Source of the DNA: Bacteroidia bacterium
GTDB taxonomy: Bacteria; Bacteroidota; Bacteroidia; J057
Reading direction: 5' to 3'
NCBI GenBank assembly: GCA_030430575.1
Contig: JAUIKF010000025.1
Coordinates: forward strand, 1-64,000
Length of the DNA stretch: 64,000 nucleotides
This document shows, piece after piece, positions 1 to 64,000 of this stretch. The notes beneath the pieces were generated by a model, which made no database searches, was not told the DNA's origin, and saw only the letters and a list, made by a program, of their open reading frames with translations. Positions within the stretch are counted from its first letter, which is position 1, and each line of letters starts with the position of its first letter. Made by a program: the position numbers and the translations under genes.

Positions 1-107
1 AGTATAAGCATGACCTTGGGTTTCTTTTGTTTTAACAATCGAAGTGTTACCCCAAATGTCATGCTTTTTCCTTTAAAATCCCACTATACTCCCTGAGTAT
101 CAAGACC

Positions 108-1118
108 TTAGATAAAGAACTCACGTAAGGCTTTATTAAATGATGTTATTGCCTCTTCAAAATCCCGAGCAAAATAATAGATCAAGCCCAGTTGCCAATG
201 TGTATGAACATCCAGCGGGTCAGTTTCAGTCACTCTTTTAGCTACTTGAATCGCTCGTTCAAAATCCTCCTTGATAAATATATAATAATAGGTAATGAAT
301 TCATTTTGGTCAGATAGTCCATATTTTATAGCTTTATCGTAATCTATTAGGGCAGCGTCCCAATTCCAATCCGAGAACAGTTTGATATAAGCAAGCATCA
401 TATGCGCCTGTGCATTTTCTGCATCTAATTCGGTGGCTTTTTCAGCGGCACTTCTCGCTAGGTCATTGCCTTCTTTAGAGGGTAACAAATTGAGGGCCGC
501 AGCGTGAATATATGCTTCTCCCAAAAATGCATAGGCGTCTGCATAGTTCGGGTCAACTTGAATGGCCTCTTTGAAGAAATTCAATGCTTTTTTAATGTCA
601 TCAAAGTCCTTCCTTTTTAGATGATAACTCCCTTTTAACCATAAATCATAAGCCTTGATATGTTGAGTTGGGATAGTGTTGGAAAAAGCCGGAATTTCAA
701 AATGGCCAAAATTTTCACGGATTTGGTCCGCAATGAGCAAACTGACTTCATCTTGCAAGGCAAAAATATCCTCCAGCTCTCGGTCGAAATTCCTCGACCA
801 GAAGTGCGTGCCGTCATCAGTACTGATTAACTGCGCTGTAATGCGAACCCTGTTCTTTGCTTTCCGGACGCTCCCCTCCAAAATAGTACTTACCCCTAAT
901 TGATCGCCAATGGTCCGTATGTCTATATTTTTATTCTTAAAGGCAAAAGAGGAGGTGCGGGCAATGACTTTTAACCCCTTCACGGTGGTTAGGGCGTTGA
1001 TTATTTCTTCGGTAATGCCATCACTGAAGTATTCGTTCTCAGGGTCGGCACTCATGTTTACAAAAGGGAGAACCGCAATGGACTTATTGGATGATGATAT
1101 GGGTAGATGGTTGCTCAT
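108..1118 (-). CDS. TolB/FlgO-like N-domain plus TPR protein, probably shortened
   Basis: The 336-residue product opens almost at once with the motif SIAVLPFVNMSADPENEYFSDG (residues 13-34), typical of the TolB-amino-terminal-like domain found in CadC-type regulators and adenylate-cyclase-linked TPR proteins. From about residue 155 onwards TPR-like helices follow, for example FKEAIQVDPNYADAYAFLGEAY and the last one around FARDFEEAITSFNKAL. Relatives usually carry an N-terminal sensor or DNA-binding domain (LytTR, winged helix or cyclase) and more TPRs. Here neither is present: the N-terminus is only a dozen residues, and the last TPR stops abruptly in ALREFFI. It may be a truncated remnant or a free-standing interaction protein. 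Downstream (positions 1-107) there is only a short open stretch reaching the window edge. Family assignment is good; function is unknown. Confidence 0.75.
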   Translation of the reverse strand: MSNHLPISSSNKSIAVLPFVNMSADPENEYFSDGITEEIINALTTVKGLKVIARTSSFAFKNKNIDIRTIGDQLGVSTILEGSVRKAKNRVRITAQLISTDDGTHFWSRNFDRELEDIFALQDEVSLLIADQIRENFGHFEIPAFSNTIPTQHIKAYDLWLKGSYHLKRKDFDDIKKALNFFKEAIQVDPNYADAYAFLGEAYIHAAALNLLPSKEGNDLARSAAEKATELDAENAQAHMMLAYIKLFSDWNWDAALIDYDKAIKYGLSDQNEFITYYYIFIKEDFERAIQVAKRVTETDPLDVHTHWQLGLIYYFARDFEEAITSFNKALREFFI

Positions 1119-1346
1119 TTTCTCCTATACCTCATCTATGAACTGACATTGAATTTTTATCTTTTCAAGAGCATTGGTATAACGGTTTGTCTTGAATGTG
1201 TTGGATATTTATACCATTAACCGTTGGTGGCATGTAACGCTAGCTCATATAATCAGCCAAGTGTTGGATTAGAGAATTAGGGCTGGACACAAAGGCGTTT
1301 GTGGCTGCCTATTTTTTCTCGAGATGGGGGAGTTTTTTCGTCTTAT

Positions 1347-1565
1347 TCATATACCTTTTAGAAATTCTTCTGTTGATTCGTTAACCTGTATCTCACCTGA
1401 TTCGATTTGCTTCGCCTGCGCAAGTCCTTCCTTTACCGATATTACAATTTCTTCTAAGGCCTGCACCTCTTCTATATGACTAGAAAGTGTTTTCCAGTCT
1501 TTCATAGAAATCACAACAGATATTTTAACTCCCTGACTATCAGTTAAATATTGCACTACACTCAT
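1347..1565 (-). CDS. Phd/YefM-like orphan antitoxin candidate
   Basis: About 72 residues, starting MSVVQYLTDSQGVKISVVIS. The pattern 'YLTDSxGxKxxVVISxxDWxxL' followed by a helical, acidic C-terminus (LAQAKQIESGEIQ...EEFLKGI) resembles small antitoxins of type II modules common in Bacteroidota. I chose the ATG at 1565 rather than the longer frame beginning at 1652, because the extra 29 residues cross the GC-rich repeat-like spacer and look non-coding. A toxin gene would be expected directly downstream (below 1347), but nothing coding is visible there, so this looks like an orphan. Inverted copies of a short GC-rich motif (about 1212-1240 and 1636-1664) flank the gene. Confidence 0.6.
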   Translation of the reverse strand: MSVVQYLTDSQGVKISVVISMKDWKTLSSHIEEVQALEEIVISVKEGLAQAKQIESGEIQVNESTEEFLKGI

Positions 1566-1658
1566 AAGATCAGTTATTTCTTGTAATATAAGAATTATTT
1601 TATTTTGGGGCATATAATTAAACATTAAAGGCCGGAACGCGCCCTGCGGCACCAGCCG

Positions 1659-2039
1659 TTAATGCTTAAATGTTGTATGCAGTCTATTTTCAATATATGT
1701 TCCTCTAAAGTTATTCAAGTCAACTAGAAATTCGTCAAGTTTAATGTTGAATTTTCTCTTTGACATCGAAATTGAGGCGACTGAAGATTCTTTGTCAAGT
1801 CGATCTTTAGGGAAGTTTATTAAAGCGTCAATTAGCCAAATCCCCTGTCCTTTTTTCCTGGGACCTTCAAATTGAGGGTCTACTTCAAATAGTATGAATA
1901 ATTCTAAGTCTTTGTCACGTTCGGATGACTTGATCCTCCAAAATTCATCGACCCACCAATCATCTGTTGTATCTATCAGAATTATTTCCCAATTGTTCCT
2001 TTGCAAAGTACGCTCAAGTTGTTCTTTATATGTTGACAT
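1659..2039 (-). CDS. hypothetical protein (126 aa)
   Basis: A 126-residue soluble protein rich in Trp and acidic residues near the N-terminus (DTTDDWWVDEFWRI, residues 24-37). It has no signal peptide and no membrane segment. I do not recognise the family. The alternating hydrophobic/charged middle (LELFILFEVDPQFEG) suggests a small alpha/beta domain, of the sort often seen in immunity or stress proteins, but this is only an impression. It lies upstream of the antitoxin-like gene on the same strand, separated by a GC-rich spacer, in a stretch of small accessory genes. Confidence 0.55.
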   Translation of the reverse strand: MSTYKEQLERTLQRNNWEIILIDTTDDWWVDEFWRIKSSERDKDLELFILFEVDPQFEGPRKKGQGIWLIDALINFPKDRLDKESSVASISMSKRKFNIKLDEFLVDLNNFRGTYIENRLHTTFKH

Positions 2040-2695
2040 TGCTTTATTATTGATTGTCTATTTTAGTACTTTTCAATTCACCATTTTATTCCTCTCAATT
2101 TGAAGTTATCTTTCTTTGATTGCTGAGAACCTTAAGATTTACAACAGTCTGTCGCCAGAGGCGATGGCCGTCGTAAATCAAGTTATACAAATCCGCCTCT
2201 GGCGGTTCGGCTATGGGTATTTAATATGTTGTGTAGTAGGGATATGCTTAGGGTCATGGTATCTAGTGCATCAACCACTAAGTTCTTATCGGTTTGGGGC
2301 CGGATTACGCTCAAAAGCCAACCCTTCGGCTACGCTCAGGGCAGGCTCACACGCCAGAAATCCAGCCCAGCGCATGTAAATGCGCAGGTTCATAGTTGCC
2401 AAGCAAGCTGGCGCGGATTTCCAGATTGTGGGGCTGGATCTTTGGAGTAATCCGCGCCCCTCAGTAACCGCTAATTATATAATGCTTGATGCACTAGTTG
2501 TGATACCAAGATACAAATAGGGGCAGCTATTTCCCAATTGGAAGCATTTTTCATGACCTGCAAAGGAAATAAAATGTCCGTTTTTTCTCATTTGGACGAT
2601 CACAGAGCTTAAAGTCAATCATCCCCATGAAAATGCCATATAACTGGCTACACAAAATACCCAAAGACGCATCCTCTATATGAATGAGTTCTCCC
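2040..2695. other. gene-poor gap holding a dispersed element
   Basis: No convincing gene lies between the hypothetical gene and purL. The open frames here (for example 2116-2379) fall inside the inverted-repeat element at 2257-2508 and show no protein-like composition. The remaining ends are AT-rich. Confidence 0.6.
2257..2508. repeat. inverted-repeat dispersed element, copy 1
   Basis: Outer ends form an imperfect inverted repeat: TGGTATCTAGTGCATCAA at 2257-2274 against the complement of 2486-2508. Inner ends are another pair: GGCCGGATTACGC near 2298-2310 against GTAATCCGCGCC at 2447-2458. A second copy in opposite internal orientation lies at about 27336-27544 and shares the GCGCGGATTAC, CCAGCCCAGCGCAT-like and AAGCTGGCGCGGATTTC blocks. 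A 21-bp end fragment sits at 9506-9526. No transposase is encoded, so this looks like a small non-autonomous (MITE-like) element. Confidence 0.65.
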
Positions 2696-5600
2696 CTACA
2701 ACCACTCCCGCGCATTCACAAATGCATCCAGCCAAGGCGACACCTCATCCGCTGCACCCTTAGGATAATATGCCCAGTTCCAAGGGAAAGTAGATCGCTC
2801 CAGATGGGGCATCGTCACAAGGTGTCGTCCATCGGCACTCGCGAGCATGGCGGTGTTAAAGGCACTGCCGTTGGGGTTGGCGGGGTAGGTCTCGTAGCCA
2901 TATTTGGCAACGATATGGTAATTCGTCTCCGACGCGGGCAAGTAGAATTTCCCTTCTCCATGAGAAACCCAGATGCCCAGGCGCGCGTCTGCCAGATTCT
3001 GCATCATCACAGAATGGTTGGGCAAAATCTCTACTGAGGTAAAGGCACTTTCGTGTTTGCCCGAATCATTGTGGTGCATAAAGCCCTGCTGGCTGTGTTC
3101 GGGGTTGATGAGGTTGAGCTCCATGAAGAGCTGGCAGCCGTTGCAGATGCCGATGGAGAGCACGTCATCGCGGGAAAAGAAGTGGTCCAGCGCAGCTTTC
3201 GCCTTTTCATTATACAAGAAGGCGCCTGCCCAGCCTTTGGCTGAGCCTAGCACATCTGAGTTGGAGAATCCACCAACTGCTCCCAAGAACTGGATGTCTT
3301 CCAAGGTTTCGCGGCCCGTGATGAGGTCCGTCATGTGCACGTCTTTGACGTCAAACCCCGCCAAATGCATGGCATTGGCCAGTTCTCGCTCGGAGTTACT
3401 CCCCTTTTCCCGTAACACAGCGGCTTTGGGGCGACGAGCGGGACGGGGAGGCTTTTTGCCGGAGAAAGACTGAGGGAAGGTATATTGAAGCGGCTGCTTC
3501 ATATAGGTCTGGTAGCGTTCGTCTGCCAGACTGGGCGTCGTCTGGCGACGGTCCAGCAACCACGAAGTCTCGTACCATTGCTGACGATATCCAGCAATAT
3601 CGAAGGTGTATTGATCTGCTCCGTACGTCACCGCCAAATGCCCAGTGGTATCAGGCTGCCCAATTCGGTGCGCTGTTAGGCCCAATTCCTGCATTCTTTT
3701 TTCAATGCCTGAATCTTTTCCCTGAATCAACAAACTCGAATTCTCAGCAAACAGCAACGTGACCATATCAGGGCTTTGTAAAGCGCTTAGGTCTACCCAT
3801 ACCCCAGTCGCCGTATCGGCAAAGCACATTTCCAATAAGGCGGTAATCAGGCCACCAGCCGAGACGTCATGTCCTGCTAGCACCTGGTCTTCCCGAATCA
3901 GGGTCTGCACGGCATCGAAAGCCCGTGCAAAATAGGCCGCATCCGCTATCGTCGGCACCTGATCGCCGATGGCGTTGCGCACTTGGGCGAAGGAAGAACC
4001 ACCCAATTTGAAGGCATCTCCGCTCAGCGGCAGATAATATAATGGCCCGCCATCTGCTTTGAGCACGGGTTCTACAATTCGGGTGATGTCGTCACAATGT
4101 CCCGAAGCGGATACGATGACCGTTCCGGGAGCCAGGACGTCTCCGTCAGGGTACTTTTGCTTCATCGACAGGGAGTCTTTCCCTGTAGGGACATTGATGC
4201 CCAAGGCAATCGCAAATTCTGAAAGGCCATTGACAGCCTCATAGAGGCGTGCGTCTTCGCCTTCATTGCGACAAGGCCACATCCAGTTGGCGGAGAGGGA
4301 TACGGACCGTAGGCCCTCTTCTAAGGGCGCCCAAACCAAATTGGTCAGGGACTCTGCCACGGCATTGCGGGAGCCAGCGACAGGGTCGATCAAGCCACTG
4401 ACAGGAGCGTGCCCGATGGCGGTCGCTATTCCGTGGCCGCTTTCGTAATCCAGCGCCATTACCCCACAATTATTGAGGGGCAATTGAAGCGGGCCTGCAC
4501 ATTGCTGCTTGGCCACTAATCCGCCTACACAGCGGTCTACTTTATTGGTGAGCCAGTCTTTGCAGGCCACAGCTTCTAATTTCAGTACCTGCGTGAGGTA
4601 AGTGGGCAAATCATGGACTTCGTAAGGCACCGCCGCATAATCACGTGTGATCAGGCGGTCTTCCATGATGGTTTTGGGCGAACTGCCAAACATGTCCGAG
4701 AGAGCGAGGTCTATAGGCTTTTCGGCTTTATCTTCAGCCACAAAGGAAAACCGCATATCTCCCGTGACTTCTCCCACCACATAGAGCGGCGCTCTTTCAC
4801 GCGCTGCAATCGCCTTCAGCGTCGGCAGATCATCTGCCGAGATGATCAGTCCCATGCGCTCCTGGGACTCGTTTCCGATGATTTCCTTGGCGGAAAGGGT
4901 CGGGTCGCCTATGGGTAAACGGTTGAGGTAGATCACTCCCCCCGTTTCTTCTACCAATTCCGAAAGGCTATTGAGGTGACCGCCGGCGCCGTGGTCGTGA
5001 ATAGAGACGATGGGATTGGTGGAAAGCTCAACCATGCCTCGGATGGCGTTAGCGACGCGCTTTTGCATTTCGGGATTGGAGCGTTGAACGGCATTCAGCT
5101 CTAGCCCCGCAGCGAATTCGCCTGTATCGGCAGAAGAAACCGCCGCACCGCCCATGCCAATGCGGTAATTGTCACCGCCCATCACCACAATCTGGTCGCC
5201 AGGTTTGGGTTGATGTTTTTGGGCTTGTTCTGCCCTGCCATAGCCTATTCCGCCCGCCATCATGATGACTTTATCATATCCCAGTTGGCGCCCATCTGCC
5301 TGCTGTTCGAAGGTAAGGACCGAGCCGTTGATGAGGGGCTGGCCAAATTTATTGCCAAAATCAGAAGCGCCATTGGACGCTTTGATGAGGATGTCTACGG
5401 GCGTCTGGTAGAGCCAGGGACGGGCGGGGAAAGCGCCTTCCCAAGGCCTTTCTTCATTCAGACGCGAATACGCTGTCATATAAACTGCCGTTCCAGCCAG
5501 CGGCAGGGAACCTTGCCCGCCTGCCAGTCGGTCGCGAATTTCCCCCCCAGAACCTGTAGCCGCTCCGTTAAACGGTTCAACCGTAGTGGGGAAGTTATGG

Positions 5601-6346
5601 GTTTCTGCCTTCAGCGAAAGGACCGTGTCTACAGGGGTTCGCTGATACCAATCTGGCACATCCGCCCTCCCAGGCGCAAACTGCACGACCTTGGGTCCCT
5701 TGACAAAGGCCACATTGTCTTTATAAGCCGAGACGATTCCGTTAGGGTGTGCCTGAGAAGTAGCCTTGATGAGTTTGAACAAAGAATGCGGCTTTTCCTC
5801 TCCGTCAATCACAAAGGTGCCATTGAAGATCTTATGGCGACAGTGCTCGCTATTGACTTGGGAGAAGCCAAAAACTTCAGAGTCGGTCAGCGGACGCCCC
5901 AGTTGTTGGGCCAGCTTTTCCAAATAGACAATTTCCTCTTGACTCAGCGCCAGGCCTTCTGACTGGTTATAGCTAGCAATATCCTGAACGGGCTGTATCG
6001 GTTCTGGGGTAATGTCAATGGTAAAAATAGCCTGATCAAGCTGGTCGTATCGCTGCAATAGCATGGGGTCATAGGCTTCTCCTTTTTCGGAGGGCATATA
6101 TCGCTCGATTCGGAGAATGCCTTGAATGGCCATATTTTGCGTGATCTCCACCGCATTGGTGCTCCAAGGCGTGATCATGGTCGCTCTAGGGCCTATAAAT
6201 GGACCTGGTATTTCCTGCTGCGCAAGCAGAGGCTGGTTGCCGAACAGCCATGTGAGCTTGTCCAGGTCTGCCTGGGCCAGCGTGTGCGTGGTATTTACTG
6301 CAAAAATCTGGGAGGAGGGGGAACCAAAAAAGAGGATCATTGCCAT
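2696..6346 (-). CDS. purL: phosphoribosylformylglycinamidine synthase (large, single-chain)
   Basis: This enzyme performs the fourth step of purine synthesis, converting FGAR, glutamine and ATP to FGAM. The 1216-residue length fits the single-chain form that joins a PurS-like N-terminal domain, two AIRS-type ATP-binding halves and a C-terminal class I glutamine amidotransferase. Visible hallmarks are LAGGQGSLPLAGTAVY and the GGDNYRIGMGGAAVSS block in the synthase part. In the amidotransferase the nucleophile elbow is GICNGCQLF (Cys1068), with the catalytic pair His1181 and Glu1183 in MPHLER. The gene is monocistronic, transcribed toward the dispersed element at 2257. An AT-rich inverted repeat lies just upstream of the start. 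The long open frames on the opposite strand (such as 5210-5962) are shadows of its coding bias. Confidence 0.97.
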   Translation of the reverse strand: MAMILFFGSPSSQIFAVNTTHTLAQADLDKLTWLFGNQPLLAQQEIPGPFIGPRATMITPWSTNAVEITQNMAIQGILRIERYMPSEKGEAYDPMLLQRYDQLDQAIFTIDITPEPIQPVQDIASYNQSEGLALSQEEIVYLEKLAQQLGRPLTDSEVFGFSQVNSEHCRHKIFNGTFVIDGEEKPHSLFKLIKATSQAHPNGIVSAYKDNVAFVKGPKVVQFAPGRADVPDWYQRTPVDTVLSLKAETHNFPTTVEPFNGAATGSGGEIRDRLAGGQGSLPLAGTAVYMTAYSRLNEERPWEGAFPARPWLYQTPVDILIKASNGASDFGNKFGQPLINGSVLTFEQQADGRQLGYDKVIMMAGGIGYGRAEQAQKHQPKPGDQIVVMGGDNYRIGMGGAAVSSADTGEFAAGLELNAVQRSNPEMQKRVANAIRGMVELSTNPIVSIHDHGAGGHLNSLSELVEETGGVIYLNRLPIGDPTLSAKEIIGNESQERMGLIISADDLPTLKAIAARERAPLYVVGEVTGDMRFSFVAEDKAEKPIDLALSDMFGSSPKTIMEDRLITRDYAAVPYEVHDLPTYLTQVLKLEAVACKDWLTNKVDRCVGGLVAKQQCAGPLQLPLNNCGVMALDYESGHGIATAIGHAPVSGLIDPVAGSRNAVAESLTNLVWAPLEEGLRSVSLSANWMWPCRNEGEDARLYEAVNGLSEFAIALGINVPTGKDSLSMKQKYPDGDVLAPGTVIVSASGHCDDITRIVEPVLKADGGPLYYLPLSGDAFKLGGSSFAQVRNAIGDQVPTIADAAYFARAFDAVQTLIREDQVLAGHDVSAGGLITALLEMCFADTATGVWVDLSALQSPDMVTLLFAENSSLLIQGKDSGIEKRMQELGLTAHRIGQPDTTGHLAVTYGADQYTFDIAGYRQQWYETSWLLDRRQTTPSLADERYQTYMKQPLQYTFPQSFSGKKPPRPARRPKAAVLREKGSNSERELANAMHLAGFDVKDVHMTDLITGRETLEDIQFLGAVGGFSNSDVLGSAKGWAGAFLYNEKAKAALDHFFSRDDVLSIGICNGCQLFMELNLINPEHSQQGFMHHNDSGKHESAFTSVEILPNHSVMMQNLADARLGIWVSHGEGKFYLPASETNYHIVAKYGYETYPANPNGSAFNTAMLASADGRHLVTMPHLERSTFPWNWAYYPKGAADEVSPWLDAFVNAREWL

Positions 6347-6364
6347 GATGGGTTAGCTTTGGGA

Positions 6365-6404
6365 AATTATTAATTGATTGATTACTTATTATCAATTAAT
6401 AATG
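6365..6404. promoter_or_regulatory. AT-rich inverted repeat in the purL leader
   Basis: Arms ATTATTAATTGA (6366-6377) and TCAATTAATAAT (6392-6403) pair perfectly around a 14-nt spacer, 19 nt upstream of the purL ATG. The same 13-mer AATTATTAATTGA occurs just upstream of starts at 13170 and 27278, and again near 32962-32974. It may be a translation-enhancing AT-rich leader, an operator or a short dispersed repeat; the sequence alone cannot decide. Confidence 0.4.
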
Positions 6405-6489
6405 CATAATTCCTTTAGGCCGCAAAATCCGAACTTTTTATGGTTTTATGCTAAAAAAATGGGGTAAAAAATTGGTATTCTTCATAAGT

Positions 6490-6634
6490 AGTTGACATTT
6501 CTCAAGTGCCAACACCCAACAGCAAAGCTGTCATGCTGAGCCCGCGAAGCATCTTATGATGGCCTTGAAATAGAAAAAGTAAGATGCTTCGCGGGCTCAG
6601 CATGACAATTAAAATTGGCAACAAACTGTCAACT
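6490..6634. repeat. nested inverted-repeat element with 28-bp perfect stem
   Basis: Outer ends AGTTGACA (6490-6497) and TGTCAACT (6627-6634) enclose a perfect 28-bp inverted repeat (6529-6556 and 6580-6607) around a 23-nt loop. The arm contains GTCATGCTGAGC and AGCATCTTA, the hallmark of a repeat family that is common in intergenic DNA of many bacteria. A degenerate relative is at 52989-53065. It lies between purL and the gene at 6674. It could end transcription, but it has no clear T-tract. Confidence 0.75.
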
Positions 6635-6673
6635 GCTTTTGACAGATATGAAGGATGCCAAAAAATTAGCATT

Positions 6674-7807
6674 TCAAGGTTTCAGCATGGGCAATGCTTC
6701 CCATCTAATAAAAGGTACCACTTTTTTCTCATGCACCTTGATGTCTTCAAAATACATCACATCAAAAACGTCATCTTCTTCAAGAAAATGCTGATTAGCA
6801 CGATGCAGCGAGTTATAGTTTGGAATTATCCCAATATTATCTTGGCCGAGTAATCGTTTTCTGATCTTTATGGGATAGGCAATGGAAATGGGGAGGGAGG
6901 CTTCATAAATGGCCAAAAACATCTTAATGGTTTCCACTAATCTGCTGGAAGAGTGACCAAATAATTCTATCAGAAAAGAATCCTGTTGATAACCTGATGG
7001 ACGTTGTACCCTAAGGTCGATATGTGTCGTATTCCCACCTCGTTTGATCTCCCACGGGTGACCTCCTCCCGTTTTTAAGGGATGTTTTCCATCAAGCCAA
7101 TCCGCAAACTCGCTTTCGGAGTTAGGGTTAATATCCAAAAGCCCTTCATGTCGACCATCTGCATAGCATTCATATAGTTCCCTCCCTGATAAGGCTTTAT
7201 CCACCTTCTGGTCGTCAGAAACTGCTAGATAGGCGATTTGGCAGTAGTCAAAATAGGTATTTGCGGTCATTTTGGGAATTAAGGGTTTATTAAATTCCCC
7301 CAACTTCCCCGCTTCTAATAGTTGAATAAACGCATCTGTTTTTTCTTTTCCCAGACTTTTGTCCAGGCGATAGGAGTCAGGAAACAATTCCCAAATAAGG
7401 CTATGAGGAATAGTCCCAAACCTAAAGTCAAGTGGATACTTTGCTACCACTTGCTCATAAGCATTTACCCAATCGCTCTCAACCACTTCTAACCAATCCC
7501 CACATGCGGATATGACTCCATACCACTCATTGGCAAGTTCTTCTTCAGGCCAAAAGGGGCGTGCTATAGAAAAGCTACCTGATTCATTGACTTTTAGGCT
7601 AATGCCAAGTTCTACTTCTAGGCTGCCAATGTCTCCCATAAGAGGACTGATAAAAAAAACGCTTTCGTATTTGGTTATATGTAAATACCACCAGCCTTGC
7701 CCCGGAACAGGAAAAAGGATTTTCCAAACTCGATCCATTCCGTTCAGAGAGTAGGCAAATGTCTCCAGTTTTTGTAGAAATGGATAAATGTACTGTTCTA
7801 GGGACAT
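6674..7807 (-). CDS. conserved protein with GGHPWEI/RGGN motif
   Basis: A soluble 377-residue protein of unknown function. Its C-terminal half has the striking pattern SGRELYECYADGRHEGLLDI, then FADWLDG, GGHPWEIKRGGNTTHIDL and a tail SSRLVETIKMFLAIYEASLP. I recall this combination from hypothetical proteins in several bacterial phyla, including cyanobacteria, but cannot attach a function or a name. There is no signal peptide and no membrane segment. The gene is alone, ends near the repeat element at 6490-6634, and its 5' end overlaps the remnant at 7759-7983 on the other strand. Confidence 0.7.
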   Translation of the reverse strand: MSLEQYIYPFLQKLETFAYSLNGMDRVWKILFPVPGQGWWYLHITKYESVFFISPLMGDIGSLEVELGISLKVNESGSFSIARPFWPEEELANEWYGVISACGDWLEVVESDWVNAYEQVVAKYPLDFRFGTIPHSLIWELFPDSYRLDKSLGKEKTDAFIQLLEAGKLGEFNKPLIPKMTANTYFDYCQIAYLAVSDDQKVDKALSGRELYECYADGRHEGLLDINPNSESEFADWLDGKHPLKTGGGHPWEIKRGGNTTHIDLRVQRPSGYQQDSFLIELFGHSSSRLVETIKMFLAIYEASLPISIAYPIKIRKRLLGQDNIGIIPNYNSLHRANQHFLEEDDVFDVMYFEDIKVHEKKVVPFIRWEALPMLKP

Positions 7808-7983
7808 ATTGGAAGATTTATCTAAAAAAGAAAATTTGTATTTTAGAGAAAGTAAAACTGCTTTCCAAAAAACATGAAGGTAAGCTTAAAGAGTCAGAAC
7901 AATCTGAATTAAACTATTTCCTCATGCTTGAGCATATCATCAGGCTTGCAAAAGCACGTGCTTTAAAGCAGTTGGCAGCATGA
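7759..7983 (+). CDS. small partner ORF of a decayed HNH module
   Basis: The C-terminal half (EKVKLLSKKHEGKLKESEQ, then NYFLMLEHIIRLAKARALKQL) resembles the short, roughly 70-residue helical proteins that precede HNH endonuclease genes in Bacteroidota. It ends with an ATGA overlap into the HNH remnant at 7980, as expected for a translationally coupled pair. The only in-frame ATGs upstream lie inside the 5' end of the oppositely oriented gene at 6674-7807, so the original N-terminus has probably been replaced or lost by a rearrangement. The true start cannot be fixed. Confidence 0.45.
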   Translation: MSPVFVEMDKCTVLGTYWKIYLKKKICILEKVKLLSKKHEGKLKESEQSELNYFLMLEHIIRLAKARALKQLAA

Positions 7984-8162
7984 GTAGATATATCTCCCCC
8001 TCATTACGTGCGTTTGTAACCAAAAGAGCGAAAGGGGTTTGCGAGTATTGCTTAGCCTTTGAAGGGCATTCCTATATCAATTTTCAAATGATGGAGCGAC
8101 TCGCCTTCTTAGAGATTGGGCAATTCCCCCACCCAAATGCCCAGTCCTTTATTGGAAAATAA
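7980..8162 (+). pseudogene. HNH endonuclease remnant with internal deletion
   Basis: The 60 codons begin like an intact HNH nuclease, MSRYISPSLRAFVTKRAKGV followed by CEYC (the first zinc-binding pair), then GHSYINFQ. The next expected part, with the DHI catalytic histidine and the second CxxC, is missing. The text jumps straight to MERLAFLEIGQFPHP, which looks like the C-terminal region of the family. A clean in-frame loss of roughly 70 codons explains this. The product cannot be an active nuclease. A terminator and tRNA-Glu follow immediately. Confidence 0.7.
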
Positions 8163-8191
8163 AAAATCCCCGAGCTTTCACTCGGGGATTT
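8163..8191 (-). terminator. terminator of tRNA-Glu
   Basis: An 11-bp perfect stem, AAATCCCCGAG with its complement (8164-8174 and 8181-8191), around a 6-nt loop. Read on the minus strand the stem is followed by a T-tract, so it is placed to end the tRNA-Glu transcript. It may also stop leftover transcription of the HNH remnant. Confidence 0.8.
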
Positions 8192-8209
8192 CATTTAGTG
8201 ATGTTGTAG

Positions 8210-8281
8210 CATCCCGTAGGGGAGTCGAACCCCTGTTGCCAGAATGAAAATCTGGAGTCCTAACCACTAGACGAACGGGAC
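8210..8281 (-). tRNA. tRNA-Glu (anticodon UUC)
   Basis: A full cloverleaf on the minus strand, 72 nt. The acceptor stem is GTCCCGT/ACGGGAT with a G-U first pair. The D arm is GTCT...GGAC, the anticodon stem CCAGA/TCTGG encloses loop TTTTCAT with anticodon TTC, and the T arm is AGGGG-TTCGACT-CCCCT. The discriminator is G and no CCA is encoded. It is preceded by a strong promoter-like pair and followed by a terminator. Confidence 0.95.
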
Positions 8282-8311
8282 ACGTTCTAGCATTTTCTTG
8301 AAATGCGTTTG

Positions 8312-8342
8312 CAAAGGTAGGTGTGCGAAAAATCATTGTCAA
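8312..8342 (-). promoter_or_regulatory. promoter of tRNA-Glu
   Basis: On the minus strand TTGACA (8337-8342) and TACCTTTG (8312-8319) are 17 nt apart. TAnnTTTG is the Bacteroidota -7 consensus, and TTG-containing -33 boxes are usual for stable-RNA genes. The box lies about 30 nt upstream of the tRNA 5' end. Confidence 0.6.
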
Positions 8343-8348
8343 GCTTTT

Positions 8349-8377
8349 TTTGAAAAAAAGAATGAGTTCGTATTTTG
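8349..8377 (+). promoter_or_regulatory. candidate gapA promoter
   Basis: TTTG at 8349-8352 and TATTTTG at 8371-8377 are 18 nt apart, close to the Bacteroidota -33/-7 arrangement. The -7 box has one base fewer than TAnnTTTG. The start codon of gapA is about 70 nt downstream. Confidence 0.4.
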
Positions 8378-8439
8378 CGCCCCATTTAGAAATCATTTTT
8401 ATTCATCTAGTGTTTATCTCATCTAATTCTCATCTGTAA

Positions 8440-9438
<999 letters not shown>

Positions 9439-9462
9439 GCGATAACCTGCTTCTATAAATCG

Positions 9463-9502
9463 AAAATGGCCTGACAGAATTTAATTCTGCCAGGCCATTT
9501 TT
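9463..9502. terminator. bidirectional terminator between gapA and the PiT gene
   Basis: A hairpin of AAAATGGCCTG...CAGGCCATTTTT with an inner CAGAAT/ATTCTG stem. A- and T-tracts on both sides allow it to end transcription from both converging genes. Confidence 0.85.
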
Positions 9503-9505
9503 CTT

Positions 9506-9526
9506 GCTGAGGCGCGGATTACCCAC
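9506..9526. repeat. 21-bp end fragment of the dispersed element
   Basis: Identical over 21 bp (core GAGGCGCGGATTACCCAC) to one end of the element copy at 27358-27378. It ends inside the stop codon of the PiT gene, so the last bases of that gene may come from the element. Confidence 0.6.
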
Positions 9527-11928
9527 TAGCCTTTAGAATCACCTCCAGACTCGTCCGCTGAGGAAGACACATCATCTGTACTATCCTCTTGGGGAGGTTC
9601 CGTCTTGGCGATCGATTTTGCCTCTTTTTTCATCTCCTTTAGCTCCTGCTTGATCCGTGCAGGGACGATGGTGCCATCTTCCAATGGATTGAGGATCAAG
9701 TCGTCAAAGATTTTCACAATCCGGTTGGCAAAGAGTTCGAGATTTCTGAATTCTCCTAGCAATTTCAAAAAGAGAATACTATTCCGAGTACCCACTTCTC
9801 CTTTTTTCACACGTTTGATTTGATTTTTGCGGAAATCGCGAATGGTTTGGATAAAGACGGGCAGTTGTTCTGTCAACTCTTTGATCAACGCTTCATCTAA
9901 ATCTTTATACAAATCAATCGTCGTCCCATAGCGTTTTTTCAACATCGCATTAAGGGACTGCAGCTCTTCAATTTGCTGTGCCAGCAGAGGCTTATGATTA
10001 TTGTCTACATGGTCAAGATTGGCCTTAAGGATGGTCTTGACCTGTTGGCCCATTTCCCATAAGTAATCAATGGTGAGGATATACAAGTGCCCTGCTTCCA
10101 ACTCGTGATCTGGCACACGATCTAGTACATTGCTAAAGTTGATTTTAAAGCTTTCAATTTTCCTGAGGACAGGCTTAAACGCTTGGTAGGACTTGTTGAG
10201 CGCAGTAAGATCCTCTTTGCCCAAAGCTTCCAATGACTTGTCCACCAACGTACCATATTGCTTGAGGAATGACTTCATCTGGGTAGCACATAGGTTGATC
10301 ACTTTGGCTTTCGTCAACGTACCTTCTTCAACATCTTTTTCTAATTCTGCCAAATCTTCTTCTTTCTTGCGATAATTGCGGTGTGTCCTAAACATGATGA
10401 TGCCCGCAATAATTAAAATACCGCCTATCGCAGCCATGCCCCCAAAATGGAAGGTCAATGCCAAGACAAATGCCACAACAAAGGCAGAGAAGGCTGTGAA
10501 GAACCAGCCACCAATGACAGAAAGCACCCCTGATACACGATATACAGCGCTCTCACGGCCCCAAGCGCCGTCGGCTAATGAGGCTCCCATGAAGACCATG
10601 AAGGTCACATAGGTAGTGGAAAGGGGTAATTTCAGGTTGGTACCGATGGCGATCAAGATACTAGCCACAACCAGGGTCACCGCCGCACGGATCATATCAA
10701 AGGCAGGAGCTTGATCGCCTAGATGAACTTGTTTTCGGGTAAATGGCGTTTGATCAAACTGTCCTTCAATGGATTTCTGCATCTTTTCGGGAAGCAGGTT
10801 ATTGATAAATGTTGCAAAGGTTGCAAACCTCCTCACGATACGGCGAGAGACCAAGAAAGAGTTGAATCGCTCAGATCCTTCGTCTTGGCGACCCAGATCA
10901 AGAGAAGTCTTGATGACATTTTTCGCTTTGCGAGAAGTATACAGGGTGACGACCATCACAAGCCCTGCCAACAGGAGCAGAAGTGTAGGGGTAGGAACTT
11001 TCTTGGCCAAGCCTGTCATCAGGAATTCTTCGGCACCTGTGCCTCCACCAGCCATATACAACTCGTAGGAGTTGTATCCAGCAAGGGGTACACCAATAAA
11101 GTTGACCAAGTCATTGCCTGCAAAGGCCATGGCAAGAGCAAATGTGCCCACCAGGACGATGACTTTTAGGATATCTACTTTCAGAAAGCGGTTCAGGATA
11201 AATAAAATAATTGACCACCCTACAAAGCTCATCGCAAGAATCTCCAGGGTATTTCCTTTGATCCAATCTACAATATGACTGCTCATGAAAGAAGCGCCTT
11301 TGGCTCCTTTGATCAGCATGAAGTAGGTGATCGCCATAATGCACAAGCCGCCCCAAATTGCGCCAAATTTGCGCAGGCGCTTGTCGTAGTCAAACGAAAA
11401 TAGCAAGCGGCTCAGATACTGGGCAATCATACCACAAGTAAAGGCGACTACGACGGAGAGCAAAATGCCTGAAATAATCGCCAGGGCTTTGGCAGAATTG
11501 ATGTATTCTACTAATTCTAATGCATTGGGATCTGTGTAAATTTTGATCAAGGAGATCGCTACAGCGGCTCCCAATAATTCAAATACGATGGAGACCGTCG
11601 TGGATGTGGGCATCCCAAAGGTGTTAAATGTATCCAATAGGATCACATCTGTCACCATCACCGCCAAGAATAAGATGATGATTTCGGCAAAATAAAAGTA
11701 CTCTGGATGAAAGATGCCTTTCCGCGCGACTTCCATCATTCCACTCGAAAAAGTGGCGCCTACGAGCACCCCTAAGGCTGCTACAAACATGATGATCTTG
11801 AATTTGGCGGCTTTGGAACCTACAGCAGAATTCAAGAAGTTGACGGCATCATTACTTACCCCTACGACCAGGTCGGAGATGGCCAATAAGAATAAGACAA
11901 TGATCAGGATGAGATAAAATGTAGCCAT
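9526..11928 (-). CDS. inorganic phosphate transporter, PiT family with PhoU-like tail
   Basis: An integral inner-membrane carrier for inorganic phosphate, cation-coupled in studied relatives. The two inverted PiT halves are visible. The first has GVSNDAVNFLNSAVG (residue 23 on) and FGMPTSTTVS; the second has GNDLVNFIG near residue 270 and LPLSTTYVTFMVFMGAS followed by DGAWGRESAVYRVSG. About ten hydrophobic segments end near residue 530. The remaining 270 residues are helical and soluble (KVINLCATQMKSFLKQYGTL...), like the PhoU-like domain fused to PiT proteins in Bacteroidota, and end in an acidic Ser-rich tail. Length 800 fits this fused form. The porin gene lies 33 bp upstream on the same strand, so the two form a phosphate-uptake operon. 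Confidence 0.93.
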   Translation of the reverse strand: MATFYLILIIVLFLLAISDLVVGVSNDAVNFLNSAVGSKAAKFKIIMFVAALGVLVGATFSSGMMEVARKGIFHPEYFYFAEIIILFLAVMVTDVILLDTFNTFGMPTSTTVSIVFELLGAAVAISLIKIYTDPNALELVEYINSAKALAIISGILLSVVVAFTCGMIAQYLSRLLFSFDYDKRLRKFGAIWGGLCIMAITYFMLIKGAKGASFMSSHIVDWIKGNTLEILAMSFVGWSIILFILNRFLKVDILKVIVLVGTFALAMAFAGNDLVNFIGVPLAGYNSYELYMAGGGTGAEEFLMTGLAKKVPTPTLLLLLAGLVMVVTLYTSRKAKNVIKTSLDLGRQDEGSERFNSFLVSRRIVRRFATFATFINNLLPEKMQKSIEGQFDQTPFTRKQVHLGDQAPAFDMIRAAVTLVVASILIAIGTNLKLPLSTTYVTFMVFMGASLADGAWGRESAVYRVSGVLSVIGGWFFTAFSAFVVAFVLALTFHFGGMAAIGGILIIAGIIMFRTHRNYRKKEEDLAELEKDVEEGTLTKAKVINLCATQMKSFLKQYGTLVDKSLEALGKEDLTALNKSYQAFKPVLRKIESFKINFSNVLDRVPDHELEAGHLYILTIDYLWEMGQQVKTILKANLDHVDNNHKPLLAQQIEELQSLNAMLKKRYGTTIDLYKDLDEALIKELTEQLPVFIQTIRDFRKNQIKRVKKGEVGTRNSILFLKLLGEFRNLELFANRIVKIFDDLILNPLEDGTIVPARIKQELKEMKKEAKSIAKTEPPQEDSTDDVSSSADESGGDSKG

Positions 11929-11961
11929 GGTGTGATAATTCGGGTTAAAGAATTGGGTCTA

Positions 11962-13170
11962 CTAAAATTGCATTTCCAGTTGCATTCTGAATTGATATCT
12001 CCCCTGCTTACCAGGGAAGGTGATTCGTGTAATGTCGCTTTGAAATTTGAGGCTGTGACCTACAATATATCGAGAGACTCCAAAGGTATACTGATTTTCA
12101 TTTTTGATCCCTGAAAATTCGTGATCACGCATGACGGTCGTATAGCGTACCGCCAGTTCCAGGTCTATCGGTGTCAGATACCCTAATTGTGCATTGAAAC
12201 CTGTGCCCGTATTAAACACACTTAAAGAATCCACTCCTAGCGGGTTTCCACTTCTTTTATCCGCATAAGCAGACATCACAGAGAAGCCTTTGTACTTAAA
12301 CATCATATCCACGAAGATCGTGCTCAAGGAATTTTCGATATAGTCGCCTTCAGCATTTTTGACAAAGCTACCCAATTGGCCACCAGACCTTACAGCCCCA
12401 TCATTATAGTCGTAGGTAAATCCTATAGCCAGCTTAGGCTTGGGAGATCGTTCGAGGTCTGAGGAGATGTAATCGCCTTTTTTGTTGGTGAAAGTACCAA
12501 ATGGGAGGAAGTCCAGGTGGAAGGTGTAGTCATAGCCGCCAAAGTTTTCAGAAGTAATATTTCTTCCTTCTCCTTGTGAAATCGCAAAAGAAGGCGCAAA
12601 TATGGCTTTGCCCAGGGTATACTTCCCTCGAAGTTGAAGGCCAGCATCGCGGTCTATATTATAGCGACTATTCACCAAGGAGCGATCTACAAACTGCAGA
12701 TTGGCTGAGGAGATCACCCGCTCGCGGTTGCCAGGCAATTTCGTTTGCCCTACCCAAAGCGACCAATGCTTCGCAAACTGCCATTTCAGCACCGCATCGA
12801 GGATGATTCGCGCGGCATCGCGGGTGTTGCCATCTTCTTTATTGACACTGATATCGCGGTTACTCAGCCCTAACTCGACCTTGTACTTCACCTTTTTGGA
12901 GAGCACAAAACCGTCAAATTTGAGACGAGAACGCCTGATGAGAAACTGAGAGGAGGAAGATTCGTTTTCTTCGTCATAGGTATAGACAAAGAGGCTCTGA
13001 AATCGCAAATGGAATTTGGTACTGAAGGAATTGTCCTTTGAGGTGAAGTTGATGCCCTTGCCAAATTCGACTTTGGGGGAGTCTTGGCCCCAAAGGAGGT
13101 TGTTGTATGTCATTGTGAGAATGACTAATAAGACCTTAAAAACAAAGGTCCGAATGTTAAAATCTACCAT
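11962..13170 (-). CDS. OprP/OprO-like outer-membrane porin
   Basis: A 402-residue beta-barrel protein with a hydrophobic N-terminal signal (FVFKVLLVILTMTYNNLLWG) ending near Gln29. Alternating strands follow, such as FSTKFHLRFQSLFVYTY and RLKFDGFVLSKKVKYKVELG, and it ends with the aromatic-type strand RYQFRMQLEMQF, the C-terminal signature of outer-membrane barrels. The pattern is that of phosphate-selective porin O/P relatives. Its position directly upstream of the PiT transporter supports phosphate uptake across the outer membrane. A -7 box lies about 107 nt upstream of the start. Confidence 0.85.
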   Translation of the reverse strand: MVDFNIRTFVFKVLLVILTMTYNNLLWGQDSPKVEFGKGINFTSKDNSFSTKFHLRFQSLFVYTYDEENESSSSQFLIRRSRLKFDGFVLSKKVKYKVELGLSNRDISVNKEDGNTRDAARIILDAVLKWQFAKHWSLWVGQTKLPGNRERVISSANLQFVDRSLVNSRYNIDRDAGLQLRGKYTLGKAIFAPSFAISQGEGRNITSENFGGYDYTFHLDFLPFGTFTNKKGDYISSDLERSPKPKLAIGFTYDYNDGAVRSGGQLGSFVKNAEGDYIENSLSTIFVDMMFKYKGFSVMSAYADKRSGNPLGVDSLSVFNTGTGFNAQLGYLTPIDLELAVRYTTVMRDHEFSGIKNENQYTFGVSRYIVGHSLKFQSDITRITFPGKQGRYQFRMQLEMQF

Positions 13171-13276
13171 GTAGATGCCGCAAAATTATTAATTGAATAT
13201 TACCTTAATGTTATCACAGTGTTAAATAAGGTGAAATATAGTGGCTTTGAATAGTAGGCTTTCTAGCATTTGCGGG

Positions 13277-13284
13277 CAAAGGTA
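13277..13284 (-). promoter_or_regulatory. -7 box of the porin-PiT operon
   Basis: An exact TACCTTTG on the minus strand, matching the Bacteroidota -7 consensus. No good TTTG -33 box is seen at the usual distance. The predicted leader is about 100 nt and contains AATTATTAATTGA at 13184-13196. Confidence 0.5.
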
Positions 13285-13371
13285 CATATTTTGGAGAATT
13301 AACGATTAATTAATGATTACTTTATACCTAGTTTAATTTATAAGTTACTAGTTGTCAGTCAATTAAGCACT

Positions 13372-14037
13372 TCAATACGTCCCAAACACCCCATCATCAT
13401 CATACTCGCTGTTTAGGTTCGACTTATGAGCGATTCGCTCTTCTGCCATAAACTGGCGTTCCACCCGTTTGAAAAGCTTGAAGGTATCTTCATTCAGTTG
13501 CGACATGTCGCCACGGACCATTAAGAGATGGTAGATCACATATTCCTTTTCCATTTTGGGAATGGCGAAAGCCTGCGGCCAGAGGGGATCGAGAAAATCG
13601 AGGATCTCTGCTTTGGCCTGTTTTCCCGCTTTGGTAAGGCGGATGCCTCCAAAGAGGGAATAGCCAAAGAAATGAGCAACCCTGGGAATCGAAATGATCT
13701 TTTTCTTCAGTTTCCCAAATCCTTTCCCTGCGTTATAGACTTTCCGCACCAATTGTGCGAGAGTTATCCGCTGGGCAAGTTGATTTTTTATGGGGGTGAG
13801 AAAAATGGCCTCATGAGGCAAGGCTTGGTGGCCTTCAAAATGCTTGCCAGGCACCACATGGACGATGATCTCCCTACGTGGTGACCTGGCAATCATCCGA
13901 GTTCCTATTTTGATGTCCACCACCCCGCACAAGTACAAATCCATCAAGGTATACAGGAGCAAATCAATAAGATCCGTCCCCTTGGCGTGCGCTATCAGAA
14001 TGGCCTCGGCTGGCGTGAGGGTGGGGAGAAGTCTCAT
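13372..14037 (-). CDS. unknown protein, paralogue of the 15460 gene
   Basis: 221 residues, starting MRLLPTLTPAEAILIAHAKG. It aligns along its whole length with the product of 15460-16188. Shared blocks are the TLTPAEAILI/TLSPAESILI start, the VVPGKHFEGHQALPHEAIF block, and the run SIPRVAHFFGYS...RLTKAGKQAKAEI. The early helix LIDLLLYTLMDLYLCGVVDI resembles a winged-helix or GPP34-like fold, but no family is secure. There is no signal peptide. Its ATG overlaps the stop of the TlpA-like gene upstream (ATGA), so the two are probably translated together. Confidence 0.65.
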   Translation of the reverse strand: MRLLPTLTPAEAILIAHAKGTDLIDLLLYTLMDLYLCGVVDIKIGTRMIARSPRREIIVHVVPGKHFEGHQALPHEAIFLTPIKNQLAQRITLAQLVRKVYNAGKGFGKLKKKIISIPRVAHFFGYSLFGGIRLTKAGKQAKAEILDFLDPLWPQAFAIPKMEKEYVIYHLLMVRGDMSQLNEDTFKLFKRVERQFMAEERIAHKSNLNSEYDDDGVFGTY

Positions 14038-15407
14038 AGGTGCTTTTTCAATAGCTCCTTCAGCAAGGGATTCGAAGGCCTCGGCGCATTGGCATCGATG
14101 ATTTTGCCTTCTCGATCCAGGAGGATAAACCGTGGGACGCCATTGAGCATATAGTCAGTGAAAAAAGAGGCGTTATCGTCTGGGGCAAATAGCTGCATGC
14201 CTTTCAGCTTCTTTTTGCCTATAAATGCGAGCCAACGGTCTTTGCTGTCTTTGGTACAGATACTCACAATCTCAATTTCTTTGCCTTCCATTTCCTCTTT
14301 CAGGGCTTTTAACGCGGGAATTTCCTTGATACACGGCCCACACCACGTAGCCCAGATGTCGATGTAGACGAGCTTGCCTTGAAGGTCTGCTAGGGAAACG
14401 AGTTCCTCATTCGCATCATAAAAGGCAAAAGTTGGAGAGTCCATCCCTGTTGCGATTCGCTTCAAGGACTGATGAATGCTATTGATCTTATCGAGGATTT
14501 CGGGATTAGTGGTCAGGCTATTCATTTTTGCCACCAATTGATCGCGTTCTTTGGAATATAAGAGATTATAGTCCCCCCATGTGTTGATGACTTTATCTCT
14601 AATTTTTTGACTTTTCACTTCCTTCCCCAGCGATTCATAATAGGCCAAATAAAACTCCATAGAGTCTGGCCCTGCTAACAATTCTCTTGCTTTTTTATCC
14701 AAATAATCATCGACAAAATGGATAAATGCTGGCAGGACCAAAAGTGCCTCATTTGACAAGTCCTCCTTGTTGACAAAGGGGTCTGGGTACGTCGAGGAAA
14801 CTTTGAAACCTCTGTCGCCAGTAACAAAGCGATGCATGGAAGGGTAGTTCACGAGCTTATTCGTTTTCTCAAATTCAATCGCTTTCCCTGCTAAAAACGC
14901 AAAATGGGCATCCATCTGCTCCTTATGTGTATCTAGCAAAGCCGTATGCAGGGCATAAAGAGAATCTAAGGTGCGCAAGAATTCTGCTTCGCCCACCTTG
15001 GCATAGACTTGATAAAACCGCAAATTGCCAAAGCCCTCTTCCAGCAAATACTTCTGGACGAGGTAATTATTTTCCGCTGCACCTACGCCTTCATACTGAA
15101 TAGACTCGTCAAACTGCTTGGTGTCTAGGGAAAGACTTAGGTCAAATCCAGGCTTCAAATAGACGGTAGTCTGCTCTGTGCCGTCATTTAGTGCGTAATA
15201 ACCTGTGCCAAGGTTCAGCGTGTCACGGAACGAGGACGTCTCGGACAAGCGGATGACATGAACCAGTTCATCATTATCATCAAATACTGCCAGCGAGTCC
15301 GAATTGGGATGTTCAATCTGCCCTGAGAGGATCAGGTAATCAGGCGTGTCTTGGGCAAAAGATAGGAGGTGGATTCCTAGAAATAGGAAGGTTGTTAGAA
15401 ACTTCAT
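14034..15407 (-). CDS. TlpA-like thiol:disulfide protein
   Basis: A secreted protein of 457 residues. The signal peptide is MKFLTTFLFLGIHLLSFAQ. An N-terminal beta domain of about 110 residues resembles the DUF4369-type domain common in Bacteroidota TlpA proteins, then a helical linker, then a C-terminal thioredoxin fold from about residue 330 with the redox motif WATWCGPC and the cis-proline loop GVPRFILLD. Such proteins reduce or maintain periplasmic thiols, for example in cytochrome maturation, but the client here is unknown. It sits between two paralogous unknown genes, which suggests a small three-gene unit. Confidence 0.85.
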   Translation of the reverse strand: MKFLTTFLFLGIHLLSFAQDTPDYLILSGQIEHPNSDSLAVFDDNDELVHVIRLSETSSFRDTLNLGTGYYALNDGTEQTTVYLKPGFDLSLSLDTKQFDESIQYEGVGAAENNYLVQKYLLEEGFGNLRFYQVYAKVGEAEFLRTLDSLYALHTALLDTHKEQMDAHFAFLAGKAIEFEKTNKLVNYPSMHRFVTGDRGFKVSSTYPDPFVNKEDLSNEALLVLPAFIHFVDDYLDKKARELLAGPDSMEFYLAYYESLGKEVKSQKIRDKVINTWGDYNLLYSKERDQLVAKMNSLTTNPEILDKINSIHQSLKRIATGMDSPTFAFYDANEELVSLADLQGKLVYIDIWATWCGPCIKEIPALKALKEEMEGKEIEIVSICTKDSKDRWLAFIGKKKLKGMQLFAPDDNASFFTDYMLNGVPRFILLDREGKIIDANAPRPSNPLLKELLKKHL

Positions 15408-15459
15408 TAGGGTTGGATTAGTATGTGAATGTTCGAATAAATTGAAAGATAACTAAAAA

Positions 15460-16188
15460 TTAGGACTTTCTATTGTTAGGGCGGCGAGCAAAAGTCTCCC
15501 GAAGATCCCTGACCATGGCAGCGATGTTCCTTTTTCCCCGAAACACATAGGTCTCCCCTGAGGTAGATACTCTGGCCTTATAGGTCATCTTCCGCTCTGC
15601 AATAAATTGTCTTTTCACGCGCTTAAATAAGCTCAATACTTCTCTGTCCAATAAGGCCGTATTTCCTTGAATCGCAAATAGCAATTGCCTTACGTCCTCT
15701 TTTTTGTCGCCTGACATCTTGAGGACTTCCTTCTCAAGAGGAGCCATAGATGCTTCTATCTCCTGTTTGGCCTGTTTTCCCGTCTTCGTGAGCCAGAAAA
15801 AGCCCAACCATGAATAGTGAAAAAAACGAGCGATACGAGGAATCAAGATCATTTCTTCTTTCAGTTCCTTGAGCCCCTCATCCTTGTCATAGGCCTTGCG
15901 AATCATGTGTTCAAACAAGACACGCTTTTTGGCGGACTCTTCGATTATATCTGTGAAAATCGACTCATGGGGCAAGGCGTGATATGATCTGATTTCCTTG
16001 CCAGGCACCACATAAGTGAGAAGTTGGGAACGGCCCGGCGTATAAGCGCGGTTTTGCGTTTCAAGGGCTATGATTTGGCGTCTCCATAGATCCATAAAAG
16101 TGGTTAGGAGGAGATCGATGTGATCCGAATGTTGAGGCTGGGTGATTAGGATGGACTCGGCTGGGGAAAGGGTGTGGAGGAGTTTCAT
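15460..16188 (-). CDS. unknown protein, paralogue of the 13372 gene
   Basis: 242 residues, starting MKLLHTLSPAESILITQPQH. It shares with the 221-residue neighbour the TYVVPGKEIRSYHALPHESIF block, the IPRIARFFHYSW region and LTKTGKQAKQEIEA. A basic C-terminal tail (RETFARRPNNRKS) is unique to it. It has no signal or membrane segment. The gene is the first of the apparent unit with the TlpA-like gene, with a 52-bp gap between them. The duplication with conserved order suggests both copies act with the thioredoxin protein, but that is an inference. Confidence 0.65.
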   Translation of the reverse strand: MKLLHTLSPAESILITQPQHSDHIDLLLTTFMDLWRRQIIALETQNRAYTPGRSQLLTYVVPGKEIRSYHALPHESIFTDIIEESAKKRVLFEHMIRKAYDKDEGLKELKEEMILIPRIARFFHYSWLGFFWLTKTGKQAKQEIEASMAPLEKEVLKMSGDKKEDVRQLLFAIQGNTALLDREVLSLFKRVKRQFIAERKMTYKARVSTSGETYVFRGKRNIAAMVRDLRETFARRPNNRKS

Positions 16189-16271
16189 TAAGGTTGGGCT
16201 TTTTTTGCTTATACGGAGCGGTTGGGATAAAGGTAATAAGGGAGATTAATATCCACCTAATTCGATAAAAT

Positions 16272-16323
16272 AGATTTTTCATTATTGCGACGGGTTTAAA
16301 CCCGTCGCAATAATGAAAAATCT
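16272..16323. repeat. 52-bp perfect palindrome
   Basis: Two 26-bp arms without a spacer, centred between 16297 and 16298. The left arm contains ATTATTGCGACGGGTTT and the right arm is its exact complement. It lies between two divergent genes. In RNA it would fold into a near loop-less hairpin; as DNA it could extrude a cruciform or bind a dimer. A comparable 44-bp palindrome is at 31635. Confidence 0.95.
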
Positions 16324-16421
16324 TTAAAAACCCTTAAAAAGGCTTAAAATCCTTCCATAACGCGGATAAAAGCACGAAATTTCCCGTACATCCTGCTACA
16401 ACCATTTAAACAAAAACCATC

Positions 16422-16805
16422 ATGAAAACGAACATTGGCATCCTCCTACTCACCAGCTTCCTCCTCCTCCTCTCTCTCAATACCTTCGGCCAACGGGTCA
16501 AAAGCTCCACCAGCACGGAGACCTTTTCCATCGAGCTCAAGAAAGGGAAAAACGTCATCCGTTCTCAGCACAGCAATACGGTCATTCACATCGATTATGA
16601 TCATCGTGCCAATACCTACACCGTAGAGGTCCCCCGCTACAGAACTGCTGCCCAGACCGTCACCCCTGGTGCCCACGCCCAAAACCTACGGTTTACCTCC
16701 AAGCGCAACACGCTTACCCTGTCCATTAAAGAAACAGGCAATACATTGTCTCGGGAAGGCCGTCAGAAGAATCGCCGCGTGGAGATGGAAGTGGTGTTTG
16801 AGTGA
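16422..16805 (+). CDS. small secreted beta-rich protein
   Basis: 127 residues with a clear signal peptide (MKTNIGILLLTSFLLLLSLN...TFGQ). The mature part alternates hydrophobic and charged residues (ETFSIELKKGKNVIRSQ, TYTVEVPRY, NTLTLSIKETG), so a small beta sandwich in the periplasm or outside is likely. No family recognised. It stands alone after the palindrome. Confidence 0.6.
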   Translation: MKTNIGILLLTSFLLLLSLNTFGQRVKSSTSTETFSIELKKGKNVIRSQHSNTVIHIDYDHRANTYTVEVPRYRTAAQTVTPGAHAQNLRFTSKRNTLTLSIKETGNTLSREGRQKNRRVEMEVVFE

Positions 16806-16863
16806 CCTTTGTGCATATCTAAAAAAACAGTATCTTTATTTTAAAGATTAATTGTGATTTCAT

Positions 16864-17427
16864 ATGACTGTTCAACTAGCGCGCAGATTGCTGACCATCC
16901 AGGAATATTACCTGATGGCTGAGGTAGGGATTTTAAAGCCTGATGATAAGGTTGAGTTGATCAAAGGAGAGATTTTTACTATGAGCCCCATTGGAAAAAG
17001 ACATGCCTACACGGTGGACGAATTGACCGAAATGCTAATTATTAAATTAAGAGGATTAGCGGTTATTCGGAATCAAAATCCTATCACAATTGAGAATCAC
17101 TCCGAACCAGAACCTGATATCGCTGTTGCAAAATTGCCCAAAGAGACTTATCGAGATCAGCGGCACCCAGCCCCTTCTGATATATTTTTCCTTATTGAGG
17201 TATCTGATTCTACTTTGAATTTCGACCAAACTAAGAAACTGCCAGTATACGCAGAAGCTGACATAGCTGAGGTTTGGCTTGTAAATTTAAATGAAGAAGA
17301 GATAGAAGTCTACAAACAGCCCCAAGGAGGCAAGTACAAGCAACTGTCAACCTACCAGGCAGGTGAAAGAATCCCGCTTACAGGCTTTGACCAGGAGTTA
17401 GCGGTAGATGACATATTGGGCAGGTAG
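16864..17427 (+). CDS. Uma2 family (DUF820) PD-(D/E)xK nuclease-fold protein
   Basis: The 187-residue sequence fits the family throughout: VELIKGEIFTMSPIGKRHA (residues 30-48), QNPITIENHSEPEPDIAV (about residues 76-93), DIFFLIEVSDSTLNFD and KKLPVYAEADIAEVWLVNL. The acidic residues of EPDI and the E of IEVSDS with the following K make the PD-(D/E)xK core. The biological role of this family is not established despite the nuclease fold. Such genes are very abundant in cyanobacteria and scattered in Bacteroidota, often as mobile cargo. It is monocistronic and faces the MacB cluster across a hairpin. Confidence 0.9.
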   Translation: MTVQLARRLLTIQEYYLMAEVGILKPDDKVELIKGEIFTMSPIGKRHAYTVDELTEMLIIKLRGLAVIRNQNPITIENHSEPEPDIAVAKLPKETYRDQRHPAPSDIFFLIEVSDSTLNFDQTKKLPVYAEADIAEVWLVNLNEEEIEVYKQPQGGKYKQLSTYQAGERIPLTGFDQELAVDDILGR

Positions 17428-17515
17428 AGATTGATGAATATCGAACAAGGATTGATGATTTTGGAAGGGAAGAGGTTTTTTATTTCATAAATCCTTGTTC
17501 ATCAATCATCAATCT
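17428..17515. terminator. imperfect inverted repeat between converging genes
   Basis: AGATTGATGA...GAACAAGGATT (17428-17453) pairs with AATCCTTGTTC...ATCATCAATCT (17490-17515). It lies between the ends of the Uma2 gene and the first MacB-like gene, so it may serve as a terminator for both. The sequence also looks like a short dispersed repeat. Confidence 0.5.
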
Positions 17516-17529
17516 CCAATCATTCTCCC

Positions 17530-19914
17530 CTACTCACTCTTCAGCCAATCCGCTGGATTAGCCATGGCCGCACGGATGCTTTGGTAAGCCACCGTCAGCA
17601 GGGCGATCAGGACGGACATAATGCCCGCCAAAACGATGATCCACCACCCTACCGTGATGTGGTAGGTGAAGTCACTCAACCATCGCGTCATCAGCCAATA
17701 GCCCATCGGTGCAGCGATCAGGAAGGCGATGCCTACTAGCTTAAGGTAACTGCTTGAAAGGAGTTGGACCAATTGGGAGACCGAAGCACCAAGGACTTTT
17801 CGAATACTGATTTCCTTGGCACGCTGCAAGCTCGTGAAGGCTGACAGGCCGAATAGGCCTAGACAAGCTACAAAGATGGTTAGCAACGCAAATGTGCCAA
17901 AAAATTGACCAACGCGAGTTTCAGCCTGGTAAAGGCGGTCATACTCTTGGTCCAGAAATTTGTATTCAAAGGGGCGGTGAGGTACCAAGGAAGCCCACTT
18001 TTCTTCTAAATGAGTAAGCACCTGCTGGGGCTGGCTGCTTGTGAAGCGCACCAACAACTTATTGAATTGTCGAGGTTCGATAAAAACGACCAGCGGCTCC
18101 AGAGATTCCCTTAGGGAACGAATATGAAAATCTTTCAAGACACCTTGGACCGTCCCGAGTCGCCCGTTGAGGTTGACAGGTTTGCCAATAGCTTCTTCCG
18201 ATGTCCACCCTAGCATTTCCAGACAGGATTCATTAAGCAAAAAATGATTCATGGTGTCTGCTTCATGTGAGGGGGTATAATCTCCTCCTGCAATCAGTTG
18301 CAGGCCTAGCGTCTCGACAAAGGCTCTATCGGTAGCTACCGCTTTGGTCAGTTTACTGGGGGCATTTTCGTCCCACCCTGAGGCAATACTGTAAGTACCG
18401 CGCACGGAGGTAGGTGCTTCCGTAACTGCGCTGATCTGGCTGACAGCAGGATGTTGGGTAAATTCATTGCGCATAGCTTCCAATGAGGGGCGCATCCGCC
18501 AATCCATAGGAAGAACCATGAGTTGCTCTTTGTCATAGCCTAGTTTTTTGCTCTGGACAAACGTCAATTGCTGCTGGACCACCATGGTGCTTATGATCAA
18601 AAATACAGAAATCGCAAACTGGAAAACCACCAGGCCTTTGCGCACCCAAATCCCCTTACCGGACCGTTTAAAACTTCCTTTCAATACTTCAGCAGGCAGA
18701 AACGTAGAAAACGCCATAGCGGGATAGCCCCCTGCCATAAAACTGACCAATAGTCCACCCAAAAGGAGCCAAAGAATCATTTCAGGAGCAGCCAGATAGC
18801 TCAGGCTAAGCTCACGTTGGATCATATTGCTGAAATAAGGCATCGTCAATTGCGCGAGGAAGATGGCAATCGCCAAAGCTGCAAAGGTAAGGAGGAAAGC
18901 TTCACTCATAAACTGAGCTATAATCTGCGTCCGGTAGGCACCAAATACCTTCTTGAGGCTCACTTCCTTGGCGCGTTCCAACGACCGCGCTGTGGCAAGA
19001 TTCATATAATTGATACAAGCAATAAGGAGAATCAGCAACGCGATAGCTGAAAAAATATAAATATAGCGGGTTTCTCCTGGAGATGACGGGAGGTTATTGA
19101 CTTCAGAGGCCAGGTGAATATCGAGGAGAGGGACAAGGTGAGGAATAATGGCTTCTCCCTCATTGAGGTGGCTTCCCACCTCCCGGTTTATGATTCCCTG
19201 CATCTTATCTGACAACAACGTTCTATCTGTCCCTTCGGCTAGCAGCAAATAGGTATGATAATTTGCTGAACCCCAGATTTCTGATCGAGAAGCCCGGAGG
19301 GAATTAAATGAGGCGAGAAAGTCAAAATGAAAATGGGAATTAGCGGGGAAGGGTTCAATAACTGCTGTTACACGGTACTGGGCTTCGTCCCCTTCCACAT
19401 TCAGCAATCCGCCGATAGGATTCTCCTCGCCAAAGTATTTTTCCGCTGTGGACTGAGTGATGACCACGGTCAGCGGATCGGCAAGGGCTCGCGCAAGATT
19501 TCCTTTAATCAATTTCACCGAAAATACATCAAAAAACGTGGAGTCAGCAAAATAAAACCCTGATTCTGTAAATAGCCGATCGCCCAATTTGAGGACTTTG
19601 GGACTCCGCCTACTCCAGGAATATACGCGCGTCATTTGGGTGACCTCCGGCAGCTCCCGCAGGTAGGTAGGCCCTGCCGCCGTAGGCGTCATCGCGATGG
19701 TTCCCTGCTGCTCTGGGAACTGATATTCAGTTGCCAGCATACAGACACGGTCTTTGTTGTCGTGAAACTCATCATAGCTCAGCTCATGCCGCACAAAACT
19801 GATGATCAGTAGGCAAGCCGCCAGTCCTACAGACAGGCCCAATAAGTTGATCAGGGAATAGCCAGGATGCTTCTTGAGGTTGCGAAAGGCAATGGAAAAG
19901 TAGTGTTTGAACAT
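17530..19914 (-). CDS. MacB/FtsX-type ABC transporter permease
   Basis: 794 residues in the Bacteroidota 'two-domain' format. An N-terminal membrane helix (YSLINLLGLSVGLAACLLIISF) leads to a large periplasmic MacB core domain, then three FtsX helices with the RAKEVSLKKVFGAYR loop, then a second core domain and FtsX helices with RAKEISIRKVLGAS. Such proteins form dimers with a separate ATPase and move or sense lipoproteins, peptides or cell-wall signals. No ATPase gene is next to it. The two paralogues that follow are 35-45% alike by eye. The product ends PADWLKSE, a common ending of the family. Confidence 0.92.
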   Translation of the reverse strand: MFKHYFSIAFRNLKKHPGYSLINLLGLSVGLAACLLIISFVRHELSYDEFHDNKDRVCMLATEYQFPEQQGTIAMTPTAAGPTYLRELPEVTQMTRVYSWSRRSPKVLKLGDRLFTESGFYFADSTFFDVFSVKLIKGNLARALADPLTVVITQSTAEKYFGEENPIGGLLNVEGDEAQYRVTAVIEPFPANSHFHFDFLASFNSLRASRSEIWGSANYHTYLLLAEGTDRTLLSDKMQGIINREVGSHLNEGEAIIPHLVPLLDIHLASEVNNLPSSPGETRYIYIFSAIALLILLIACINYMNLATARSLERAKEVSLKKVFGAYRTQIIAQFMSEAFLLTFAALAIAIFLAQLTMPYFSNMIQRELSLSYLAAPEMILWLLLGGLLVSFMAGGYPAMAFSTFLPAEVLKGSFKRSGKGIWVRKGLVVFQFAISVFLIISTMVVQQQLTFVQSKKLGYDKEQLMVLPMDWRMRPSLEAMRNEFTQHPAVSQISAVTEAPTSVRGTYSIASGWDENAPSKLTKAVATDRAFVETLGLQLIAGGDYTPSHEADTMNHFLLNESCLEMLGWTSEEAIGKPVNLNGRLGTVQGVLKDFHIRSLRESLEPLVVFIEPRQFNKLLVRFTSSQPQQVLTHLEEKWASLVPHRPFEYKFLDQEYDRLYQAETRVGQFFGTFALLTIFVACLGLFGLSAFTSLQRAKEISIRKVLGASVSQLVQLLSSSYLKLVGIAFLIAAPMGYWLMTRWLSDFTYHITVGWWIIVLAGIMSVLIALLTVAYQSIRAAMANPADWLKSE

Positions 19915-19929
19915 AATGTGGGAATTTGG

Positions 19930-20075
19930 TGGTGAGACCGCTCGGGCCTAAGAAGGCCCTCGCTACGAGAGGCGAGACCGTTCGCTTTGCTCACTGCGAG
20001 ACCGCTCGGCTCGAAGACTCGCCTCGCTATGAGACCAGATTATGCCTGTATAGATCACTTCGCTGCAAGGCTCAC
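19930..20075. repeat. GC-rich dispersed repeats (GAGACCGCTCGG family)
   Basis: Several imperfect copies of a unit like GCGAGACCGCTCGG..CGAAGACTCGCCTCGCT. The reverse-complement family reappears at 31787-31870. The repeats fill the gap between two MacB-like genes and show no coding potential. Confidence 0.6.
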
Positions 20076-20201
20076 CTAGCATTTCAGTACAAAGTACAAA
20101 AAAAGCTAAAACTCACGCTGCCATTCTTTCCCTTTTCCCTGCTCCCCCTTTCTTCTTAATTCTCTCATCCTATCATTCACTCATGCTATCATTCTCTTAT
20201 C

Positions 20202-22604
20202 CTACTCATCCTTCAGCCACTCGACGGGATTGGTATAGGCGGCTTTTAGCGCCTGGTAGCTGATGGTGAGGATAGCAATCATCAAGGCCATCAGGCCAGC
20301 CAGGCCAAAAACCTCCCAGGACAGCACTGTCCGATAGGCAAAGTTCTCTAGCCAGCGATACATGCAATACCAAGCAATGGGGGTGGCCAACAAGATAGCA
20401 AAAATGACCAATTTGAGGTAATGAGAAGAAAGTAAAATGGCAATTTGATGGACGGAAGCACCAAGTACCTTCCGAATACTGATCTCGCGGATGCGACGCT
20501 CCACCATATATGCTACCAAGCCAAAGAGGCCTAGGCAAGCCACAAAGATGGCCAAGCCTGCAAAAATCATAAAGCTGCTGGCTGTCCTTTTTTCTTTGAG
20601 GTACAGGGCCTCTAGGTCCTGATCAAGGAAGGAATAGCTAAAGGAACGGCCTGGTAAGTGTTTTTCCCATATTTGCTGGACCTGGGCTACCGTCTCGGAA
20701 AGGTTGTTTGGGGTTACACGCAATACTGCCTTGCCTAGCCAGGTTTCACTGCAACGCATCACTAGGGGCCGCACCGCATGATGGAGCGATTCAAAATGGA
20801 AGTCTTTCATCACCCCGATCACCTGGGCGCGCTGGTGGCGCAGGTTGAGGACAAATTGGCCAGCGGCACTGTCGCCCAAACCGAGTTGACGGGCTGCAGT
20901 TTCATTGAGCATTACGCGCAACGTCGTATCAGAAAGATCTGTCGGGCGAAAACTCCTCCCTTGTGTGAGGGTGATGCCATAAGTTTGGATGGCATCCAGA
21001 TCACCAAACATAAACGTGACATTTACCCCTCGATTTTCCCCTTCCTCTAATGGGAAATAGGTCGTAGCCCCTTTCATCTCCCCCATTGCCTGCCCTACAT
21101 ACGCCACATTTGTGACACTTGGCAAAGCCAGAATTTCTTCCTTAAAAGGCTTAGCTTGCGGCCGCAGCGCTGCCGTATGGTCAATCACCAATAGCTGATC
21201 TTGGTTAAAGCCCAGCTTCTTTTTTTGCATAAAATCCATCTGCTGATACACCACTGCTGTCCCCGCTATCAGAACAAGGGAAATCACAAACTGCGTAACG
21301 ACAAGGAGGTCTCGGGGATTAAAAGCAGATCGTTTGGTAAATAATTTTCCTTTAAGCACCTGAACTGGCCGAAAGGAAGACAACACAAACGCCGGATAAA
21401 CACCCGCGATCAGGCCTAAACCAACCGTAAAAGCAACCAATTTCCATAAATAGCCCAGCTGTAAAAAGGTACTTTGCTCAAATTGTTTCCCCGCTAATTC
21501 CTCAAAAAAGGGCATCAACAATTGGGTCATTTGTAGGGCAATAAACATAGCCACCAAGCTCATGAGGACAGATTCCGTCAGAAACTGACTGATCAGTTGA
21601 TACCGCAGCGAGCCTAGGACCTTACGGACTCCGACTTCCCTGGCGCGGCGTGTGGCACGAGCGGTTGAGAGGTTGACAAAATTGATGCAAGCGATGAGTA
21701 GGATAAAGAAAGCAATCAGAGAAAACAGGTATACATAACGCCTGTCGCCATTGGCCTGAAATTCCCAGCGGTGAGCAGAGGTCAAGTGGATATCCCGAAG
21801 GGGTTGTGTCAGGAAGACGTAGTCATTGCCCGAAGCCCGCCAGGATTGGTATTCCTTTTCGTCCCCAAAATCAGCCGCCAAATAAGTACGGCTCATCTCC
21901 ACCATTTTTTCCTCAAAAGCCCTGATAGACGCCCCTTTTTGTAGTCGTACATAGGTAAAAAATTGGAAGGCTGTCCCCCAGGTATTAGGAGGCGGCTCAC
22001 GCATGGCATAGATGGGCAGTAGCATGTCATAGGTGAAATGCGATTGATTGGGCACATTTTCCACTACCCCCATCACTGTAAATAATATCGTATCTCGAAA
22101 GGCGATCACCTGCCCTACAGGATCTCTATCCCCAAAATACCGACTAGCGGTCTCCTCTGTCAGTAAGACATGTCGATCTTTGGGCTGCCATTTCCCCACA
22201 TTCCCCTTCACTATTGGTACAGAAAACACCTCAAAAAAGGCCGAATCCGCATAGACAAGCCCTTCCTCCACAAACTTCCGATCACCAATACTGACCGTTT
22301 GTTCTCCTTTGGATAGACGCGTGACCGCCTCGACTTCTGGAAATTCCCTCCCTAACGTAGGTCCGACCGCAGGCGCGATCGAGGCCCAGTTCACTGTCGT
22401 GTGGGGATACACCCGCGAGAGGTAGACGCGGTGGATGTCCGCTGCATGTTCATGATGCTTGTCATAAGACAATTCATCCACCACAAATAGGTAAATAAAC
22501 AGACTGGCCGTCAGCCCCACAGCCAAGCCCAGGATATTGATGAGGGAGAATCCCTTTTGGCGCAATAGGCTACGCCAGGCGATTTTGAGGTAATTGCGAA
22601 GCAT
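20202..22604 (-). CDS. MacB/FtsX-type ABC transporter permease
   Basis: 800 residues, with the same layout as its neighbours: N-terminal helix (FSLINILGLAVGLTASLFIYLF), periplasmic core, FtsX helices with RAREVGVRKVLGSLR, second core, and C-terminal FtsX block with RIREISIRKVLGAS, ending NPVEWLKDE. No ATP-binding domain is present. It probably works with a shared or distant ATPase. The three genes are spaced by 130-290 bp of repeats, so they may be separate transcription units rather than an operon. Confidence 0.92.
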   Translation of the reverse strand: MLRNYLKIAWRSLLRQKGFSLINILGLAVGLTASLFIYLFVVDELSYDKHHEHAADIHRVYLSRVYPHTTVNWASIAPAVGPTLGREFPEVEAVTRLSKGEQTVSIGDRKFVEEGLVYADSAFFEVFSVPIVKGNVGKWQPKDRHVLLTEETASRYFGDRDPVGQVIAFRDTILFTVMGVVENVPNQSHFTYDMLLPIYAMREPPPNTWGTAFQFFTYVRLQKGASIRAFEEKMVEMSRTYLAADFGDEKEYQSWRASGNDYVFLTQPLRDIHLTSAHRWEFQANGDRRYVYLFSLIAFFILLIACINFVNLSTARATRRAREVGVRKVLGSLRYQLISQFLTESVLMSLVAMFIALQMTQLLMPFFEELAGKQFEQSTFLQLGYLWKLVAFTVGLGLIAGVYPAFVLSSFRPVQVLKGKLFTKRSAFNPRDLLVVTQFVISLVLIAGTAVVYQQMDFMQKKKLGFNQDQLLVIDHTAALRPQAKPFKEEILALPSVTNVAYVGQAMGEMKGATTYFPLEEGENRGVNVTFMFGDLDAIQTYGITLTQGRSFRPTDLSDTTLRVMLNETAARQLGLGDSAAGQFVLNLRHQRAQVIGVMKDFHFESLHHAVRPLVMRCSETWLGKAVLRVTPNNLSETVAQVQQIWEKHLPGRSFSYSFLDQDLEALYLKEKRTASSFMIFAGLAIFVACLGLFGLVAYMVERRIREISIRKVLGASVHQIAILLSSHYLKLVIFAILLATPIAWYCMYRWLENFAYRTVLSWEVFGLAGLMALMIAILTISYQALKAAYTNPVEWLKDE

Positions 22605-22617
22605 AAGAAGGTTCTAT

Positions 22618-22746
22618 GTTTTAGGTTTTAAGTTCTAGGTTGGAAGCAGGACAATTTCTTGGATCTGTCAAATCCTTGTAATCCTTGACAAAAGCTCATA
22701 AGTAGTAGGCGTACTTAGAACATAGATCCTAAAACCTAGAACTTCC
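22618..22746. repeat. imperfect inverted repeat between MacB-like genes
   Basis: TCTATGTTTTAGGTTTTAAGTTCTAGG near 22612-22640 has an imperfect inverted match in ACTTAGAACATAG...CCTAAAACCTAGAAC at 22709-22742. The motif (T)TTAGGTTTTA/TTCTAGG is of the low-complexity type found elsewhere in these gaps (see 25247). Confidence 0.45.
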
Positions 22747-22747
22747 T

Positions 22748-25228
22748 TCATTCATCCCTAAGCGCCTCCACCGGATTCGCTCTAGCGGCGCGAAGCGACT
22801 GCGTGCTCATCGTCACAAAAGCGAGCAGTCCCACCAGCAACCCTGCCAAGACAAATACGCCTACGCCGAGGTCAATATGGAAGGCGAAGTCTTCCAACCA
22901 TAGGTTCATGACGTACCAGGCCGAAGGCACGGCCAGGATAAAGGCTATCGCCAGCAGCACGACGAAGTCGCTGGAAAGCAGCTGCATGATCTGACCAGCG
23001 CTAGCACCCAGTATTTTGCGAATGCCGATCTCACGCCTGCGCCCTTCTATCATAAAGGCCATCAACCCAAAGAGTCCTAGGCAGGCGACCAGCACTGCCA
23101 AGAAACTGAAATAACCTACGATTTTGCCCAGCCGAATCTGGTCTTGGTAAACCTCTTCCAACCTACTGTCGAGGAAGCTATAGCTGAATACTTTTTCGGG
23201 AAAATGAGTCTCCCAGGTCGCCTTGAGGCGGTCAATGGTCTGAGGCATATTCTGCGCGTCGACCTGTACCAAAAACTGGGTAAAGCGACCTGTATTGATG
23301 TCTAGCATCATTGGTTCGATGGCATTTTCCAGGCTGAGAAAGTGATAATCTTTTACCACGCCTATTACGCTTCCTTCCTTCCCCTCACGGTTGATATGGC
23401 GTCCCAGCGCATCTTCTGGGCCTTCCCACCCAAATAGCTGGACAGCCTGCTCATTCAGGATAAAAGCATTGGTATGATCTGTACCAAAGGATTGGTCAAA
23501 ATCACGGCCTGCGATGACCTCAAGGCCTATGGTAGCGATATAATCGTAGTCCACAGAAGCATTGGCGATATAGATATTGTCCTCTCGGGTAAAGCCTTCT
23601 GGGATGACATTATGGTTCACCGCACCCAGTCCAGGCAGGCGTGCCGCCAGCGTAATCGCATTGACGCCTGGCTTGTTGAGCAATGCTTCTTCAAAAGTAT
23701 TCATCCGCTGCCGTAGGGTACTGTCGACCCCACCGATCAGAGCGAGGTTGAGGTTTTCGGTGAAAACAGGCATCGCGATCATCTGCTCCGTCTGGAAGCC
23801 GAGGGGCTTATTTCGCAAATAATCTACCTGCTGATACAAGATCATGCTACAAGCGATCAAGGCAATCGAAAGGAAGAGCTGCATCCCTACCAAGCCCTTG
23901 CGCAGAAGTTGCCCTTTATTCACACTTTCAGAGACCGTGCCTTTCAATGACACCACTGCTTTGAAGCGTGAGATGAAGAAAGCGGGATAGCTCCCGGCTA
24001 GCAATCCTGTCACCCATACCACTCCTATGGCCCCCCCTATCACTTCCCATTGCAGCAAGTCATAAATGGATAGTTCTTTGCCCGTCAGGTTGTTCAACAC
24101 AGGCATCAAAAACTGCATCAGCGAAAGCGCCACAAAGAGCGCTACGATACTCAGCAGCAAGGATTCTCCCAAAAACTGACGGATCAACTGGCCCCGCCTA
24201 GCGCCGAGGACCTTGCGCATCCCCACCTCCCGGGCACGCTTGAGCGAGCGAGCGGTGGAGAGATTGATGAAATTGATGCAGGCAATGAGGAGGATGATCA
24301 GGGCAATGGAAATGAAAATATGGATGGTGCGCATATTGCCATTTTGATCAATCTCTAGCCCCAGATCAGACTGCAAGTGAATGTCCGTCACCTTTTGTAG
24401 GTACAAAGTATTGTTGTCTTTGTATACTTCTGGCGTATTTTCCTGAATCCATGCGTTGAGTTCCTCTTCGAGTTTTTTCACCCCTTCAGCCTCCGCTATT
24501 TCATCCTTTTTCCAAGCCCCTTCCTTCGCCAGCACATAATGATGAAAGGGGTTAAACAGCCAATTCCGCTTGAGGGTCTCTCCTGTCACTTCGCCGTCTA
24601 TGGTGTACATATTGGCAAAAGAAGCCAAGACGCGGGGCTTCCAGTGGGAGTTGTGTGGGATGTCTTCCACGACGGCCGTTACTTTAAAGGTCTCTCGGCC
24701 TTCCACGAGAAAGGTGCTGCCATAAACATCATTCCTCATTTCCCATCCTTTGCCAAAATACTTCTCTGCCACCTCTCGCGTCAGCACCAGCGAATTGGGC
24801 TGTCTCAACGCATTTTCCCCTTCACCGAGGAGGTAATCAAAGGTGAATATTTTCATGATGCCCGAATCCGCAAAAAAGAAATTATCTTCCACAAATGCCT
24901 TGTCTGGCGCGGCCTCCAGGCTCATGCCTGCGCTCCGCTCAAACAGCCGTCCCACGGCTTCAAAGCCCTCAAACCCGCCTTCTAAGGCAGGTCCCAGTCG
25001 ATTGCAGGTCGAGGCGAAGTGCATATCGGCGAAGCCGATATGGGCCGTGATGCGATACATCCGATCCTTCTTCTCGTGATATTGGTCATAGCTGTATTCG
25101 TCCTGCACAAAAAGCAGGATGAGCAGGCACGCAGCCATACCAATGCTAAGGCCAGCAATATTGACAAGGCTGAACTTCCGATGTCGGAGCAGGTTGCGCC
25201 AAGCGATGATGAGGTGGTTTTTCAGCAT
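22748..25228 (-). CDS. MacB/FtsX-type ABC transporter permease
   Basis: 826 residues. The N-terminal helix is FSLVNIAGLSIGMAACLLIL. After the first periplasmic domain comes the FtsX loop RAREVGMRKVLGARRGQL, then RREIGIRKILGASAGQ in the C-terminal half, ending NPVEALRDE. The first periplasmic domain has an insertion (KEGAWKKDEIAEAEGVKK region) that makes it longer than its neighbours. It would be the first of the three if they are transcribed together. Confidence 0.92.
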   Translation of the reverse strand: MLKNHLIIAWRNLLRHRKFSLVNIAGLSIGMAACLLILLFVQDEYSYDQYHEKKDRMYRITAHIGFADMHFASTCNRLGPALEGGFEGFEAVGRLFERSAGMSLEAAPDKAFVEDNFFFADSGIMKIFTFDYLLGEGENALRQPNSLVLTREVAEKYFGKGWEMRNDVYGSTFLVEGRETFKVTAVVEDIPHNSHWKPRVLASFANMYTIDGEVTGETLKRNWLFNPFHHYVLAKEGAWKKDEIAEAEGVKKLEEELNAWIQENTPEVYKDNNTLYLQKVTDIHLQSDLGLEIDQNGNMRTIHIFISIALIILLIACINFINLSTARSLKRAREVGMRKVLGARRGQLIRQFLGESLLLSIVALFVALSLMQFLMPVLNNLTGKELSIYDLLQWEVIGGAIGVVWVTGLLAGSYPAFFISRFKAVVSLKGTVSESVNKGQLLRKGLVGMQLFLSIALIACSMILYQQVDYLRNKPLGFQTEQMIAMPVFTENLNLALIGGVDSTLRQRMNTFEEALLNKPGVNAITLAARLPGLGAVNHNVIPEGFTREDNIYIANASVDYDYIATIGLEVIAGRDFDQSFGTDHTNAFILNEQAVQLFGWEGPEDALGRHINREGKEGSVIGVVKDYHFLSLENAIEPMMLDINTGRFTQFLVQVDAQNMPQTIDRLKATWETHFPEKVFSYSFLDSRLEEVYQDQIRLGKIVGYFSFLAVLVACLGLFGLMAFMIEGRRREIGIRKILGASAGQIMQLLSSDFVVLLAIAFILAVPSAWYVMNLWLEDFAFHIDLGVGVFVLAGLLVGLLAFVTMSTQSLRAARANPVEALRDE

Positions 25229-25246
25229 GACGGGGGAATGGTTTTA

Positions 25247-25278
25247 GGTTCAGGGTTCAGGGTTCAGGGTTCAGGGTT
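25247..25278. repeat. 7-bp tandem repeat (GGTTCAG x4)
   Basis: Four full GGTTCAG units and a partial fifth, just upstream of the third MacB-like gene start. Copy number could vary by slippage and may affect the leader. The rest of the gap to 25508 shows nothing recognisable. Confidence 0.85.
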
Positions 25279-25508
25279 GACTCAAAACATTGCTAGAGAC
25301 TTATCCAACAAGCATACCACCCCATAAGTGACTTATAGTCAACATATTACACATAAACTTAATGGTTTTTTGTCCCAAAATGAGACGATAGGATGTATCA
25401 GAGTGGGACAGCAGAAAGGCTTGGGGAAACTTGAAAAACAAGTAAGACAAATTGGGAGGAATCCGTCGATAGGCTATTCAGCCTTTCATTTTGATTTTCA
25501 TTCCAATC

Positions 25509-27278
25509 CTACAACATCAGCCACCCCAGGATAAGCCCACCTACAGTGAGGCCTGTAATGATAGCCCTTGAGACCCATTTTCTATCGCGCATCTGCGCCT
25601 CCAACTCTTCGTCGGATTCATCATCTGACCAATCGGGGAAGGGCGCATGGTAGAGCCGCTCTGCAAGGGCTGAAGCTTCTTCAAAGTCTTTGGGGCGTAC
25701 CAATATGATTGGGGTGCCGTCGGTCCCACCTGTGAAATTGACAGGCTTGTCATCGCGGCGGCGAAAAGGAATTTTGGCTTCCTTCAATAGGGCGATAATA
25801 GATGCCAACATCTCAGGGTCCTCATCTTGCCAGATGATCATCCAGTCGCCGCCTCTCTCAGCCTCCGCCATCTGCGTCAAAGTATCTAAATGGTACAATG
25901 CAGGCGCATGATGGGGGTCTATGTGGAGCGCCTGTTCAAAATCGCGTCGCGCACGGTCCATTTCTCCTTTTTGTCGATAAACGATGCCTCGCTGGACATA
26001 GGCATCTATAAGCTCAGCATTATAGCCTATGGCCAAGTTCAATGCCTTGATCGCTCTGTCCAATTGCCCCATAGCTGTGAGGGTTTGCCCTTTGATGAGG
26101 TGAGCCATGGCTGACTGGGGCGCATGTCCCAAAAACCGATCAATGGCCATTAGGGCCTTTCCAGATGCTTGTTGAGATTCATAGAGGGAAACGATCCGTC
26201 CCAAATGTGCTTCCGCTGTGGGCGACAACTCCAGGCATCTTTCAAGGTCTGAAAGGGCCGATTGGACATCGTTGAGGCCGATATGGCACTCTGCCCGCAA
26301 GGCGAAGGCAGCCACCTGATGCGCATCTCTTGCAATCATTTGGTTCAAATCATCTAAGGCGGATTGATATTCGCCATATGATAGCTTCAAATCCGCCAAG
26401 TGGGCGATGGCAAAAGGATAGGTCTTGGCTGATTGTCGGAAATCCGCACAGGCGGATTGCAACAAGCCAAAGGCGGCGTAGATCTGCCCGCGGGTTGCCA
26501 GCACTTGACCATCGTCAGGAGCAGCTAGCAGGGCTTGGTTGATTTGGGTTAATTGGGCTTGCACATCTTCGGGAAAAGTGGCCCCTCGATGTCCCGTTTC
26601 AGGGACTTCACTCATCTGAAAAGGCAGGGCCTTTTCGGTTTGAAGATACGCTTGGGCCACGTCAACCTCCTTGGCCAGCTTGCTGGGAAGGACCGCATGC
26701 CAAGGGATGCGGTCTGGGAGCAAGGCGTTATATACTGCCAAGGCGTAGGCATATTCTGACCGTGTGAGCATTTTCCACACCGAAGGGCGATTATTTCTAT
26801 TTTCCAATACTTGCCCAATGATTACCCCCCATCCCCAAAAGATGGCCGCAATCACCCGCAAGTCATTGTCTTTGATGTCAAAAGCCCGATAGGCTTCTGG
26901 GAGCGGCGGCAATTCAAATGTCGACAGGGCTAAGGCCACTGTAGGTGCCACACGGGGCAATTGGTCTATCGCGTTTTCATCTACTGTTAAATAATATTCC
27001 TCCTGATAAGTCGTCCAGTTAAATTTTCGTTCGATTAACTTTGCATACCCATCAAATTTGCTCGTGGTCTTTGGAGAAATATATACTTGCTCTGGCTCGA
27101 TCGGCAGCCGTTCACAGAGAGATCCCACAAACGTCTCGATCGTATCATCTGGAGCTATCCATTCGTCCAGCGTAAGGACAGGCACTGCCTTATCAAAGTA
27201 TTCCCGCCCGAAGTGGTGGAGCAAGACTTCAAAATAGCCGTCTATCCAGGGTTGAGTTTCGGAGGAGAGGAGGGCCAT
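25509..27278 (-). CDS. TPR protein with DUF2007-like domain and C-terminal membrane anchor
   Basis: 589 residues. The N-terminal 200 are unrecognised and Trp-rich. TPR units follow from about residue 230 to 460 (for example DVQSALSDLERCLELSPTAEA and LDRAIKALNLAIGYNAELID). Next comes a domain with IPFRRRDD and GTPIILVRPKDFEEASALAE, which looks like DUF2007 (a small putative signal-transducing fold). A single C-terminal helix (AIITGLTVGGLILGWLML) anchors it, with the bulk in the cytoplasm. The neighbours on both sides are repeats. The start codon is immediately preceded by AATTATTAATTGA on the plus strand. Function unknown. Confidence 0.75.
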   Translation of the reverse strand: MALLSSETQPWIDGYFEVLLHHFGREYFDKAVPVLTLDEWIAPDDTIETFVGSLCERLPIEPEQVYISPKTTSKFDGYAKLIERKFNWTTYQEEYYLTVDENAIDQLPRVAPTVALALSTFELPPLPEAYRAFDIKDNDLRVIAAIFWGWGVIIGQVLENRNNRPSVWKMLTRSEYAYALAVYNALLPDRIPWHAVLPSKLAKEVDVAQAYLQTEKALPFQMSEVPETGHRGATFPEDVQAQLTQINQALLAAPDDGQVLATRGQIYAAFGLLQSACADFRQSAKTYPFAIAHLADLKLSYGEYQSALDDLNQMIARDAHQVAAFALRAECHIGLNDVQSALSDLERCLELSPTAEAHLGRIVSLYESQQASGKALMAIDRFLGHAPQSAMAHLIKGQTLTAMGQLDRAIKALNLAIGYNAELIDAYVQRGIVYRQKGEMDRARRDFEQALHIDPHHAPALYHLDTLTQMAEAERGGDWMIIWQDEDPEMLASIIALLKEAKIPFRRRDDKPVNFTGGTDGTPIILVRPKDFEEASALAERLYHAPFPDWSDDESDEELEAQMRDRKWVSRAIITGLTVGGLILGWLML

Positions 27279-27335
27279 GAGGGAATTATTAATTGAGCAA
27301 TTGACTGATTATTGATTACCATACTAGAGCTTTCA

Positions 27336-27544
27336 GCACTAAATTCTTATTGGTTATGCTGAGGCGCGGATTACCCACAAACCAACACCCAAAAGCCGAA
27401 ATCCGCGCCAGCTTGCTTTTGCAAGCTGCAAAGAATCGCATGATAAATAATGCGCTGGGCCGGATTTCCAGATAGTGGACTGGCTCTTTGCGTAATCCGG
27501 CCCACTGCCAAAAACAGCTAAGCATTTCGTGCCGAAGGCACTAG
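27336..27544. repeat. inverted-repeat dispersed element, copy 2
   Basis: In reverse orientation it matches the element at 2257-2508 in several blocks: GCACTAAATTCTTAT, GCGCGGATTAC, AAATCCGCGCCAGCTTGC, ATGCGCTGGGCCGGATTTCC, and GCGTAATCCGGCCC. Left and right ends are inverted relative to each other. No coding capacity is seen. It lies just 3' of the TPR gene at 27549. Confidence 0.65.
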
Positions 27545-27548
27545 CCCG

Positions 27549-28850
27549 CTATGCATTCTTTAGTGCTTCTGCCTTTTGGTAGTACAGTTGGGCGTTTTGG
27601 GGTTGGTTGATGCCTTCGTAAATGATTCCCATATTATTAAATACTTCTGTAAGGTGATGATCATATAAAGGCCTATTTTTCTTAAAAATATCAATCGCTT
27701 CTAAAAAATAGTTTAAAGCATTTTTCACATCGCCTAAATTGGCATTTGCAATCGCAATATTGTTAAGAGAAACCCCAATTCTAGGATCATCTTGAGGAAG
27801 GTATGCTTGTCGCAATTCAAGTGTTTTCTGATAATTAATTAACGCTTGATCGTATGCTTCCTTTAGCCAATATGCATTCCCTGTTTTTTCATAAAATTGT
27901 GTCAATATTTTAGAGCTACTGATTCCTTTTTCCTCCGCATATGCTAATCCCCATTTCGCATATTTTAAAGCAGATTCCCCATCTCTTTTATCAATAAATG
28001 CATTTGCAAGCCTATGATATAGGTCCAACAGTTGGATGTTATCCCTTGATTTATTCTGCTGAAACAATTCAATCGCTTGTGCTAAATGAGCAATTCCTGC
28101 ATCTATTTCCCCTGTTTCAAGTGCCCATATACCTTTTAAGTGAAGTTGATTTTCGTCAACTGGATAATACGCACCAAATTCTGCAAATAAGCCTTTCGCC
28201 TTATCATATTCCTTGCTAGATGTATATCCTGTAATTAAAGGAAGGGCTATATTTCTAGCTATTTGTTCCTCTGGAAAACCTGCATTTTTAGCTTCTAACA
28301 ACTGTTTTTCTAATAAGGCAATTTTTAAATTAATTGCCTCTGCATCTTGGAAACCTTGTATCGAGTCAAAGAAAAAGGAATAAGTTTCCCCTTCTGCCTC
28401 CCCATCCATGTACACTGTCGTCAATGCCCGCTGGGAAAACAAATCTGCCGCTTGATTGGCTACCAACGAAAGGTGCTGTTGGTTTACCCAAAAGATAATG
28501 GGAATCCCCAATTCTTGGAGGAATTCTCGCGCAAAATTGAGTTGCAGCAAGATGTCATTGCCAGCAGTGAGGAGGATACGGTCTATGTTGTTGACGATCA
28601 AGCCGTGGACGGGCTGATGAACTGCGATGAATTGCCTGAATTGTTCGGGAAGGCTGAAGTCTGAGGTTTCTTCTATGTTAAAAATATAGACATTCTTTTG
28701 ATAGGCTGCTGCACGTTCAACTAAGTCCCTATTAGCCAATAAGGTGGTAGCCCAGTTTTTTGAAGAAGCAAAAAGGTAGCCTCCACTAGTAGACCTTTTA
28801 AGGAATGATTCTAAGCGGTTGATCCCTTCAAAAATAGTAGATTCACTCAT
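27549..28850 (-). CDS. inactive-NTPase-like plus TPR protein
   Basis: 433 residues. The first 165 look like a P-loop ATPase fold without a Walker A: GYLFASSKNWATTLLANRDL, then HGLIVNNIDRILL (Walker-B-like position) and GIPIIFWVNQQHL, followed by ADLFSQRALTTVYMDG. I recall a comparable '...FWSWRxGVFxF' ending in cyanobacterial TPR proteins. The remainder is a run of TPRs (Ala199 to the end), including LNNIAIANANLGDVKNALNY. The gene overlaps the AAA ATPase gene by 4 bp (ATGA), so they form one unit. The pair has the build of a signalling or defence module, but no effector domain is visible. Confidence 0.75.
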   Translation of the reverse strand: MSESTIFEGINRLESFLKRSTSGGYLFASSKNWATTLLANRDLVERAAAYQKNVYIFNIEETSDFSLPEQFRQFIAVHQPVHGLIVNNIDRILLTAGNDILLQLNFAREFLQELGIPIIFWVNQQHLSLVANQAADLFSQRALTTVYMDGEAEGETYSFFFDSIQGFQDAEAINLKIALLEKQLLEAKNAGFPEEQIARNIALPLITGYTSSKEYDKAKGLFAEFGAYYPVDENQLHLKGIWALETGEIDAGIAHLAQAIELFQQNKSRDNIQLLDLYHRLANAFIDKRDGESALKYAKWGLAYAEEKGISSSKILTQFYEKTGNAYWLKEAYDQALINYQKTLELRQAYLPQDDPRIGVSLNNIAIANANLGDVKNALNYFLEAIDIFKKNRPLYDHHLTEVFNNMGIIYEGINQPQNAQLYYQKAEALKNA

Positions 28851-30187
28851 TCTTCGAGCTTTTTCCTTTCAATCAAAATATCCCTCACAATAGGATGTAC
28901 ATCACACCATCCTTCTCCATTGTATCCCAGGATCGTGAGATTTTGGCGAAGGTCCATCACGATTTCCGTATTTTCGGGCTTTTTGTCCTCACTTTTCACC
29001 AATTTTACCAATGCATCATAATAATCCTTTACGGGAATTTTCACTACCCCATTATCTATCCGATCTGCAATGGTATTGTCGTATTCTTTCTTTAGGCGGA
29101 GATAGGCACGTCGATAATCTTCTTCTGTGATTTTTTCTCTTTCAAAAATTCGTGCATTTACAGCAGCTTCTTTAATTAAAAGAAATAAATCTCGAAGGCA
29201 ACCCCCGCTATTGCCAATCATTTTTTCCAGTAATTCAGGCTTTTCCCATAACCTTTTTTCCATCCGCCTAAATACAATTTGACGCATGATTTCTCTTCCT
29301 CTTTCATCCTTTCCTCCTTCTTTCTTATTAATAGGAATCATAGGCAGTTCATAACTACCGCCAGAAAAATATCTCGCAATAGTTGTATATAACATATTAT
29401 AAACCAGCGCAATAGGAAAAGTGAAAATAATATGGATGTTGAGTTGGGTAAGTTGGTGGGAATAGTTATAAAACAAATCTTTGGATCGTTCCAAAGGAAT
29501 TTTATCCAGATCTTCGATAATAATCAATAGACCGATCTTTTCAGTCTGGATCAATTGACTTTGTATCTCCTGTATCAGGCTGTTACAGTGGAATGTCAAT
29601 TCAGAGAGTTTGGGTTCTATATTTCGAGTGAGGACTACCTTTAATGATTTACTCGCCTTGGCAGAAGCTTTGAGTCTTGAAAAAAAATCAAAGAGAGCTG
29701 GAATGCCAACACTTGCCTTAGCACCTACTTCCAAATCTGTCGCTACATATTTATCTCGAATTTCAGTGATTTCTTCTGAAGCCAGCCATTTCTGGATACT
29801 TTCAAGGTATTCTTTACTAATAGTTAGGCCTTTTTCCTTAACAAAGCCAAAAAGGCGTTCCATCGTGACAATAAATAGTTCTATATAATGCAGGCTGACA
29901 GGGTCTAGCTCATCTTGGACAGAAAAATTTAAAATATAGAAATCATCTTGAAGATTCGCTTGCAGGCGGTTGAGTTCTGTACTTTTTCCACACCCTTTAT
30001 ATCCAGCAAACAAAATATGTTGATGAGAATGAATGTTTTCCCTCAGTAGCATTTCTACACACTCAGTTGGCCTTTCATCTCCTCTGGCTTCTGATGTATT
30101 CACAAAATACCCAGGGATTTCATCCACCTGCAAAGGCTTTAGGCTAAATGCCTCATATATATCTCGAAGGGTCGTTGCTTTCTTCAT
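28847..30187 (-). CDS. AAA/STAND-like P-loop ATPase
   Basis: 446 residues. Walker A is GYKGCGKST (residues 62-70) and Walker B is LLIIIEDLDKIP (about 220-231). A helical insertion with FSRLKASAKASKS lies between them. The later NSGGCLRDLFLLIKEAA resembles the sensor-2 arginine helix of Orc/Cdc6- and STAND-related ATPases, and a winged-helix-like C-terminus ends with LTILGYNGEGWCDVHPIV. Its translation appears coupled to the TPR partner. The protein has no signal or membrane segment. It may be a nucleotide-driven switch acting on the TPR protein; an antiphage role is only a guess. Confidence 0.8.
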   Translation of the reverse strand: MKKATTLRDIYEAFSLKPLQVDEIPGYFVNTSEARGDERPTECVEMLLRENIHSHQHILFAGYKGCGKSTELNRLQANLQDDFYILNFSVQDELDPVSLHYIELFIVTMERLFGFVKEKGLTISKEYLESIQKWLASEEITEIRDKYVATDLEVGAKASVGIPALFDFFSRLKASAKASKSLKVVLTRNIEPKLSELTFHCNSLIQEIQSQLIQTEKIGLLIIIEDLDKIPLERSKDLFYNYSHQLTQLNIHIIFTFPIALVYNMLYTTIARYFSGGSYELPMIPINKKEGGKDERGREIMRQIVFRRMEKRLWEKPELLEKMIGNSGGCLRDLFLLIKEAAVNARIFEREKITEEDYRRAYLRLKKEYDNTIADRIDNGVVKIPVKDYYDALVKLVKSEDKKPENTEIVMDLRQNLTILGYNGEGWCDVHPIVRDILIERKKLEE

Positions 30188-30258
30188 AAATCAAGTATTC
30201 TCCCAAATTTAGCCATTTATCCCTCAACCATTTAACATTTTCTCTTATTTTTGCCCGC

Positions 30259-31617
30259 ATGTCTCAAAAACCAGCTTTGCCCAAGGGCACACGTGATTTT
30301 GGGCCGGAGGTGATGCTTCGGCGCGAATATATCCTCGAAACGATCCGTACCGTCTTTCGGAAATATGGCTATCAGCCCATAGAGACCCCAGCCATCGAAC
30401 GGCTGGACGTCCTGACGGGAAAGTACGGGGAAGAAGGCGACCGCCTTATCTTCAAAATCCTGAATTCGGGTGACTTTCTCCGCAAGGCGCGTGACCTCGA
30501 AGACTACCGTAAACTCACACCCCAAATATCCGAAAAAGCCCTGCGTTATGATCTCACGGTGCCTTTTGCCCGATTTGTGGTCATGAATCAAAACGACTTG
30601 ACGTTTCCCTTCAAGCGTTATCAGATCCAACCCGTATGGCGAGGCGATCGCCCAGGCAAAGGTCGCTATCGCGAGTTTTATCAGTGTGATGCCGATGTCG
30701 TAGGCTCGGATTCTTTGCTCTCAGAAGCGGAGTTTCTGGCAATCTATGATGAAGTGCTAGCAGGCCTTGGGCTTAAAGACTTTAGCATTCGCATATCTAA
30801 TCGCAAGGTCCTGAGTGGCTACGCCGAAGTAGTAGGTCAGCAGGACAAATTTCAAGACCTGTGTACGGCAATCGATAAATTGGATAAAGTTGGTACTGAA
30901 GGCGTAAAGAAAGAGCTGATGGATCGCGGATTTGAGGAAAGTGTGGCAGATCGCGTCTTGGAGATGATCAGTTTTGAGGGGAATAATGAAGAAACCCTGG
31001 CCTATTTGGGAGAGGTGTTTGCCGATTCGGAAATAGGGCAAAAAGGCCTTGCAGAACTTGCAGAAGTCTTTTCCCTCCACAAACACCTCGGCAGTTTTGG
31101 CGGAAAAATAGAATTTGATCCTACCCTGGCCCGTGGCCTGAATTATTATACAGGTGCGATCTTCGAAGTGGTGACACACGAAGTCAAGATGGGTTCCATC
31201 TGTGGCGGAGGTCGTTATGACGACTTGACAGGCGTTTTTGGACGTCCTGGACTCTCTGGCGTAGGCATCAGCTTCGGCGTAGACAGGATCTACGATGTTA
31301 TGGAGGAGTTGGGATTATTTGGCGAAATGGCCTATGCAGGCACACAGGTCCTTCTGATCAATTTCGGCGAAGAAACCCTCTCCCCTGCCCTCAACGCACT
31401 CTATCAGCTGCGTACTGCTGGCATCTCCGCCGAGCTTTATCCCGACGCCGCCAAGCTCAAGAAGCAATTTGGCTACGCCGATAAGAAGCACATCCCTTAT
31501 ACCTTGATGATCGGGAAAGAGGAAGTCGAGACAGGGATTTTTAAGCTAAAAAATATGCAGAGCGGTGAGCAGCAGGGACTTTCGCTGGATGAAGCGTTGG
31601 AGACTATACAGGCCTGA
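30259..31617 (+). CDS. hisS: histidyl-tRNA synthetase
   Basis: A class II synthetase that charges tRNA-His. 452 residues is usual. The opening PKGTRDFGPEVMLRRE and ERLDVLTGKYGEEGD are motif 1; GRYREFYQCDADVVG is motif 2. The histidine-specific loops are LARGLNYYTGAIFEV and CGGGRYDDL, and motif 3 is VGISFGVDRIYDVM. The C-terminal anticodon-binding domain starts near residue 355 (QVLLINFGEE). It is a single gene that diverges from the ATPase pair; a TATTTTTG box lies only 6 nt upstream of the ATG. A palindrome follows it. Confidence 0.98.
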   Translation: MSQKPALPKGTRDFGPEVMLRREYILETIRTVFRKYGYQPIETPAIERLDVLTGKYGEEGDRLIFKILNSGDFLRKARDLEDYRKLTPQISEKALRYDLTVPFARFVVMNQNDLTFPFKRYQIQPVWRGDRPGKGRYREFYQCDADVVGSDSLLSEAEFLAIYDEVLAGLGLKDFSIRISNRKVLSGYAEVVGQQDKFQDLCTAIDKLDKVGTEGVKKELMDRGFEESVADRVLEMISFEGNNEETLAYLGEVFADSEIGQKGLAELAEVFSLHKHLGSFGGKIEFDPTLARGLNYYTGAIFEVVTHEVKMGSICGGGRYDDLTGVFGRPGLSGVGISFGVDRIYDVMEELGLFGEMAYAGTQVLLINFGEETLSPALNALYQLRTAGISAELYPDAAKLKKQFGYADKKHIPYTLMIGKEEVETGIFKLKNMQSGEQQGLSLDEALETIQA

Positions 31618-31634
31618 AGGCCGTGATTGCCAGT

Positions 31635-31678
31635 CCATTACCGTAGGGTCACGATATATCGTGACCCTACGGTAATGG
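31635..31678. repeat. 44-bp perfect palindrome after hisS
   Basis: Two 22-bp arms centred between 31656 and 31657 with no spacer, containing CCGTAGGGTCACGATA and its complement. It lies 17 bp after the hisS stop and may end transcription, although no clear T-tract follows. It resembles the 52-bp palindrome at 16272 in form but not in sequence. Confidence 0.95.
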
Positions 31679-31786
31679 GCTAGAAGCGAGCGATCTCGCA
31701 ATGAGAACATCCTCCATCGTACTGGCCGCCACATTTGAAGAAGTGTGAGGTTGAGTGTGAGAGTGAAGATGCCTTTTAGTCTTAAA

Positions 31787-31870
31787 GCGAGTCTTCGAGC
31801 GATCCCGCAGTGAGGAGCTTCGCGACGAACGATCTCGCAGTGAGGGCTGAGTCTTCGAAGCCCGAACGGT
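31787..31870. repeat. GC-rich dispersed repeats, reverse family
   Basis: Units such as GCGAGTCTTCGAGCGATC and CGATCTCGCAGTGAGG recur here in imperfect form. Their complement matches the units at 19930-20075 (for example TCGAAGACTCGC). They end at the 3' end of the J-domain-like gene. Confidence 0.55.
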
Positions 31871-31872
31871 CT

Positions 31873-32859
31873 CTACCCCGCTAATTCCCTATACTTTGTT
31901 TCGTCTGTTTTTTCGCCAAGGGTCTCGACGACTCTGAGGTGGGTTTCTCGGACGCCTTTGAGGTCGTCTGCCTCATAGGCGCTAGTGAGTTCGAGGAAGA
32001 GGCGATGCGCCACTTTGCGATCGGCTTCTTGGAGGTAGCGGTCAGGATGGCAGAGCTGCGCAGCTGTCTTATAGTGGTTGCGCAGGCTGAGCTGGCGGGC
32101 TTCTTCTGCCAAGCGCTGGCGTAGCTCATCGATCTGCTGCTGCTGGGTCAGCAGCTCTTGGATGGCTTCAGCCAGAACTTCCAAAACGCCTTTTTGGACA
32201 GTAGAGAGGTTCCCTTTTTCCCACAGGCACTCCAATACAGGCAATACCTCAGCCCGATGGTGATGGGCCAGGCTATTGAAACTGGCAAAGGGCACAAAGC
32301 GAATTCCGTATTCGATCTCTGCCTCCATCCAAACGGGCAATCGTTTAAAGTCAATGCGCTGAGCCGCTGAACAGAGCCCTTCTCCATTGACCAGATCAAA
32401 TACCTGTTGCGGGTCTAAGCCCAAATCAGCGGAAAGCTGCCACGTATCCAAGCTATAGGTGTAAAACCTGCCCGTCACTGACTTATGAAGGTCCAGCGGC
32501 GTCACGGGTGTCTCCCCTTTATCCTCAAACTTCAATACGCGATCCCTCAACCTTTTCCCCTGATAATACCCAAAGAGTGATAGAAGTTGCTGGTCCTCAG
32601 GTCGTTGATGCAGGGCAAATGCGAGGAAAGACTCTTTGCTGAGCCAAAGGTGGGGCACCTTGTGACCGTTGAGTTGCTGGCGGAATTTGGGATTAGGGTG
32701 AAGCAAAATAGCGCGTTCGCAGCGCTCAGGGGAAGGAAATCGAAGGAACGTATAAAATTCATCCACAGAAAACACAAATGCTTCAGGCGCTTGTAAGTGA
32801 CTAAAGATTTGTTGGTAAATGCCCCCTGGTGGGCGTTTTTTCTGTGGGTGAAGACTCAT
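31873..32859 (-). CDS. protein with C-terminal J-domain-like region
   Basis: 328 residues. An unrecognised N-terminal 200 with basic, aromatic-rich segments leads to a helical stretch (LTQQQQIDELRQRLAEEARQ). The final part then has an HPD tripeptide (CHPDRYL, residues 271-273) and a following helix (VAHRLFLELTSAYEADDLKG), as in the core of DnaJ-type J-domains. If genuine it would contact DnaK. The rest of the classical helices II-III is only partly convincing. It is monocistronic. On the plus strand the region just outside its ATG carries an AT-rich inverted repeat. Confidence 0.6.
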   Translation of the reverse strand: MSLHPQKKRPPGGIYQQIFSHLQAPEAFVFSVDEFYTFLRFPSPERCERAILLHPNPKFRQQLNGHKVPHLWLSKESFLAFALHQRPEDQQLLSLFGYYQGKRLRDRVLKFEDKGETPVTPLDLHKSVTGRFYTYSLDTWQLSADLGLDPQQVFDLVNGEGLCSAAQRIDFKRLPVWMEAEIEYGIRFVPFASFNSLAHHHRAEVLPVLECLWEKGNLSTVQKGVLEVLAEAIQELLTQQQQIDELRQRLAEEARQLSLRNHYKTAAQLCHPDRYLQEADRKVAHRLFLELTSAYEADDLKGVRETHLRVVETLGEKTDETKYRELAG

Positions 32860-32860
32860 A

Positions 32861-32980
32861 GAAGAATTACTGATTGATTAATTGATAGATTATTGATTGA
32901 GAGGTGTCTATAATTTACTGATTTTCAATCATTTAATCACAAATGGTCAATTAATAATCAGTCAATTAATAATTCTTTTA
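32861..32980. promoter_or_regulatory. AT-rich inverted repeat upstream of the J-domain-like gene
   Basis: GAATTACTGATTGATTAATTG (32864-32884) is roughly inverted by two copies of TCAATTAATAAT (32947-32958 and 32962-32973). It is the same motif family as at 6365, 13184 and 27284. It lies between two minus-strand genes (the T6SS operon ends at 33103), so promoter, operator or element are all possible. Nothing else is seen in the gap to 33102. Confidence 0.4.
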
Positions 32981-33102
32981 GCTTGGAAAAACATTCCCAT
33001 TTATCAAAATAATGTCTTTTTTTCGAGAAAGACCAGAAGACAGGAAAGATTTTTGGGTGGAATTTTTATTTGCCTAACTGAATTGGAACAAAGTATAATT
33101 TT

Positions 33103-34230
33103 TTAAGAGTTATTTCTCTTTCTTTTTGACTCTATCCTAATAGTCCCTGGTTTTGTGGTTATCTCAGTAAATGATGGGTTAAGTGTTTTAATTTTTTGAA
33201 ACAAATCCTCCAGTCGGTCTAAAAAATCTGTTAACTCATCTAGGGTTTCTCTCACATCATCATGACTAAATGCCAAGGTCAAGCGTTTTATCCTAAGGAT
33301 ACTTTGATAAATTTCGTCGGGAGTGATCCCTTTCCAGGACTTAAAATAATCCAATAATTTTTGGCGATGTTCAGGCCTTATTAACTCCAGTGTGGTCTCG
33401 AAACTTACAAAAAAATCCACCAAATAAGTCATAAGCACTACCGGAGGCTGAGTAGGGGACTCGACACTAAATTTCCACAGATTTCCATTCAAATAGGATG
33501 CCGTTTGCTCAGCTAACCTTGACAAAGGAATAGATACACTTTGGTCTTTTATCTGAATCTTTTTGGAGTAAATCCTTTCCATTATTTGGACTGATGCTTC
33601 TTGTATCTGATTAAGGTCGGCAAGCATTTTTTCAAATAGTGTCAAGAGATTGTCATTCGCCGAGATACTCACGCAAGGAGGAATATAATTGGGGTCTAAT
33701 TGATCAAAACTGTCTCCATCTTTATTCATTTTCCCTATGATCAGCGTAAATGGGTCACTACTAGGCATCCTATTCTTAACTGCCATCACACCAAGTGTAT
33801 AGGTAGGAATGACAAAGGGAGGACGAGTTCTACTCTCAGATGGGTCTGGATTGCCTATTGCTATGCGATCATACGGGTTCACTTTTAAGTAAACATACAA
33901 GGTTTGAGCCGCCTTAATTTCGTCTGTATTTAAGTCAATAATGTCTTCCACCTTATATGCTGGGAGAATATCAATTTGCCATCCTCCTTGAGTGACGGCC
34001 TTACACCGTTTAAGTGACAATTTGCTCAGGGAAGAATCCCAACTCAGGTCAAAACTTGATTTCCCATAATCATCTACTACTAATCCATACTTATGCTGAT
34101 GAAGTGAAAGGGCCGCATTGGCAGCCAGTAACTCAAGAAATGCATTCTCTGTTTGTTGGAAATGAGTTTGATTGACTTTCATTCCATCAACCCAATTCAC
34201 GAGCAAATTTTGTGTATCTATTGATCTCAT
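33103..34230 (-). CDS. tssK: T6SS baseplate protein TssK
   Basis: 375 residues with the TssK hallmark near the N-terminus: VNWVDGMKVNQTHFQQTENAF (residues 12-32), whose HFQQ motif matches TssK proteins. In the T6SS the TssK trimer links the baseplate wedges (TssF/G/E) to the membrane complex. It is the last gene of the operon, 11 bp after the TssN-like gene. The C-terminus is a basic tail PGTIRIESKRKRNNS, a motif type that recurs in this locus (see findings). The Bacteroidota subtype lacks the TssJLM set, so its membrane partner is not known here. Confidence 0.85.
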   Translation of the reverse strand: MRSIDTQNLLVNWVDGMKVNQTHFQQTENAFLELLAANAALSLHQHKYGLVVDDYGKSSFDLSWDSSLSKLSLKRCKAVTQGGWQIDILPAYKVEDIIDLNTDEIKAAQTLYVYLKVNPYDRIAIGNPDPSESRTRPPFVIPTYTLGVMAVKNRMPSSDPFTLIIGKMNKDGDSFDQLDPNYIPPCVSISANDNLLTLFEKMLADLNQIQEASVQIMERIYSKKIQIKDQSVSIPLSRLAEQTASYLNGNLWKFSVESPTQPPVVLMTYLVDFFVSFETTLELIRPEHRQKLLDYFKSWKGITPDEIYQSILRIKRLTLAFSHDDVRETLDELTDFLDRLEDLFQKIKTLNPSFTEITTKPGTIRIESKRKRNNS

Positions 34231-34241
34231 GTTATGATTCC

Positions 34242-35207
34242 TTAAGTGCGTTTTCTTTTAATTATTATTCCAGAGTTCTTTTTAGGCATATAGGATGCAG
34301 GCAGGATATGGCGTTCTGCATAGATTACTTGGCTTTTTTCGATCCCATTGTCTACTAAACTTCTAGTGAAATTTAAGTATTGACGGTTATTGACATTCGT
34401 AGTTGGTAATGTATAAAAAAGCCACCCTATCTTTTTACCCGCTGAATCTTTTTCTAGGTTTTTAATGGGGCGAAGTTTTCTTGCAGGAGCGGAATTATAA
34501 TCCATCAACCAGACTTGAAAAACGTCTCCAAGCGGTTTTTCTATCGCAACTTGCAAATTGTCAGTGATAATATGGCGGCTGTCATGCCCTTCTGTTTGAA
34601 AAATCCTAGACAACTGGAAACTCATCCGCTGAGACGGCAAATCGCTGAAGTCTTGTCGCCCAGCTAGCGGATCAAACAACCAGTAATCATACTGAGGTTG
34701 GGGAACGGCATTCCAAAGATCATAGGCTTTCAACATCAGCCAGGGCACAGGAACCAGAAAACAATTCAAGGTAAATGCCCTATGCACTTCTTGGGTATCC
34801 GCTCCATTAAACATCAACATAAATCCTAATCCTCCTATACAAGCTACAGTTATCGTAAACAATAATTCATTTAGAAACCCCTCCCTTTGGCTCCATCTGT
34901 ACTTTTTCAACATACGCCATACATGAAGTGCCCCTGCTCCTATCATCAGAATTACACATATAAAAAACCAGATTCCACCTGATTCTTGCATATTTCCATA
35001 GCCTATCAACCCTATGATGACGCCCATCATAAATGCAAGGAAGAAATACTTAATATTATTGAATATCTTATACTTCTTATTTTCTCTCAATCGAACACTC
35101 AGCCAAATGATACAGCCAACGGCTATTAATATCAGAAGAAATATTAGAAAATAATCTCCTGAATCGAACTCATAGTTTTTTCCTATTCTCTTAAATATTC
35201 CCTTCAT
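34242..35207 (-). CDS. T6SS membrane protein, TssN-like
   Basis: 321 residues. Five hydrophobic segments in the first half (YFLIFLLILIAVGCIIWLSV, FFLAFMMGVIIGLIGYG, IWFFICVILMIGAGALHVW, FTITVACIGGLGFMLMF, LNCFLVPVPWLMLKA) precede a soluble domain of about 140 residues with DYWLFDPLAGRQDF. This layout and its place between TssG and TssK fit TssN, a component of the Bacteroidota T6SSiii; I cannot confirm by profile. The protein ends in SGIIIKRKRT, again the basic IxI..KR type of tail. It is the only predicted membrane protein in the minus-strand operon. Confidence 0.6.
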   Translation of the reverse strand: MKGIFKRIGKNYEFDSGDYFLIFLLILIAVGCIIWLSVRLRENKKYKIFNNIKYFFLAFMMGVIIGLIGYGNMQESGGIWFFICVILMIGAGALHVWRMLKKYRWSQREGFLNELLFTITVACIGGLGFMLMFNGADTQEVHRAFTLNCFLVPVPWLMLKAYDLWNAVPQPQYDYWLFDPLAGRQDFSDLPSQRMSFQLSRIFQTEGHDSRHIITDNLQVAIEKPLGDVFQVWLMDYNSAPARKLRPIKNLEKDSAGKKIGWLFYTLPTTNVNNRQYLNFTRSLVDNGIEKSQVIYAERHILPASYMPKKNSGIIIKRKRT

Positions 35208-35212
35208 TAGGT

Positions 35213-36241
35213 TTATGAATTAAGGGTAGTAGTGTATCCCAAAATAGAATACGCCAGCTCTGGGGATGACGAAGATAATACCCACAAAGCGTCCTCTTTA
35301 TTAACGATTCCCTTAGGCTTAGATAGCCCTGATTGGGGTTCATCACCTTTCACAAAAGCCACAACTTCGATGTCGGACTCTAGGGGCAAAAAATACTCCA
35401 GCAAGAATTCTAATAGTATTTTTTGTTCACCCCCTTCTAAAAAGGAATTCAAACGAATCAATGACAAAGGCCCTACCTGGATTTGAAATCGGTAAAGCTC
35501 TGGGGAAAAAGATGCGCCAAGAACGAAGTTTACGCCAAGAGAACCCTCACCCAAGGGAATGCCCAGATAATCTGGGACGGGCAGCTCTTTGGGGGATTGC
35601 CTCTCTATATGTATCGGCACCTCAAATATCCTAGATAAACAAGCGCTGGCCTTTTCTATGTCTCCTCTGAGTTTATAAATTAAGGGTAAGTATGGGATAA
35701 AGTTGATAAGTTCTTTGGGGAGTTTTTCTTTATCGAATGGAAACTGCTCAGCTAAGTGAGCCCCAATTTGGGACATCATTTCCCGCTCAAATAACTCTAT
35801 CAGTATTTTTAAATAATAAAAACTATCCTCGAATGGGCGAAAAAATTGCCGCGCCATTTGGGTCTCCCTTTGCCTTCTCTTGGAGGTAGTAAGCATATCA
35901 GAGAGCCTTTTTTCTTTTTTCTTCTCTCGGGGTTGATGAAAAACAGCCTCTGGGAGCATATCGTAGAAACCTTCCCGCGTCAAATCAAGCCTCAATTTAA
36001 AGGAACCATTTTGAGGGTCTAAAAATACACCAAATACATCTTTGGCATATCGACGACTAAATAGCCCAATGGGATGAAGCTCTATATCTTCTAAGGTAAG
36101 GGAAGTCTCTTCATTTGCGAAAAGGTAGGTAAAGTTTTGAATCAGTTCAACTGCTATCACCTCTCCTTTTACATCAAAAGGAAGGTCATTGATTACTTTT
36201 CGAACGCTCTTTTCTAGCTCTTTTACCTCTTCTTCATTCAT
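35213..36241 (-). CDS. tssG: T6SS baseplate protein TssG
   Basis: 342 residues. The N-terminal EEVKELEKSVRKVINDLPF, the VIAVELIQNFTYLF block and GVNFVLGASFSPELYRFQIQVG fit the TssG family in gene order and general pattern. TssG pairs with TssF in each baseplate wedge. It sits 1 bp after tssF and 5 bp before the TssN-like gene, so strong coupling is likely. The sequence diverges from proteobacterial TssG, as expected for the Bacteroidota subtype. Confidence 0.75.
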   Translation of the reverse strand: MNEEEVKELEKSVRKVINDLPFDVKGEVIAVELIQNFTYLFANEETSLTLEDIELHPIGLFSRRYAKDVFGVFLDPQNGSFKLRLDLTREGFYDMLPEAVFHQPREKKKEKRLSDMLTTSKRRQRETQMARQFFRPFEDSFYYLKILIELFEREMMSQIGAHLAEQFPFDKEKLPKELINFIPYLPLIYKLRGDIEKASACLSRIFEVPIHIERQSPKELPVPDYLGIPLGEGSLGVNFVLGASFSPELYRFQIQVGPLSLIRLNSFLEGGEQKILLEFLLEYFLPLESDIEVVAFVKGDEPQSGLSKPKGIVNKEDALWVLSSSSPELAYSILGYTTTLNS

Positions 36242-36242
36242 A

Positions 36243-38186
36243 TTATGACTTCGAATGAATAGTTACTTGTATTGGACATATCCCTGTAGACTTGGTGTTG
36301 AGTTCTACTTCTAACTTTCTTCTTTTTTCTTCCCACCAAATTACCTGCCTTTCTCTTTTAGGCATATTCGCGAGCCATCTTTGCTTTTTTTCATCATCCC
36401 ATTCAGAATTGAAAGATTCCAGATCCTCCTCCGTAAGGTCTGAAGCAATTAGCTCCACCTCAATTGTCCGGATATACCCTTCCTTGGGATTTGTAGCAAT
36501 CTTTACTCCCTTACTAGTGCGGACTTTATGAAGTCGTTTTCCCAGTTCTTCTTTGCAAACAGCGCGAATGTCTGCTTGGGTGACAATCCGATCTCTTGTA
36601 ATGAATGATCTATTGAATGAGTTTTTCAGTGTGGCTACCTCTTTTTCCTCAGAGACAGCATCCCTTCCTCCTTGCGGAGATAAAAGCAGCTGAATTCTCT
36701 GTTCATTTATCTCTGGAAAAGTGCTTGCTTCTATTTCCCAGGCATTGACATCTAAATGATTTACTGCTGCCCCCGCTGTATTCCAAAATTTGATCGAAAT
36801 ATATTTACCGCTCTCTTCACTATGCAGTGAAAGATAGGGAATCCCATTTTGGAGAGATGGTTCCTTAGGAAGGCTGAGTCGAATTTGGTTGATATTATTC
36901 TTAAGTTCATCTACCTCAGAACTCGAGAGTTTACCCATTGCAGAAAATGATTTAACTTCATCATCTAATAGCCGTCCTACACTTGAAAGAAGGCTTGCAG
37001 CATTTCTTTCATCAAACCTATTGATGCCTCCGTTCCGAATGGTATAAGTTCCTGCTTCATATACATTGAAATCATCAAGTGCCTTTGAGGAATAAGACAA
37101 TCCCGAGTCGCTTTTTACTTCCTGTATATCCAAAAAGAAGCCAGGAGCATCTAAGGGCAATAACTGGATTGCCTGATTTTGTAAAAGCTTAACTTCATGA
37201 AGACGCCTGTTAATCGTAGGAAAACAATTAGGTCTTAACTTCATTTGCGTCAGTCTTTTCATGGGAAATGCGCCTGGTGCTTTGATATTTATCCAAAAGC
37301 ATGTTTTTTCATTATCAAAAACATGCTCCCCGAATGCATCTGCAATAACTTGCGGGAGGGCTGCATCCCCAATAGTAGAAAATGGGCTAAGGGTAACAAA
37401 AGAAGGCGCATAAAACTCAAGGACTTGGTGTTCAATTCTTTTGTTAACTTTCAAATTAGTTTCCCAATTAGTAAGGTCATCAAAAGATTCAGCCAGATTA
37501 TATCCGATGGTAGGATGAAGCGTATCATTCCCCACAGACCACTTTCCAGATGCCAAGAGTTGGACAAGTTCTTTTTTCTCGGCAGCAGAGACATCATATT
37601 CTGGCCAGTCAAAAAATAAGCGAAAATTGTTCAGTGAACTGATTTCATCAGGGGCTGAAAAACCTAGCCATATTTCAGAAGGAGGAATTGCATGTATAGC
37701 GTTATCACGGGACAGCGTCTCCTTATTGCCTTCCCAGTCTACTTCAAATAAGCCCCCCTGAACTACCATATAAGTGAGCTGAATATTCCATATGGGAAGA
37801 CTTGCCGCTGGGGAGAAGTAAATATCTTTCCTTATCTCAAGGTCAAGCTCTGGATTATATGAAGTCTTAGAAACAAAAAACTGATTTTCTGTCGATACAA
37901 GTCCTTCTGCTTCTGAAGGTTCTACAAATGCAATGGTGTGAGCTGGTTTAGGTCCTGTAAAGGTATCTGGGGTGAGCATATTGGCAAGGCGTGCCAATAT
38001 CCGAGCCTCTGCATTTCGTAAATCTTCTCCAAGACGCTCCAACTCTACAGCACATACTTCTCCTAGCATTTGTACTAAAGGATCTAAGGGGTTAGCTCCT
38101 TTTGCCTGTTTCCGCCAAAGGTCCAGCGCTGTTGATAATATCCTTTGCTTTATTTCCTCACGGTTCCAGTTATTGGGAGGGATCAT
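36243..38186 (-). CDS. tssF: T6SS baseplate protein TssF
   Basis: 647 residues, the normal size. The start is WNREEIKQRILSTALDLWRK (residues 6-25), then DPLVQMLGEVCAVELERLG and ARILARLANMLTPDTFTGPKPAH, which is the TssF N-terminal region that organises the wedge. The late segment NSFNRSFITRDRIVTQADIR is also a family hallmark. Together with TssG and TssE it forms the baseplate on which the tail assembles. A single start codon is possible; the gene follows tssE by 28 bp. Confidence 0.9.
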   Translation of the reverse strand: MIPPNNWNREEIKQRILSTALDLWRKQAKGANPLDPLVQMLGEVCAVELERLGEDLRNAEARILARLANMLTPDTFTGPKPAHTIAFVEPSEAEGLVSTENQFFVSKTSYNPELDLEIRKDIYFSPAASLPIWNIQLTYMVVQGGLFEVDWEGNKETLSRDNAIHAIPPSEIWLGFSAPDEISSLNNFRLFFDWPEYDVSAAEKKELVQLLASGKWSVGNDTLHPTIGYNLAESFDDLTNWETNLKVNKRIEHQVLEFYAPSFVTLSPFSTIGDAALPQVIADAFGEHVFDNEKTCFWINIKAPGAFPMKRLTQMKLRPNCFPTINRRLHEVKLLQNQAIQLLPLDAPGFFLDIQEVKSDSGLSYSSKALDDFNVYEAGTYTIRNGGINRFDERNAASLLSSVGRLLDDEVKSFSAMGKLSSSEVDELKNNINQIRLSLPKEPSLQNGIPYLSLHSEESGKYISIKFWNTAGAAVNHLDVNAWEIEASTFPEINEQRIQLLLSPQGGRDAVSEEKEVATLKNSFNRSFITRDRIVTQADIRAVCKEELGKRLHKVRTSKGVKIATNPKEGYIRTIEVELIASDLTEEDLESFNSEWDDEKKQRWLANMPKRERQVIWWEEKRRKLEVELNTKSTGICPIQVTIHSKS

Positions 38187-38214
38187 GAATTTTCATAGAA
38201 TTGAAGGGTAAAAG

Positions 38215-38673
38215 CTAATCCAGAGAAAGCGGACTAAAATAGAGTTGTTCATGAAAGAAAAAATCAAGTTTAGTTCCTTTGATTTTTCCAGTGATATTAA
38301 TATTGATAAACCGCTTCATACGGTTGTATACTTTAGGCTCATCGGTTATTTTGTCGTTAAACTCTTCTGGTTTTTGATGATTTGCTTTTACCCTTACATT
38401 TTGTAATCGGGTTTCGTACTTATCAATCGAGTCTTTGATGGAAGTTTCAATATCTCCCCTCCAATTATCTTCTTGATCTTTTTTCAATAGCTTAAAATCA
38501 TCTTCCCATATTTCACAACCGAACGCGGGGTCAAATTTTTTTTCCCCTAGTTGGGTAGCAATGATGAGCTTTAGGTGCTGACCGATAGACACCTCAAGAT
38601 CACATTTGGCAGATTTCCGGGGATCCCATATATCATTTGGGGAAAAAGGTAAATTATAATAGTCTCCGTCCAT
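38215..38673 (-). CDS. tssE: T6SS baseplate protein TssE (gp25-like)
   Basis: 152 residues. The gp25-like core has SPNDIWDPRKSAKCDLEVSI and LGEKKFDPAFGCEIWEDDF, then SIKDSIDKYETRLQNVRVKA, the usual pattern of helix and strands in the phage T4 gp25/TssE fold. TssE starts sheath polymerisation from the baseplate. It lies 4 bp from vgrG. Confidence 0.85.
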   Translation of the reverse strand: MDGDYYNLPFSPNDIWDPRKSAKCDLEVSIGQHLKLIIATQLGEKKFDPAFGCEIWEDDFKLLKKDQEDNWRGDIETSIKDSIDKYETRLQNVRVKANHQKPEEFNDKITDEPKVYNRMKRFININITGKIKGTKLDFFFHEQLYFSPLSLD

Positions 38674-38677
38674 CTGA

Positions 38678-40522
38678 TCAGTTCAATTTAACCATGGGAG
38701 CCTCCACAGTAGTCATAGCGCCACCTTTGACAGCCATATTCGCCTTAGCTTCTACAGTGGTATTCGTCGAATTCAATTTCCCTTCTGCGGGACTTAGTTC
38801 TATTGTGCTTTGCTGAACAGAGAGCTTGATACTGCTTTGCCCATCTACGGTGGCATCTTTCGCAGAAGCTTTCAGTGCTTCTTCAGCAGAGACGGTAATA
38901 TTTTTACCATTTACTTTGATCTCAGGGCTATTCAAGGTGAAACTATCGCTGGCATCAACAGTCATCTCTTTTGATGTGATAACCAACTTATTCATAGAAT
39001 GAATCGTCACAAGGCCCCCCTCCCCTATCGTCATCGTAATTTTATTTTCTCCAGCCTTGTTTAAAATGCTTATTTCCTCCTCTCCAGCAGTGTCTTTTAA
39101 GGTAATTTCGTTACCGCTTTTGGTTTTAATGGCTTTAATATTATTGTCACCATCTGCCCAAGAATCGCTTGGTTTTGCTTTACCATGGTAAGCACTCCCC
39201 ATAATAAAGGGACGGTCTGGGTCATTATATTCAAACCCAATCATCACTTCATCTTCAATTTCAGGCATAATGAAAAAACCACCTGATTTCCCTCCATGGC
39301 CACTTACCACCCTTATCCAGGGAGTTGTTTCGCCTTTCTCTTGCCATTGAAGTTGTACTTTTGCACGTCCCAAACCATCAGGGTCATGATTTTCTTTAAC
39401 AGTCCCTAATTGAGGTTCACACTGTGGAGGTAGTACATGGGGATTCTGAAGTGGCAAAACCGCTTCATTAGGCATAGCTTGAAAGTGGTTTTGATAGTTG
39501 CCATCCCCATCTATGAGATGACTAATATGTGTGATGACATATTTGCCAAAATTTTCTGTAGCTTTTTTTTCGTTCAGGCCTGTCAGTTCTATTGATTTTC
39601 CGACTGTCAGTCCTATATGATCACTGATCCCAGAGACGCCCACCATCTCATTCGACTTATAGGTTTTCTCCCTCATGATTGCTTCCTCTAACTCCCCCTT
39701 TTCCTGAATGGGAAGACGCAAAGGAGAAACTGGCGTCTGCTTATACAAGGTATTAGACTCATCTAATAAGAATGAGCCGTATTTAGGTTCGAGGCCTTCT
39801 GGTTTTTGACTAGCAGCAGATACCCTAAAAGTTTCATTTTTTTCATAATTATAGGCAATTCGATCAAATGAAGCAGGGGTTAATTTTATGCCAAAATCCA
39901 GCTGGAAGAGTTCTTTACCTAAATGAAGCTTTATGGGCTTTTCAGATTTTCTTTTCCCAAAACACAATTTTGCTCCATCATAGTAAAACCACTCTCCATA
40001 TGTAGCGGCAATCCTAGAAATGAAATGGAAATTGGATTCTTGGTATTGCACCAAATATGGAACAGGCTTCGTGAACCGAGGAGAAACATCAAATTCTAGC
40101 AAGTTTTGGGGATACTCTCCAAGAATCTCCTTCACCGTAGCGCTAATAGCCTTTTCTGAAAAGGATTTACACCCTTTACCATCATCCAGTAGGATGGTAG
40201 GGCTGTATCCTGAAAAAACAATATCGATCCCTTTTCCGTGCTGTCTCACCAAGGATATGTCAGTGACGATTCCTCTAAATTCATTTGGGGCAGATTTTTG
40301 AGATTTGAGATGTGTCTTAATGGTTACCCGAAGAAGCTTCCCGATAAAATCCTTCGACTTCTCAATCAGGGTACCTTCTTTTTCTTCTATGGCTCTACTG
40401 GGTATTTGAAGTTTAAAGCTGTGATGCCAGCCCATTTGTTGGGTAATAGTAAGACGGGAGAAAGGTGATAGTATGTCACCACCTTTTCCCATTTCAATTT
40501 GTACTTGAGCTTTTTTTGGCAC
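38678..40522 (-). CDS. tssI: T6SS spike protein VgrG
   Basis: 614 residues. The N-terminal gp27-like half is followed by an OB-fold gp5 segment near residue 365 (LGTVKENHDPDGLGRAKVQL, TPWIRVVSGHGG, IEDEVMIGFEYNDPDRPFIMG). The C-terminal part is a beta-prism with repeating hydrophobic, Ser/Thr-rich strands (TMTIGEGG, VDASDSFTLNSPEIKV). It ends in plain beta strands (MTTVEAPMVKLN) with no effector extension, so it must carry effectors through PAAR proteins such as the Rhs protein at 47292. It trims the tip of the tail that pierces the target cell. Confidence 0.95.
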   Translation of the reverse strand: MPKKAQVQIEMGKGGDILSPFSRLTITQQMGWHHSFKLQIPSRAIEEKEGTLIEKSKDFIGKLLRVTIKTHLKSQKSAPNEFRGIVTDISLVRQHGKGIDIVFSGYSPTILLDDGKGCKSFSEKAISATVKEILGEYPQNLLEFDVSPRFTKPVPYLVQYQESNFHFISRIAATYGEWFYYDGAKLCFGKRKSEKPIKLHLGKELFQLDFGIKLTPASFDRIAYNYEKNETFRVSAASQKPEGLEPKYGSFLLDESNTLYKQTPVSPLRLPIQEKGELEEAIMREKTYKSNEMVGVSGISDHIGLTVGKSIELTGLNEKKATENFGKYVITHISHLIDGDGNYQNHFQAMPNEAVLPLQNPHVLPPQCEPQLGTVKENHDPDGLGRAKVQLQWQEKGETTPWIRVVSGHGGKSGGFFIMPEIEDEVMIGFEYNDPDRPFIMGSAYHGKAKPSDSWADGDNNIKAIKTKSGNEITLKDTAGEEEISILNKAGENKITMTIGEGGLVTIHSMNKLVITSKEMTVDASDSFTLNSPEIKVNGKNITVSAEEALKASAKDATVDGQSSIKLSVQQSTIELSPAEGKLNSTNTTVEAKANMAVKGGAMTTVEAPMVKLN

Positions 40523-40545
40523 TTTGTACGGATTTTAGTGAAACA

Positions 40546-40932
40546 TTAGATAGGCCAATCATTCTCGAGAGAACCATCACCCATTTCAATAGTCTTCGCA
40601 GAAAACACCATACTCATGTTCATAGGGTTATCCCCTATAGCGTCAATAGATTCCGTGTAGCTAATGAGGTAGGCATCCGTAAAGATCAATTCACGCATGA
40701 CAGCTTCATCATCGCGTTTGAAGTATTTGATACTCCCAGACTTCATCATGTATGGGCTTACCATCCACTCAAAGAAAGAATTGTTGCTTGTGGACTCTAT
40801 TTCGATATGGATCGTTCCGCCTTTCACATCGCTGGAAGGGCGGCCTGTAGCATCTACAGAACGTTGCAGTTGGAAACTCGCATGAAGGACTCGGTGCGTC
40901 CCATCAAGCTCTAGGTCGGCTCTAAATGACAT
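40546..40932 (-). CDS. tssD: T6SS tube protein Hcp (TssD)
   Basis: 128 residues. The pattern MSFRADLELDGTHRVLHASF, the middle GGTIHIEIESTSNNSFFEWM and the C-terminal MNMSMVFSAKTIEMG matches the Bacteroidota Hcp form. Rings of Hcp stack into the inner tube that is propelled by the sheath. High expression is usual. The gene lies in the expected place between tssC and vgrG. Confidence 0.93.
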   Translation of the reverse strand: MSFRADLELDGTHRVLHASFQLQRSVDATGRPSSDVKGGTIHIEIESTSNNSFFEWMVSPYMMKSGSIKYFKRDDEAVMRELIFTDAYLISYTESIDAIGDNPMNMSMVFSAKTIEMGDGSLENDWPI

Positions 40933-40969
40933 GGTTTATTAATTAAAGGGTTAAAAAATGTTTGCTTAT

Positions 40970-42334
40970 TTATTGATTTTGTTCGTATTCCGCTTTCCAT
41001 TCCGGGGAATCTAAATCCATTCCCTTGGTTCCTTCCATAGATATGACAAATGTCCTGGCGCAGAAATAAGGGACTAGGTACACTTGTAGATCAACACGGT
41101 CTTTTTCTCCTTTTAGCTTATCAAATTTGAGAATCCTAAAATCTTCAATCAGTTTTCCTGGGCCTTTATTGTCATCTAAGAACTTCACAATCTGGCCGCG
41201 AATGTCCTTAAGCATTTTAGTATTGATATTTTCAAAGGCACGTCTATTGAGGAAATCCATCAGCGTCTTGGTCATGTGGTCAAATACTTGGACTACTGAA
41301 TAGGTTTGCAGGCCTAAATTATCCCCATTAAATAGGGTCTTCGCTGAGAAAGCCATAACTTTGCCATATTCATTGACCATAGGGACAAGGTTGAGACGCT
41401 CAAGGTCAGATATTTCGCTTTTCTTAAGCGGGAAATTTACGCCATCTGCCTCGTTGATGCCTCCAAACTTTTTCCCCGCACGAGGTTGAGCAATGACCAC
41501 TTTTTGATCGTACAGGCGCCCTGCTAAGGCTGCTGACCCTGGCACAAAAACATGCTCTTCTTCTCCCAGCTCCTCCGCTTTTTCTCTCCCCACCAACCAA
41601 TTGCAAGTCATAATGACATGGGATCGGTGAATCTCTCCTCCAGCAAGGTTGGCTTCTTCAAACTGCTGCATCACCGTATCTGGGTCTTCGTAGTTCTCAA
41701 AGTCTGTGATCAGCATCACTTTATGCTGATGGGCAATCTTTGCCCATTTTTCTACCACAGCGTTTGAGCCAAGGTATCCCGGAATGACCAAGAATGAATA
41801 ATTATCTCTAAGGTCGAGGCGGTCATAGTTTTCGGTAAACTCCTGCTCAATGCCATCAATAAATAGCGGATTGTCCAAATCGGTCAACTGTTCCAAATCT
41901 GCATTGACAATCGACAGATTTTTTATTTTTGAAGATTCAGAATTAGCAAAAAAGGCCGCTGTTGCTCTATAGGCCTGTTCTAACTCACGGGTTCTTTCCA
42001 GTGCAATGCTTTGGTTTTTAGACAAAACTTGGCCTGCCTCATCCGCCTTGGTTTCTGCACTACCAATCATTTCTGAGACATCTTCCGAAGAACTCAACAG
42101 ATCGTGAAACAACTGAAGCCGGTTCAGCAAGGCAGCTCGATCATCTTTTTTGGAATCTTGGGTCATGAAAATCCGGCGGGAGGTTTTCTTCGAAGGATCC
42201 AAATTTCGCGCACCGTTAACGGATGTAGCAAGTATTCCAAAACCTCCAAAACGCTGGAGCTCTTTTACGTGTGAAGCAAAGTTTTCTTTTTCTTTAAGCT
42301 TTTCTTGTGATATTAATTTATCTTTTTCTTCCAT
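40970..42334 (-). CDS. tssC: T6SS sheath large subunit TssC
   Basis: 454 residues. Sheath landmarks are DLEQLTDLDNPLFIDGIEQE, YSFLVIPGYLGSNAVVEKWA, HVIMTCNWLVGREKAEELG, and a C-terminal core with RAFENINTKMLKDIRGQIVKF. TssB and TssC form the contractile sheath. 454 is shorter than many proteobacterial TssC but normal here. It lies 46 bp after tssB. Confidence 0.92.
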   Translation of the reverse strand: MEEKDKLISQEKLKEKENFASHVKELQRFGGFGILATSVNGARNLDPSKKTSRRIFMTQDSKKDDRAALLNRLQLFHDLLSSSEDVSEMIGSAETKADEAGQVLSKNQSIALERTRELEQAYRATAAFFANSESSKIKNLSIVNADLEQLTDLDNPLFIDGIEQEFTENYDRLDLRDNYSFLVIPGYLGSNAVVEKWAKIAHQHKVMLITDFENYEDPDTVMQQFEEANLAGGEIHRSHVIMTCNWLVGREKAEELGEEEHVFVPGSAALAGRLYDQKVVIAQPRAGKKFGGINEADGVNFPLKKSEISDLERLNLVPMVNEYGKVMAFSAKTLFNGDNLGLQTYSVVQVFDHMTKTLMDFLNRRAFENINTKMLKDIRGQIVKFLDDNKGPGKLIEDFRILKFDKLKGEKDRVDLQVYLVPYFCARTFVISMEGTKGMDLDSPEWKAEYEQNQ

Positions 42335-42380
42335 GAATTAAGCGAAGTAATAGGGTGATAGGGTACTGACAGTAAGTATC

Positions 42381-42830
42381 TTAAGTATTAGAATCTTCCA
42401 AGTCTGCGATCATGCTTTTCAAGGAAGCCAAATATGCCTGCTTTGCAGCGGGATCTTTCAGCAATTTGAGCAATTGTTTATTTGACTTCAATACCTTGGC
42501 AAATTCCATGTATTCATCTTGCTTGGCTTGGAGGTCATTCAAAAATGCACTTTGCTTCGTAATGCCCTTTTTCCCAAAATCGCCAACCGTTGAGAAATGA
42601 AGCGTCTCCGATTCCGATCCTCCATCTTCAGTCTCAAATTCCACCTCCACATTTGGCTCAAAATGCTTAAACACTTGGTCCATATTGGTGAGTCCTTCGA
42701 CAACTTCAGGCATAGGAGCCTGTTCATCGGTAAACTTATTAGCTAGAAGTGTTTTATTTTTTGAGAGGAGGGATATTGCCTCACTTGCTTCTTGTGGCTT
42801 CTCCTGGCCACCAATTCCATATTCTGACAT
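42381..42830 (-). CDS. tssB: T6SS sheath small subunit TssB
   Basis: 149 residues. It starts MSEYGIGGQEKPQE, with NMDQVFKHFEPNVEVEFETE leading into the conserved segment that inserts into TssC. The sequence is short and acidic at the N-terminus, as usual. Together with TssC it forms the sheath that ClpV later disassembles. Confidence 0.88.
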   Translation of the reverse strand: MSEYGIGGQEKPQEASEAISLLSKNKTLLANKFTDEQAPMPEVVEGLTNMDQVFKHFEPNVEVEFETEDGGSESETLHFSTVGDFGKKGITKQSAFLNDLQAKQDEYMEFAKVLKSNKQLLKLLKDPAAKQAYLASLKSMIADLEDSNT

Positions 42831-42930
42831 AGTAGTATGTTACTTTTGGGGTTATTAGTTCTGGTTGAATCAATTTATATTCCTAGCCTAAATTACAATA
42901 GTAATTTTAGATATTCAAGTCTTTGTGAAT

Positions 42931-45429
42931 TTAAAATTTCCAATCTAGGCTATTATCCTCACCCACTTCAATTCGCAAAGTAGAACCAGGTTTTACTCGC
43001 CCATCAATAATCATTTTGGAGATGGGTTTTCGAAGCTGCGACCGCAATTCTCCCAACAAAGGTCGTGCGCCGAAACGCGCATTAAAGCCATCATAGGCAA
43101 TTTTAGCCTTTGCTTCTTCCGTTAAGGTCAACGTAATTTTTTGGTCAGCTAATAACTTTACTAGCTTCCTTAGATGAATGTCAAATATTTTGACAATGTT
43201 CTCTTTTGTAATTGGCGCAAATGGAACCACTTCGGTAATTCGGCCCAAGAATTCGGGGCGGAAATAAGATTCCATAATTGATTTCAAGTCATTGCTATTG
43301 GGAAGGCTCCCGCCTTCAAATCTCTTGACGATCTCCTCGCTTCCTATATTGGAGGTAAATAGGATGATGGCGTTTGAAAAATCTCCTACTTTGCCCAATC
43401 TATCCGTAAGGCTTCCCTCATCCAATAATTGAAGAAAAATATCAAACACAGAAGGGTGGGCTTTCTCTATTTCATCAAATAATACAACGGAATAAGGTTT
43501 GGAGCGGATTTTATTGACAAGCACCCCACCCTCTTTATACCCCACATACCCAGAAGGTGCCCCCAATAAGGTAGCAGATGAATGCTCCTCTTTGAACTCG
43601 GACATATCGAAACGCATAAGGGTGCTTTCATCATCAAAGAGATAGGAGGCAATGGCTTTGGCGAGTTCGGTCTTTCCTGTTCCAGTAGGACCTGATAGAA
43701 AGAATGAGCCAATGGGAAGCCCAGGCTTATTCAGTCCTGATCGCGAAATCTGGATAGCATCTACGATAGCTTCTATCGCATGATCTTGCCCGATTACTCT
43801 TTTCTTGAGGGTAGCCCCCATATGAAGGAGTTTTTCCTTTTCCTCTGTTTGAATTTTCCCAATCGGAATGCCCGTCTTATAAGAGATCATAGCAGCTATG
43901 TCTTCTGCCTCTACTGTCTCTTTATGATCCGTCGCAAGCACCTTCAGTTTCTCAATCCGATCATCCAAAGTGGCAGATAAACTAGCTGAATCATCTATTT
44001 CGGCTTTATCTGTGTTTTCAAGTCGTCCTAACAAAATTGGACTAAGTCGATGGTTCATTTGCCTTTCAAACCATTTCAATTCAGCTAAAAATGCCGCTGG
44101 GTCAAAGTCTTCTTCTTTTTCTTTTAACGCTTTCAGTTCTGCTTCTAGTGCCGCCAATTCTGGGAGCGCATTTTCTGACGAAAGTTTATATGCCGCCATC
44201 GTCCGATCCACCAAATCAATAGCCGTATCAGGAAGGCTCCTTTCTTTCAGATACCGTTTGGCCAAATGAACAGCCATTTTATAGGCAGCTTCTTCTACCT
44301 GGATACCGTGATGTTCCTGATAGCGTGGCAGAAGGGTAGCCACCATCCGACAGGCCGTTTCCTCATCTGGCTCGTGAACATCAAGTCGCTCAAATCTCCT
44401 AGCCAAAGCCTCATCTGGCTCTATAAATCCTCTGAATTCTTCTGTGGTCGTCGCACCTATAACGGTGATTTCCCCTCTGCCAAGTTCTGGTTTTAGCAGG
44501 TTGGCAGCGCCGCTAAGAGAGGCTTGAGGATCTAGCAAGACATGAATCTCATCAATAAATAAGATTCCTTTTTCAAATTGCTTTACCTCTTTTAATATGG
44601 CCTTCAGTCGATCCTCTAGCTCTCCTTTATAGGAAGCTCCTGCTATCAAGGCGCCTAGGTCTATCTCGAAAATCCTTGCATTCCCAAGGCTGCCTGATGT
44701 CTTCCCCGCTACTATGTATCGGGCAAAACCATCAACCAGAGCCGTTTTACCTACCCCTGGCTCACCTACCAACAGCACATTGGGTTTAGAACGCCGCCCC
44801 AAAATTTCGGCCATATTGCGGACCTCTCCTTCTCTGCCAATTATAGGATCAAGGTTTTCCTCTGAGGCGAGGGCTGTTTTGTCAATACAATATTGTAGCA
44901 GGGCACGAGAACTGGTGCTTGAGCCTGGGGAGTCATTTGATGAGGGGGCTGAAGCGGTCGTTTGAGGGGAAATGGCATCTGCTATTTCTACCTCTTTCAG
45001 CGCAGCTTCTAGGACTTCATTCTCTGTAAGGATAAAAGTTTTGAGCTGATCTTCTGAAAACCCCACATTAGGTTTACACAGTGCCACCAAAACACAAAGG
45101 GGATTGACTTCTTCTAGGGAAAGCTTGATTCTAACCACATCTGCAACTTCCATTACCTTCAATACCACATCATCCCCGCTAGGTGTCCCACTCATTTGGG
45201 CAAACTTCGGATATTCTGAAATGAAATAATCTGCCCATTCCTGCAAATCGTATATATCTTTTCCCCAAGCCACTAACAAGGAAGAGAGACCTATCTCATT
45301 GTGAAGGATAGCCTTGAGCAGATGGGGGGAAGAAAAGTGGGAATTACGATGTTCTTTAGCAATCGCTTGTGCTATATGGATGGCATTCCGTAATTCTGGA
45401 GAAAAAGCTAAGGTTAGATTTGTAAGCAT
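42931..45429 (-). CDS. tssH: AAA+ ATPase ClpV (TssH)
   Basis: The unfoldase that recycles contracted TssBC sheath. I chose the ATG at 45429 (MLTNLTLAFSPELRNAIHIA), where the Clp N-domain begins; a longer reading to 45486 adds 19 residues with no family match. Walker A motifs are GEPGVGKT (residues 222-229 in this numbering) and GPTGTGKT in the second ATPase domain; Walker B boxes are ILFIDEIH and VVLFDEIEKA. Between them lies the ClpB-type middle domain. About 832 residues. First gene of the minus-strand T6SS operon, divergent from the payload genes. Confidence 0.95.
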   Translation of the reverse strand: MLTNLTLAFSPELRNAIHIAQAIAKEHRNSHFSSPHLLKAILHNEIGLSSLLVAWGKDIYDLQEWADYFISEYPKFAQMSGTPSGDDVVLKVMEVADVVRIKLSLEEVNPLCVLVALCKPNVGFSEDQLKTFILTENEVLEAALKEVEIADAISPQTTASAPSSNDSPGSSTSSRALLQYCIDKTALASEENLDPIIGREGEVRNMAEILGRRSKPNVLLVGEPGVGKTALVDGFARYIVAGKTSGSLGNARIFEIDLGALIAGASYKGELEDRLKAILKEVKQFEKGILFIDEIHVLLDPQASLSGAANLLKPELGRGEITVIGATTTEEFRGFIEPDEALARRFERLDVHEPDEETACRMVATLLPRYQEHHGIQVEEAAYKMAVHLAKRYLKERSLPDTAIDLVDRTMAAYKLSSENALPELAALEAELKALKEKEEDFDPAAFLAELKWFERQMNHRLSPILLGRLENTDKAEIDDSASLSATLDDRIEKLKVLATDHKETVEAEDIAAMISYKTGIPIGKIQTEEKEKLLHMGATLKKRVIGQDHAIEAIVDAIQISRSGLNKPGLPIGSFFLSGPTGTGKTELAKAIASYLFDDESTLMRFDMSEFKEEHSSATLLGAPSGYVGYKEGGVLVNKIRSKPYSVVLFDEIEKAHPSVFDIFLQLLDEGSLTDRLGKVGDFSNAIILFTSNIGSEEIVKRFEGGSLPNSNDLKSIMESYFRPEFLGRITEVVPFAPITKENIVKIFDIHLRKLVKLLADQKITLTLTEEAKAKIAYDGFNARFGARPLLGELRSQLRKPISKMIIDGRVKPGSTLRIEVGEDNSLDWKF

Positions 45430-45486
45430 TAGAGTGGTGGCTTTACAAAATGTTTTATGATTTGAAAGATAATGGAATTCATCCAA

Positions 45487-45953
45487 TTATCCAAATGAGA
45501 TCACTGAATGCAAGCGCATATTATGTGCAAAAAATTAATATTCAAAATAAATAGTCGATATTTAAATAAAATCAATAAATATATTGGTTTTATATTCCCC
45601 ATTTTTAAGGAGGAAGGCATCCTCAAAATTGATGATAAATAGTCATTATTTATAATTAGAGACCATATAGTCAAATATTATGACACTCAAATATGCAGGT
45701 TAAAATTACCCTAAATATACACACAATATTTATGAAATAATTAAACAAATAATTAATATTGCAATATTCACTACATCAATAACAGAGCCATTGTAAAGAA
45801 GTTCCTTTCCTAAATACACACAGCCCAGTCCAGTAGGATAGCCGATACATGAGATAGGGATTAGGATGATTCTGAATTGAAAATTTTTTATATTGAAGGG
45901 CTTTTATGCTAAGTATCCGTTTTACCTAATTATATTATTAACCCAATAACCCT
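45487..45953. other. AT-rich divergent control region
   Basis: No gene is seen. The region is strongly AT-rich and must carry promoters for the T6SS operon and the payload operon. Two copies of a TAAATAGTC.ATATTTA-like imperfect palindrome lie at 45547-45564 and 45635-45653 and could be binding sites of a shared regulator. I see no perfect TAnnTTTG box. Confidence 0.5.
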
Positions 45954-47276
45954 GTGCAAGCAGCCCCCCATAATGCCATAGCCAATAGAATGGACACACT
46001 GATTGAGAAGTGGTCCGCATTTTCCATTGTTCCCGAAGCGCGGGTATGTCGATGGAAGGTAGATGAGGACGAATTGGCGATTGTAAAAGGACTACCAGCG
46101 TATGAGTCCAGTGAAGGGGCTGTAACTCCAGATGTCTTTTTTATTTTTAGGAGCCCTGTACAGGACGAAAAGTCTTATGGAAAGCAGCTAATTGAAGAAT
46201 TGAGGGGCTGGTTTAAAAGTGAAGGGGCCCTTCTTCAGGAAGAAGGACTCTCAATCAAGCTTCCCTTGATTCCGCGAAATGCAAGCTGGGAGGCCCCAGA
46301 AGTGCTTGAATTTATGCACCGTTTCGCAACAAGCCTCTCAGAATCAGCGGAATTAGAAGCAGAAGGATTGATCGTCCTATGCTTATTTCCCCCTACGGGT
46401 AGTACCCCTCCACTTGCCAATTGGGTACAAAAGGCTATAGAAGCAGGTATCTCACCTTTGCTCAGGCTCATGGTAATTGATCTGGATGACAATCCTTGCT
46501 TCGATCCTATCGCTACCCAGTATCCAGACATGGTCCATACCCTCATTGCTGATCTGGACATGCGCAAGGCCATTCATGAACTAGCCGAAACGCATGGCTC
46601 TACCGAGCCAGATGCCCTTTTCAGAAAGCATTATACAGCTTTGTCAGCAGCAGCAGGCAAAAAAGACTGGTCAGAGGCCCAGTTTCACGGCCAAGAAGCC
46701 CTCAAAATCGCTGGAAGTCAACAGTGGAATCCCATGCAGGTGACGGTCTATATGGCCTTGGCAGGTGCTGCGATGAGCTGTGAAAGAAAATCGGATGCAT
46801 TAACGAATTATGACGAGGCTTTTGCCGTAACGGAAAAAATGGTCGCAACCTCAGAACTTGCTGCCGAAAAGCTTGCCGTACAGGTCCTTTTTGGGAAAGC
46901 CTCGATGTTCATTGCAGACCAAGACTATAAGACCGCATTTCAGGTCTATCAGCAGGCTGTACCTTTCGCTGAAATAGTGGAAAAGGAAGCCCAAACGGAA
47001 GAAGAAGGCGGGGGATATTATTTGATGGAAAGCTTGAGGATGAGTGGATTTTGTCAACTAAAACTCAAAGAAGAAGATGAAGCTTGGACCTATTTGAAAC
47101 AGGCATGGGAAACGGGATTGCGTATGAATCCCGAACTCCAAAAAAACACGACTTTGCCTTATATAGGGCAAGAATTGCTTAACTTGATAGATCCTTTGGG
47201 ATATGAACAGGAAGAAGAAGCCATCGAGAAAAAAATGATAGAACTGTTAGGAGAAGACTGGGAGCAAAAACTATAA
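45954..47276 (+). CDS. TPR-like T6SS accessory protein, probable Rhs adaptor
   Basis: 440 residues with a GTG start at 45954, or ATG at 45990 (MDTLIEKW), which is equally likely. The N-terminal 200 form an alpha/beta domain (AVTPDVFFIFRSP, GLIVLCLFPPTGS, LRLMVIDLDDNPCFD). The second half is TPR-like helices (HYTALSAAAGKKDWSEAQ, DALTNYDEAFAVTEK, GFCQLKLKEEDEAWTYLKQA). It lies 15 bp before the Rhs gene. Adaptors or chaperones that load Rhs effectors onto VgrG often sit in this spot, so I infer that role. I see no known adaptor family. Confidence 0.55.
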   Translation: MQAAPHNAIANRMDTLIEKWSAFSIVPEARVCRWKVDEDELAIVKGLPAYESSEGAVTPDVFFIFRSPVQDEKSYGKQLIEELRGWFKSEGALLQEEGLSIKLPLIPRNASWEAPEVLEFMHRFATSLSESAELEAEGLIVLCLFPPTGSTPPLANWVQKAIEAGISPLLRLMVIDLDDNPCFDPIATQYPDMVHTLIADLDMRKAIHELAETHGSTEPDALFRKHYTALSAAAGKKDWSEAQFHGQEALKIAGSQQWNPMQVTVYMALAGAAMSCERKSDALTNYDEAFAVTEKMVATSELAAEKLAVQVLFGKASMFIADQDYKTAFQVYQQAVPFAEIVEKEAQTEEEGGGYYLMESLRMSGFCQLKLKEEDEAWTYLKQAWETGLRMNPELQKNTTLPYIGQELLNLIDPLGYEQEEEAIEKKMIELLGEDWEQKL

Positions 47277-47291
47277 AACAGCCCAAATGCT

Positions 47292-50200
47292 ATGATGCCA
47301 GTAGCCAAAATGATGGACCCTGTGATGGGAGTTGATATTCATATCATCTTGATTCCCACACCGGGAGGCCCTGTGCCTACGCCCATTCCCCATCCCTTTA
47401 TCGGGATGGTCTTCGACCCTATGGAGTATGTTCCTTTTATCGGAGCTACTGTCCTTACCAATAGTGTTCCCAGGGCGCAAGCTGGCTCAGAGTGCAAGAA
47501 TATCCCCCCTCACATCCCTATGGGAGGTCCTTTTGCCAAACCTCCTGGCAATGAAGGGGAAGTGTTCATGGGCAGTTCTACAGTTCTGGCAGAAGATGAG
47601 CCCCTGTCATTTATGGCCATGCCGGTTATTAGTTGTACAGACATCGGCGTACCGCCTCCCCCTCGCCCTAAGAAGAAAGGCGCCCCCACTAGTCTGATGG
47701 CCCCTACCTCCGTCGTTTTACCAGTCCCCGCAGGCATGCCTATTTTGGTAGGTGGCCCGCCAACCGTTTCCTTGATGGCCATCGGCATGCGGGTAGGCAT
47801 GTCCGCGCTGAAAGGGCTGAGGAAATTGCAAAAAGGGAGCAAAAAATGGAAAAAAGTTTCTGACAAAATCCACAAGGCGGCAGATGCTGCCATGGACAAA
47901 GTCGGCATCAAGTCCAAAAAGGCGCGAAATGCTGTCCATAAAGGGATATGTACGGTCACTGGCCACCCTGTGGACATTGCGACAGGCAAGGTCTTCACAG
48001 ACCATGTCGACTTCGAATTATCGGGTCCCATCCCGCTAAAATGGGAACGCGTCTATTTTTCCACCTCCGAATATCAAAGCCCGATTGGGTTGGGATGGCA
48101 TCACCCCTATGATATGAAGCTTGTCTTAGACAAGTCAAATGGCGGAGCTGGCCTGCTCTTGCCAGATGGCAGAAGGACTACCTTTACCCTACCAGAAGGA
48201 GAAGAACTATCCTTCAACAGAACGGAAAGGATGAGTCTTGGCCAAGATGATCAGGGATATTATGTGATAGATAGTGACCGCATGCGGTTTGATTTTGGGA
48301 AAGGTCTTGGCACCTTGCCTTTGGCACGTATCTCCAATGAAGCAGGAGACCAAATCACCTTTACCTACAAAAGGAAAAGACTGACCCAGATCATCGATAG
48401 TGCAGGACGTACGTTGACTGTAAAGTCGGATAAATCGGGGAGGATCACAGCCATCCATGCGCCTCATCCTGACCACACTGGTGAAACCTATCCCATCGTG
48501 CGGTATGCCTATGACGATATGGGCAGACTCACTCAGGTGACGGACCCTTTGGATCACAGCTTTCACTTTGAATATCAAGGCAGCTTATTGACCAAAGAGA
48601 CAGACCGCAATGGTCTGAGCTTTCACTTCGAATATGATGGGGAAACGGCAGATGCCAAATGCATCCGCACGTGGGGAGACAAAGGCATCTATGACCACAA
48701 ACTGACCTATGCAGGAGGGATTACAGTAGTTGAAAATTCCTTGGGGGTCAAAACCACCCATTTTCACAATGGGGCCTTGGTCACCAAGACCATTGACCCT
48801 CTGGGGAATGTCACCCTATTTACCTTTAACGAATATAACCAACTCCTCACAGAAACTGATCCCCTAGGCAGAGAAACGACCTTTCAATACGATGAGCGGG
48901 GGAATTTGACCCAAACGACTGATCCATCAGAAGCTACGACCAAGCTATCCTATGATGAGCAAGACCTGCTCACCACCCTGACTGACGCCAACGGCGGCAA
49001 ATGGGCATGGACCTACAACGCTGACAATCAGATTGCCTCCAGAGTAGACCCTCTGGGCCTTACCACTGAATACAGCTATCAGAAGGGACAGCTCACCTCC
49101 ATCCAAACGCCAGGTCAGGGCATTACTTCCTTGAGTTATGACAAAGCCAAGAACCTCGTGCGCCTCACCACCGCCGACGGACAAAGCAGTCGGTGGAAGT
49201 ACGATGCCCTAGGCCGCCAGCGCGTCAGCATAGACCCTAATGCCAATGTCCAGCGTAGGCATTTTGACCTGGCGGGCAATGTGACACGGGTAGATGAACC
49301 CGATGGCAACCGCCGCTTTTTGACCTACGATGCCGAAGGCAACGTCATCCATGCCAAGGACCGCCAGCATGATGTGCGCTTTGCTTATGCAGGCATGAGC
49401 CGCATGGTGTCCCGAAAAGAAAATGGAACAGAAGTAGCCTTCGAATATGATACCGAGGAAAACCTGATCGGCATTGTCAATGAAAAGGGGCGTCGATACG
49501 AGTTTTTACTGGACGAAAATGGAAACATCTTCCAAGAGTCGGGATTTGATCGGCTGGTGAGGTTTTACGAACGCGATCAAGCCAGTCAGGTGGTAGGCGT
49601 AAAAGTCGGTTCAGGACCTGAGGCCACTAAAACAGCCTATGGATACGACGAAGCAGGACGCATCACTTCTGTGACCTATGATACGGGAGAGACGGAATAC
49701 TACGCCTATCGCCCAGATGGCGAACTCATGGAAGCTACCAATGGCGCTACCTCCATTTTCTTTGAGCGAGATCCACTAGGCAGGGTCCTAAAGGAGAAGC
49801 AAGGCACCCACGAAGTATTCAGCGAATACGACCCAACGGGAAACCGCATTCGCCTTTCCTCCTCGCAGGGGGCGGATTTGCATATCAGGCGTAATCAAAT
49901 GGGGGATGTCATGACCATGACAACCCCCAACGCCCAGGGCTGGCAAGTCCAGTTTAAGCGGGACGCCTTGGGGCTAGAGACTTCGCGCTTGCTGCCTGGC
50001 AAGATCGCCAGTCGCTGGAAGCGCGACAGCCTAGGAAGGCCCGTCGAGCACCAGATTACGGGCGCCCGCAAAAGCCTGCGCAAGCGGACCTATACCTGGT
50101 CCTTCAACGACCGCCTCAAGCAGCTAGGTGACAGCCTGAGTGGCGTCACCACCTTTGAGCACGACGCTTTTGGAAACCTCGCCTCCGCCAAATACGCCAA

Positions 50201-51437
50201 CGGCCAGACAGAGCATCGCAACCCCGACGAAGTGGGCAACCTCTTCCGCACCAAGGACCGTTCCGATCGCAGCTACGGCCCTGCAGGCCAGCTCCTCGAA
50301 GCCAACGGCAACCGCTACGAATACGACCAACTGGGTAACCTCACCCGCAAAACCACTGCACGGGGAGACGTCTGGCGGTACGAATGGAACCGCGCTGGCA
50401 TGCTGGCGGCAGTGACGCGCCCCGAAGGCGAGGTCGTGCGCTTCACCTACGACGCCCTTGGGCGGCGCATCAGCAAAAGCTTCAAAGGACGAACGACCCA
50501 CTGGGTCTGGGACGGCAATGTCATCCTGCATGAGTGGGTGACTGTCACCCCTTATATCAAAACAGCCCCCAAGCGCAGGCCTTCCTCCGGCATCAAGATT
50601 AAGCCCCGAAAGCGCTTGACGCTTGCCAATACGCCTGTGGCGACCTTGGCAGCGCCTGTGGTAGAGACACCAGAGGAGCCTGCCTCCACTGAGGTGATCA
50701 CCTGGCTCTTTGAGCCAGAGAGCTTCACGCCCATCGCCAAGCTGCAAGGCGATCAGGCCTTCAGTATCTTGACAGATCATCTGGGCACGCCTGTAGCCAT
50801 GTACGCCCGCGAAGGTGGACAGAAATGGGCGGCGGAGACAAGCATCTACGGGGAGCTGAAGAATGTGCAGGGTGCGCGGGCTGCTTGTCCGTTTCGGTAT
50901 CCCGGGCAGTATGAGGACTGGGAGACGGGGCTGTATTATAACCGCTTTCGGTATTATGATGCGGAAGGGGGGATGTATGTGAGTCAGGATCCGTCTTCTT
51001 TGATGGGAGGCATGAATTTATATAGTTATGTTCATGATATAGTAACATTTATTGATCCTCTTGGCCTTAGTGAACTCTTAGCATTGGTCAATGAAGCACA
51101 TTCTCAACTTGATCCTACAGCCCAGAGATTTAAGACCACTGCTATTGGAAAAGATGCTTCTGGAAATGTATTCATATCTTCTAGCGACCCTAAAGTTCCA
51201 AAAGTGCAAAGAGAGTGGGCAGAATCAAAAGGAATAAAAGTAATCAATAGTGGCGGGACAGATATTCATGCAGAAGAGGCACTAATAAAGTCCAACAAAG
51301 GTGTCACACATATTGATGCCTCAAGGGGTGTTTGTATCGATTGTGAAGAACTAATGAATCAACAATCTGTTACTACAAATACTCATAAAACAGGGAAAAA
51401 GTCTAAAAAGAGAATGAAAAAAGGAAGTTGCAAATAA
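47292..51437 (+). CDS. PAAR-like/Rhs polymorphic effector with C-terminal deaminase-fold toxin
   Basis: 1381 residues. The first 200 are a PAAR-like hydrophobic, Pro-rich region (HIILIPTPGGPVPTPIPH, VGGPPTVSLMAIGMRVG). An Rhs module follows from about residue 230 (DIATGKVFTDHVDFELSGPI) with many YD repeats of the type YDxxGxLTxxTDPLG. It ends in the self-cleavage type motif YDAEGGMYVSQDPSSLMGG and DPLGL (1255-1259). The last 122 residues are the toxin domain: DIHAEEALI (His1326, Glu1328) and RGVCIDCEELM (Cys1348, Cys1351) are the zinc and catalytic residues of nucleotide-deaminase-fold toxins of the YwqJ type. The tail becomes clearly AT-rich from about 51010, showing exchange of the toxin tip. 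Release into neighbours through VgrG is expected. Confidence 0.85.
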   Translation: MMPVAKMMDPVMGVDIHIILIPTPGGPVPTPIPHPFIGMVFDPMEYVPFIGATVLTNSVPRAQAGSECKNIPPHIPMGGPFAKPPGNEGEVFMGSSTVLAEDEPLSFMAMPVISCTDIGVPPPPRPKKKGAPTSLMAPTSVVLPVPAGMPILVGGPPTVSLMAIGMRVGMSALKGLRKLQKGSKKWKKVSDKIHKAADAAMDKVGIKSKKARNAVHKGICTVTGHPVDIATGKVFTDHVDFELSGPIPLKWERVYFSTSEYQSPIGLGWHHPYDMKLVLDKSNGGAGLLLPDGRRTTFTLPEGEELSFNRTERMSLGQDDQGYYVIDSDRMRFDFGKGLGTLPLARISNEAGDQITFTYKRKRLTQIIDSAGRTLTVKSDKSGRITAIHAPHPDHTGETYPIVRYAYDDMGRLTQVTDPLDHSFHFEYQGSLLTKETDRNGLSFHFEYDGETADAKCIRTWGDKGIYDHKLTYAGGITVVENSLGVKTTHFHNGALVTKTIDPLGNVTLFTFNEYNQLLTETDPLGRETTFQYDERGNLTQTTDPSEATTKLSYDEQDLLTTLTDANGGKWAWTYNADNQIASRVDPLGLTTEYSYQKGQLTSIQTPGQGITSLSYDKAKNLVRLTTADGQSSRWKYDALGRQRVSIDPNANVQRRHFDLAGNVTRVDEPDGNRRFLTYDAEGNVIHAKDRQHDVRFAYAGMSRMVSRKENGTEVAFEYDTEENLIGIVNEKGRRYEFLLDENGNIFQESGFDRLVRFYERDQASQVVGVKVGSGPEATKTAYGYDEAGRITSVTYDTGETEYYAYRPDGELMEATNGATSIFFERDPLGRVLKEKQGTHEVFSEYDPTGNRIRLSSSQGADLHIRRNQMGDVMTMTTPNAQGWQVQFKRDALGLETSRLLPGKIASRWKRDSLGRPVEHQITGARKSLRKRTYTWSFNDRLKQLGDSLSGVTTFEHDAFGNLASAKYANGQTEHRNPDEVGNLFRTKDRSDRSYGPAGQLLEANGNRYEYDQLGNLTRKTTARGDVWRYEWNRAGMLAAVTRPEGEVVRFTYDALGRRISKSFKGRTTHWVWDGNVILHEWVTVTPYIKTAPKRRPSSGIKIKPRKRLTLANTPVATLAAPVVETPEEPASTEVITWLFEPESFTPIAKLQGDQAFSILTDHLGTPVAMYAREGGQKWAAETSIYGELKNVQGARAACPFRYPGQYEDWETGLYYNRFRYYDAEGGMYVSQDPSSLMGGMNLYSYVHDIVTFIDPLGLSELLALVNEAHSQLDPTAQRFKTTAIGKDASGNVFISSSDPKVPKVQREWAESKGIKVINSGGTDIHAEEALIKSNKGVTHIDASRGVCIDCEELMNQQSVTTNTHKTGKKSKKRMKKGSCK

Positions 51438-52027
51438 TGACCCATTCAGAAAAAATCAGAAAGTTAATATCTCCCCTTAGTAAAAAACAGATTATCCTAT
51501 TTGGTTTGATCTCATTAGGAAGATCTGTTCCATTGTATACTATATTTGCAAAGGAAATAGAAGATGAACAGGGCATGTATTTTTCTGTTTTTAAAAAGGG
51601 CCATAGTTATTTAATGAAATATATTGATGACTTGTTTAATGTCCTTCAAACTAATGATCTACTAAATAATATTAATGCCAATGAGATATCAGAAGAATTA
51701 TTAAAATATGCCCCTGATTCTGAAGCAGTTTCAAGTGTCAATTCAATAATTGCACAAAATTGTGCCATTGCTGCTTCATATTTGGCATTATATATTGATA
51801 ATGATCAGACTCAAAACATACTCTACTGTATTAATAAAAATATAGAAAGTATTGATATCCTTGGATTTGGTAAAGGTCTTGATGAGCCAGAAGCAGAATC
51901 ATTAATTTCAAAAGAAAAAGAAATTCAAATTACAAGCATTAGTCTAATCAAAGAAGTTGATTTCCCATTAAGTAACCACAACAAACAGATTGTAGACTCA
52001 TTTATTAAAAAAAACATTTTAGAATAA
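51437..52027 (+). CDS. probable immunity protein for the deaminase toxin (DUF416-like)
   Basis: 196 residues. The start ATG at 51437 overlaps the Rhs stop (TAATG), which fixes it and signals coupling. Text such as LSKKQIILFGLISLGRSVPLYTIF is like the opening of DUF416/YjaG-type proteins. The remainder is helical and acidic. It has the same AT-rich base composition as the toxin tip, so both came together. Position and composition, more than similarity, support the immunity role, which would be to bind and block the deaminase. Confidence 0.7.
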   Translation: MTHSEKIRKLISPLSKKQIILFGLISLGRSVPLYTIFAKEIEDEQGMYFSVFKKGHSYLMKYIDDLFNVLQTNDLLNNINANEISEELLKYAPDSEAVSSVNSIIAQNCAIAASYLALYIDNDQTQNILYCINKNIESIDILGFGKGLDEPEAESLISKEKEIQITSISLIKEVDFPLSNHNKQIVDSFIKKNILE

Positions 52028-52261
52028 GACACAAAAATCACACATCTGCACATTGAAAAATAATTCCATTATTAAATTAAAGCTACCATAACTATTCAGA
52101 GAAGGGTGAAGGCGGCCCAAACGGCCTTCAAATCACTGCATCCTCATTTCATACCATTTAGCAAATACCCTCACTCTGTTATTTTTGTTTATCCAAAAAA
52201 ATCTTCTTAATATCCCCTAGTCAACAACATTTCCCATAACCCCTATTACGCCATAACGCCT

Positions 52262-52981
52262 ATGCCTTTCGAATTTGTACATACAGTAAAACGTGGAGAG
52301 AACCTCAGCAAGATTGGACGGCTATACGGCCTCTCCAACCCTGGGCCGATAGCTACCCACCCAGACAACAAAGTCTTGTTCTATCAAAATCGGAACTTCG
52401 TTATCCACCCTGGGGATAAGCTGGTTATTCCCTGGCCAGAGGAGAAGTTGCGGAAATTCCGGGACTTGCTCACGCGCCTGATCGCCGACGGCGAGGCGAC
52501 GACCCAGCGGCTGACGGCCTCCCTCTTGGCAGACCGCCGAGAAGTGGAGCGCATCGAAAACAATGCCGATATAGCGGCCTTCTTGCTGACTTTGGGCGTA
52601 GGCATAGGCGCCCTTACTGCCAAGGGGCTGAAGGGGGCTTCCATGACCAACTCTGAAGCCGTTCAGTGGTTGGTGACAGATCGTTTGCTCATGGGCCATA
52701 GCATAGCCTCCATGACCGTGAGGCCCTCGGGCGATTCCCGCGTCTGGCGGTTTATCAAGCGGAGTGCTTTGGGGTTTATGAGTCCTTCCTATTATTCCTC
52801 TCTCTATCTCGCAATCAGAGAAAATGATTTTGACATCGCCGCTGATGGCAATACCGCGCCTATCGACAAGGCGATCCGCACGATCAAGACAGAAAATGAT
52901 CGCATGAATGCTAGACTCCGACAGAAGCGGACGGAGGTAGAGGCGCAGATGGGGGCTTCGTATTATAGGAATAGGATATAG
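52262..52981 (+). CDS. LysM-domain protein with a hydrophobic helix
   Basis: 239 residues. LysM-type start EFVHTVKRGENLSKIGRLYG with IHPGDKLVIPW (residues 49-58) is a single peptidoglycan-binding repeat. A hydrophobic helix (DIAAFLLTLGVGIGALTAKG) lies at about residue 99, and a C-terminal coiled-coil-like helix at 210-231. It has no signal peptide, so it may be carried by the T6SS or be a tail-associated factor, as LysM proteins are in phage and injection systems. It follows the immunity gene after 234 bp with a weak hairpin (52107-52128). Confidence 0.7.
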   Translation: MPFEFVHTVKRGENLSKIGRLYGLSNPGPIATHPDNKVLFYQNRNFVIHPGDKLVIPWPEEKLRKFRDLLTRLIADGEATTQRLTASLLADRREVERIENNADIAAFLLTLGVGIGALTAKGLKGASMTNSEAVQWLVTDRLLMGHSIASMTVRPSGDSRVWRFIKRSALGFMSPSYYSSLYLAIRENDFDIAADGNTAPIDKAIRTIKTENDRMNARLRQKRTEVEAQMGASYYRNRI

Positions 52982-52988
52982 GAATTTT

Positions 52989-53065
52989 GACGGAAGTGAA
53001 GAATCACATTATAGATAAATGAAAATGAGCCTAGTAAGATTCTTCACTGCGTTCAGAATGACAGC
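52989..53065. repeat. degenerate relative of the 6490 inverted-repeat element
   Basis: GATTCTTCACTGCGTTCAGAATGACA (53039-53064) with a shortened inverted arm GAAGTGAAGAATCA (52992-53005). It is the same family as the 28-bp stem at 6529-6607, in a different sequence version. The spacer is AT-rich. Confidence 0.55.
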
Positions 53066-53147
53066 GTTGCTGTTGATATTTGAAAACCTTAATGGCAAGC
53101 TATCTCAATAAATTCAAACGATTCCCTAGTATTTTTCAGGTATTCCC

Positions 53148-53795
53148 ATGACCATCCAACAGATCATTGCCCAAAATCGCATCCTTGCCGACACCCTTGG
53201 TTGGGGAGAGCGGATACTTGAGATTTATCGGTATTTGGGATTTAAAGATTACTGCCCAGATGAGGAGACATTTGCACATGCCCTGATGAGGTGGCAGCAG
53301 CGGAACTGCCTTATTGCTACGGGCCTTTTAGATACAAGTACTTGGGCGATCATGCAATTAGAAGTTCCTCCTATCCTCCCCAACGCCATTTCTATGGCTA
53401 TTCCTAAACCTGTACAGGCCCAACGCAGCCGTGCAGAGTGGCTAGCCCAAGTAAAACATACCCATAAGCTGAGTACCCTTGATCCTATTTTTAGGCAAAA
53501 AGCAGAAAATGTCCTGATCAAACTGGTTCAAGATGGGTACCCCATCAGGATCGTTTGGGGCCTGCGTACCTTAGAACAAAACAATGCCCTCGTGCAAAAA
53601 GGAGTGGCTAGTAAGACAAGTCTACACTTGCAGGGAAAAGCCATGGATGTAATTCATCGGATAGAAGCTTATGAATACACAGATGAGAATAAAGCTTATT
53701 GGAATGCTTTGGGGAAATACGCCAAGGAAGAAGGCCTCGTATGGGGCGGGGATTTTGAATCTCGGTATGACCCCACTCATATAGAACTAAAATAA
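53148..53795 (+). CDS. peptidoglycan-binding/M15 peptidase (VanY/endolysin-like)
   Basis: 215 residues. The N-terminal part (residues 20-70; YLGFKDYCPDEETFAHALMR, then ATGLLDTSTWAIM) is a PG_binding_1-like domain. The C-terminal part is an M15-type zinc peptidase: SLHLQGKAMD (SxHxxGxAxD) supplies His and Asp, and GLVWGGDF...DPTHIELK supplies the remaining His and the catalytic Asp. These cut the peptide of peptidoglycan (L-Ala-D-Glu or D-Ala-D-Ala). No signal peptide is seen, so secretion by the T6SS or action in its own envelope are open options. A 47-residue membrane gene follows 7 bp later. Confidence 0.82.
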   Translation: MTIQQIIAQNRILADTLGWGERILEIYRYLGFKDYCPDEETFAHALMRWQQRNCLIATGLLDTSTWAIMQLEVPPILPNAISMAIPKPVQAQRSRAEWLAQVKHTHKLSTLDPIFRQKAENVLIKLVQDGYPIRIVWGLRTLEQNNALVQKGVASKTSLHLQGKAMDVIHRIEAYEYTDENKAYWNALGKYAKEEGLVWGGDFESRYDPTHIELK

Positions 53796-53802
53796 GCAGC
53801 CT

Positions 53803-53946
53803 ATGTCAAAAAACCGCAAGAAAATCCTCACCTACCTAGTTCTAGCACTAATTGCTATGGGGCTTGTCTATCTCTTGGCCATCGATGATGGCAGTGCCAA
53901 GAGTGCCATCAAGCACTTTATCAAAGGCATTGTACGCAGCATGTGA
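53803..53946 (+). CDS. 47-residue single-span membrane peptide
   Basis: Start MSKNRKKILTYLVLALIAMG, a positively charged N-terminus followed by one strong membrane helix (residues 9-26), then DDGSAKSAIKHFIKGIVRSM. It begins 7 bp after the peptidase stop, so it is likely co-translated. It could be a holin-like or immunity-like partner of the peptidoglycan enzyme; this is an inference from place and shape. I recognise no family. Confidence 0.6.
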   Translation: MSKNRKKILTYLVLALIAMGLVYLLAIDDGSAKSAIKHFIKGIVRSM

Positions 53947-54282
53947 TCATCAAAAACCATGATAAGTGATGGTACTACATCATCAGAATTAACTATATGC
54001 AAGTACTGAAATTTGATGATCTCGTTATATTTAAACAACTGACTATCACTATATTACAAATAGCCAAAACTTATACAATTTATTTTATTTGTATTTTTTA
54101 TGTGCCAGTTATTTATCATAAATATCTATATATCAATTACTTACACCCCTTTCCCAAAAAAATAAAGTAGATTCACCTCAAAAAAAACAACACATCCCCC
54201 CCTATCCACTTGTCTAAAAAATATTTTTTACCTAGCTTTATAATCCTAGCAACTACACTTTTACCCATATACTTTTCTACCA
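53947..54282. other. AT-rich leader of the ubiquitin-like operon
   Basis: No gene or clear terminator seen in the 336 bp. The region is AT-rich with long T and A runs (such as TTTATTTTATTTGTATTTTT near 54079-54098). It likely holds the promoter of the E1-Ubl-E2 operon, but no good -33/-7 pair can be named. Confidence 0.45.
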
Positions 54283-55518
54283 ATGGATGCCTCTTCCAAG
54301 CGCTCATTCGACCCTAGATCCTGGGACCACACTTTTGAACTTATTTCTTGGTGGGATGCTGAGAGCGTCCGCAAGGCCAAAGTGATTGTTGTAGGCGCAG
54401 GTGCGCTGGGGAATGAAGTGTTGAAAAACCTGGCTTTGCTCAATGTTGGACATATTTTAGTCATTGACTTCGATACGATTGAGTATTCGAATTTGTCTCG
54501 CTCCATTTTGTTTCGGCCTAGTGATTGTGTCGAGGGAACTGAAGCCAAATTCAAGGCGGATGTAGCAGCTGAGCGTGTCAAAGAGATCAATCCCAATGTG
54601 CACATAAGAAGTATCGTAGGGAAAATTCCAGGAGATGTCGGCCTAGGGGTTTTTCGCCATGCTGATGTGATTATAGGGTGTCTTGACAACCGCCTGGCTC
54701 GACTCTTTATCAATCGCCTAGCGTATAAAATTGGTGCTACGTGGGTGGACGGAGGCATTCAGAACCTTGCGGGGCAAGTAACGGTCTACCGTCCTGGCGA
54801 ATCTTGCTACGAATGTAGCTTGGGTTCTACCGACCGAGAATTTATTCAATTCCAACTAGGGTGCCCAGATATCGCACGGGCAAGTGTAGAGCTTGGACGT
54901 GTACCTACGACTCCGCTGGCAGCTTCCATCATTGGGGCACTTCAAGTCACGGAAGCCCTCAAAGTAGTGCTTGGAAATGATGATAAATTATTGGTTGGCG
55001 AACGTGCATACTATGAGGGGATGAATAATGATTATTTTCGATTTAAGACTACCCCCATGAAGTCAGAGTGCTTGAGTCATTTCACCTATGATCCTATCAT
55101 AGAAGCTGACGAGATGACTGCAGACCTTACTGTTGAAGATGCATTGGACCTGCTAGAAGCGCGCTTCAATGATCCTGCTGTTTGCATAGAACTGGATCAA
55201 GAACTCATCACTGAAATCACGACCCGACAAACGGAGAAAACCTATGACGTCATCGTTTCAAAAGCCTCTTTTGGAAAGAAAATGATCGAACGGTATCAAA
55301 TCCAGTCCAATGAGGGGATTGTCATCACAGGAGAAGTGAGGGAATTGACCAAAACCTTCAAGCATTTAGGTCTTTCCTTATTGGAAGTGGGCATTCCCCG
55401 CTTGCACATCATAAAAGTACGCGCCAATGGGGAGACACACTTTGTGGAATTGAGTGGGGATGAACCTCCTTTTGGTACGCCCCAACCTCAAAATGAACAT
55501 GCTATTAACAAACCATAA
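54283..55518 (+). CDS. E1-like ubiquitin-activating enzyme (ThiF/HesA family) with C-terminal extension
   Basis: 411 residues. The Rossmann nucleotide site is VVGAGALGNEVLKNLA (residues 37-52), with the acidic site IDFD (61-64) and NLSRS. GCLDNRLAR (132-140) and CYEC (175-178) follow, then C194 in GCPDIA and LAASIIGALQVTEALKVV. The CxxC together with a later CLSH (263-266) may form the structural zinc site, though only a CxxH is present in place of the second CxxC. C194 is the best candidate for a catalytic cysteine. Residues 271-411 form an extra domain of unknown fold. The enzyme would adenylate the ubiquitin-like protein. First gene of the operon; 50 bp upstream of the Ubl. Confidence 0.88.
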   Translation: MDASSKRSFDPRSWDHTFELISWWDAESVRKAKVIVVGAGALGNEVLKNLALLNVGHILVIDFDTIEYSNLSRSILFRPSDCVEGTEAKFKADVAAERVKEINPNVHIRSIVGKIPGDVGLGVFRHADVIIGCLDNRLARLFINRLAYKIGATWVDGGIQNLAGQVTVYRPGESCYECSLGSTDREFIQFQLGCPDIARASVELGRVPTTPLAASIIGALQVTEALKVVLGNDDKLLVGERAYYEGMNNDYFRFKTTPMKSECLSHFTYDPIIEADEMTADLTVEDALDLLEARFNDPAVCIELDQELITEITTRQTEKTYDVIVSKASFGKKMIERYQIQSNEGIVITGEVRELTKTFKHLGLSLLEVGIPRLHIIKVRANGETHFVELSGDEPPFGTPQPQNEHAINKP

Positions 55519-55568
55519 ACCATCAATCTTCAAAAAATATAGTAAAGATAAATTTTAACGAAAAAACC

Positions 55569-55859
55569 ATGAATGAAGACACTATAATCAGTATTGTCAT
55601 ACGCATCATGCCCAGCGGCATGGAGTTCGATATAGACCTCCCGCTTTACACCACAGGCAAGCAGTTGTTAGATGAGCTAATGGCTTTGGATGAAGTAGAG
55701 CGGGTAGGCCAAAATGGACAACCGTACAGCTATCGCCTGATCTCCAAAGGGACAGGTCAAGAAATAGATCTCGGCAAAAGTCTGTATAATATTGGTATTA
55801 AAGAAGGAGATACCGTCATTCTTGCTGCAGACCTGGAAGCAGGTGCCAGCAGCTATTAA
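55569..55859 (+). CDS. ubiquitin-like beta-grasp protein without terminal Gly-Gly
   Basis: 96 residues. The strand-helix-strand sequence (SIVIRIMPSGMEFDIDLPL, TTGKQLLDELMALDEVER, PYSYRLISKGTGQEIDLGKS, then IKEGDTVILAADLE) is that of a YukD/EsaB-like ubiquitin fold. It ends LEAGASSY, not GG. If conjugation occurs, the four residues ASSY would first have to be removed to leave a C-terminal glycine, a task for a JAMM protease such as those downstream. Otherwise it may act only as a non-covalent protein. It is 50 bp after the E1 gene and 12 bp before the E2. Confidence 0.75.
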   Translation: MNEDTIISIVIRIMPSGMEFDIDLPLYTTGKQLLDELMALDEVERVGQNGQPYSYRLISKGTGQEIDLGKSLYNIGIKEGDTVILAADLEAGASSY

Positions 55860-55871
55860 CCCTAGAACACT

Positions 55872-56741
55872 ATGGATGCGCCAATGCCAGTCTATGATTT
55901 TGATCGCTTACGTGACCCACGTGACAAACGCTTAGCGAATGAGCACATGCTGCTACATGAGTTTTGTAGTAAAACAGATCGGATTCGCTATGAAATCGTC
56001 GGAGACCGCATGCCCCCAGAGAAATACATGGTGTATTATTATGTAAAAAGTATCATTGGGATCAACCCCGAAGACCACTCCCCTATTTATGGGGATCTCC
56101 ATGAGGTGGAAATCAGTTTTCCCACTGGCTTTCCTATCGAGGCAGCCAAGATTTACGCCAAGACCGACCTGTGGCACCCCAATATCAAATGGAGTGGCAG
56201 GTTTAAGGGCAGGGTGTGTGGTAACCTAGAGGATTTTGGGCCTTTATATACATTAGACTTATTGGTCAGAAGAATAGGCGAAATCCTTCAGTACAAAAAC
56301 TATCATGCGATCAAGGAGGTCCAGCCTTACCCAGAAGACTTTGAAGTAGCGGATTGGGTGCTTGCCACTGGAGAGAAGAATGGCTATATGGACAAGTCCA
56401 AAGGCATCGTGGTTGACCCAAGAAACCTGGTCTGGAAAGAGGGCGATCCTGAAGAGGTGTATCAACCTCCCTTAGCGGATACCCCGCCGCAAGAAGCGCC
56501 TGAAGACACAACAGATAGTATTCCCCTTTCAACCTCTGACACGCCTGTAGGAAAAACGGAACCTGAAAAAGAACCGGACCCTATCTCCCCCCCCAAGAAC
56601 ACAGGTCGGAAATCCATCTCAATTAACCCCCGTAAAACCACGAATTCTTCTGAGTCTTCCTCTGACACAGCTTCTGATTCTGGTGAGGATACGCCACCTA
56701 AGTCCAACAAAGGTGGCATTAAGATCATCCGAAAACGCTGA
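55872..56741 (+). CDS. E2-like (UBC fold) conjugating enzyme with disordered tail
   Basis: 289 residues. The UBC core covers about residues 20-170: VEISFPTGFPIEAAKIYAK, the HPN tripeptide (102-104) in LWHPNIKWSGR, and catalytic Cys116 in GRVCGNLEDFGPLYTLDLLV. In classical E2s the HPN-Cys distance is about 10; here it is 14, a short insertion. The last 100 residues are Ser/Pro/Thr-rich and disordered, ending in a basic GGIKIIRKR tail. With the E1 and Ubl it forms a full activation-transfer chain; no E3 is evident. Located 25 bp before the next gene. Confidence 0.88.
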   Translation: MDAPMPVYDFDRLRDPRDKRLANEHMLLHEFCSKTDRIRYEIVGDRMPPEKYMVYYYVKSIIGINPEDHSPIYGDLHEVEISFPTGFPIEAAKIYAKTDLWHPNIKWSGRFKGRVCGNLEDFGPLYTLDLLVRRIGEILQYKNYHAIKEVQPYPEDFEVADWVLATGEKNGYMDKSKGIVVDPRNLVWKEGDPEEVYQPPLADTPPQEAPEDTTDSIPLSTSDTPVGKTEPEKEPDPISPPKNTGRKSISINPRKTTNSSESSSDTASDSGEDTPPKSNKGGIKIIRKR

Positions 56742-56766
56742 TATAACATTGCTTAATTCTTTGACT

Positions 56767-58893
56767 ATGTCACTCAATTATTTTATTCGCATATTAGGAT
56801 TTATATGGATCGGTATCGTTCCTACGGTCGTATGTGCGCAGTTATCAATGACGATACCATTTGAGTCTATAGGACTAGGCAAAAAAAAGGACCATGTTAT
56901 AAAAGGAAGTATTGATGTAGAGATTTATCAAACAAAAAGAACAGGGAAACAAATACCCAAGGGATTGGTGATTACCCAAGATGATCAAATTTCCATTGTA
57001 TTGTCTAACTTTAGATGGGATAAATATGGAAGGAAAGAGATAAAAGAGTCAGTAATGGACTTACAGGGGAGCAGATTTGATCGGGAGAATGAGGATTTTC
57101 GATTAGAAAAGATGACCCTTAGAGATCCCAACAAAGATAACACCACGACCCTGCCTATCAATCAATCTGTCTTTCTTGATCATCAAAGGGCAAAAAAAGC
57201 TCCTGGGACCATCCAAATGGAGATAGTCCCTAATATCCTCTCCAACTGCCAATTAAAAGCTACCCTTGCCCTTCGATTGCGGGTGATTAATATTGCTGAT
57301 GTACAGAAAAGCCGTGAAGAAAGTGCTGAGATAGCTACTTTGACAAAAAAATCGTCTATCGCCATTCGCATCCCCGTCTGGATTTTACCCGCTACGGATG
57401 ATACCCAAGAAAATGAGATGTGGCAAGCAGCCCAAGATGAGACCACAGATATATTTGCCCAAACGGAACTTGCCTGGCAATACCTCAATAAATATGATGA
57501 TTGTGGAAGATTTTCTGCACAGGCTGCTCAACTAGTAAGAGCAAATGAAGATAATGTTTGTGCCGTCCTCGATAAGCTTGGCGCAAGTAAATATCTACAG
57601 GCAATCAAAGATAAAAAATGGGGATGGCAAGGGAGTTGTTCAGACAAAGCCAATTCGATCCTTGGGAGAATGAAGGAAGAAGAAGTCTTTAACAATGCCA
57701 TGAATAGCAAGGGACTTTCTGTCCTTTGTGATTACTTAGAACTTAATGGAAAAGATGCTGCGCTCACTCAAAATGTCTCTTCCGTCAGCGATGAATTAAA
57801 TACGCGAATCGCAAATAAATGGCAATCTTTGTTCCAACGCCTGCAGCCTAGGGGAGAAACGGATAGAAGAGAGTGTCGGCAATTTCTCTCCTACCTCAAC
57901 ACCTGCCAAAGCACTATTCTTACTACTTATATCAATGATTCTAATAAAGAAAAGAAAGGCACTGCAAGCGTGTGTGCCAGGGCACCTTCCCCGTGTGAGA
58001 TTTTATGGAATGAGATCAGCCAATTGAGGAATAATGAAAGTGACACAGAGGTGCTGAATGGGAAATATCGAGAATACTTGGATAAGTGTACAGGCAATGC
58101 CAGCAGGTATGAAGAGATTCTTTCGCTTGTCAAACCTAAATTGTCCCAGCGGAACCAAGATGTAGATATGTTTGGCGGGAAGATGTATCACTTTGATTTG
58201 AATTATTATAAACCATCCTTGTCCCTAACATCTGCCATTCACCATAAAGAGGGAGGGCAGATTCCCCTAAATACCGATGAACATATCCAACTACTGAGGC
58301 AAACAGCAGATGCGATCGCCCCAGAAAAGATCAGGATAGATTTTTCGGTAGAAAAAGAAATCAAATTATTTTTCCCGCCAGACTTAAAAGGGGAATTTTC
58401 CTTTGAGTTTCAAGATGCTTTTGGGAAAACGATTCCATTGAGCATAAATACCAGCCTCAATCCATTAGAGGCAAATTTGATACCTAGTGAAGAGGACGAT
58501 AAATCTCTACGGTTTTATATCACAGGAGGCGATAGTTTAGACGATCATGATAGCATTGCCTATACCCTTATTTTTCAACAAATAGGAGGTCCAGCCGCTA
58601 TTCCGTTCCCTGTCAGTTTAAAAAACCTAACGCCAGACAGCGAATCCCAATATATCCTGAACAAAGAGGAATACCTCTCAGGCTTGCCTGATGGTCAATA
58701 CCAAGTCACTGTCCGTGACCATCGCAATGATGAAGCCCATCAGGTCGAACTTCAAGAACGGATCACCCTCAGTCAGGGCAGTTCCGTTTCCCCTGTCTTT
58801 TTAAAGTCAGGATTGCTTATTACCCTATTACTGATGGTGACTTGGCTTACCTACGCCAATATCCAGTCCGCCAAAAGCGCTAAAAAGAAATGA
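56767..58893 (+). CDS. secreted, C-terminally membrane-anchored protein of unknown function
   Basis: 708 residues. The start ATG at 56767 is fixed by the signal peptide (MSLNYFIRILGFIWIGIVPT...VCAQ); a longer frame would overlap the E2 gene. The N-terminal 200 are beta-rich. A Cys-rich helical middle (CGRFSAQAAQLVRANEDNVC, CDYLELNGKDAALTQ, CQSTILTTY) follows, and a beta domain near the C-terminus precedes the helix SGLLITLLLMVTWLTYANI. It ends in a short basic cytoplasmic tail. It overlaps the JAMM gene by 4 bp. It may be the periplasmic partner of the membrane JAMM and FHA proteins. Family not recognised. Confidence 0.7.
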   Translation: MSLNYFIRILGFIWIGIVPTVVCAQLSMTIPFESIGLGKKKDHVIKGSIDVEIYQTKRTGKQIPKGLVITQDDQISIVLSNFRWDKYGRKEIKESVMDLQGSRFDRENEDFRLEKMTLRDPNKDNTTTLPINQSVFLDHQRAKKAPGTIQMEIVPNILSNCQLKATLALRLRVINIADVQKSREESAEIATLTKKSSIAIRIPVWILPATDDTQENEMWQAAQDETTDIFAQTELAWQYLNKYDDCGRFSAQAAQLVRANEDNVCAVLDKLGASKYLQAIKDKKWGWQGSCSDKANSILGRMKEEEVFNNAMNSKGLSVLCDYLELNGKDAALTQNVSSVSDELNTRIANKWQSLFQRLQPRGETDRRECRQFLSYLNTCQSTILTTYINDSNKEKKGTASVCARAPSPCEILWNEISQLRNNESDTEVLNGKYREYLDKCTGNASRYEEILSLVKPKLSQRNQDVDMFGGKMYHFDLNYYKPSLSLTSAIHHKEGGQIPLNTDEHIQLLRQTADAIAPEKIRIDFSVEKEIKLFFPPDLKGEFSFEFQDAFGKTIPLSINTSLNPLEANLIPSEEDDKSLRFYITGGDSLDDHDSIAYTLIFQQIGGPAAIPFPVSLKNLTPDSESQYILNKEEYLSGLPDGQYQVTVRDHRNDEAHQVELQERITLSQGSSVSPVFLKSGLLITLLLMVTWLTYANIQSAKSAKKK

Positions 58894-60923
58894 ATCGCTT
58901 TTCTGTAGTATTATTGATTGTATGGCTGCTCCTGGGTCGCTCGGGATGGGGGCAGGTGGAGATGTCGGGTATTTCTCGAAATCTTCCTCAAGATATCGAG
59001 ATAAAGTTTGGTGACAATAATAAGTCAAACCTTTCTATTGAGTTTCATGCAAAAAATGATAAAACTGGATGGGCGCCAAAAAACAAAAGGAAAAAAGGTT
59101 GTTTTCTAACTTTCACAAGTGAGCCCTCACAAAACTCATGTATTCAAACTGTTTCTAGCAAATCTAACAAAATGGATTGCTCTGACCCAGGACCTGTTTC
59201 CCTCGAGTACAAATATAAGTTAGGTTTAACGAAGTGTCCTGACAAATTTAATCTTACGATTAACTTTAATATAACTTGTGATTCTGAATCAAATGGTCAA
59301 TTTCAAATTGAATTAACTAAGCCAAGGTCCTTAGCTAATGGAACGAGACAGGATGGAGATGGAACAAGGCAAGATGGAGATAGAACAAGGCAAGATGGGG
59401 ATGGAACGAGACAGGATGGAGATGGAACAAGGCAAGATGGAGATAGAACAAGGCAAGATGGGGATGGAACGAGACAGGATGGAGATGGAACAAGGCAAGG
59501 TGGGGATGGAACAAGACAGGATGGAGATGGGGCAAGACAGGATGGGGGTGGAACAAGACAGGGTGGGGGTGGAACAAGACAGAATGGAGATGGGGCAAGA
59601 CAGAATGGGGATGATACTAACCAGAATGGGAATGGAACAAGACAGGATGGAGATAGGACAGGAAAAGGAAAGGGTAATCCATTTAGCTTAAATGTGATTA
59701 GGGAACCCCAGAATAGTAAGGGCGATTATATTTTAATCTTACCAAAGGTTATAAATGATTCAGGGCCTATAAATACTCTTTACTTCCAAACAAAGCTTAA
59801 TAACGGTAACTATAAACAATCCCCACCTCCTAAAAATTTTATTTTCATCAAGCCCGATACAATTTATGTCCGTGCTCATAAAGATTTGAGAGATACCACT
59901 CGACTAGTTTTAAAACTAGAAAATAGTGGTACATGGGAAAGTCAAGACTTTGTCCTTATTACAGATACTGAACCACAAGAGCCCCCCATAACCTTTATTT
60001 TCGGGGCAATTATTGGGGTATTTATTCTGGTAATTATTCTTTTTATCTGGCAATCATCTCTAGGGAAAAAGAAAAAAGAACAAGCTAAGATTAAAAAGAT
60101 CAAAGACGCCGCAGCGAAGCGCCAGCAGGAAAACGCTAATAAAACCAGCGACGAGCCTGAACCTGCTGCGGAACTCCTTGAGCAACCTGCAGTGGCTAAT
60201 CAATCTCCAGCAACAGAACTATCCGAACCACCAAGCGAGCCAAGTGAAGGGAAGACAGAGATTAAGTTCAAGCGGAGAACTCCGACGCCCCCCAAAAGCC
60301 CAGATGAACTGGCAGCGAGTGCGCTTATTTCCACAGGTTCAGGCAAAACGTATGTTTCCCTGTCCCTGAACGAGCTCTGGGAGGATACCACAGTGAAGCG
60401 GGTAAGCTTACAGCATGAATTGATGGACGATATTGAAGCATTTATTCAGGAAATGAATATCAAGCCGTTTCTTGAAGATGGGCAGGATGCAGTCCCTGAA
60501 ATAGGGGGATTTATTTTGGGAACCTATCAAGGCACAGCCGAAGAGGGATTTGAGGTGTTTTTAGAAAAATTTGCCCGTATCACCCCTGGGACAAGTGACG
60601 TTTATCGTGTTTCCTTTGAAACCCAAGCTTGGGCTGAGCTTGCACAAGAACAGGATAAATATCCAGATCTCGAAACCATCGCCTGGTTTCATACCCACCC
60701 TGGGCATGGCCTCTTTTTGTCTTTACCTGATCAGCGAATTCACAATGGGTTTTTCCAAGAAAAATATCAATTGGCGATGGAGATTGATACGCTAAGTGAC
60801 GGATTGGACATGGCACTCTTCAGCAGGATGCAATCTGGCACAGTCAATAATCGGGATCAGCGGCTCAGTGATAGTTGGTTTAAGTGGGAAACAATTATGA
60901 AAGAAAAGTCAACCAATGAATAA
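58890..60923 (+). CDS. membrane-anchored JAMM protease with heptapeptide-repeat ectodomain
   Basis: 677 residues. Signal-like N-terminus (FSVVLLIVWLLLGRSGWG) and a Cys-rich beta region come first. Then 15 copies of a TRQDGDG-type heptad follow (residues 152-266), then a second beta region, and one membrane helix (ITFIFGAIIGVFILVIILFI). Inside are a Lys-rich and Pro-rich linker with EIKFKRR (457-463) and a JAMM/MPN+ domain: Glu537 in EIGGFILG and H601-T-H603-PGHGLFL-S611-LP-D614, the full zinc set. This fold cleaves ubiquitin-like C-termini or isopeptide bonds. It is thus the likely processing or deconjugating enzyme on the cytoplasmic face, coupled to an outside sensor. Confidence 0.85.
   Translation: MNRFSVVLLIVWLLLGRSGWGQVEMSGISRNLPQDIEIKFGDNNKSNLSIEFHAKNDKTGWAPKNKRKKGCFLTFTSEPSQNSCIQTVSSKSNKMDCSDPGPVSLEYKYKLGLTKCPDKFNLTINFNITCDSESNGQFQIELTKPRSLANGTRQDGDGTRQDGDRTRQDGDGTRQDGDGTRQDGDRTRQDGDGTRQDGDGTRQGGDGTRQDGDGARQDGGGTRQGGGGTRQNGDGARQNGDDTNQNGNGTRQDGDRTGKGKGNPFSLNVIREPQNSKGDYILILPKVINDSGPINTLYFQTKLNNGNYKQSPPPKNFIFIKPDTIYVRAHKDLRDTTRLVLKLENSGTWESQDFVLITDTEPQEPPITFIFGAIIGVFILVIILFIWQSSLGKKKKEQAKIKKIKDAAAKRQQENANKTSDEPEPAAELLEQPAVANQSPATELSEPPSEPSEGKTEIKFKRRTPTPPKSPDELAASALISTGSGKTYVSLSLNELWEDTTVKRVSLQHELMDDIEAFIQEMNIKPFLEDGQDAVPEIGGFILGTYQGTAEEGFEVFLEKFARITPGTSDVYRVSFETQAWAELAQEQDKYPDLETIAWFHTHPGHGLFLSLPDQRIHNGFFQEKYQLAMEIDTLSDGLDMALFSRMQSGTVNNRDQRLSDSWFKWETIMKEKSTNE
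59343..59657 (+). repeat. 21-bp tandem repeat, 15 copies, coding
   Basis: Fifteen units of 21 bp encoding TRQDGDG with variants (ARQDGGG, TNQNGNG, TRQDGDR). The DNA is purine-rich on the plus strand. Neighbouring units are nearly identical, so recent copying and copy-number change are likely. Because each unit is a multiple of 3, other frames stay open too but are not genes. Confidence 0.95.
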
Positions 60924-61533
60924 GGACCAGCCACATATTCAAATCCAGCCACGGAGGCCATTTGTTCAGCAAGATTTAGACGAACTGGTAAGCAGTGCCC
61001 ACGCCCATAACGCTTCGGAGCAGTGGGTTTATGGGAACTGCCAGGTGGAAAGGTGCTTTTTTTACCCTGAAGTCGTCCAAGATATCGACACATGGGCCAC
61101 CAATAGCTTGGAATCCACGCCTGTAGCTGAAACAGGAGGGTTTCTGCTTGGGAATTATGCAATGACCCCCATTGATTCTTATATCTTGGCAGTTCAGCAT
61201 TTTTTGCCCGCTGAGCATATTAGCTTTCAGAGTTCACATCGGCTGCGGATGGGCCCTGCCAGCATGTTGGCCTTGGATAAGGCCCAATTGGCCTATCCTG
61301 ACCAACTAGTCTTGGGGTGGTTTCATACCCATCCTGGCCATACTCCTTTTTTTTCAGAAATAGACCTAGGCACCCATGAAGCCTTTTTCAAAATGCCTTA
61401 TCACATAGGCGTGGTGATGGACCCCTGTCAGGAAACCTATCCCACGGCCATTTTTGCCAGAAGAGAAGATAAAACCATGGTTACACACTGGAACCCAATA
61501 GAATGGATCAAATGGGAAGATTTACGAAATTAA
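60916..61533 (+). CDS. soluble JAMM/MPN+ protease
   Basis: 205 residues, overlapping the previous gene by 8 bp. A full JAMM set: Glu72 in AETGGFLLG, then H137-T-H139-PGHTPFF-S147-EI-D150. There is no signal or membrane segment, so it acts in the cytoplasm. It aligns with the JAMM domain of the membrane protein upstream (both GWFHTHPGH/AWFHTHPGH). It starts with HIQIQPRRP, again the IxI..RR motif. The presence of two JAMM genes suggests different substrates or a precursor-processing step and a deconjugation step. Confidence 0.88.
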   Translation: MNKDQPHIQIQPRRPFVQQDLDELVSSAHAHNASEQWVYGNCQVERCFFYPEVVQDIDTWATNSLESTPVAETGGFLLGNYAMTPIDSYILAVQHFLPAEHISFQSSHRLRMGPASMLALDKAQLAYPDQLVLGWFHTHPGHTPFFSEIDLGTHEAFFKMPYHIGVVMDPCQETYPTAIFARREDKTMVTHWNPIEWIKWEDLRN

Positions 61534-63308
61534 TTATATGGAGTATTGTCTGTAGCCTAATAGGGCTACATCCTGCCTTGGGTCAAGATACCTTGCGGGT
61601 AGATACGGTATTTTTCCAACCTGAAGACCAGGCAATAGAAGTGCATATTTCCTTCAGATCCCTATTTGAAGAAGCGCTTAATCAAGGAAATTTAACCCTC
61701 ACAGAGGTCCAAGATTCTATTGAATACCTGATCCCTCAATTTGAGCGAATCGATTCTAGCAAAGCAACAGGCGAAACCAGTTCTACTACTTATCATATTT
61801 TCCATCTTAAAAAAGATGGATTAACTGCTAAAAGTCATAATTCCTTGTATTTGGGAGAGGCTCGCCTGATCCGCGCAGAGGCTTTTGGCGAATCCGATCA
61901 GAAGCGATTTATCATCGGTAGTGCCAGTAACCCTGTCAACCTAGGCTATATGGATTGGCAGTTGTTGGCTTTGGTGGGAGCCCTATTGGTATCCCTCATT
62001 CTTGCCATCCTCAGCCAACTAATTCCAGAGATTCGAGGCCGCAGGTTTTTCCAAAAATATGTAAAACAGTATAAAGATGTAGACAAAGGAAGGTATAGTA
62101 AAAATGACCCATACACCCTTCAACCATTCAAAGAAAATGATATTGTTGTAGCCAAATGCAGGCAACTCCAAACATTAGATGTCTGGAAGGCATTGGACAA
62201 TAAGTGTATCAATTATGCGGGCTGCCTCCGCAAGCAAGTGGGCATTAAGACCCCTTGCAAGGAAGGAGAGGGGCTCACCCCTAGCGAAGTGTTTTTCAGC
62301 CAGCAAGGCGTCTATCGAATTCTGAACTGGATTTGGTTTGGGGCTTTTGGAGGATTGATGGCGTGGGTAGCGGTGGCTTTCCTTTTTAGCCTTTCTTTGC
62401 CTGGTCTTTATCGGTTTTTTAGCCACTTTTCTCAAGATGGAAACGGGTATGTGTTGATGCAGGATACCTTGACAGGTTTTTTCTTAGGCCTTTTTCTATC
62501 TTTTATGCTTTCCCTTGCAGAAGAGCGTGGGCAATCTCGGATGCTCTCCTGGACACGAATCTTGTTAAGGGCAATCGGGGGAGGACTCATCGCTGCATTG
62601 ATCTTCTGGGGAGCTCATTTGACCTTAGATAAGGTATTCGGTCCAGATGCCAGTTTTGTGATCGGTCTTCTGACGTGGACAGTGTTTGGCGTCGCGTTAG
62701 GGGGTGCATTGAGTATTCAATCCAGTATCAGTACCATAAGAGGCCTGATAGGCGGGGGGATTTCTGGGGCGATTGCTTTTGTGATCTATTACTTCCCCTT
62801 ATTCTTGAATCAATCAGAACTAGGGAGAAATACCTTCGAATGGACAAAAATGTTTGCCTTTATTATGCTAGGCAGCTTATTGGCACTGACCCTCATATCA
62901 GTTGTCAGAAGATACGAAGGATTTGAATTGGAATACCTGAGTCCCAAAGAGTTCAGGCGTGTCAACCCCATCAGCAAATGGCTTAAAATCGGCATGCAGA
63001 TATATATCGGCACCGATAAGGGGTGCTATGTATATATCCACTGGGATGACCCAGCTGTCCAGCCAGAACATGCGGACCTTACTTATAAAGATGGCAAGGT
63101 GCTTATCACCCCCCTCCATCCTGTCCTCCTCAATGGGCGAGAACTTCCTCTCCACCAAGAAACGGAACTAAAGAATAATGATGAGATTCAGTTGGGCATT
63201 GACAGTGTCACGCATATGCGTTTCCGCTTAAAAGAAGCTGTCCCAAAGCCCTCCAAGAAGACCGTCAACCGCAAAAAACCTGAGATCAAAATTTATAAAA
63301 GGAATTAA
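61512..63308 (+). CDS. polytopic membrane protein with Cys4 cytoplasmic cluster and FHA-like C-terminus
   Basis: About 598 residues; the ATG at 61512 (MGRFTKLIIWSIVCSLIG) gives a proper signal peptide, 61503 is an alternative. Residue numbers here count from 61503. A periplasmic beta domain is followed by one membrane helix (LALVGALLVSLILAILSQL, ~155-173). Next come a cytoplasmic stretch with four cysteines (C219, C235, C241, C252) that may bind zinc, and a bundle of about six helices (275-466). The last 100 residues look like an FHA domain: IGTDKGCYVYI, VQPEHADLTYKDGKVLI and NGRELPLHQETELKNNDEIQLG. The usual phosphothreonine-binding SxxH is degenerate (VQPEHA). The tail is PEIKIYKRN. Confidence 0.75.
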   Translation: MGRFTKLIIWSIVCSLIGLHPALGQDTLRVDTVFFQPEDQAIEVHISFRSLFEEALNQGNLTLTEVQDSIEYLIPQFERIDSSKATGETSSTTYHIFHLKKDGLTAKSHNSLYLGEARLIRAEAFGESDQKRFIIGSASNPVNLGYMDWQLLALVGALLVSLILAILSQLIPEIRGRRFFQKYVKQYKDVDKGRYSKNDPYTLQPFKENDIVVAKCRQLQTLDVWKALDNKCINYAGCLRKQVGIKTPCKEGEGLTPSEVFFSQQGVYRILNWIWFGAFGGLMAWVAVAFLFSLSLPGLYRFFSHFSQDGNGYVLMQDTLTGFFLGLFLSFMLSLAEERGQSRMLSWTRILLRAIGGGLIAALIFWGAHLTLDKVFGPDASFVIGLLTWTVFGVALGGALSIQSSISTIRGLIGGGISGAIAFVIYYFPLFLNQSELGRNTFEWTKMFAFIMLGSLLALTLISVVRRYEGFELEYLSPKEFRRVNPISKWLKIGMQIYIGTDKGCYVYIHWDDPAVQPEHADLTYKDGKVLITPLHPVLLNGRELPLHQETELKNNDEIQLGIDSVTHMRFRLKEAVPKPSKKTVNRKKPEIKIYKRN

Positions 63309-63322
63309 TAACCCCTGGTATT

Positions 63323-64000
63323 ATGAAATATACAATTGTATCTATTGTTGCCGCTGCTGTATTGTTAGGGATTTGGGGATTGGGGGGAGAGAAAATGGGG
63401 AAAGAGATGATTTTGCCGCCTGCTGTGACTAGTAGTGCTTCGGCACAAAAGGTATTTATGCCGACGGCTTTTTGTAAGGATGTAACATTGGATTTAGATG
63501 GGATGGGAAGTCTAACTATTGCACCTAGTCATATAGATAATGGTTCGACAGACACTAACCCTTTTACTTTATCAGTATTGCCTTCAACTTTTGACTGTAG
63601 CTCTATTTCCTCGAACCCCAATCTTGTAACGCTTACTGTTGACGCTGGGGGAGGAAGTAGTGATAACTGCACTGCGAATGTAACCCTGAGAGATGTGACG
63701 CCCCCTACTGCTCTTTGCAAGGACATTACTGTTTCCCTTAATGCCTCTACGAATAGTGTGGTGATTAATTCCGCTCTTATAAATGATGGCTCTTCTGATG
63801 CTTGTGGAATTAGTTCTATAAGTATTCCACCTACTACTTTTGACTGTGATGATGTTTCTATACATGCCAAAATCGTCACCTTGAAAGTGACAGATAATCA
63901 TGGGAATAATGCTACATGCCCAGCAGAGGTGCATGTTCAAGATAACATTGCACCTACTGCCAAATGTCAAGCTACTACAGTCTTCTTAGATGCTAATGGC
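63323..64000 (+). CDS. HYR-type repeat surface protein (5' part)
   Basis: 226 codons are open to the window edge, with no stop. Signal peptide MKYTIVSIVAAAVLLGIWGL, then Cys-rich beta-sandwich repeats: STFDCSSISSNPNLVTLTVD, ANVTLRDVTPPTALCKDITV, VTLKVTDNHGNNATCPAEVH, then APTAKCQATTVFLDANG. This is the HYR/immunoglobulin-like repeat style of long secreted adhesins in Bacteroidota. It begins 14 bp after the FHA gene, so it may be in the same operon, or be a free-standing surface protein. The end and any sorting domain lie outside the window. Confidence 0.8.
   Translation, partial: MKYTIVSIVAAAVLLGIWGLGGEKMGKEMILPPAVTSSASAQKVFMPTAFCKDVTLDLDGMGSLTIAPSHIDNGSTDTNPFTLSVLPSTFDCSSISSNPNLVTLTVDAGGGSSDNCTANVTLRDVTPPTALCKDITVSLNASTNSVVINSALINDGSSDACGISSISIPPTTFDCDDVSIHAKIVTLKVTDNHGNNATCPAEVHVQDNIAPTAKCQATTVFLDANG

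Follow-up and report, generated by a model that had tools for sequence, protein, structure and literature searches.

Why should a bacterium that carries a contractile injection system (CIS) also carry, only a few kilobases away, a complete ubiquitin-like conjugation cascade? This question is raised by a stretch of 64,000 nucleotides from a Bacteroidia genome (the window), in which an E1, a ubiquitin-like modifier (Ubl), an E2, and two JAMM metalloproteases share one strand. The initial annotation placed this cascade about 9 kb from a T6SS operon, and the neighbor is a genuine T6SSiii core, 8.8 kb from E1. We lean towards the answer that the cassette is a membrane-bound Ubl conjugation module that serves CIS in Bacteroidia, and that it probably docks or licenses their baseplate and membrane parts in a reversible way that depends on the Ubl.

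Operon layout and catalytic residues

The operon encodes, in order, E1, a YukD-family Ubl, E2, an envelope protein, a transmembrane (TM) JAMM (JAMM1), a soluble JAMM (JAMM2), and a multi-TM FHA protein (Table 1). Its genes are separated by 50, 12, and 25 bp and then overlap by 4, 8, and 31 bp, which bears out the single operon with gaps of at most 50 bp or overlaps that had been proposed. All the parts named in the initial annotation were found with their catalytic residues. That annotation omitted the 707-aa envelope protein between E2 and JAMM1 and ended the cassette at 61533. Since the operon continues with the FHA/TM gene, its extent is 54283-63308 or beyond.

Table 1. Positions, strands, and identification of the features of the window
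Feature	Position	Strand	Identification
TssK baseplate protein	33103..34230	-	T6SS_VasE E=4e-8; C-terminal motif TIRIESKRKRNNS
TssN membrane-complex protein	34242..35207	-	PF17555 E=1e-26; extra C-terminal tail GIIIKRKRT
Rest of T6SSiii core: TssG, F, E, VgrG, Hcp/TssD, TssC, TssB, ClpV	35213..45486	-	Pfam
TPR protein before Rhs gene	45954..47276	+	Homologue adjoins Rhs and VgrG in the G588 T6SS
Rhs protein, variable C-terminal domain	47292..51437	+	Pfam RHS repeats
Probable immunity protein of Rhs toxin	51428..52027	+	Position only; no Pfam family
LysM protein and M15 peptidase, candidate peptidoglycan-acting cargo	52262..53795	+	Pfam LysM, Peptidase_M15_4
E1-like activating enzyme, 411 aa	54283..55518	+	Single ThiF adenylation domain and C-terminal domain; Pfam ThiF E=3e-51
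Ubl modifier, 96 aa, YukD family	55569..55859	+	PF08817 E=8e-7; ends LEAG-ASSY
E2, 289 aa	55872..56741	+	PF00179 (UBC) E=1e-7; HPN and Cys116
Envelope protein, ~707 aa	56767..58893	+	Signal sequence, large ectodomain, one C-terminal TM (TM scan)
JAMM1, 677 aa	58890..60923	+	Ectodomain with repeat tract, TM 363-394, cytosolic linker, C-terminal JAMM domain
JAMM2, 205 aa, predicted soluble JAMM metalloprotease	60916..61533	+	PF14464 E=8e-9
FHA/TM protein, 601 aa	61503..63308	+	Ectodomain, six TM-like segments, FHA domain; PF00498 E=3e-8; TM scan

The sequence features of an E1/E2/Ubl/JAMM cascade are present, namely an E1 adenylation domain with Cys and Zn ligands, a UBC-fold E2, the Ubl Gly, and the JAMM motif. 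The E1 nucleotide site, C194, and the zinc set C175xxC178...C263xxH266 are invariant in 15 orthologues from three phyla, and this conservation makes C194 the putative catalytic cysteine. Cys116 and HPN of E2 are kept in 21/21 orthologues, and the PDB matches of its AF2 model, which is of modest confidence, are all E2 structures. Every Ubl of the three phyla has [A/P]-G near its C-terminus, with tails of 0 to more than 10 residues beyond it. The motif E...HxHP(x6)SxxD is complete in both JAMM proteins, with zinc motifs HTHPGHGLFLSLPD in JAMM1 (at residue 601) and HTHPGHTPFFSEID in JAMM2, each with its upstream Glu before GGF. JAMM2 scores above the Pfam cut-off and its nearest solved structures are AMSH-like sst2 and RPN11, whereas JAMM1 falls below that cut-off (E=0.016); JAMM1 orthologues reach 60% identity. 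The Pfam scan gave no family or known domain for the envelope protein, which has a 35% identical orthologue in G001.

The strict retention of the E1, E2, and JAMM catalytic residues and of the Ubl terminal Gly over three phyla points to selection for conjugation chemistry. The same retention argues against a Ubl that acts as a non-covalent adaptor in assembly, in the manner of YukD/EsaB or of the ubiquitin-like domain of TssN/EccD, beside enzymes that are vestigial or perform other chemistry. Such an adaptor has precedents. In type VII secretion, YukD/EsaB, a Ubl of the same Pfam family, serves a secretion machine; the listed YukD operons have no E1/E2/JAB, and the B. subtilis YukD is reportedly not conjugated (PMC1779556). 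TssN, in turn, has a ubiquitin-like domain that works as a hub for docking (PMC10781749). We consider this explanation very improbable for the cassette. The FtsK/SpoIIIE and WXG100 partners of type VII YukD had no match among the window genes scanned. 'WXG-like' N-termini in an array of G593 were also considered and had no Pfam support.

The cytosolic loop of the FHA/TM protein (~202-262) matches a RING profile (hhalign P=1e-6, probability 91%, shuffled maximum 28%) and may be a degenerate, U-box-like RING, although most zinc ligands are missing. The AF2 model of this loop, built from a two-sequence alignment (pLDDT 41), is uninformative either way. True Prok-RING_1 proteins are encoded in the orthologous Chloroflexi and Planctomycetota operons.

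Comparison with other bacterial ubiquitin-like operons

Prokaryotic RING/E1/E2/Ubl/JAB systems, in which E1, a UBC-type E2, a YukD-type Ubl, and JAMM occur with RING, FHA-TM, and VWA partners, were reportedly described by Burroughs, Iyer, and Aravind in 2011. The cassette family itself is not new, and its orthologous operons in Chloroflexi and Planctomycetota hold E1, E2, Ubl, JAMM, RING, FHA-TM, and VWA parts. The Bacteroidota form differs in that its putative, degenerate RING is part of a multi-TM FHA protein, one JAMM is membrane-anchored, and extra envelope proteins are present. It is also co-located with CIS, whose TssK/TssN and eCIS parts bear motif tails.

BilABCD and operon types 6a-6e of Iyer 2006 (PMC1779556) likewise hold Ubl, E1, E2, and JAB in one operon. 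The E1 of BilABCD, BilD, has an inactive and an active adenylation domain (PMC11354881), whereas the window E1 is a single ThiF domain with a weak local BilD match, and the window Ubl is one YukD-like domain. Types 6c and 6d are without the classical His (PMC1779556), whereas the window E2 has the classical HPN. PADLOC found no Bil set and no match for Ubl, E2, JAMM1, or FHA, so that membership of the antiphage Bil type, as judged from sequence, is not supported. A wider possibility is a stress, defense, or quality-control system that shares islands with injection systems, either tagging and dismantling spent sheaths and baseplates or acting as an antiphage module. Other bacterial Ubl operons do act in antiphage defense (PMC11153139), the PADLOC E1-E2 profiles give weak matches to the ThiF domain, and an nSTAND ATPase adjoins E1 in several eCIS loci. 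However, PADLOC finds no Bil or CBASS partner, the BilD match spans only 69 residues, and the envelope and membrane components and the TssK/TssN motif tails would have no reason in a generic defense operon. We consider a role of this kind improbable.

Linkage to injection systems across genomes

The T6SSiii core of the window (33103-45486, reverse strand) comprises, by Pfam, TssK, N, G, F, E, VgrG, Hcp, C, B, and ClpV, and the T6SSiii set of TssB, C, D, E, F, G, H, I, and K with TssN is all present. In this it resembles the T6SSiii with a TssNQOPR membrane complex (PMC10781749), having TssB-I, TssK, and TssN of that type. It differs in that a free, predicted conjugatable Ubl with E1/E2/JAMM is added, and TssN and TssK bear cassette-type tails. 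No TssR or other O, P, or Q component was recognized among the neighboring genes scanned with Pfam, a scan that covered part of the ORFs of the contig; the O, Q, and R components are often unidentifiable according to the authors of PMC10781749. A downstream 322-aa coiled-coil protein (L045:5881) was considered as a TssO but left unassigned, since it matched no family and BLAST showed no similarity to the similarly placed gene of G562.

Nine of the 16 Bacteroidia cassette loci have CIS genes within ~10 kb. The neighbor is a T6SS in three genomes: G000, G004 (TssE-F-G divergent from E1), and G562 (TssN-K-B-C downstream on the same strand). In six others (G119, G213, G531, G546, G559, and G588), eCIS sheath, baseplate, PAAR, or eCIS_core effector genes lie near the cassette. 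TssC co-occurs with the cassette in 3/5 genomes of the window's family (Fisher p=0.035). Among the 150 genomes of family f49, the seven best eCIS-sheath matches all fall within the 11 cassette genomes, an overlap with a chance of 1e-9 if genomes are independent. The sheath, tubes, gp25, VgrG-like, PAAR, and eCIS_core genes found in G119, G213, and others resemble eCIS with eCIS_core (DUF4157) effectors such as AlgoCIS (PMC8894135). No ubiquitin-like cassette is described in the AlgoCIS paper (PMC8894135) or the eCIS survey (PMC8213781), and the literature search found no paper that reports a cassette-CIS link.

The link suspected at the outset thus recurs with different machines, and a T6SS-only linkage was rejected because the linked machine is an eCIS in other genomes. 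The initial annotation had held that a cascade found widely without T6SS, and forming no Ubl adducts, would be a chance neighbor. Half of this holds: the cassette occurs without T6SS in Chloroflexi, Planctomycetota, and several Bacteroidota and is therefore not T6SS-specific. G001, a complete genome of the same genus, carries the cassette but lacks TssC, and its only eCIS lies on a different contig. TssC and eCIS are both missing from G235, and no CIS gene was recognized in the 20 kb read of G533. No injection system was found in the stretches read around the Chloroflexi and Planctomycetota loci, which suggests that the conjugation chemistry is older than the CIS link. These unlinked cassettes would suit a chance association without functional tie, in plastic genomic islands where injection systems also reside. 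We give this hardly any credence, as nine loci from one class adjoin different CIS types, the eCIS lineage of f49 is confined to cassette genomes, and a common motif is absent from controls. Functional coupling of the cassette and injection machines in Bacteroidia is well supported.

The IxI-basic motif and the proposed mechanism

A terminal IxI-[KR][KR] motif is carried by 21/43 of the E2, FHA, nSTAND ATPase, TssK, TssN, and M23 proteins (N-terminal in M23), by 9/342 other ORFs of the same loci, and by 4/352 background genes from elsewhere, where the background is a sample of ~350 genes rather than a whole genome and the pattern was defined after the window's tails had been seen. In the window, the disordered tail of E2 carries two copies (KSISINPRK and GIKIIRKR), the JAMM1 linker carries EIKFKRR, and the FHA/TM protein ends in EIKIYKRN. 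Other TssN lack the C-terminal extension seen on the window TssN. In two genomes the terminus of the eCIS LysM protein is PIRIKKK. The motif is found in 0/18 TssK of cassette-free T6SSiii loci, and it is lacking from the TssK of the unlinked T6SSiii of G588, where the cassette adjoins the eCIS. The K of IKI was rejected as a conjugation acceptor because this position varies (K, R, T, S, V, N, Q, or I) among orthologues.

The initial annotation left two roles side by side, modifying secretion parts and loading or processing effectors. In the second, the cassette would conjugate Ubl to effectors (Rhs, eCIS_core/DUF4157, other arrays), or process them, for loading or activation. Effector and PAAR genes often directly adjoin E1 (G119, G213, G531, and G559), and two cargo proteins carry the motif, contrary to a reading confined to the apparatus: the window Rhs linker (GIKIKPRKR, residue 1100) and one eCIS_core-type protein that ends in AKIKIRK. 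Most effectors are nevertheless without the motif, which lies mainly on apparatus and cassette parts, and in G588 and G546 apparatus genes rather than effectors adjoin the cassette. A role in effector loading is therefore unlikely, and modification of secretion parts fits the motif data better, as far as sequences can tell.

For docking at the apparatus, we propose the following mechanism. A JAMM protease would trim the Ubl back as far as the terminal Gly (LEA-G|ASSY), and E1 would adenylate the Ubl and pass it via C194 to Cys116 of E2. The FHA/TM protein, with its RING-like cytosolic loop, may be a membrane-bound E3-like platform, and JAMM1, JAMM2, or both would reverse the linkage. The basic tails may serve as docking motifs on E2, JAMM1, the FHA protein, TssK, TssN, the eCIS LysM protein, the M23 protein, and the nSTAND ATPase. 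A shared reader would thereby bring these proteins together, and the simplest candidate for it is the Ubl itself, by SIM-like beta-augmentation; most Ubls are acidic (net charge -9 in the window) and the motifs are basic. The predicted outcome is that the machine baseplate docks at the inner membrane, or is licensed there, in a reversible manner that depends on the Ubl. In Bacteroidota T6SS, the docking site of TssK is the cytosolic, ubiquitin-like domain of TssN (PMC10781749), and this pair is exactly the two T6SS parts with the motif here. Profile comparison of the TssN cytosolic domain with the cassette Ubl gave a weak match (probability 18%, P=0.001).

We are evenly divided on a more general form of this proposal, in which Ubl conjugation would be a dedicated subsystem of one CIS class (T6SSiii and eCIS). 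A membrane-anchored E1-E2-RING-like-JAMM platform would read the IxI-basic tails of parts from the baseplate, from the membrane complex, and from the opening of the cell wall, and it would tether or license the machine reversibly. The canonical T6SSiii docking through the ubiquitin-like domain of TssN would then be a non-covalent relative of this arrangement.

Antiphage defense is the main setting in which ubiquitin-like cascades of bacteria are known, and the literature search found no biological target outside it for the YukD/RING type. The cassette next to T6SS and eCIS, with a common peptide tag, suggests a use of ubiquitin-like tagging in bacteria for anchoring or controlling nanomachines that inject toxins. 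If the cassette does serve these machines, ubiquitin-like tagging would gain a second role in bacteria, namely in the assembly or firing of a nanomachine at a membrane. This would offer a predicted docking motif for tests with synthetic peptides and an answer to how Bacteroidota injection systems stay at the inner membrane.

Operon and catalytic parts

All components of the ubiquitin-like cascade claimed in the initial annotation, namely E1, Ubl, E2, and two JAMM proteases, are present in the window. They belong to seven cassette genes separated by gaps of 50, 12, and 25 bp and then overlapping by 4, 8, and 31 bp, which are therefore regarded as one operon.

Features of the window, its continuation (L045), and stretches read in other genomes (L111, L121, L123, L124)
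Feature	Coordinates	Strand	Remark
E1	54283-55518	+	cassette gene 1
Ubl	55569-55859	+	cassette gene 2
E2	55872-56741	+	cassette gene 3
Envelope protein, 707 aa	56767-58893	+	cassette gene 4; signal peptide, one C-terminal TM
JAMM1	58890-60923	+	cassette gene 5; TM at residues 363-394
JAMM1 ectodomain repeat tract	59338-59691		
JAMM2	60916-61533	+	cassette gene 6
FHA/TM protein	61503-63308	+	cassette gene 7; multi-TM, C-terminal FHA domain
Bacteroidota T6SSiii core	33103-45486	-	TssK, N, G, F, E, VgrG, Hcp, C, B, ClpV
Rhs and next gene	47292-52027		
Region 3' of FHA gene	63323-64000 to L045:1-4296		
M23 peptidase	L045:4319-5758 (contig 68319-69758)		N-terminal IKI motif
TssR homologues, G480	L121:2373-4940 and 19-2339		Pfam TssR, TssR_M, TssR_C
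TssR homologue, G593	L123:3918-8712		Pfam TssR, TssR_M
Protein array, G593	L124:3967-14298		adjoins cassette
Conserved ~330-aa protein	L111:1167-2144		beside cassette

E1 family members from Bacteroidota, Chloroflexi, and Planctomycetota are 34-71% identical, and all 15 aligned sequences keep the nucleotide site, C175/C178, C263/H266, and C194 unchanged. This conservation suggests that the CxxC/CxxH set provides zinc ligands and that C194 is the catalytic cysteine. HPN and Cys116 of E2 are kept in 21/21 orthologues, and the top PDB matches to its AF2 model, which is of modest confidence, are E2 enzymes only. JAMM1 and JAMM2 each carry the full HxHP(x6)SxxD set, and the closest solved relatives of JAMM2 are AMSH-like sst2 and RPN11. 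The JAMM1 ectodomain contains short near-identical GTRQDGD-like repeats encoded by a DNA repeat.

The window Ubl matches the YukD family. An [A/P]-G near the C-terminus is conserved in the Ubls of all loci compared: those of Chloroflexi end at ITAG, those of Bacteroidota have VAG, VPG, or EAG plus 0-5 further residues, and those of Planctomycetota have ITAG and then tails of 2 to >10 residues. A modifier that is trimmed by a JAMM and then conjugated would need just such a terminal glycine followed by dispensable residues, and the tail trimmed off the window Ubl would be ASSY. In Chloroflexi (L024-L027, L035), E2 is fused to a second YukD Ubl, and E1 begins with a fused DNA-binding domain of the GntR type (confirmed by Pfam in L026, by alignment in the others); the latter fusion suggests that the cascade regulates its own transcription.

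In Chloroflexi and Planctomycetota, the operons code for a Prok-RING_1 protein, an FHA-TM protein, and VWA proteins; this RING type was reportedly predicted by Burroughs in 2011. No separate RING gene was found in Bacteroidia cassettes. Between two TM segments, the FHA/TM protein has a cytosolic loop with the pattern DPxT..xFxEGDxVVxxC..L.TW...C..YP.C, which can be aligned with the RING pattern CPxC...VVxC..C...HH..CW...C (hhalign: local P=1e-6, probability 91%; maximum probability among 30 column-shuffled profiles, 28%). AF2 was uninformative for this loop, which resembles U-boxes in having most zinc ligands replaced and is, judging from sequence, probably a degenerate RING-like domain. The FHA/TM protein of G531 also carries a VWA domain.

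Distribution and neighbouring machines

The cassette is rare, occurring in 4/395 sampled Bacteroidota, 5/22 genomes of the window's order, and 11/150 of another family (f49). The proposed link to a contractile injection system (CIS) is supported by 9/16 Bacteroidia loci, where genes of such systems lie no more than about 10 kb from the cassette. The cassette itself is not confined to T6SS, as T6SS-free loci also exist (eCIS, Chloroflexi, Planctomycetota). T6SS genes lie beside the cassette in the window, at 8.8 kb, and in genomes G004 (TssE-F-G divergent from E1, 0.16 kb away) and G562 (TssN, K, B, C downstream, same strand). The stretch between core and cassette in the window encodes a TPR protein, an Rhs protein whose end is variable, a probable immunity protein, a LysM protein, and an M15 peptidase. 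The HAE...CxDC pattern at the Rhs C-terminus resembles a nucleic-acid deaminase toxin, and the probable immunity gene follows it. The FHA gene is followed by a long extracellular protein rich in repeats and by an outer-membrane protein of the PorP/SprF type; after the G562 cassette, too, come a large protein and one resembling PorP.

In G119, G213, G531, G546, G559, and G588, the cassette has an eCIS, or PAAR/effector genes belonging to one, nearby (families confirmed for G119). When the 150 f49 genomes were searched for the eCIS sheath, seven cassette genomes ranked top (624-1246 bits; next best, 456); the chance of this ranking is 1e-9 if genomes are independent, which they are not fully, yet the seven span five genera. 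The same eCIS lineage occurs in G010, and a more distant one in G001 and G002, on contigs other than the cassette's. The ~330-aa protein, which combines a TerB-like domain with an I-x-F-K-K-like pattern at its C-terminus, has homologues in the same six genomes as the linked eCIS genes.

In a third context (G480, G593), TssR, known until now as a component of the T6SSiii membrane complex, accompanies an FtsX-type permease, and in G480 also an ABC ATPase. TssC was not detected in either genome, and the set is possibly a sheathless relative of that complex. The G593 array proteins share similar helical N-termini, differ in their C-terminal parts, have no Pfam match, and resemble a polymorphic effector array.

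G001, of the window's genus, has no linked CIS, and no CIS was found in G235 or in the stretches read around Chloroflexi and Planctomycetota cassettes; the cassette is therefore regarded as an older module attached to CIS within Bacteroidia. Several operon types of this kind were already predicted (Iyer 2006, PMC1779556), and Bil-type membership was rejected after defence-profile comparison. The literature search, largely of open-access papers, found no paper joining a ubiquitin-like cascade to a CIS, in line with the initial annotation.

Shared IxI-basic motif

Window C-terminal tails are alike in TssK (TIRIESKRKRNNS), TssN (GIIIKRKRT), E2 (GIKIIRKR), and the FHA protein (EIKIYKRN). Internal motifs occur in the JAMM1 cytosolic linker (EIKFKRR) and the Rhs linker (GIKIKPRKR), and the downstream M23 protein begins with a DIKIRKK segment. 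In other genomes, such tails terminate nearly all E2s, several FHA proteins, nSTAND ATPases (GIKIKKRN, KIVIKKK), and the eCIS LysM protein of G453 and G559 (PIRIKKK). M23 homologues, with N-termini such as KIKIVRK and KIVIKSK, lie within eCIS clusters of G119, G531, G546, and G588; in G453 one is found close to the cassette.

The pattern I.[IF].{0,2}[KR][KR] within the final 16 residues was found in 21/43 E2, FHA, STAND, TssK, TssN, and M23 proteins (M23 itself has it at the N-terminus only) vs 9/342 other ORFs of the same loci (p=4e-16) and 4/352 genes from unlinked regions of these genomes (p=3e-19), with the pattern set after the window tails were seen and homologous rows not independent. 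It was present in 0/18 TssK encoded at T6SSiii loci in other Bacteroidota, and it was also absent from the separate T6SSiii TssK of G588, where the cassette adjoins eCIS. The TssK adjoining the G562 cassette has SIVIKRP near its end, and the TssN extension was found in the window only. The case for the motif rests on the fact that several protein families with no relation to one another carry it and that the controls lack it.

Proposed role in machine assembly

In Bacteroidota, TssK docks the T6SS baseplate on TssN's cytosolic ubiquitin-like domain (PMC10781749), and TssK and TssN are exactly the window pair bearing the cassette-type tail. In the simplest model, IxI-basic tails would bind a common reader, for which the acidic beta-grasp Ubl (net -9) is the best candidate, by analogy with SUMO and its motifs. 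The main rival is that the cassette works in effector loading instead. Under the assembly model, the FHA/TM protein, JAMM1, and the 707-aa envelope protein would form the membrane platform, and Ubl conjugation and removal would set the time for which the baseplate remains joined to the membrane complex and the wall-opening enzyme.
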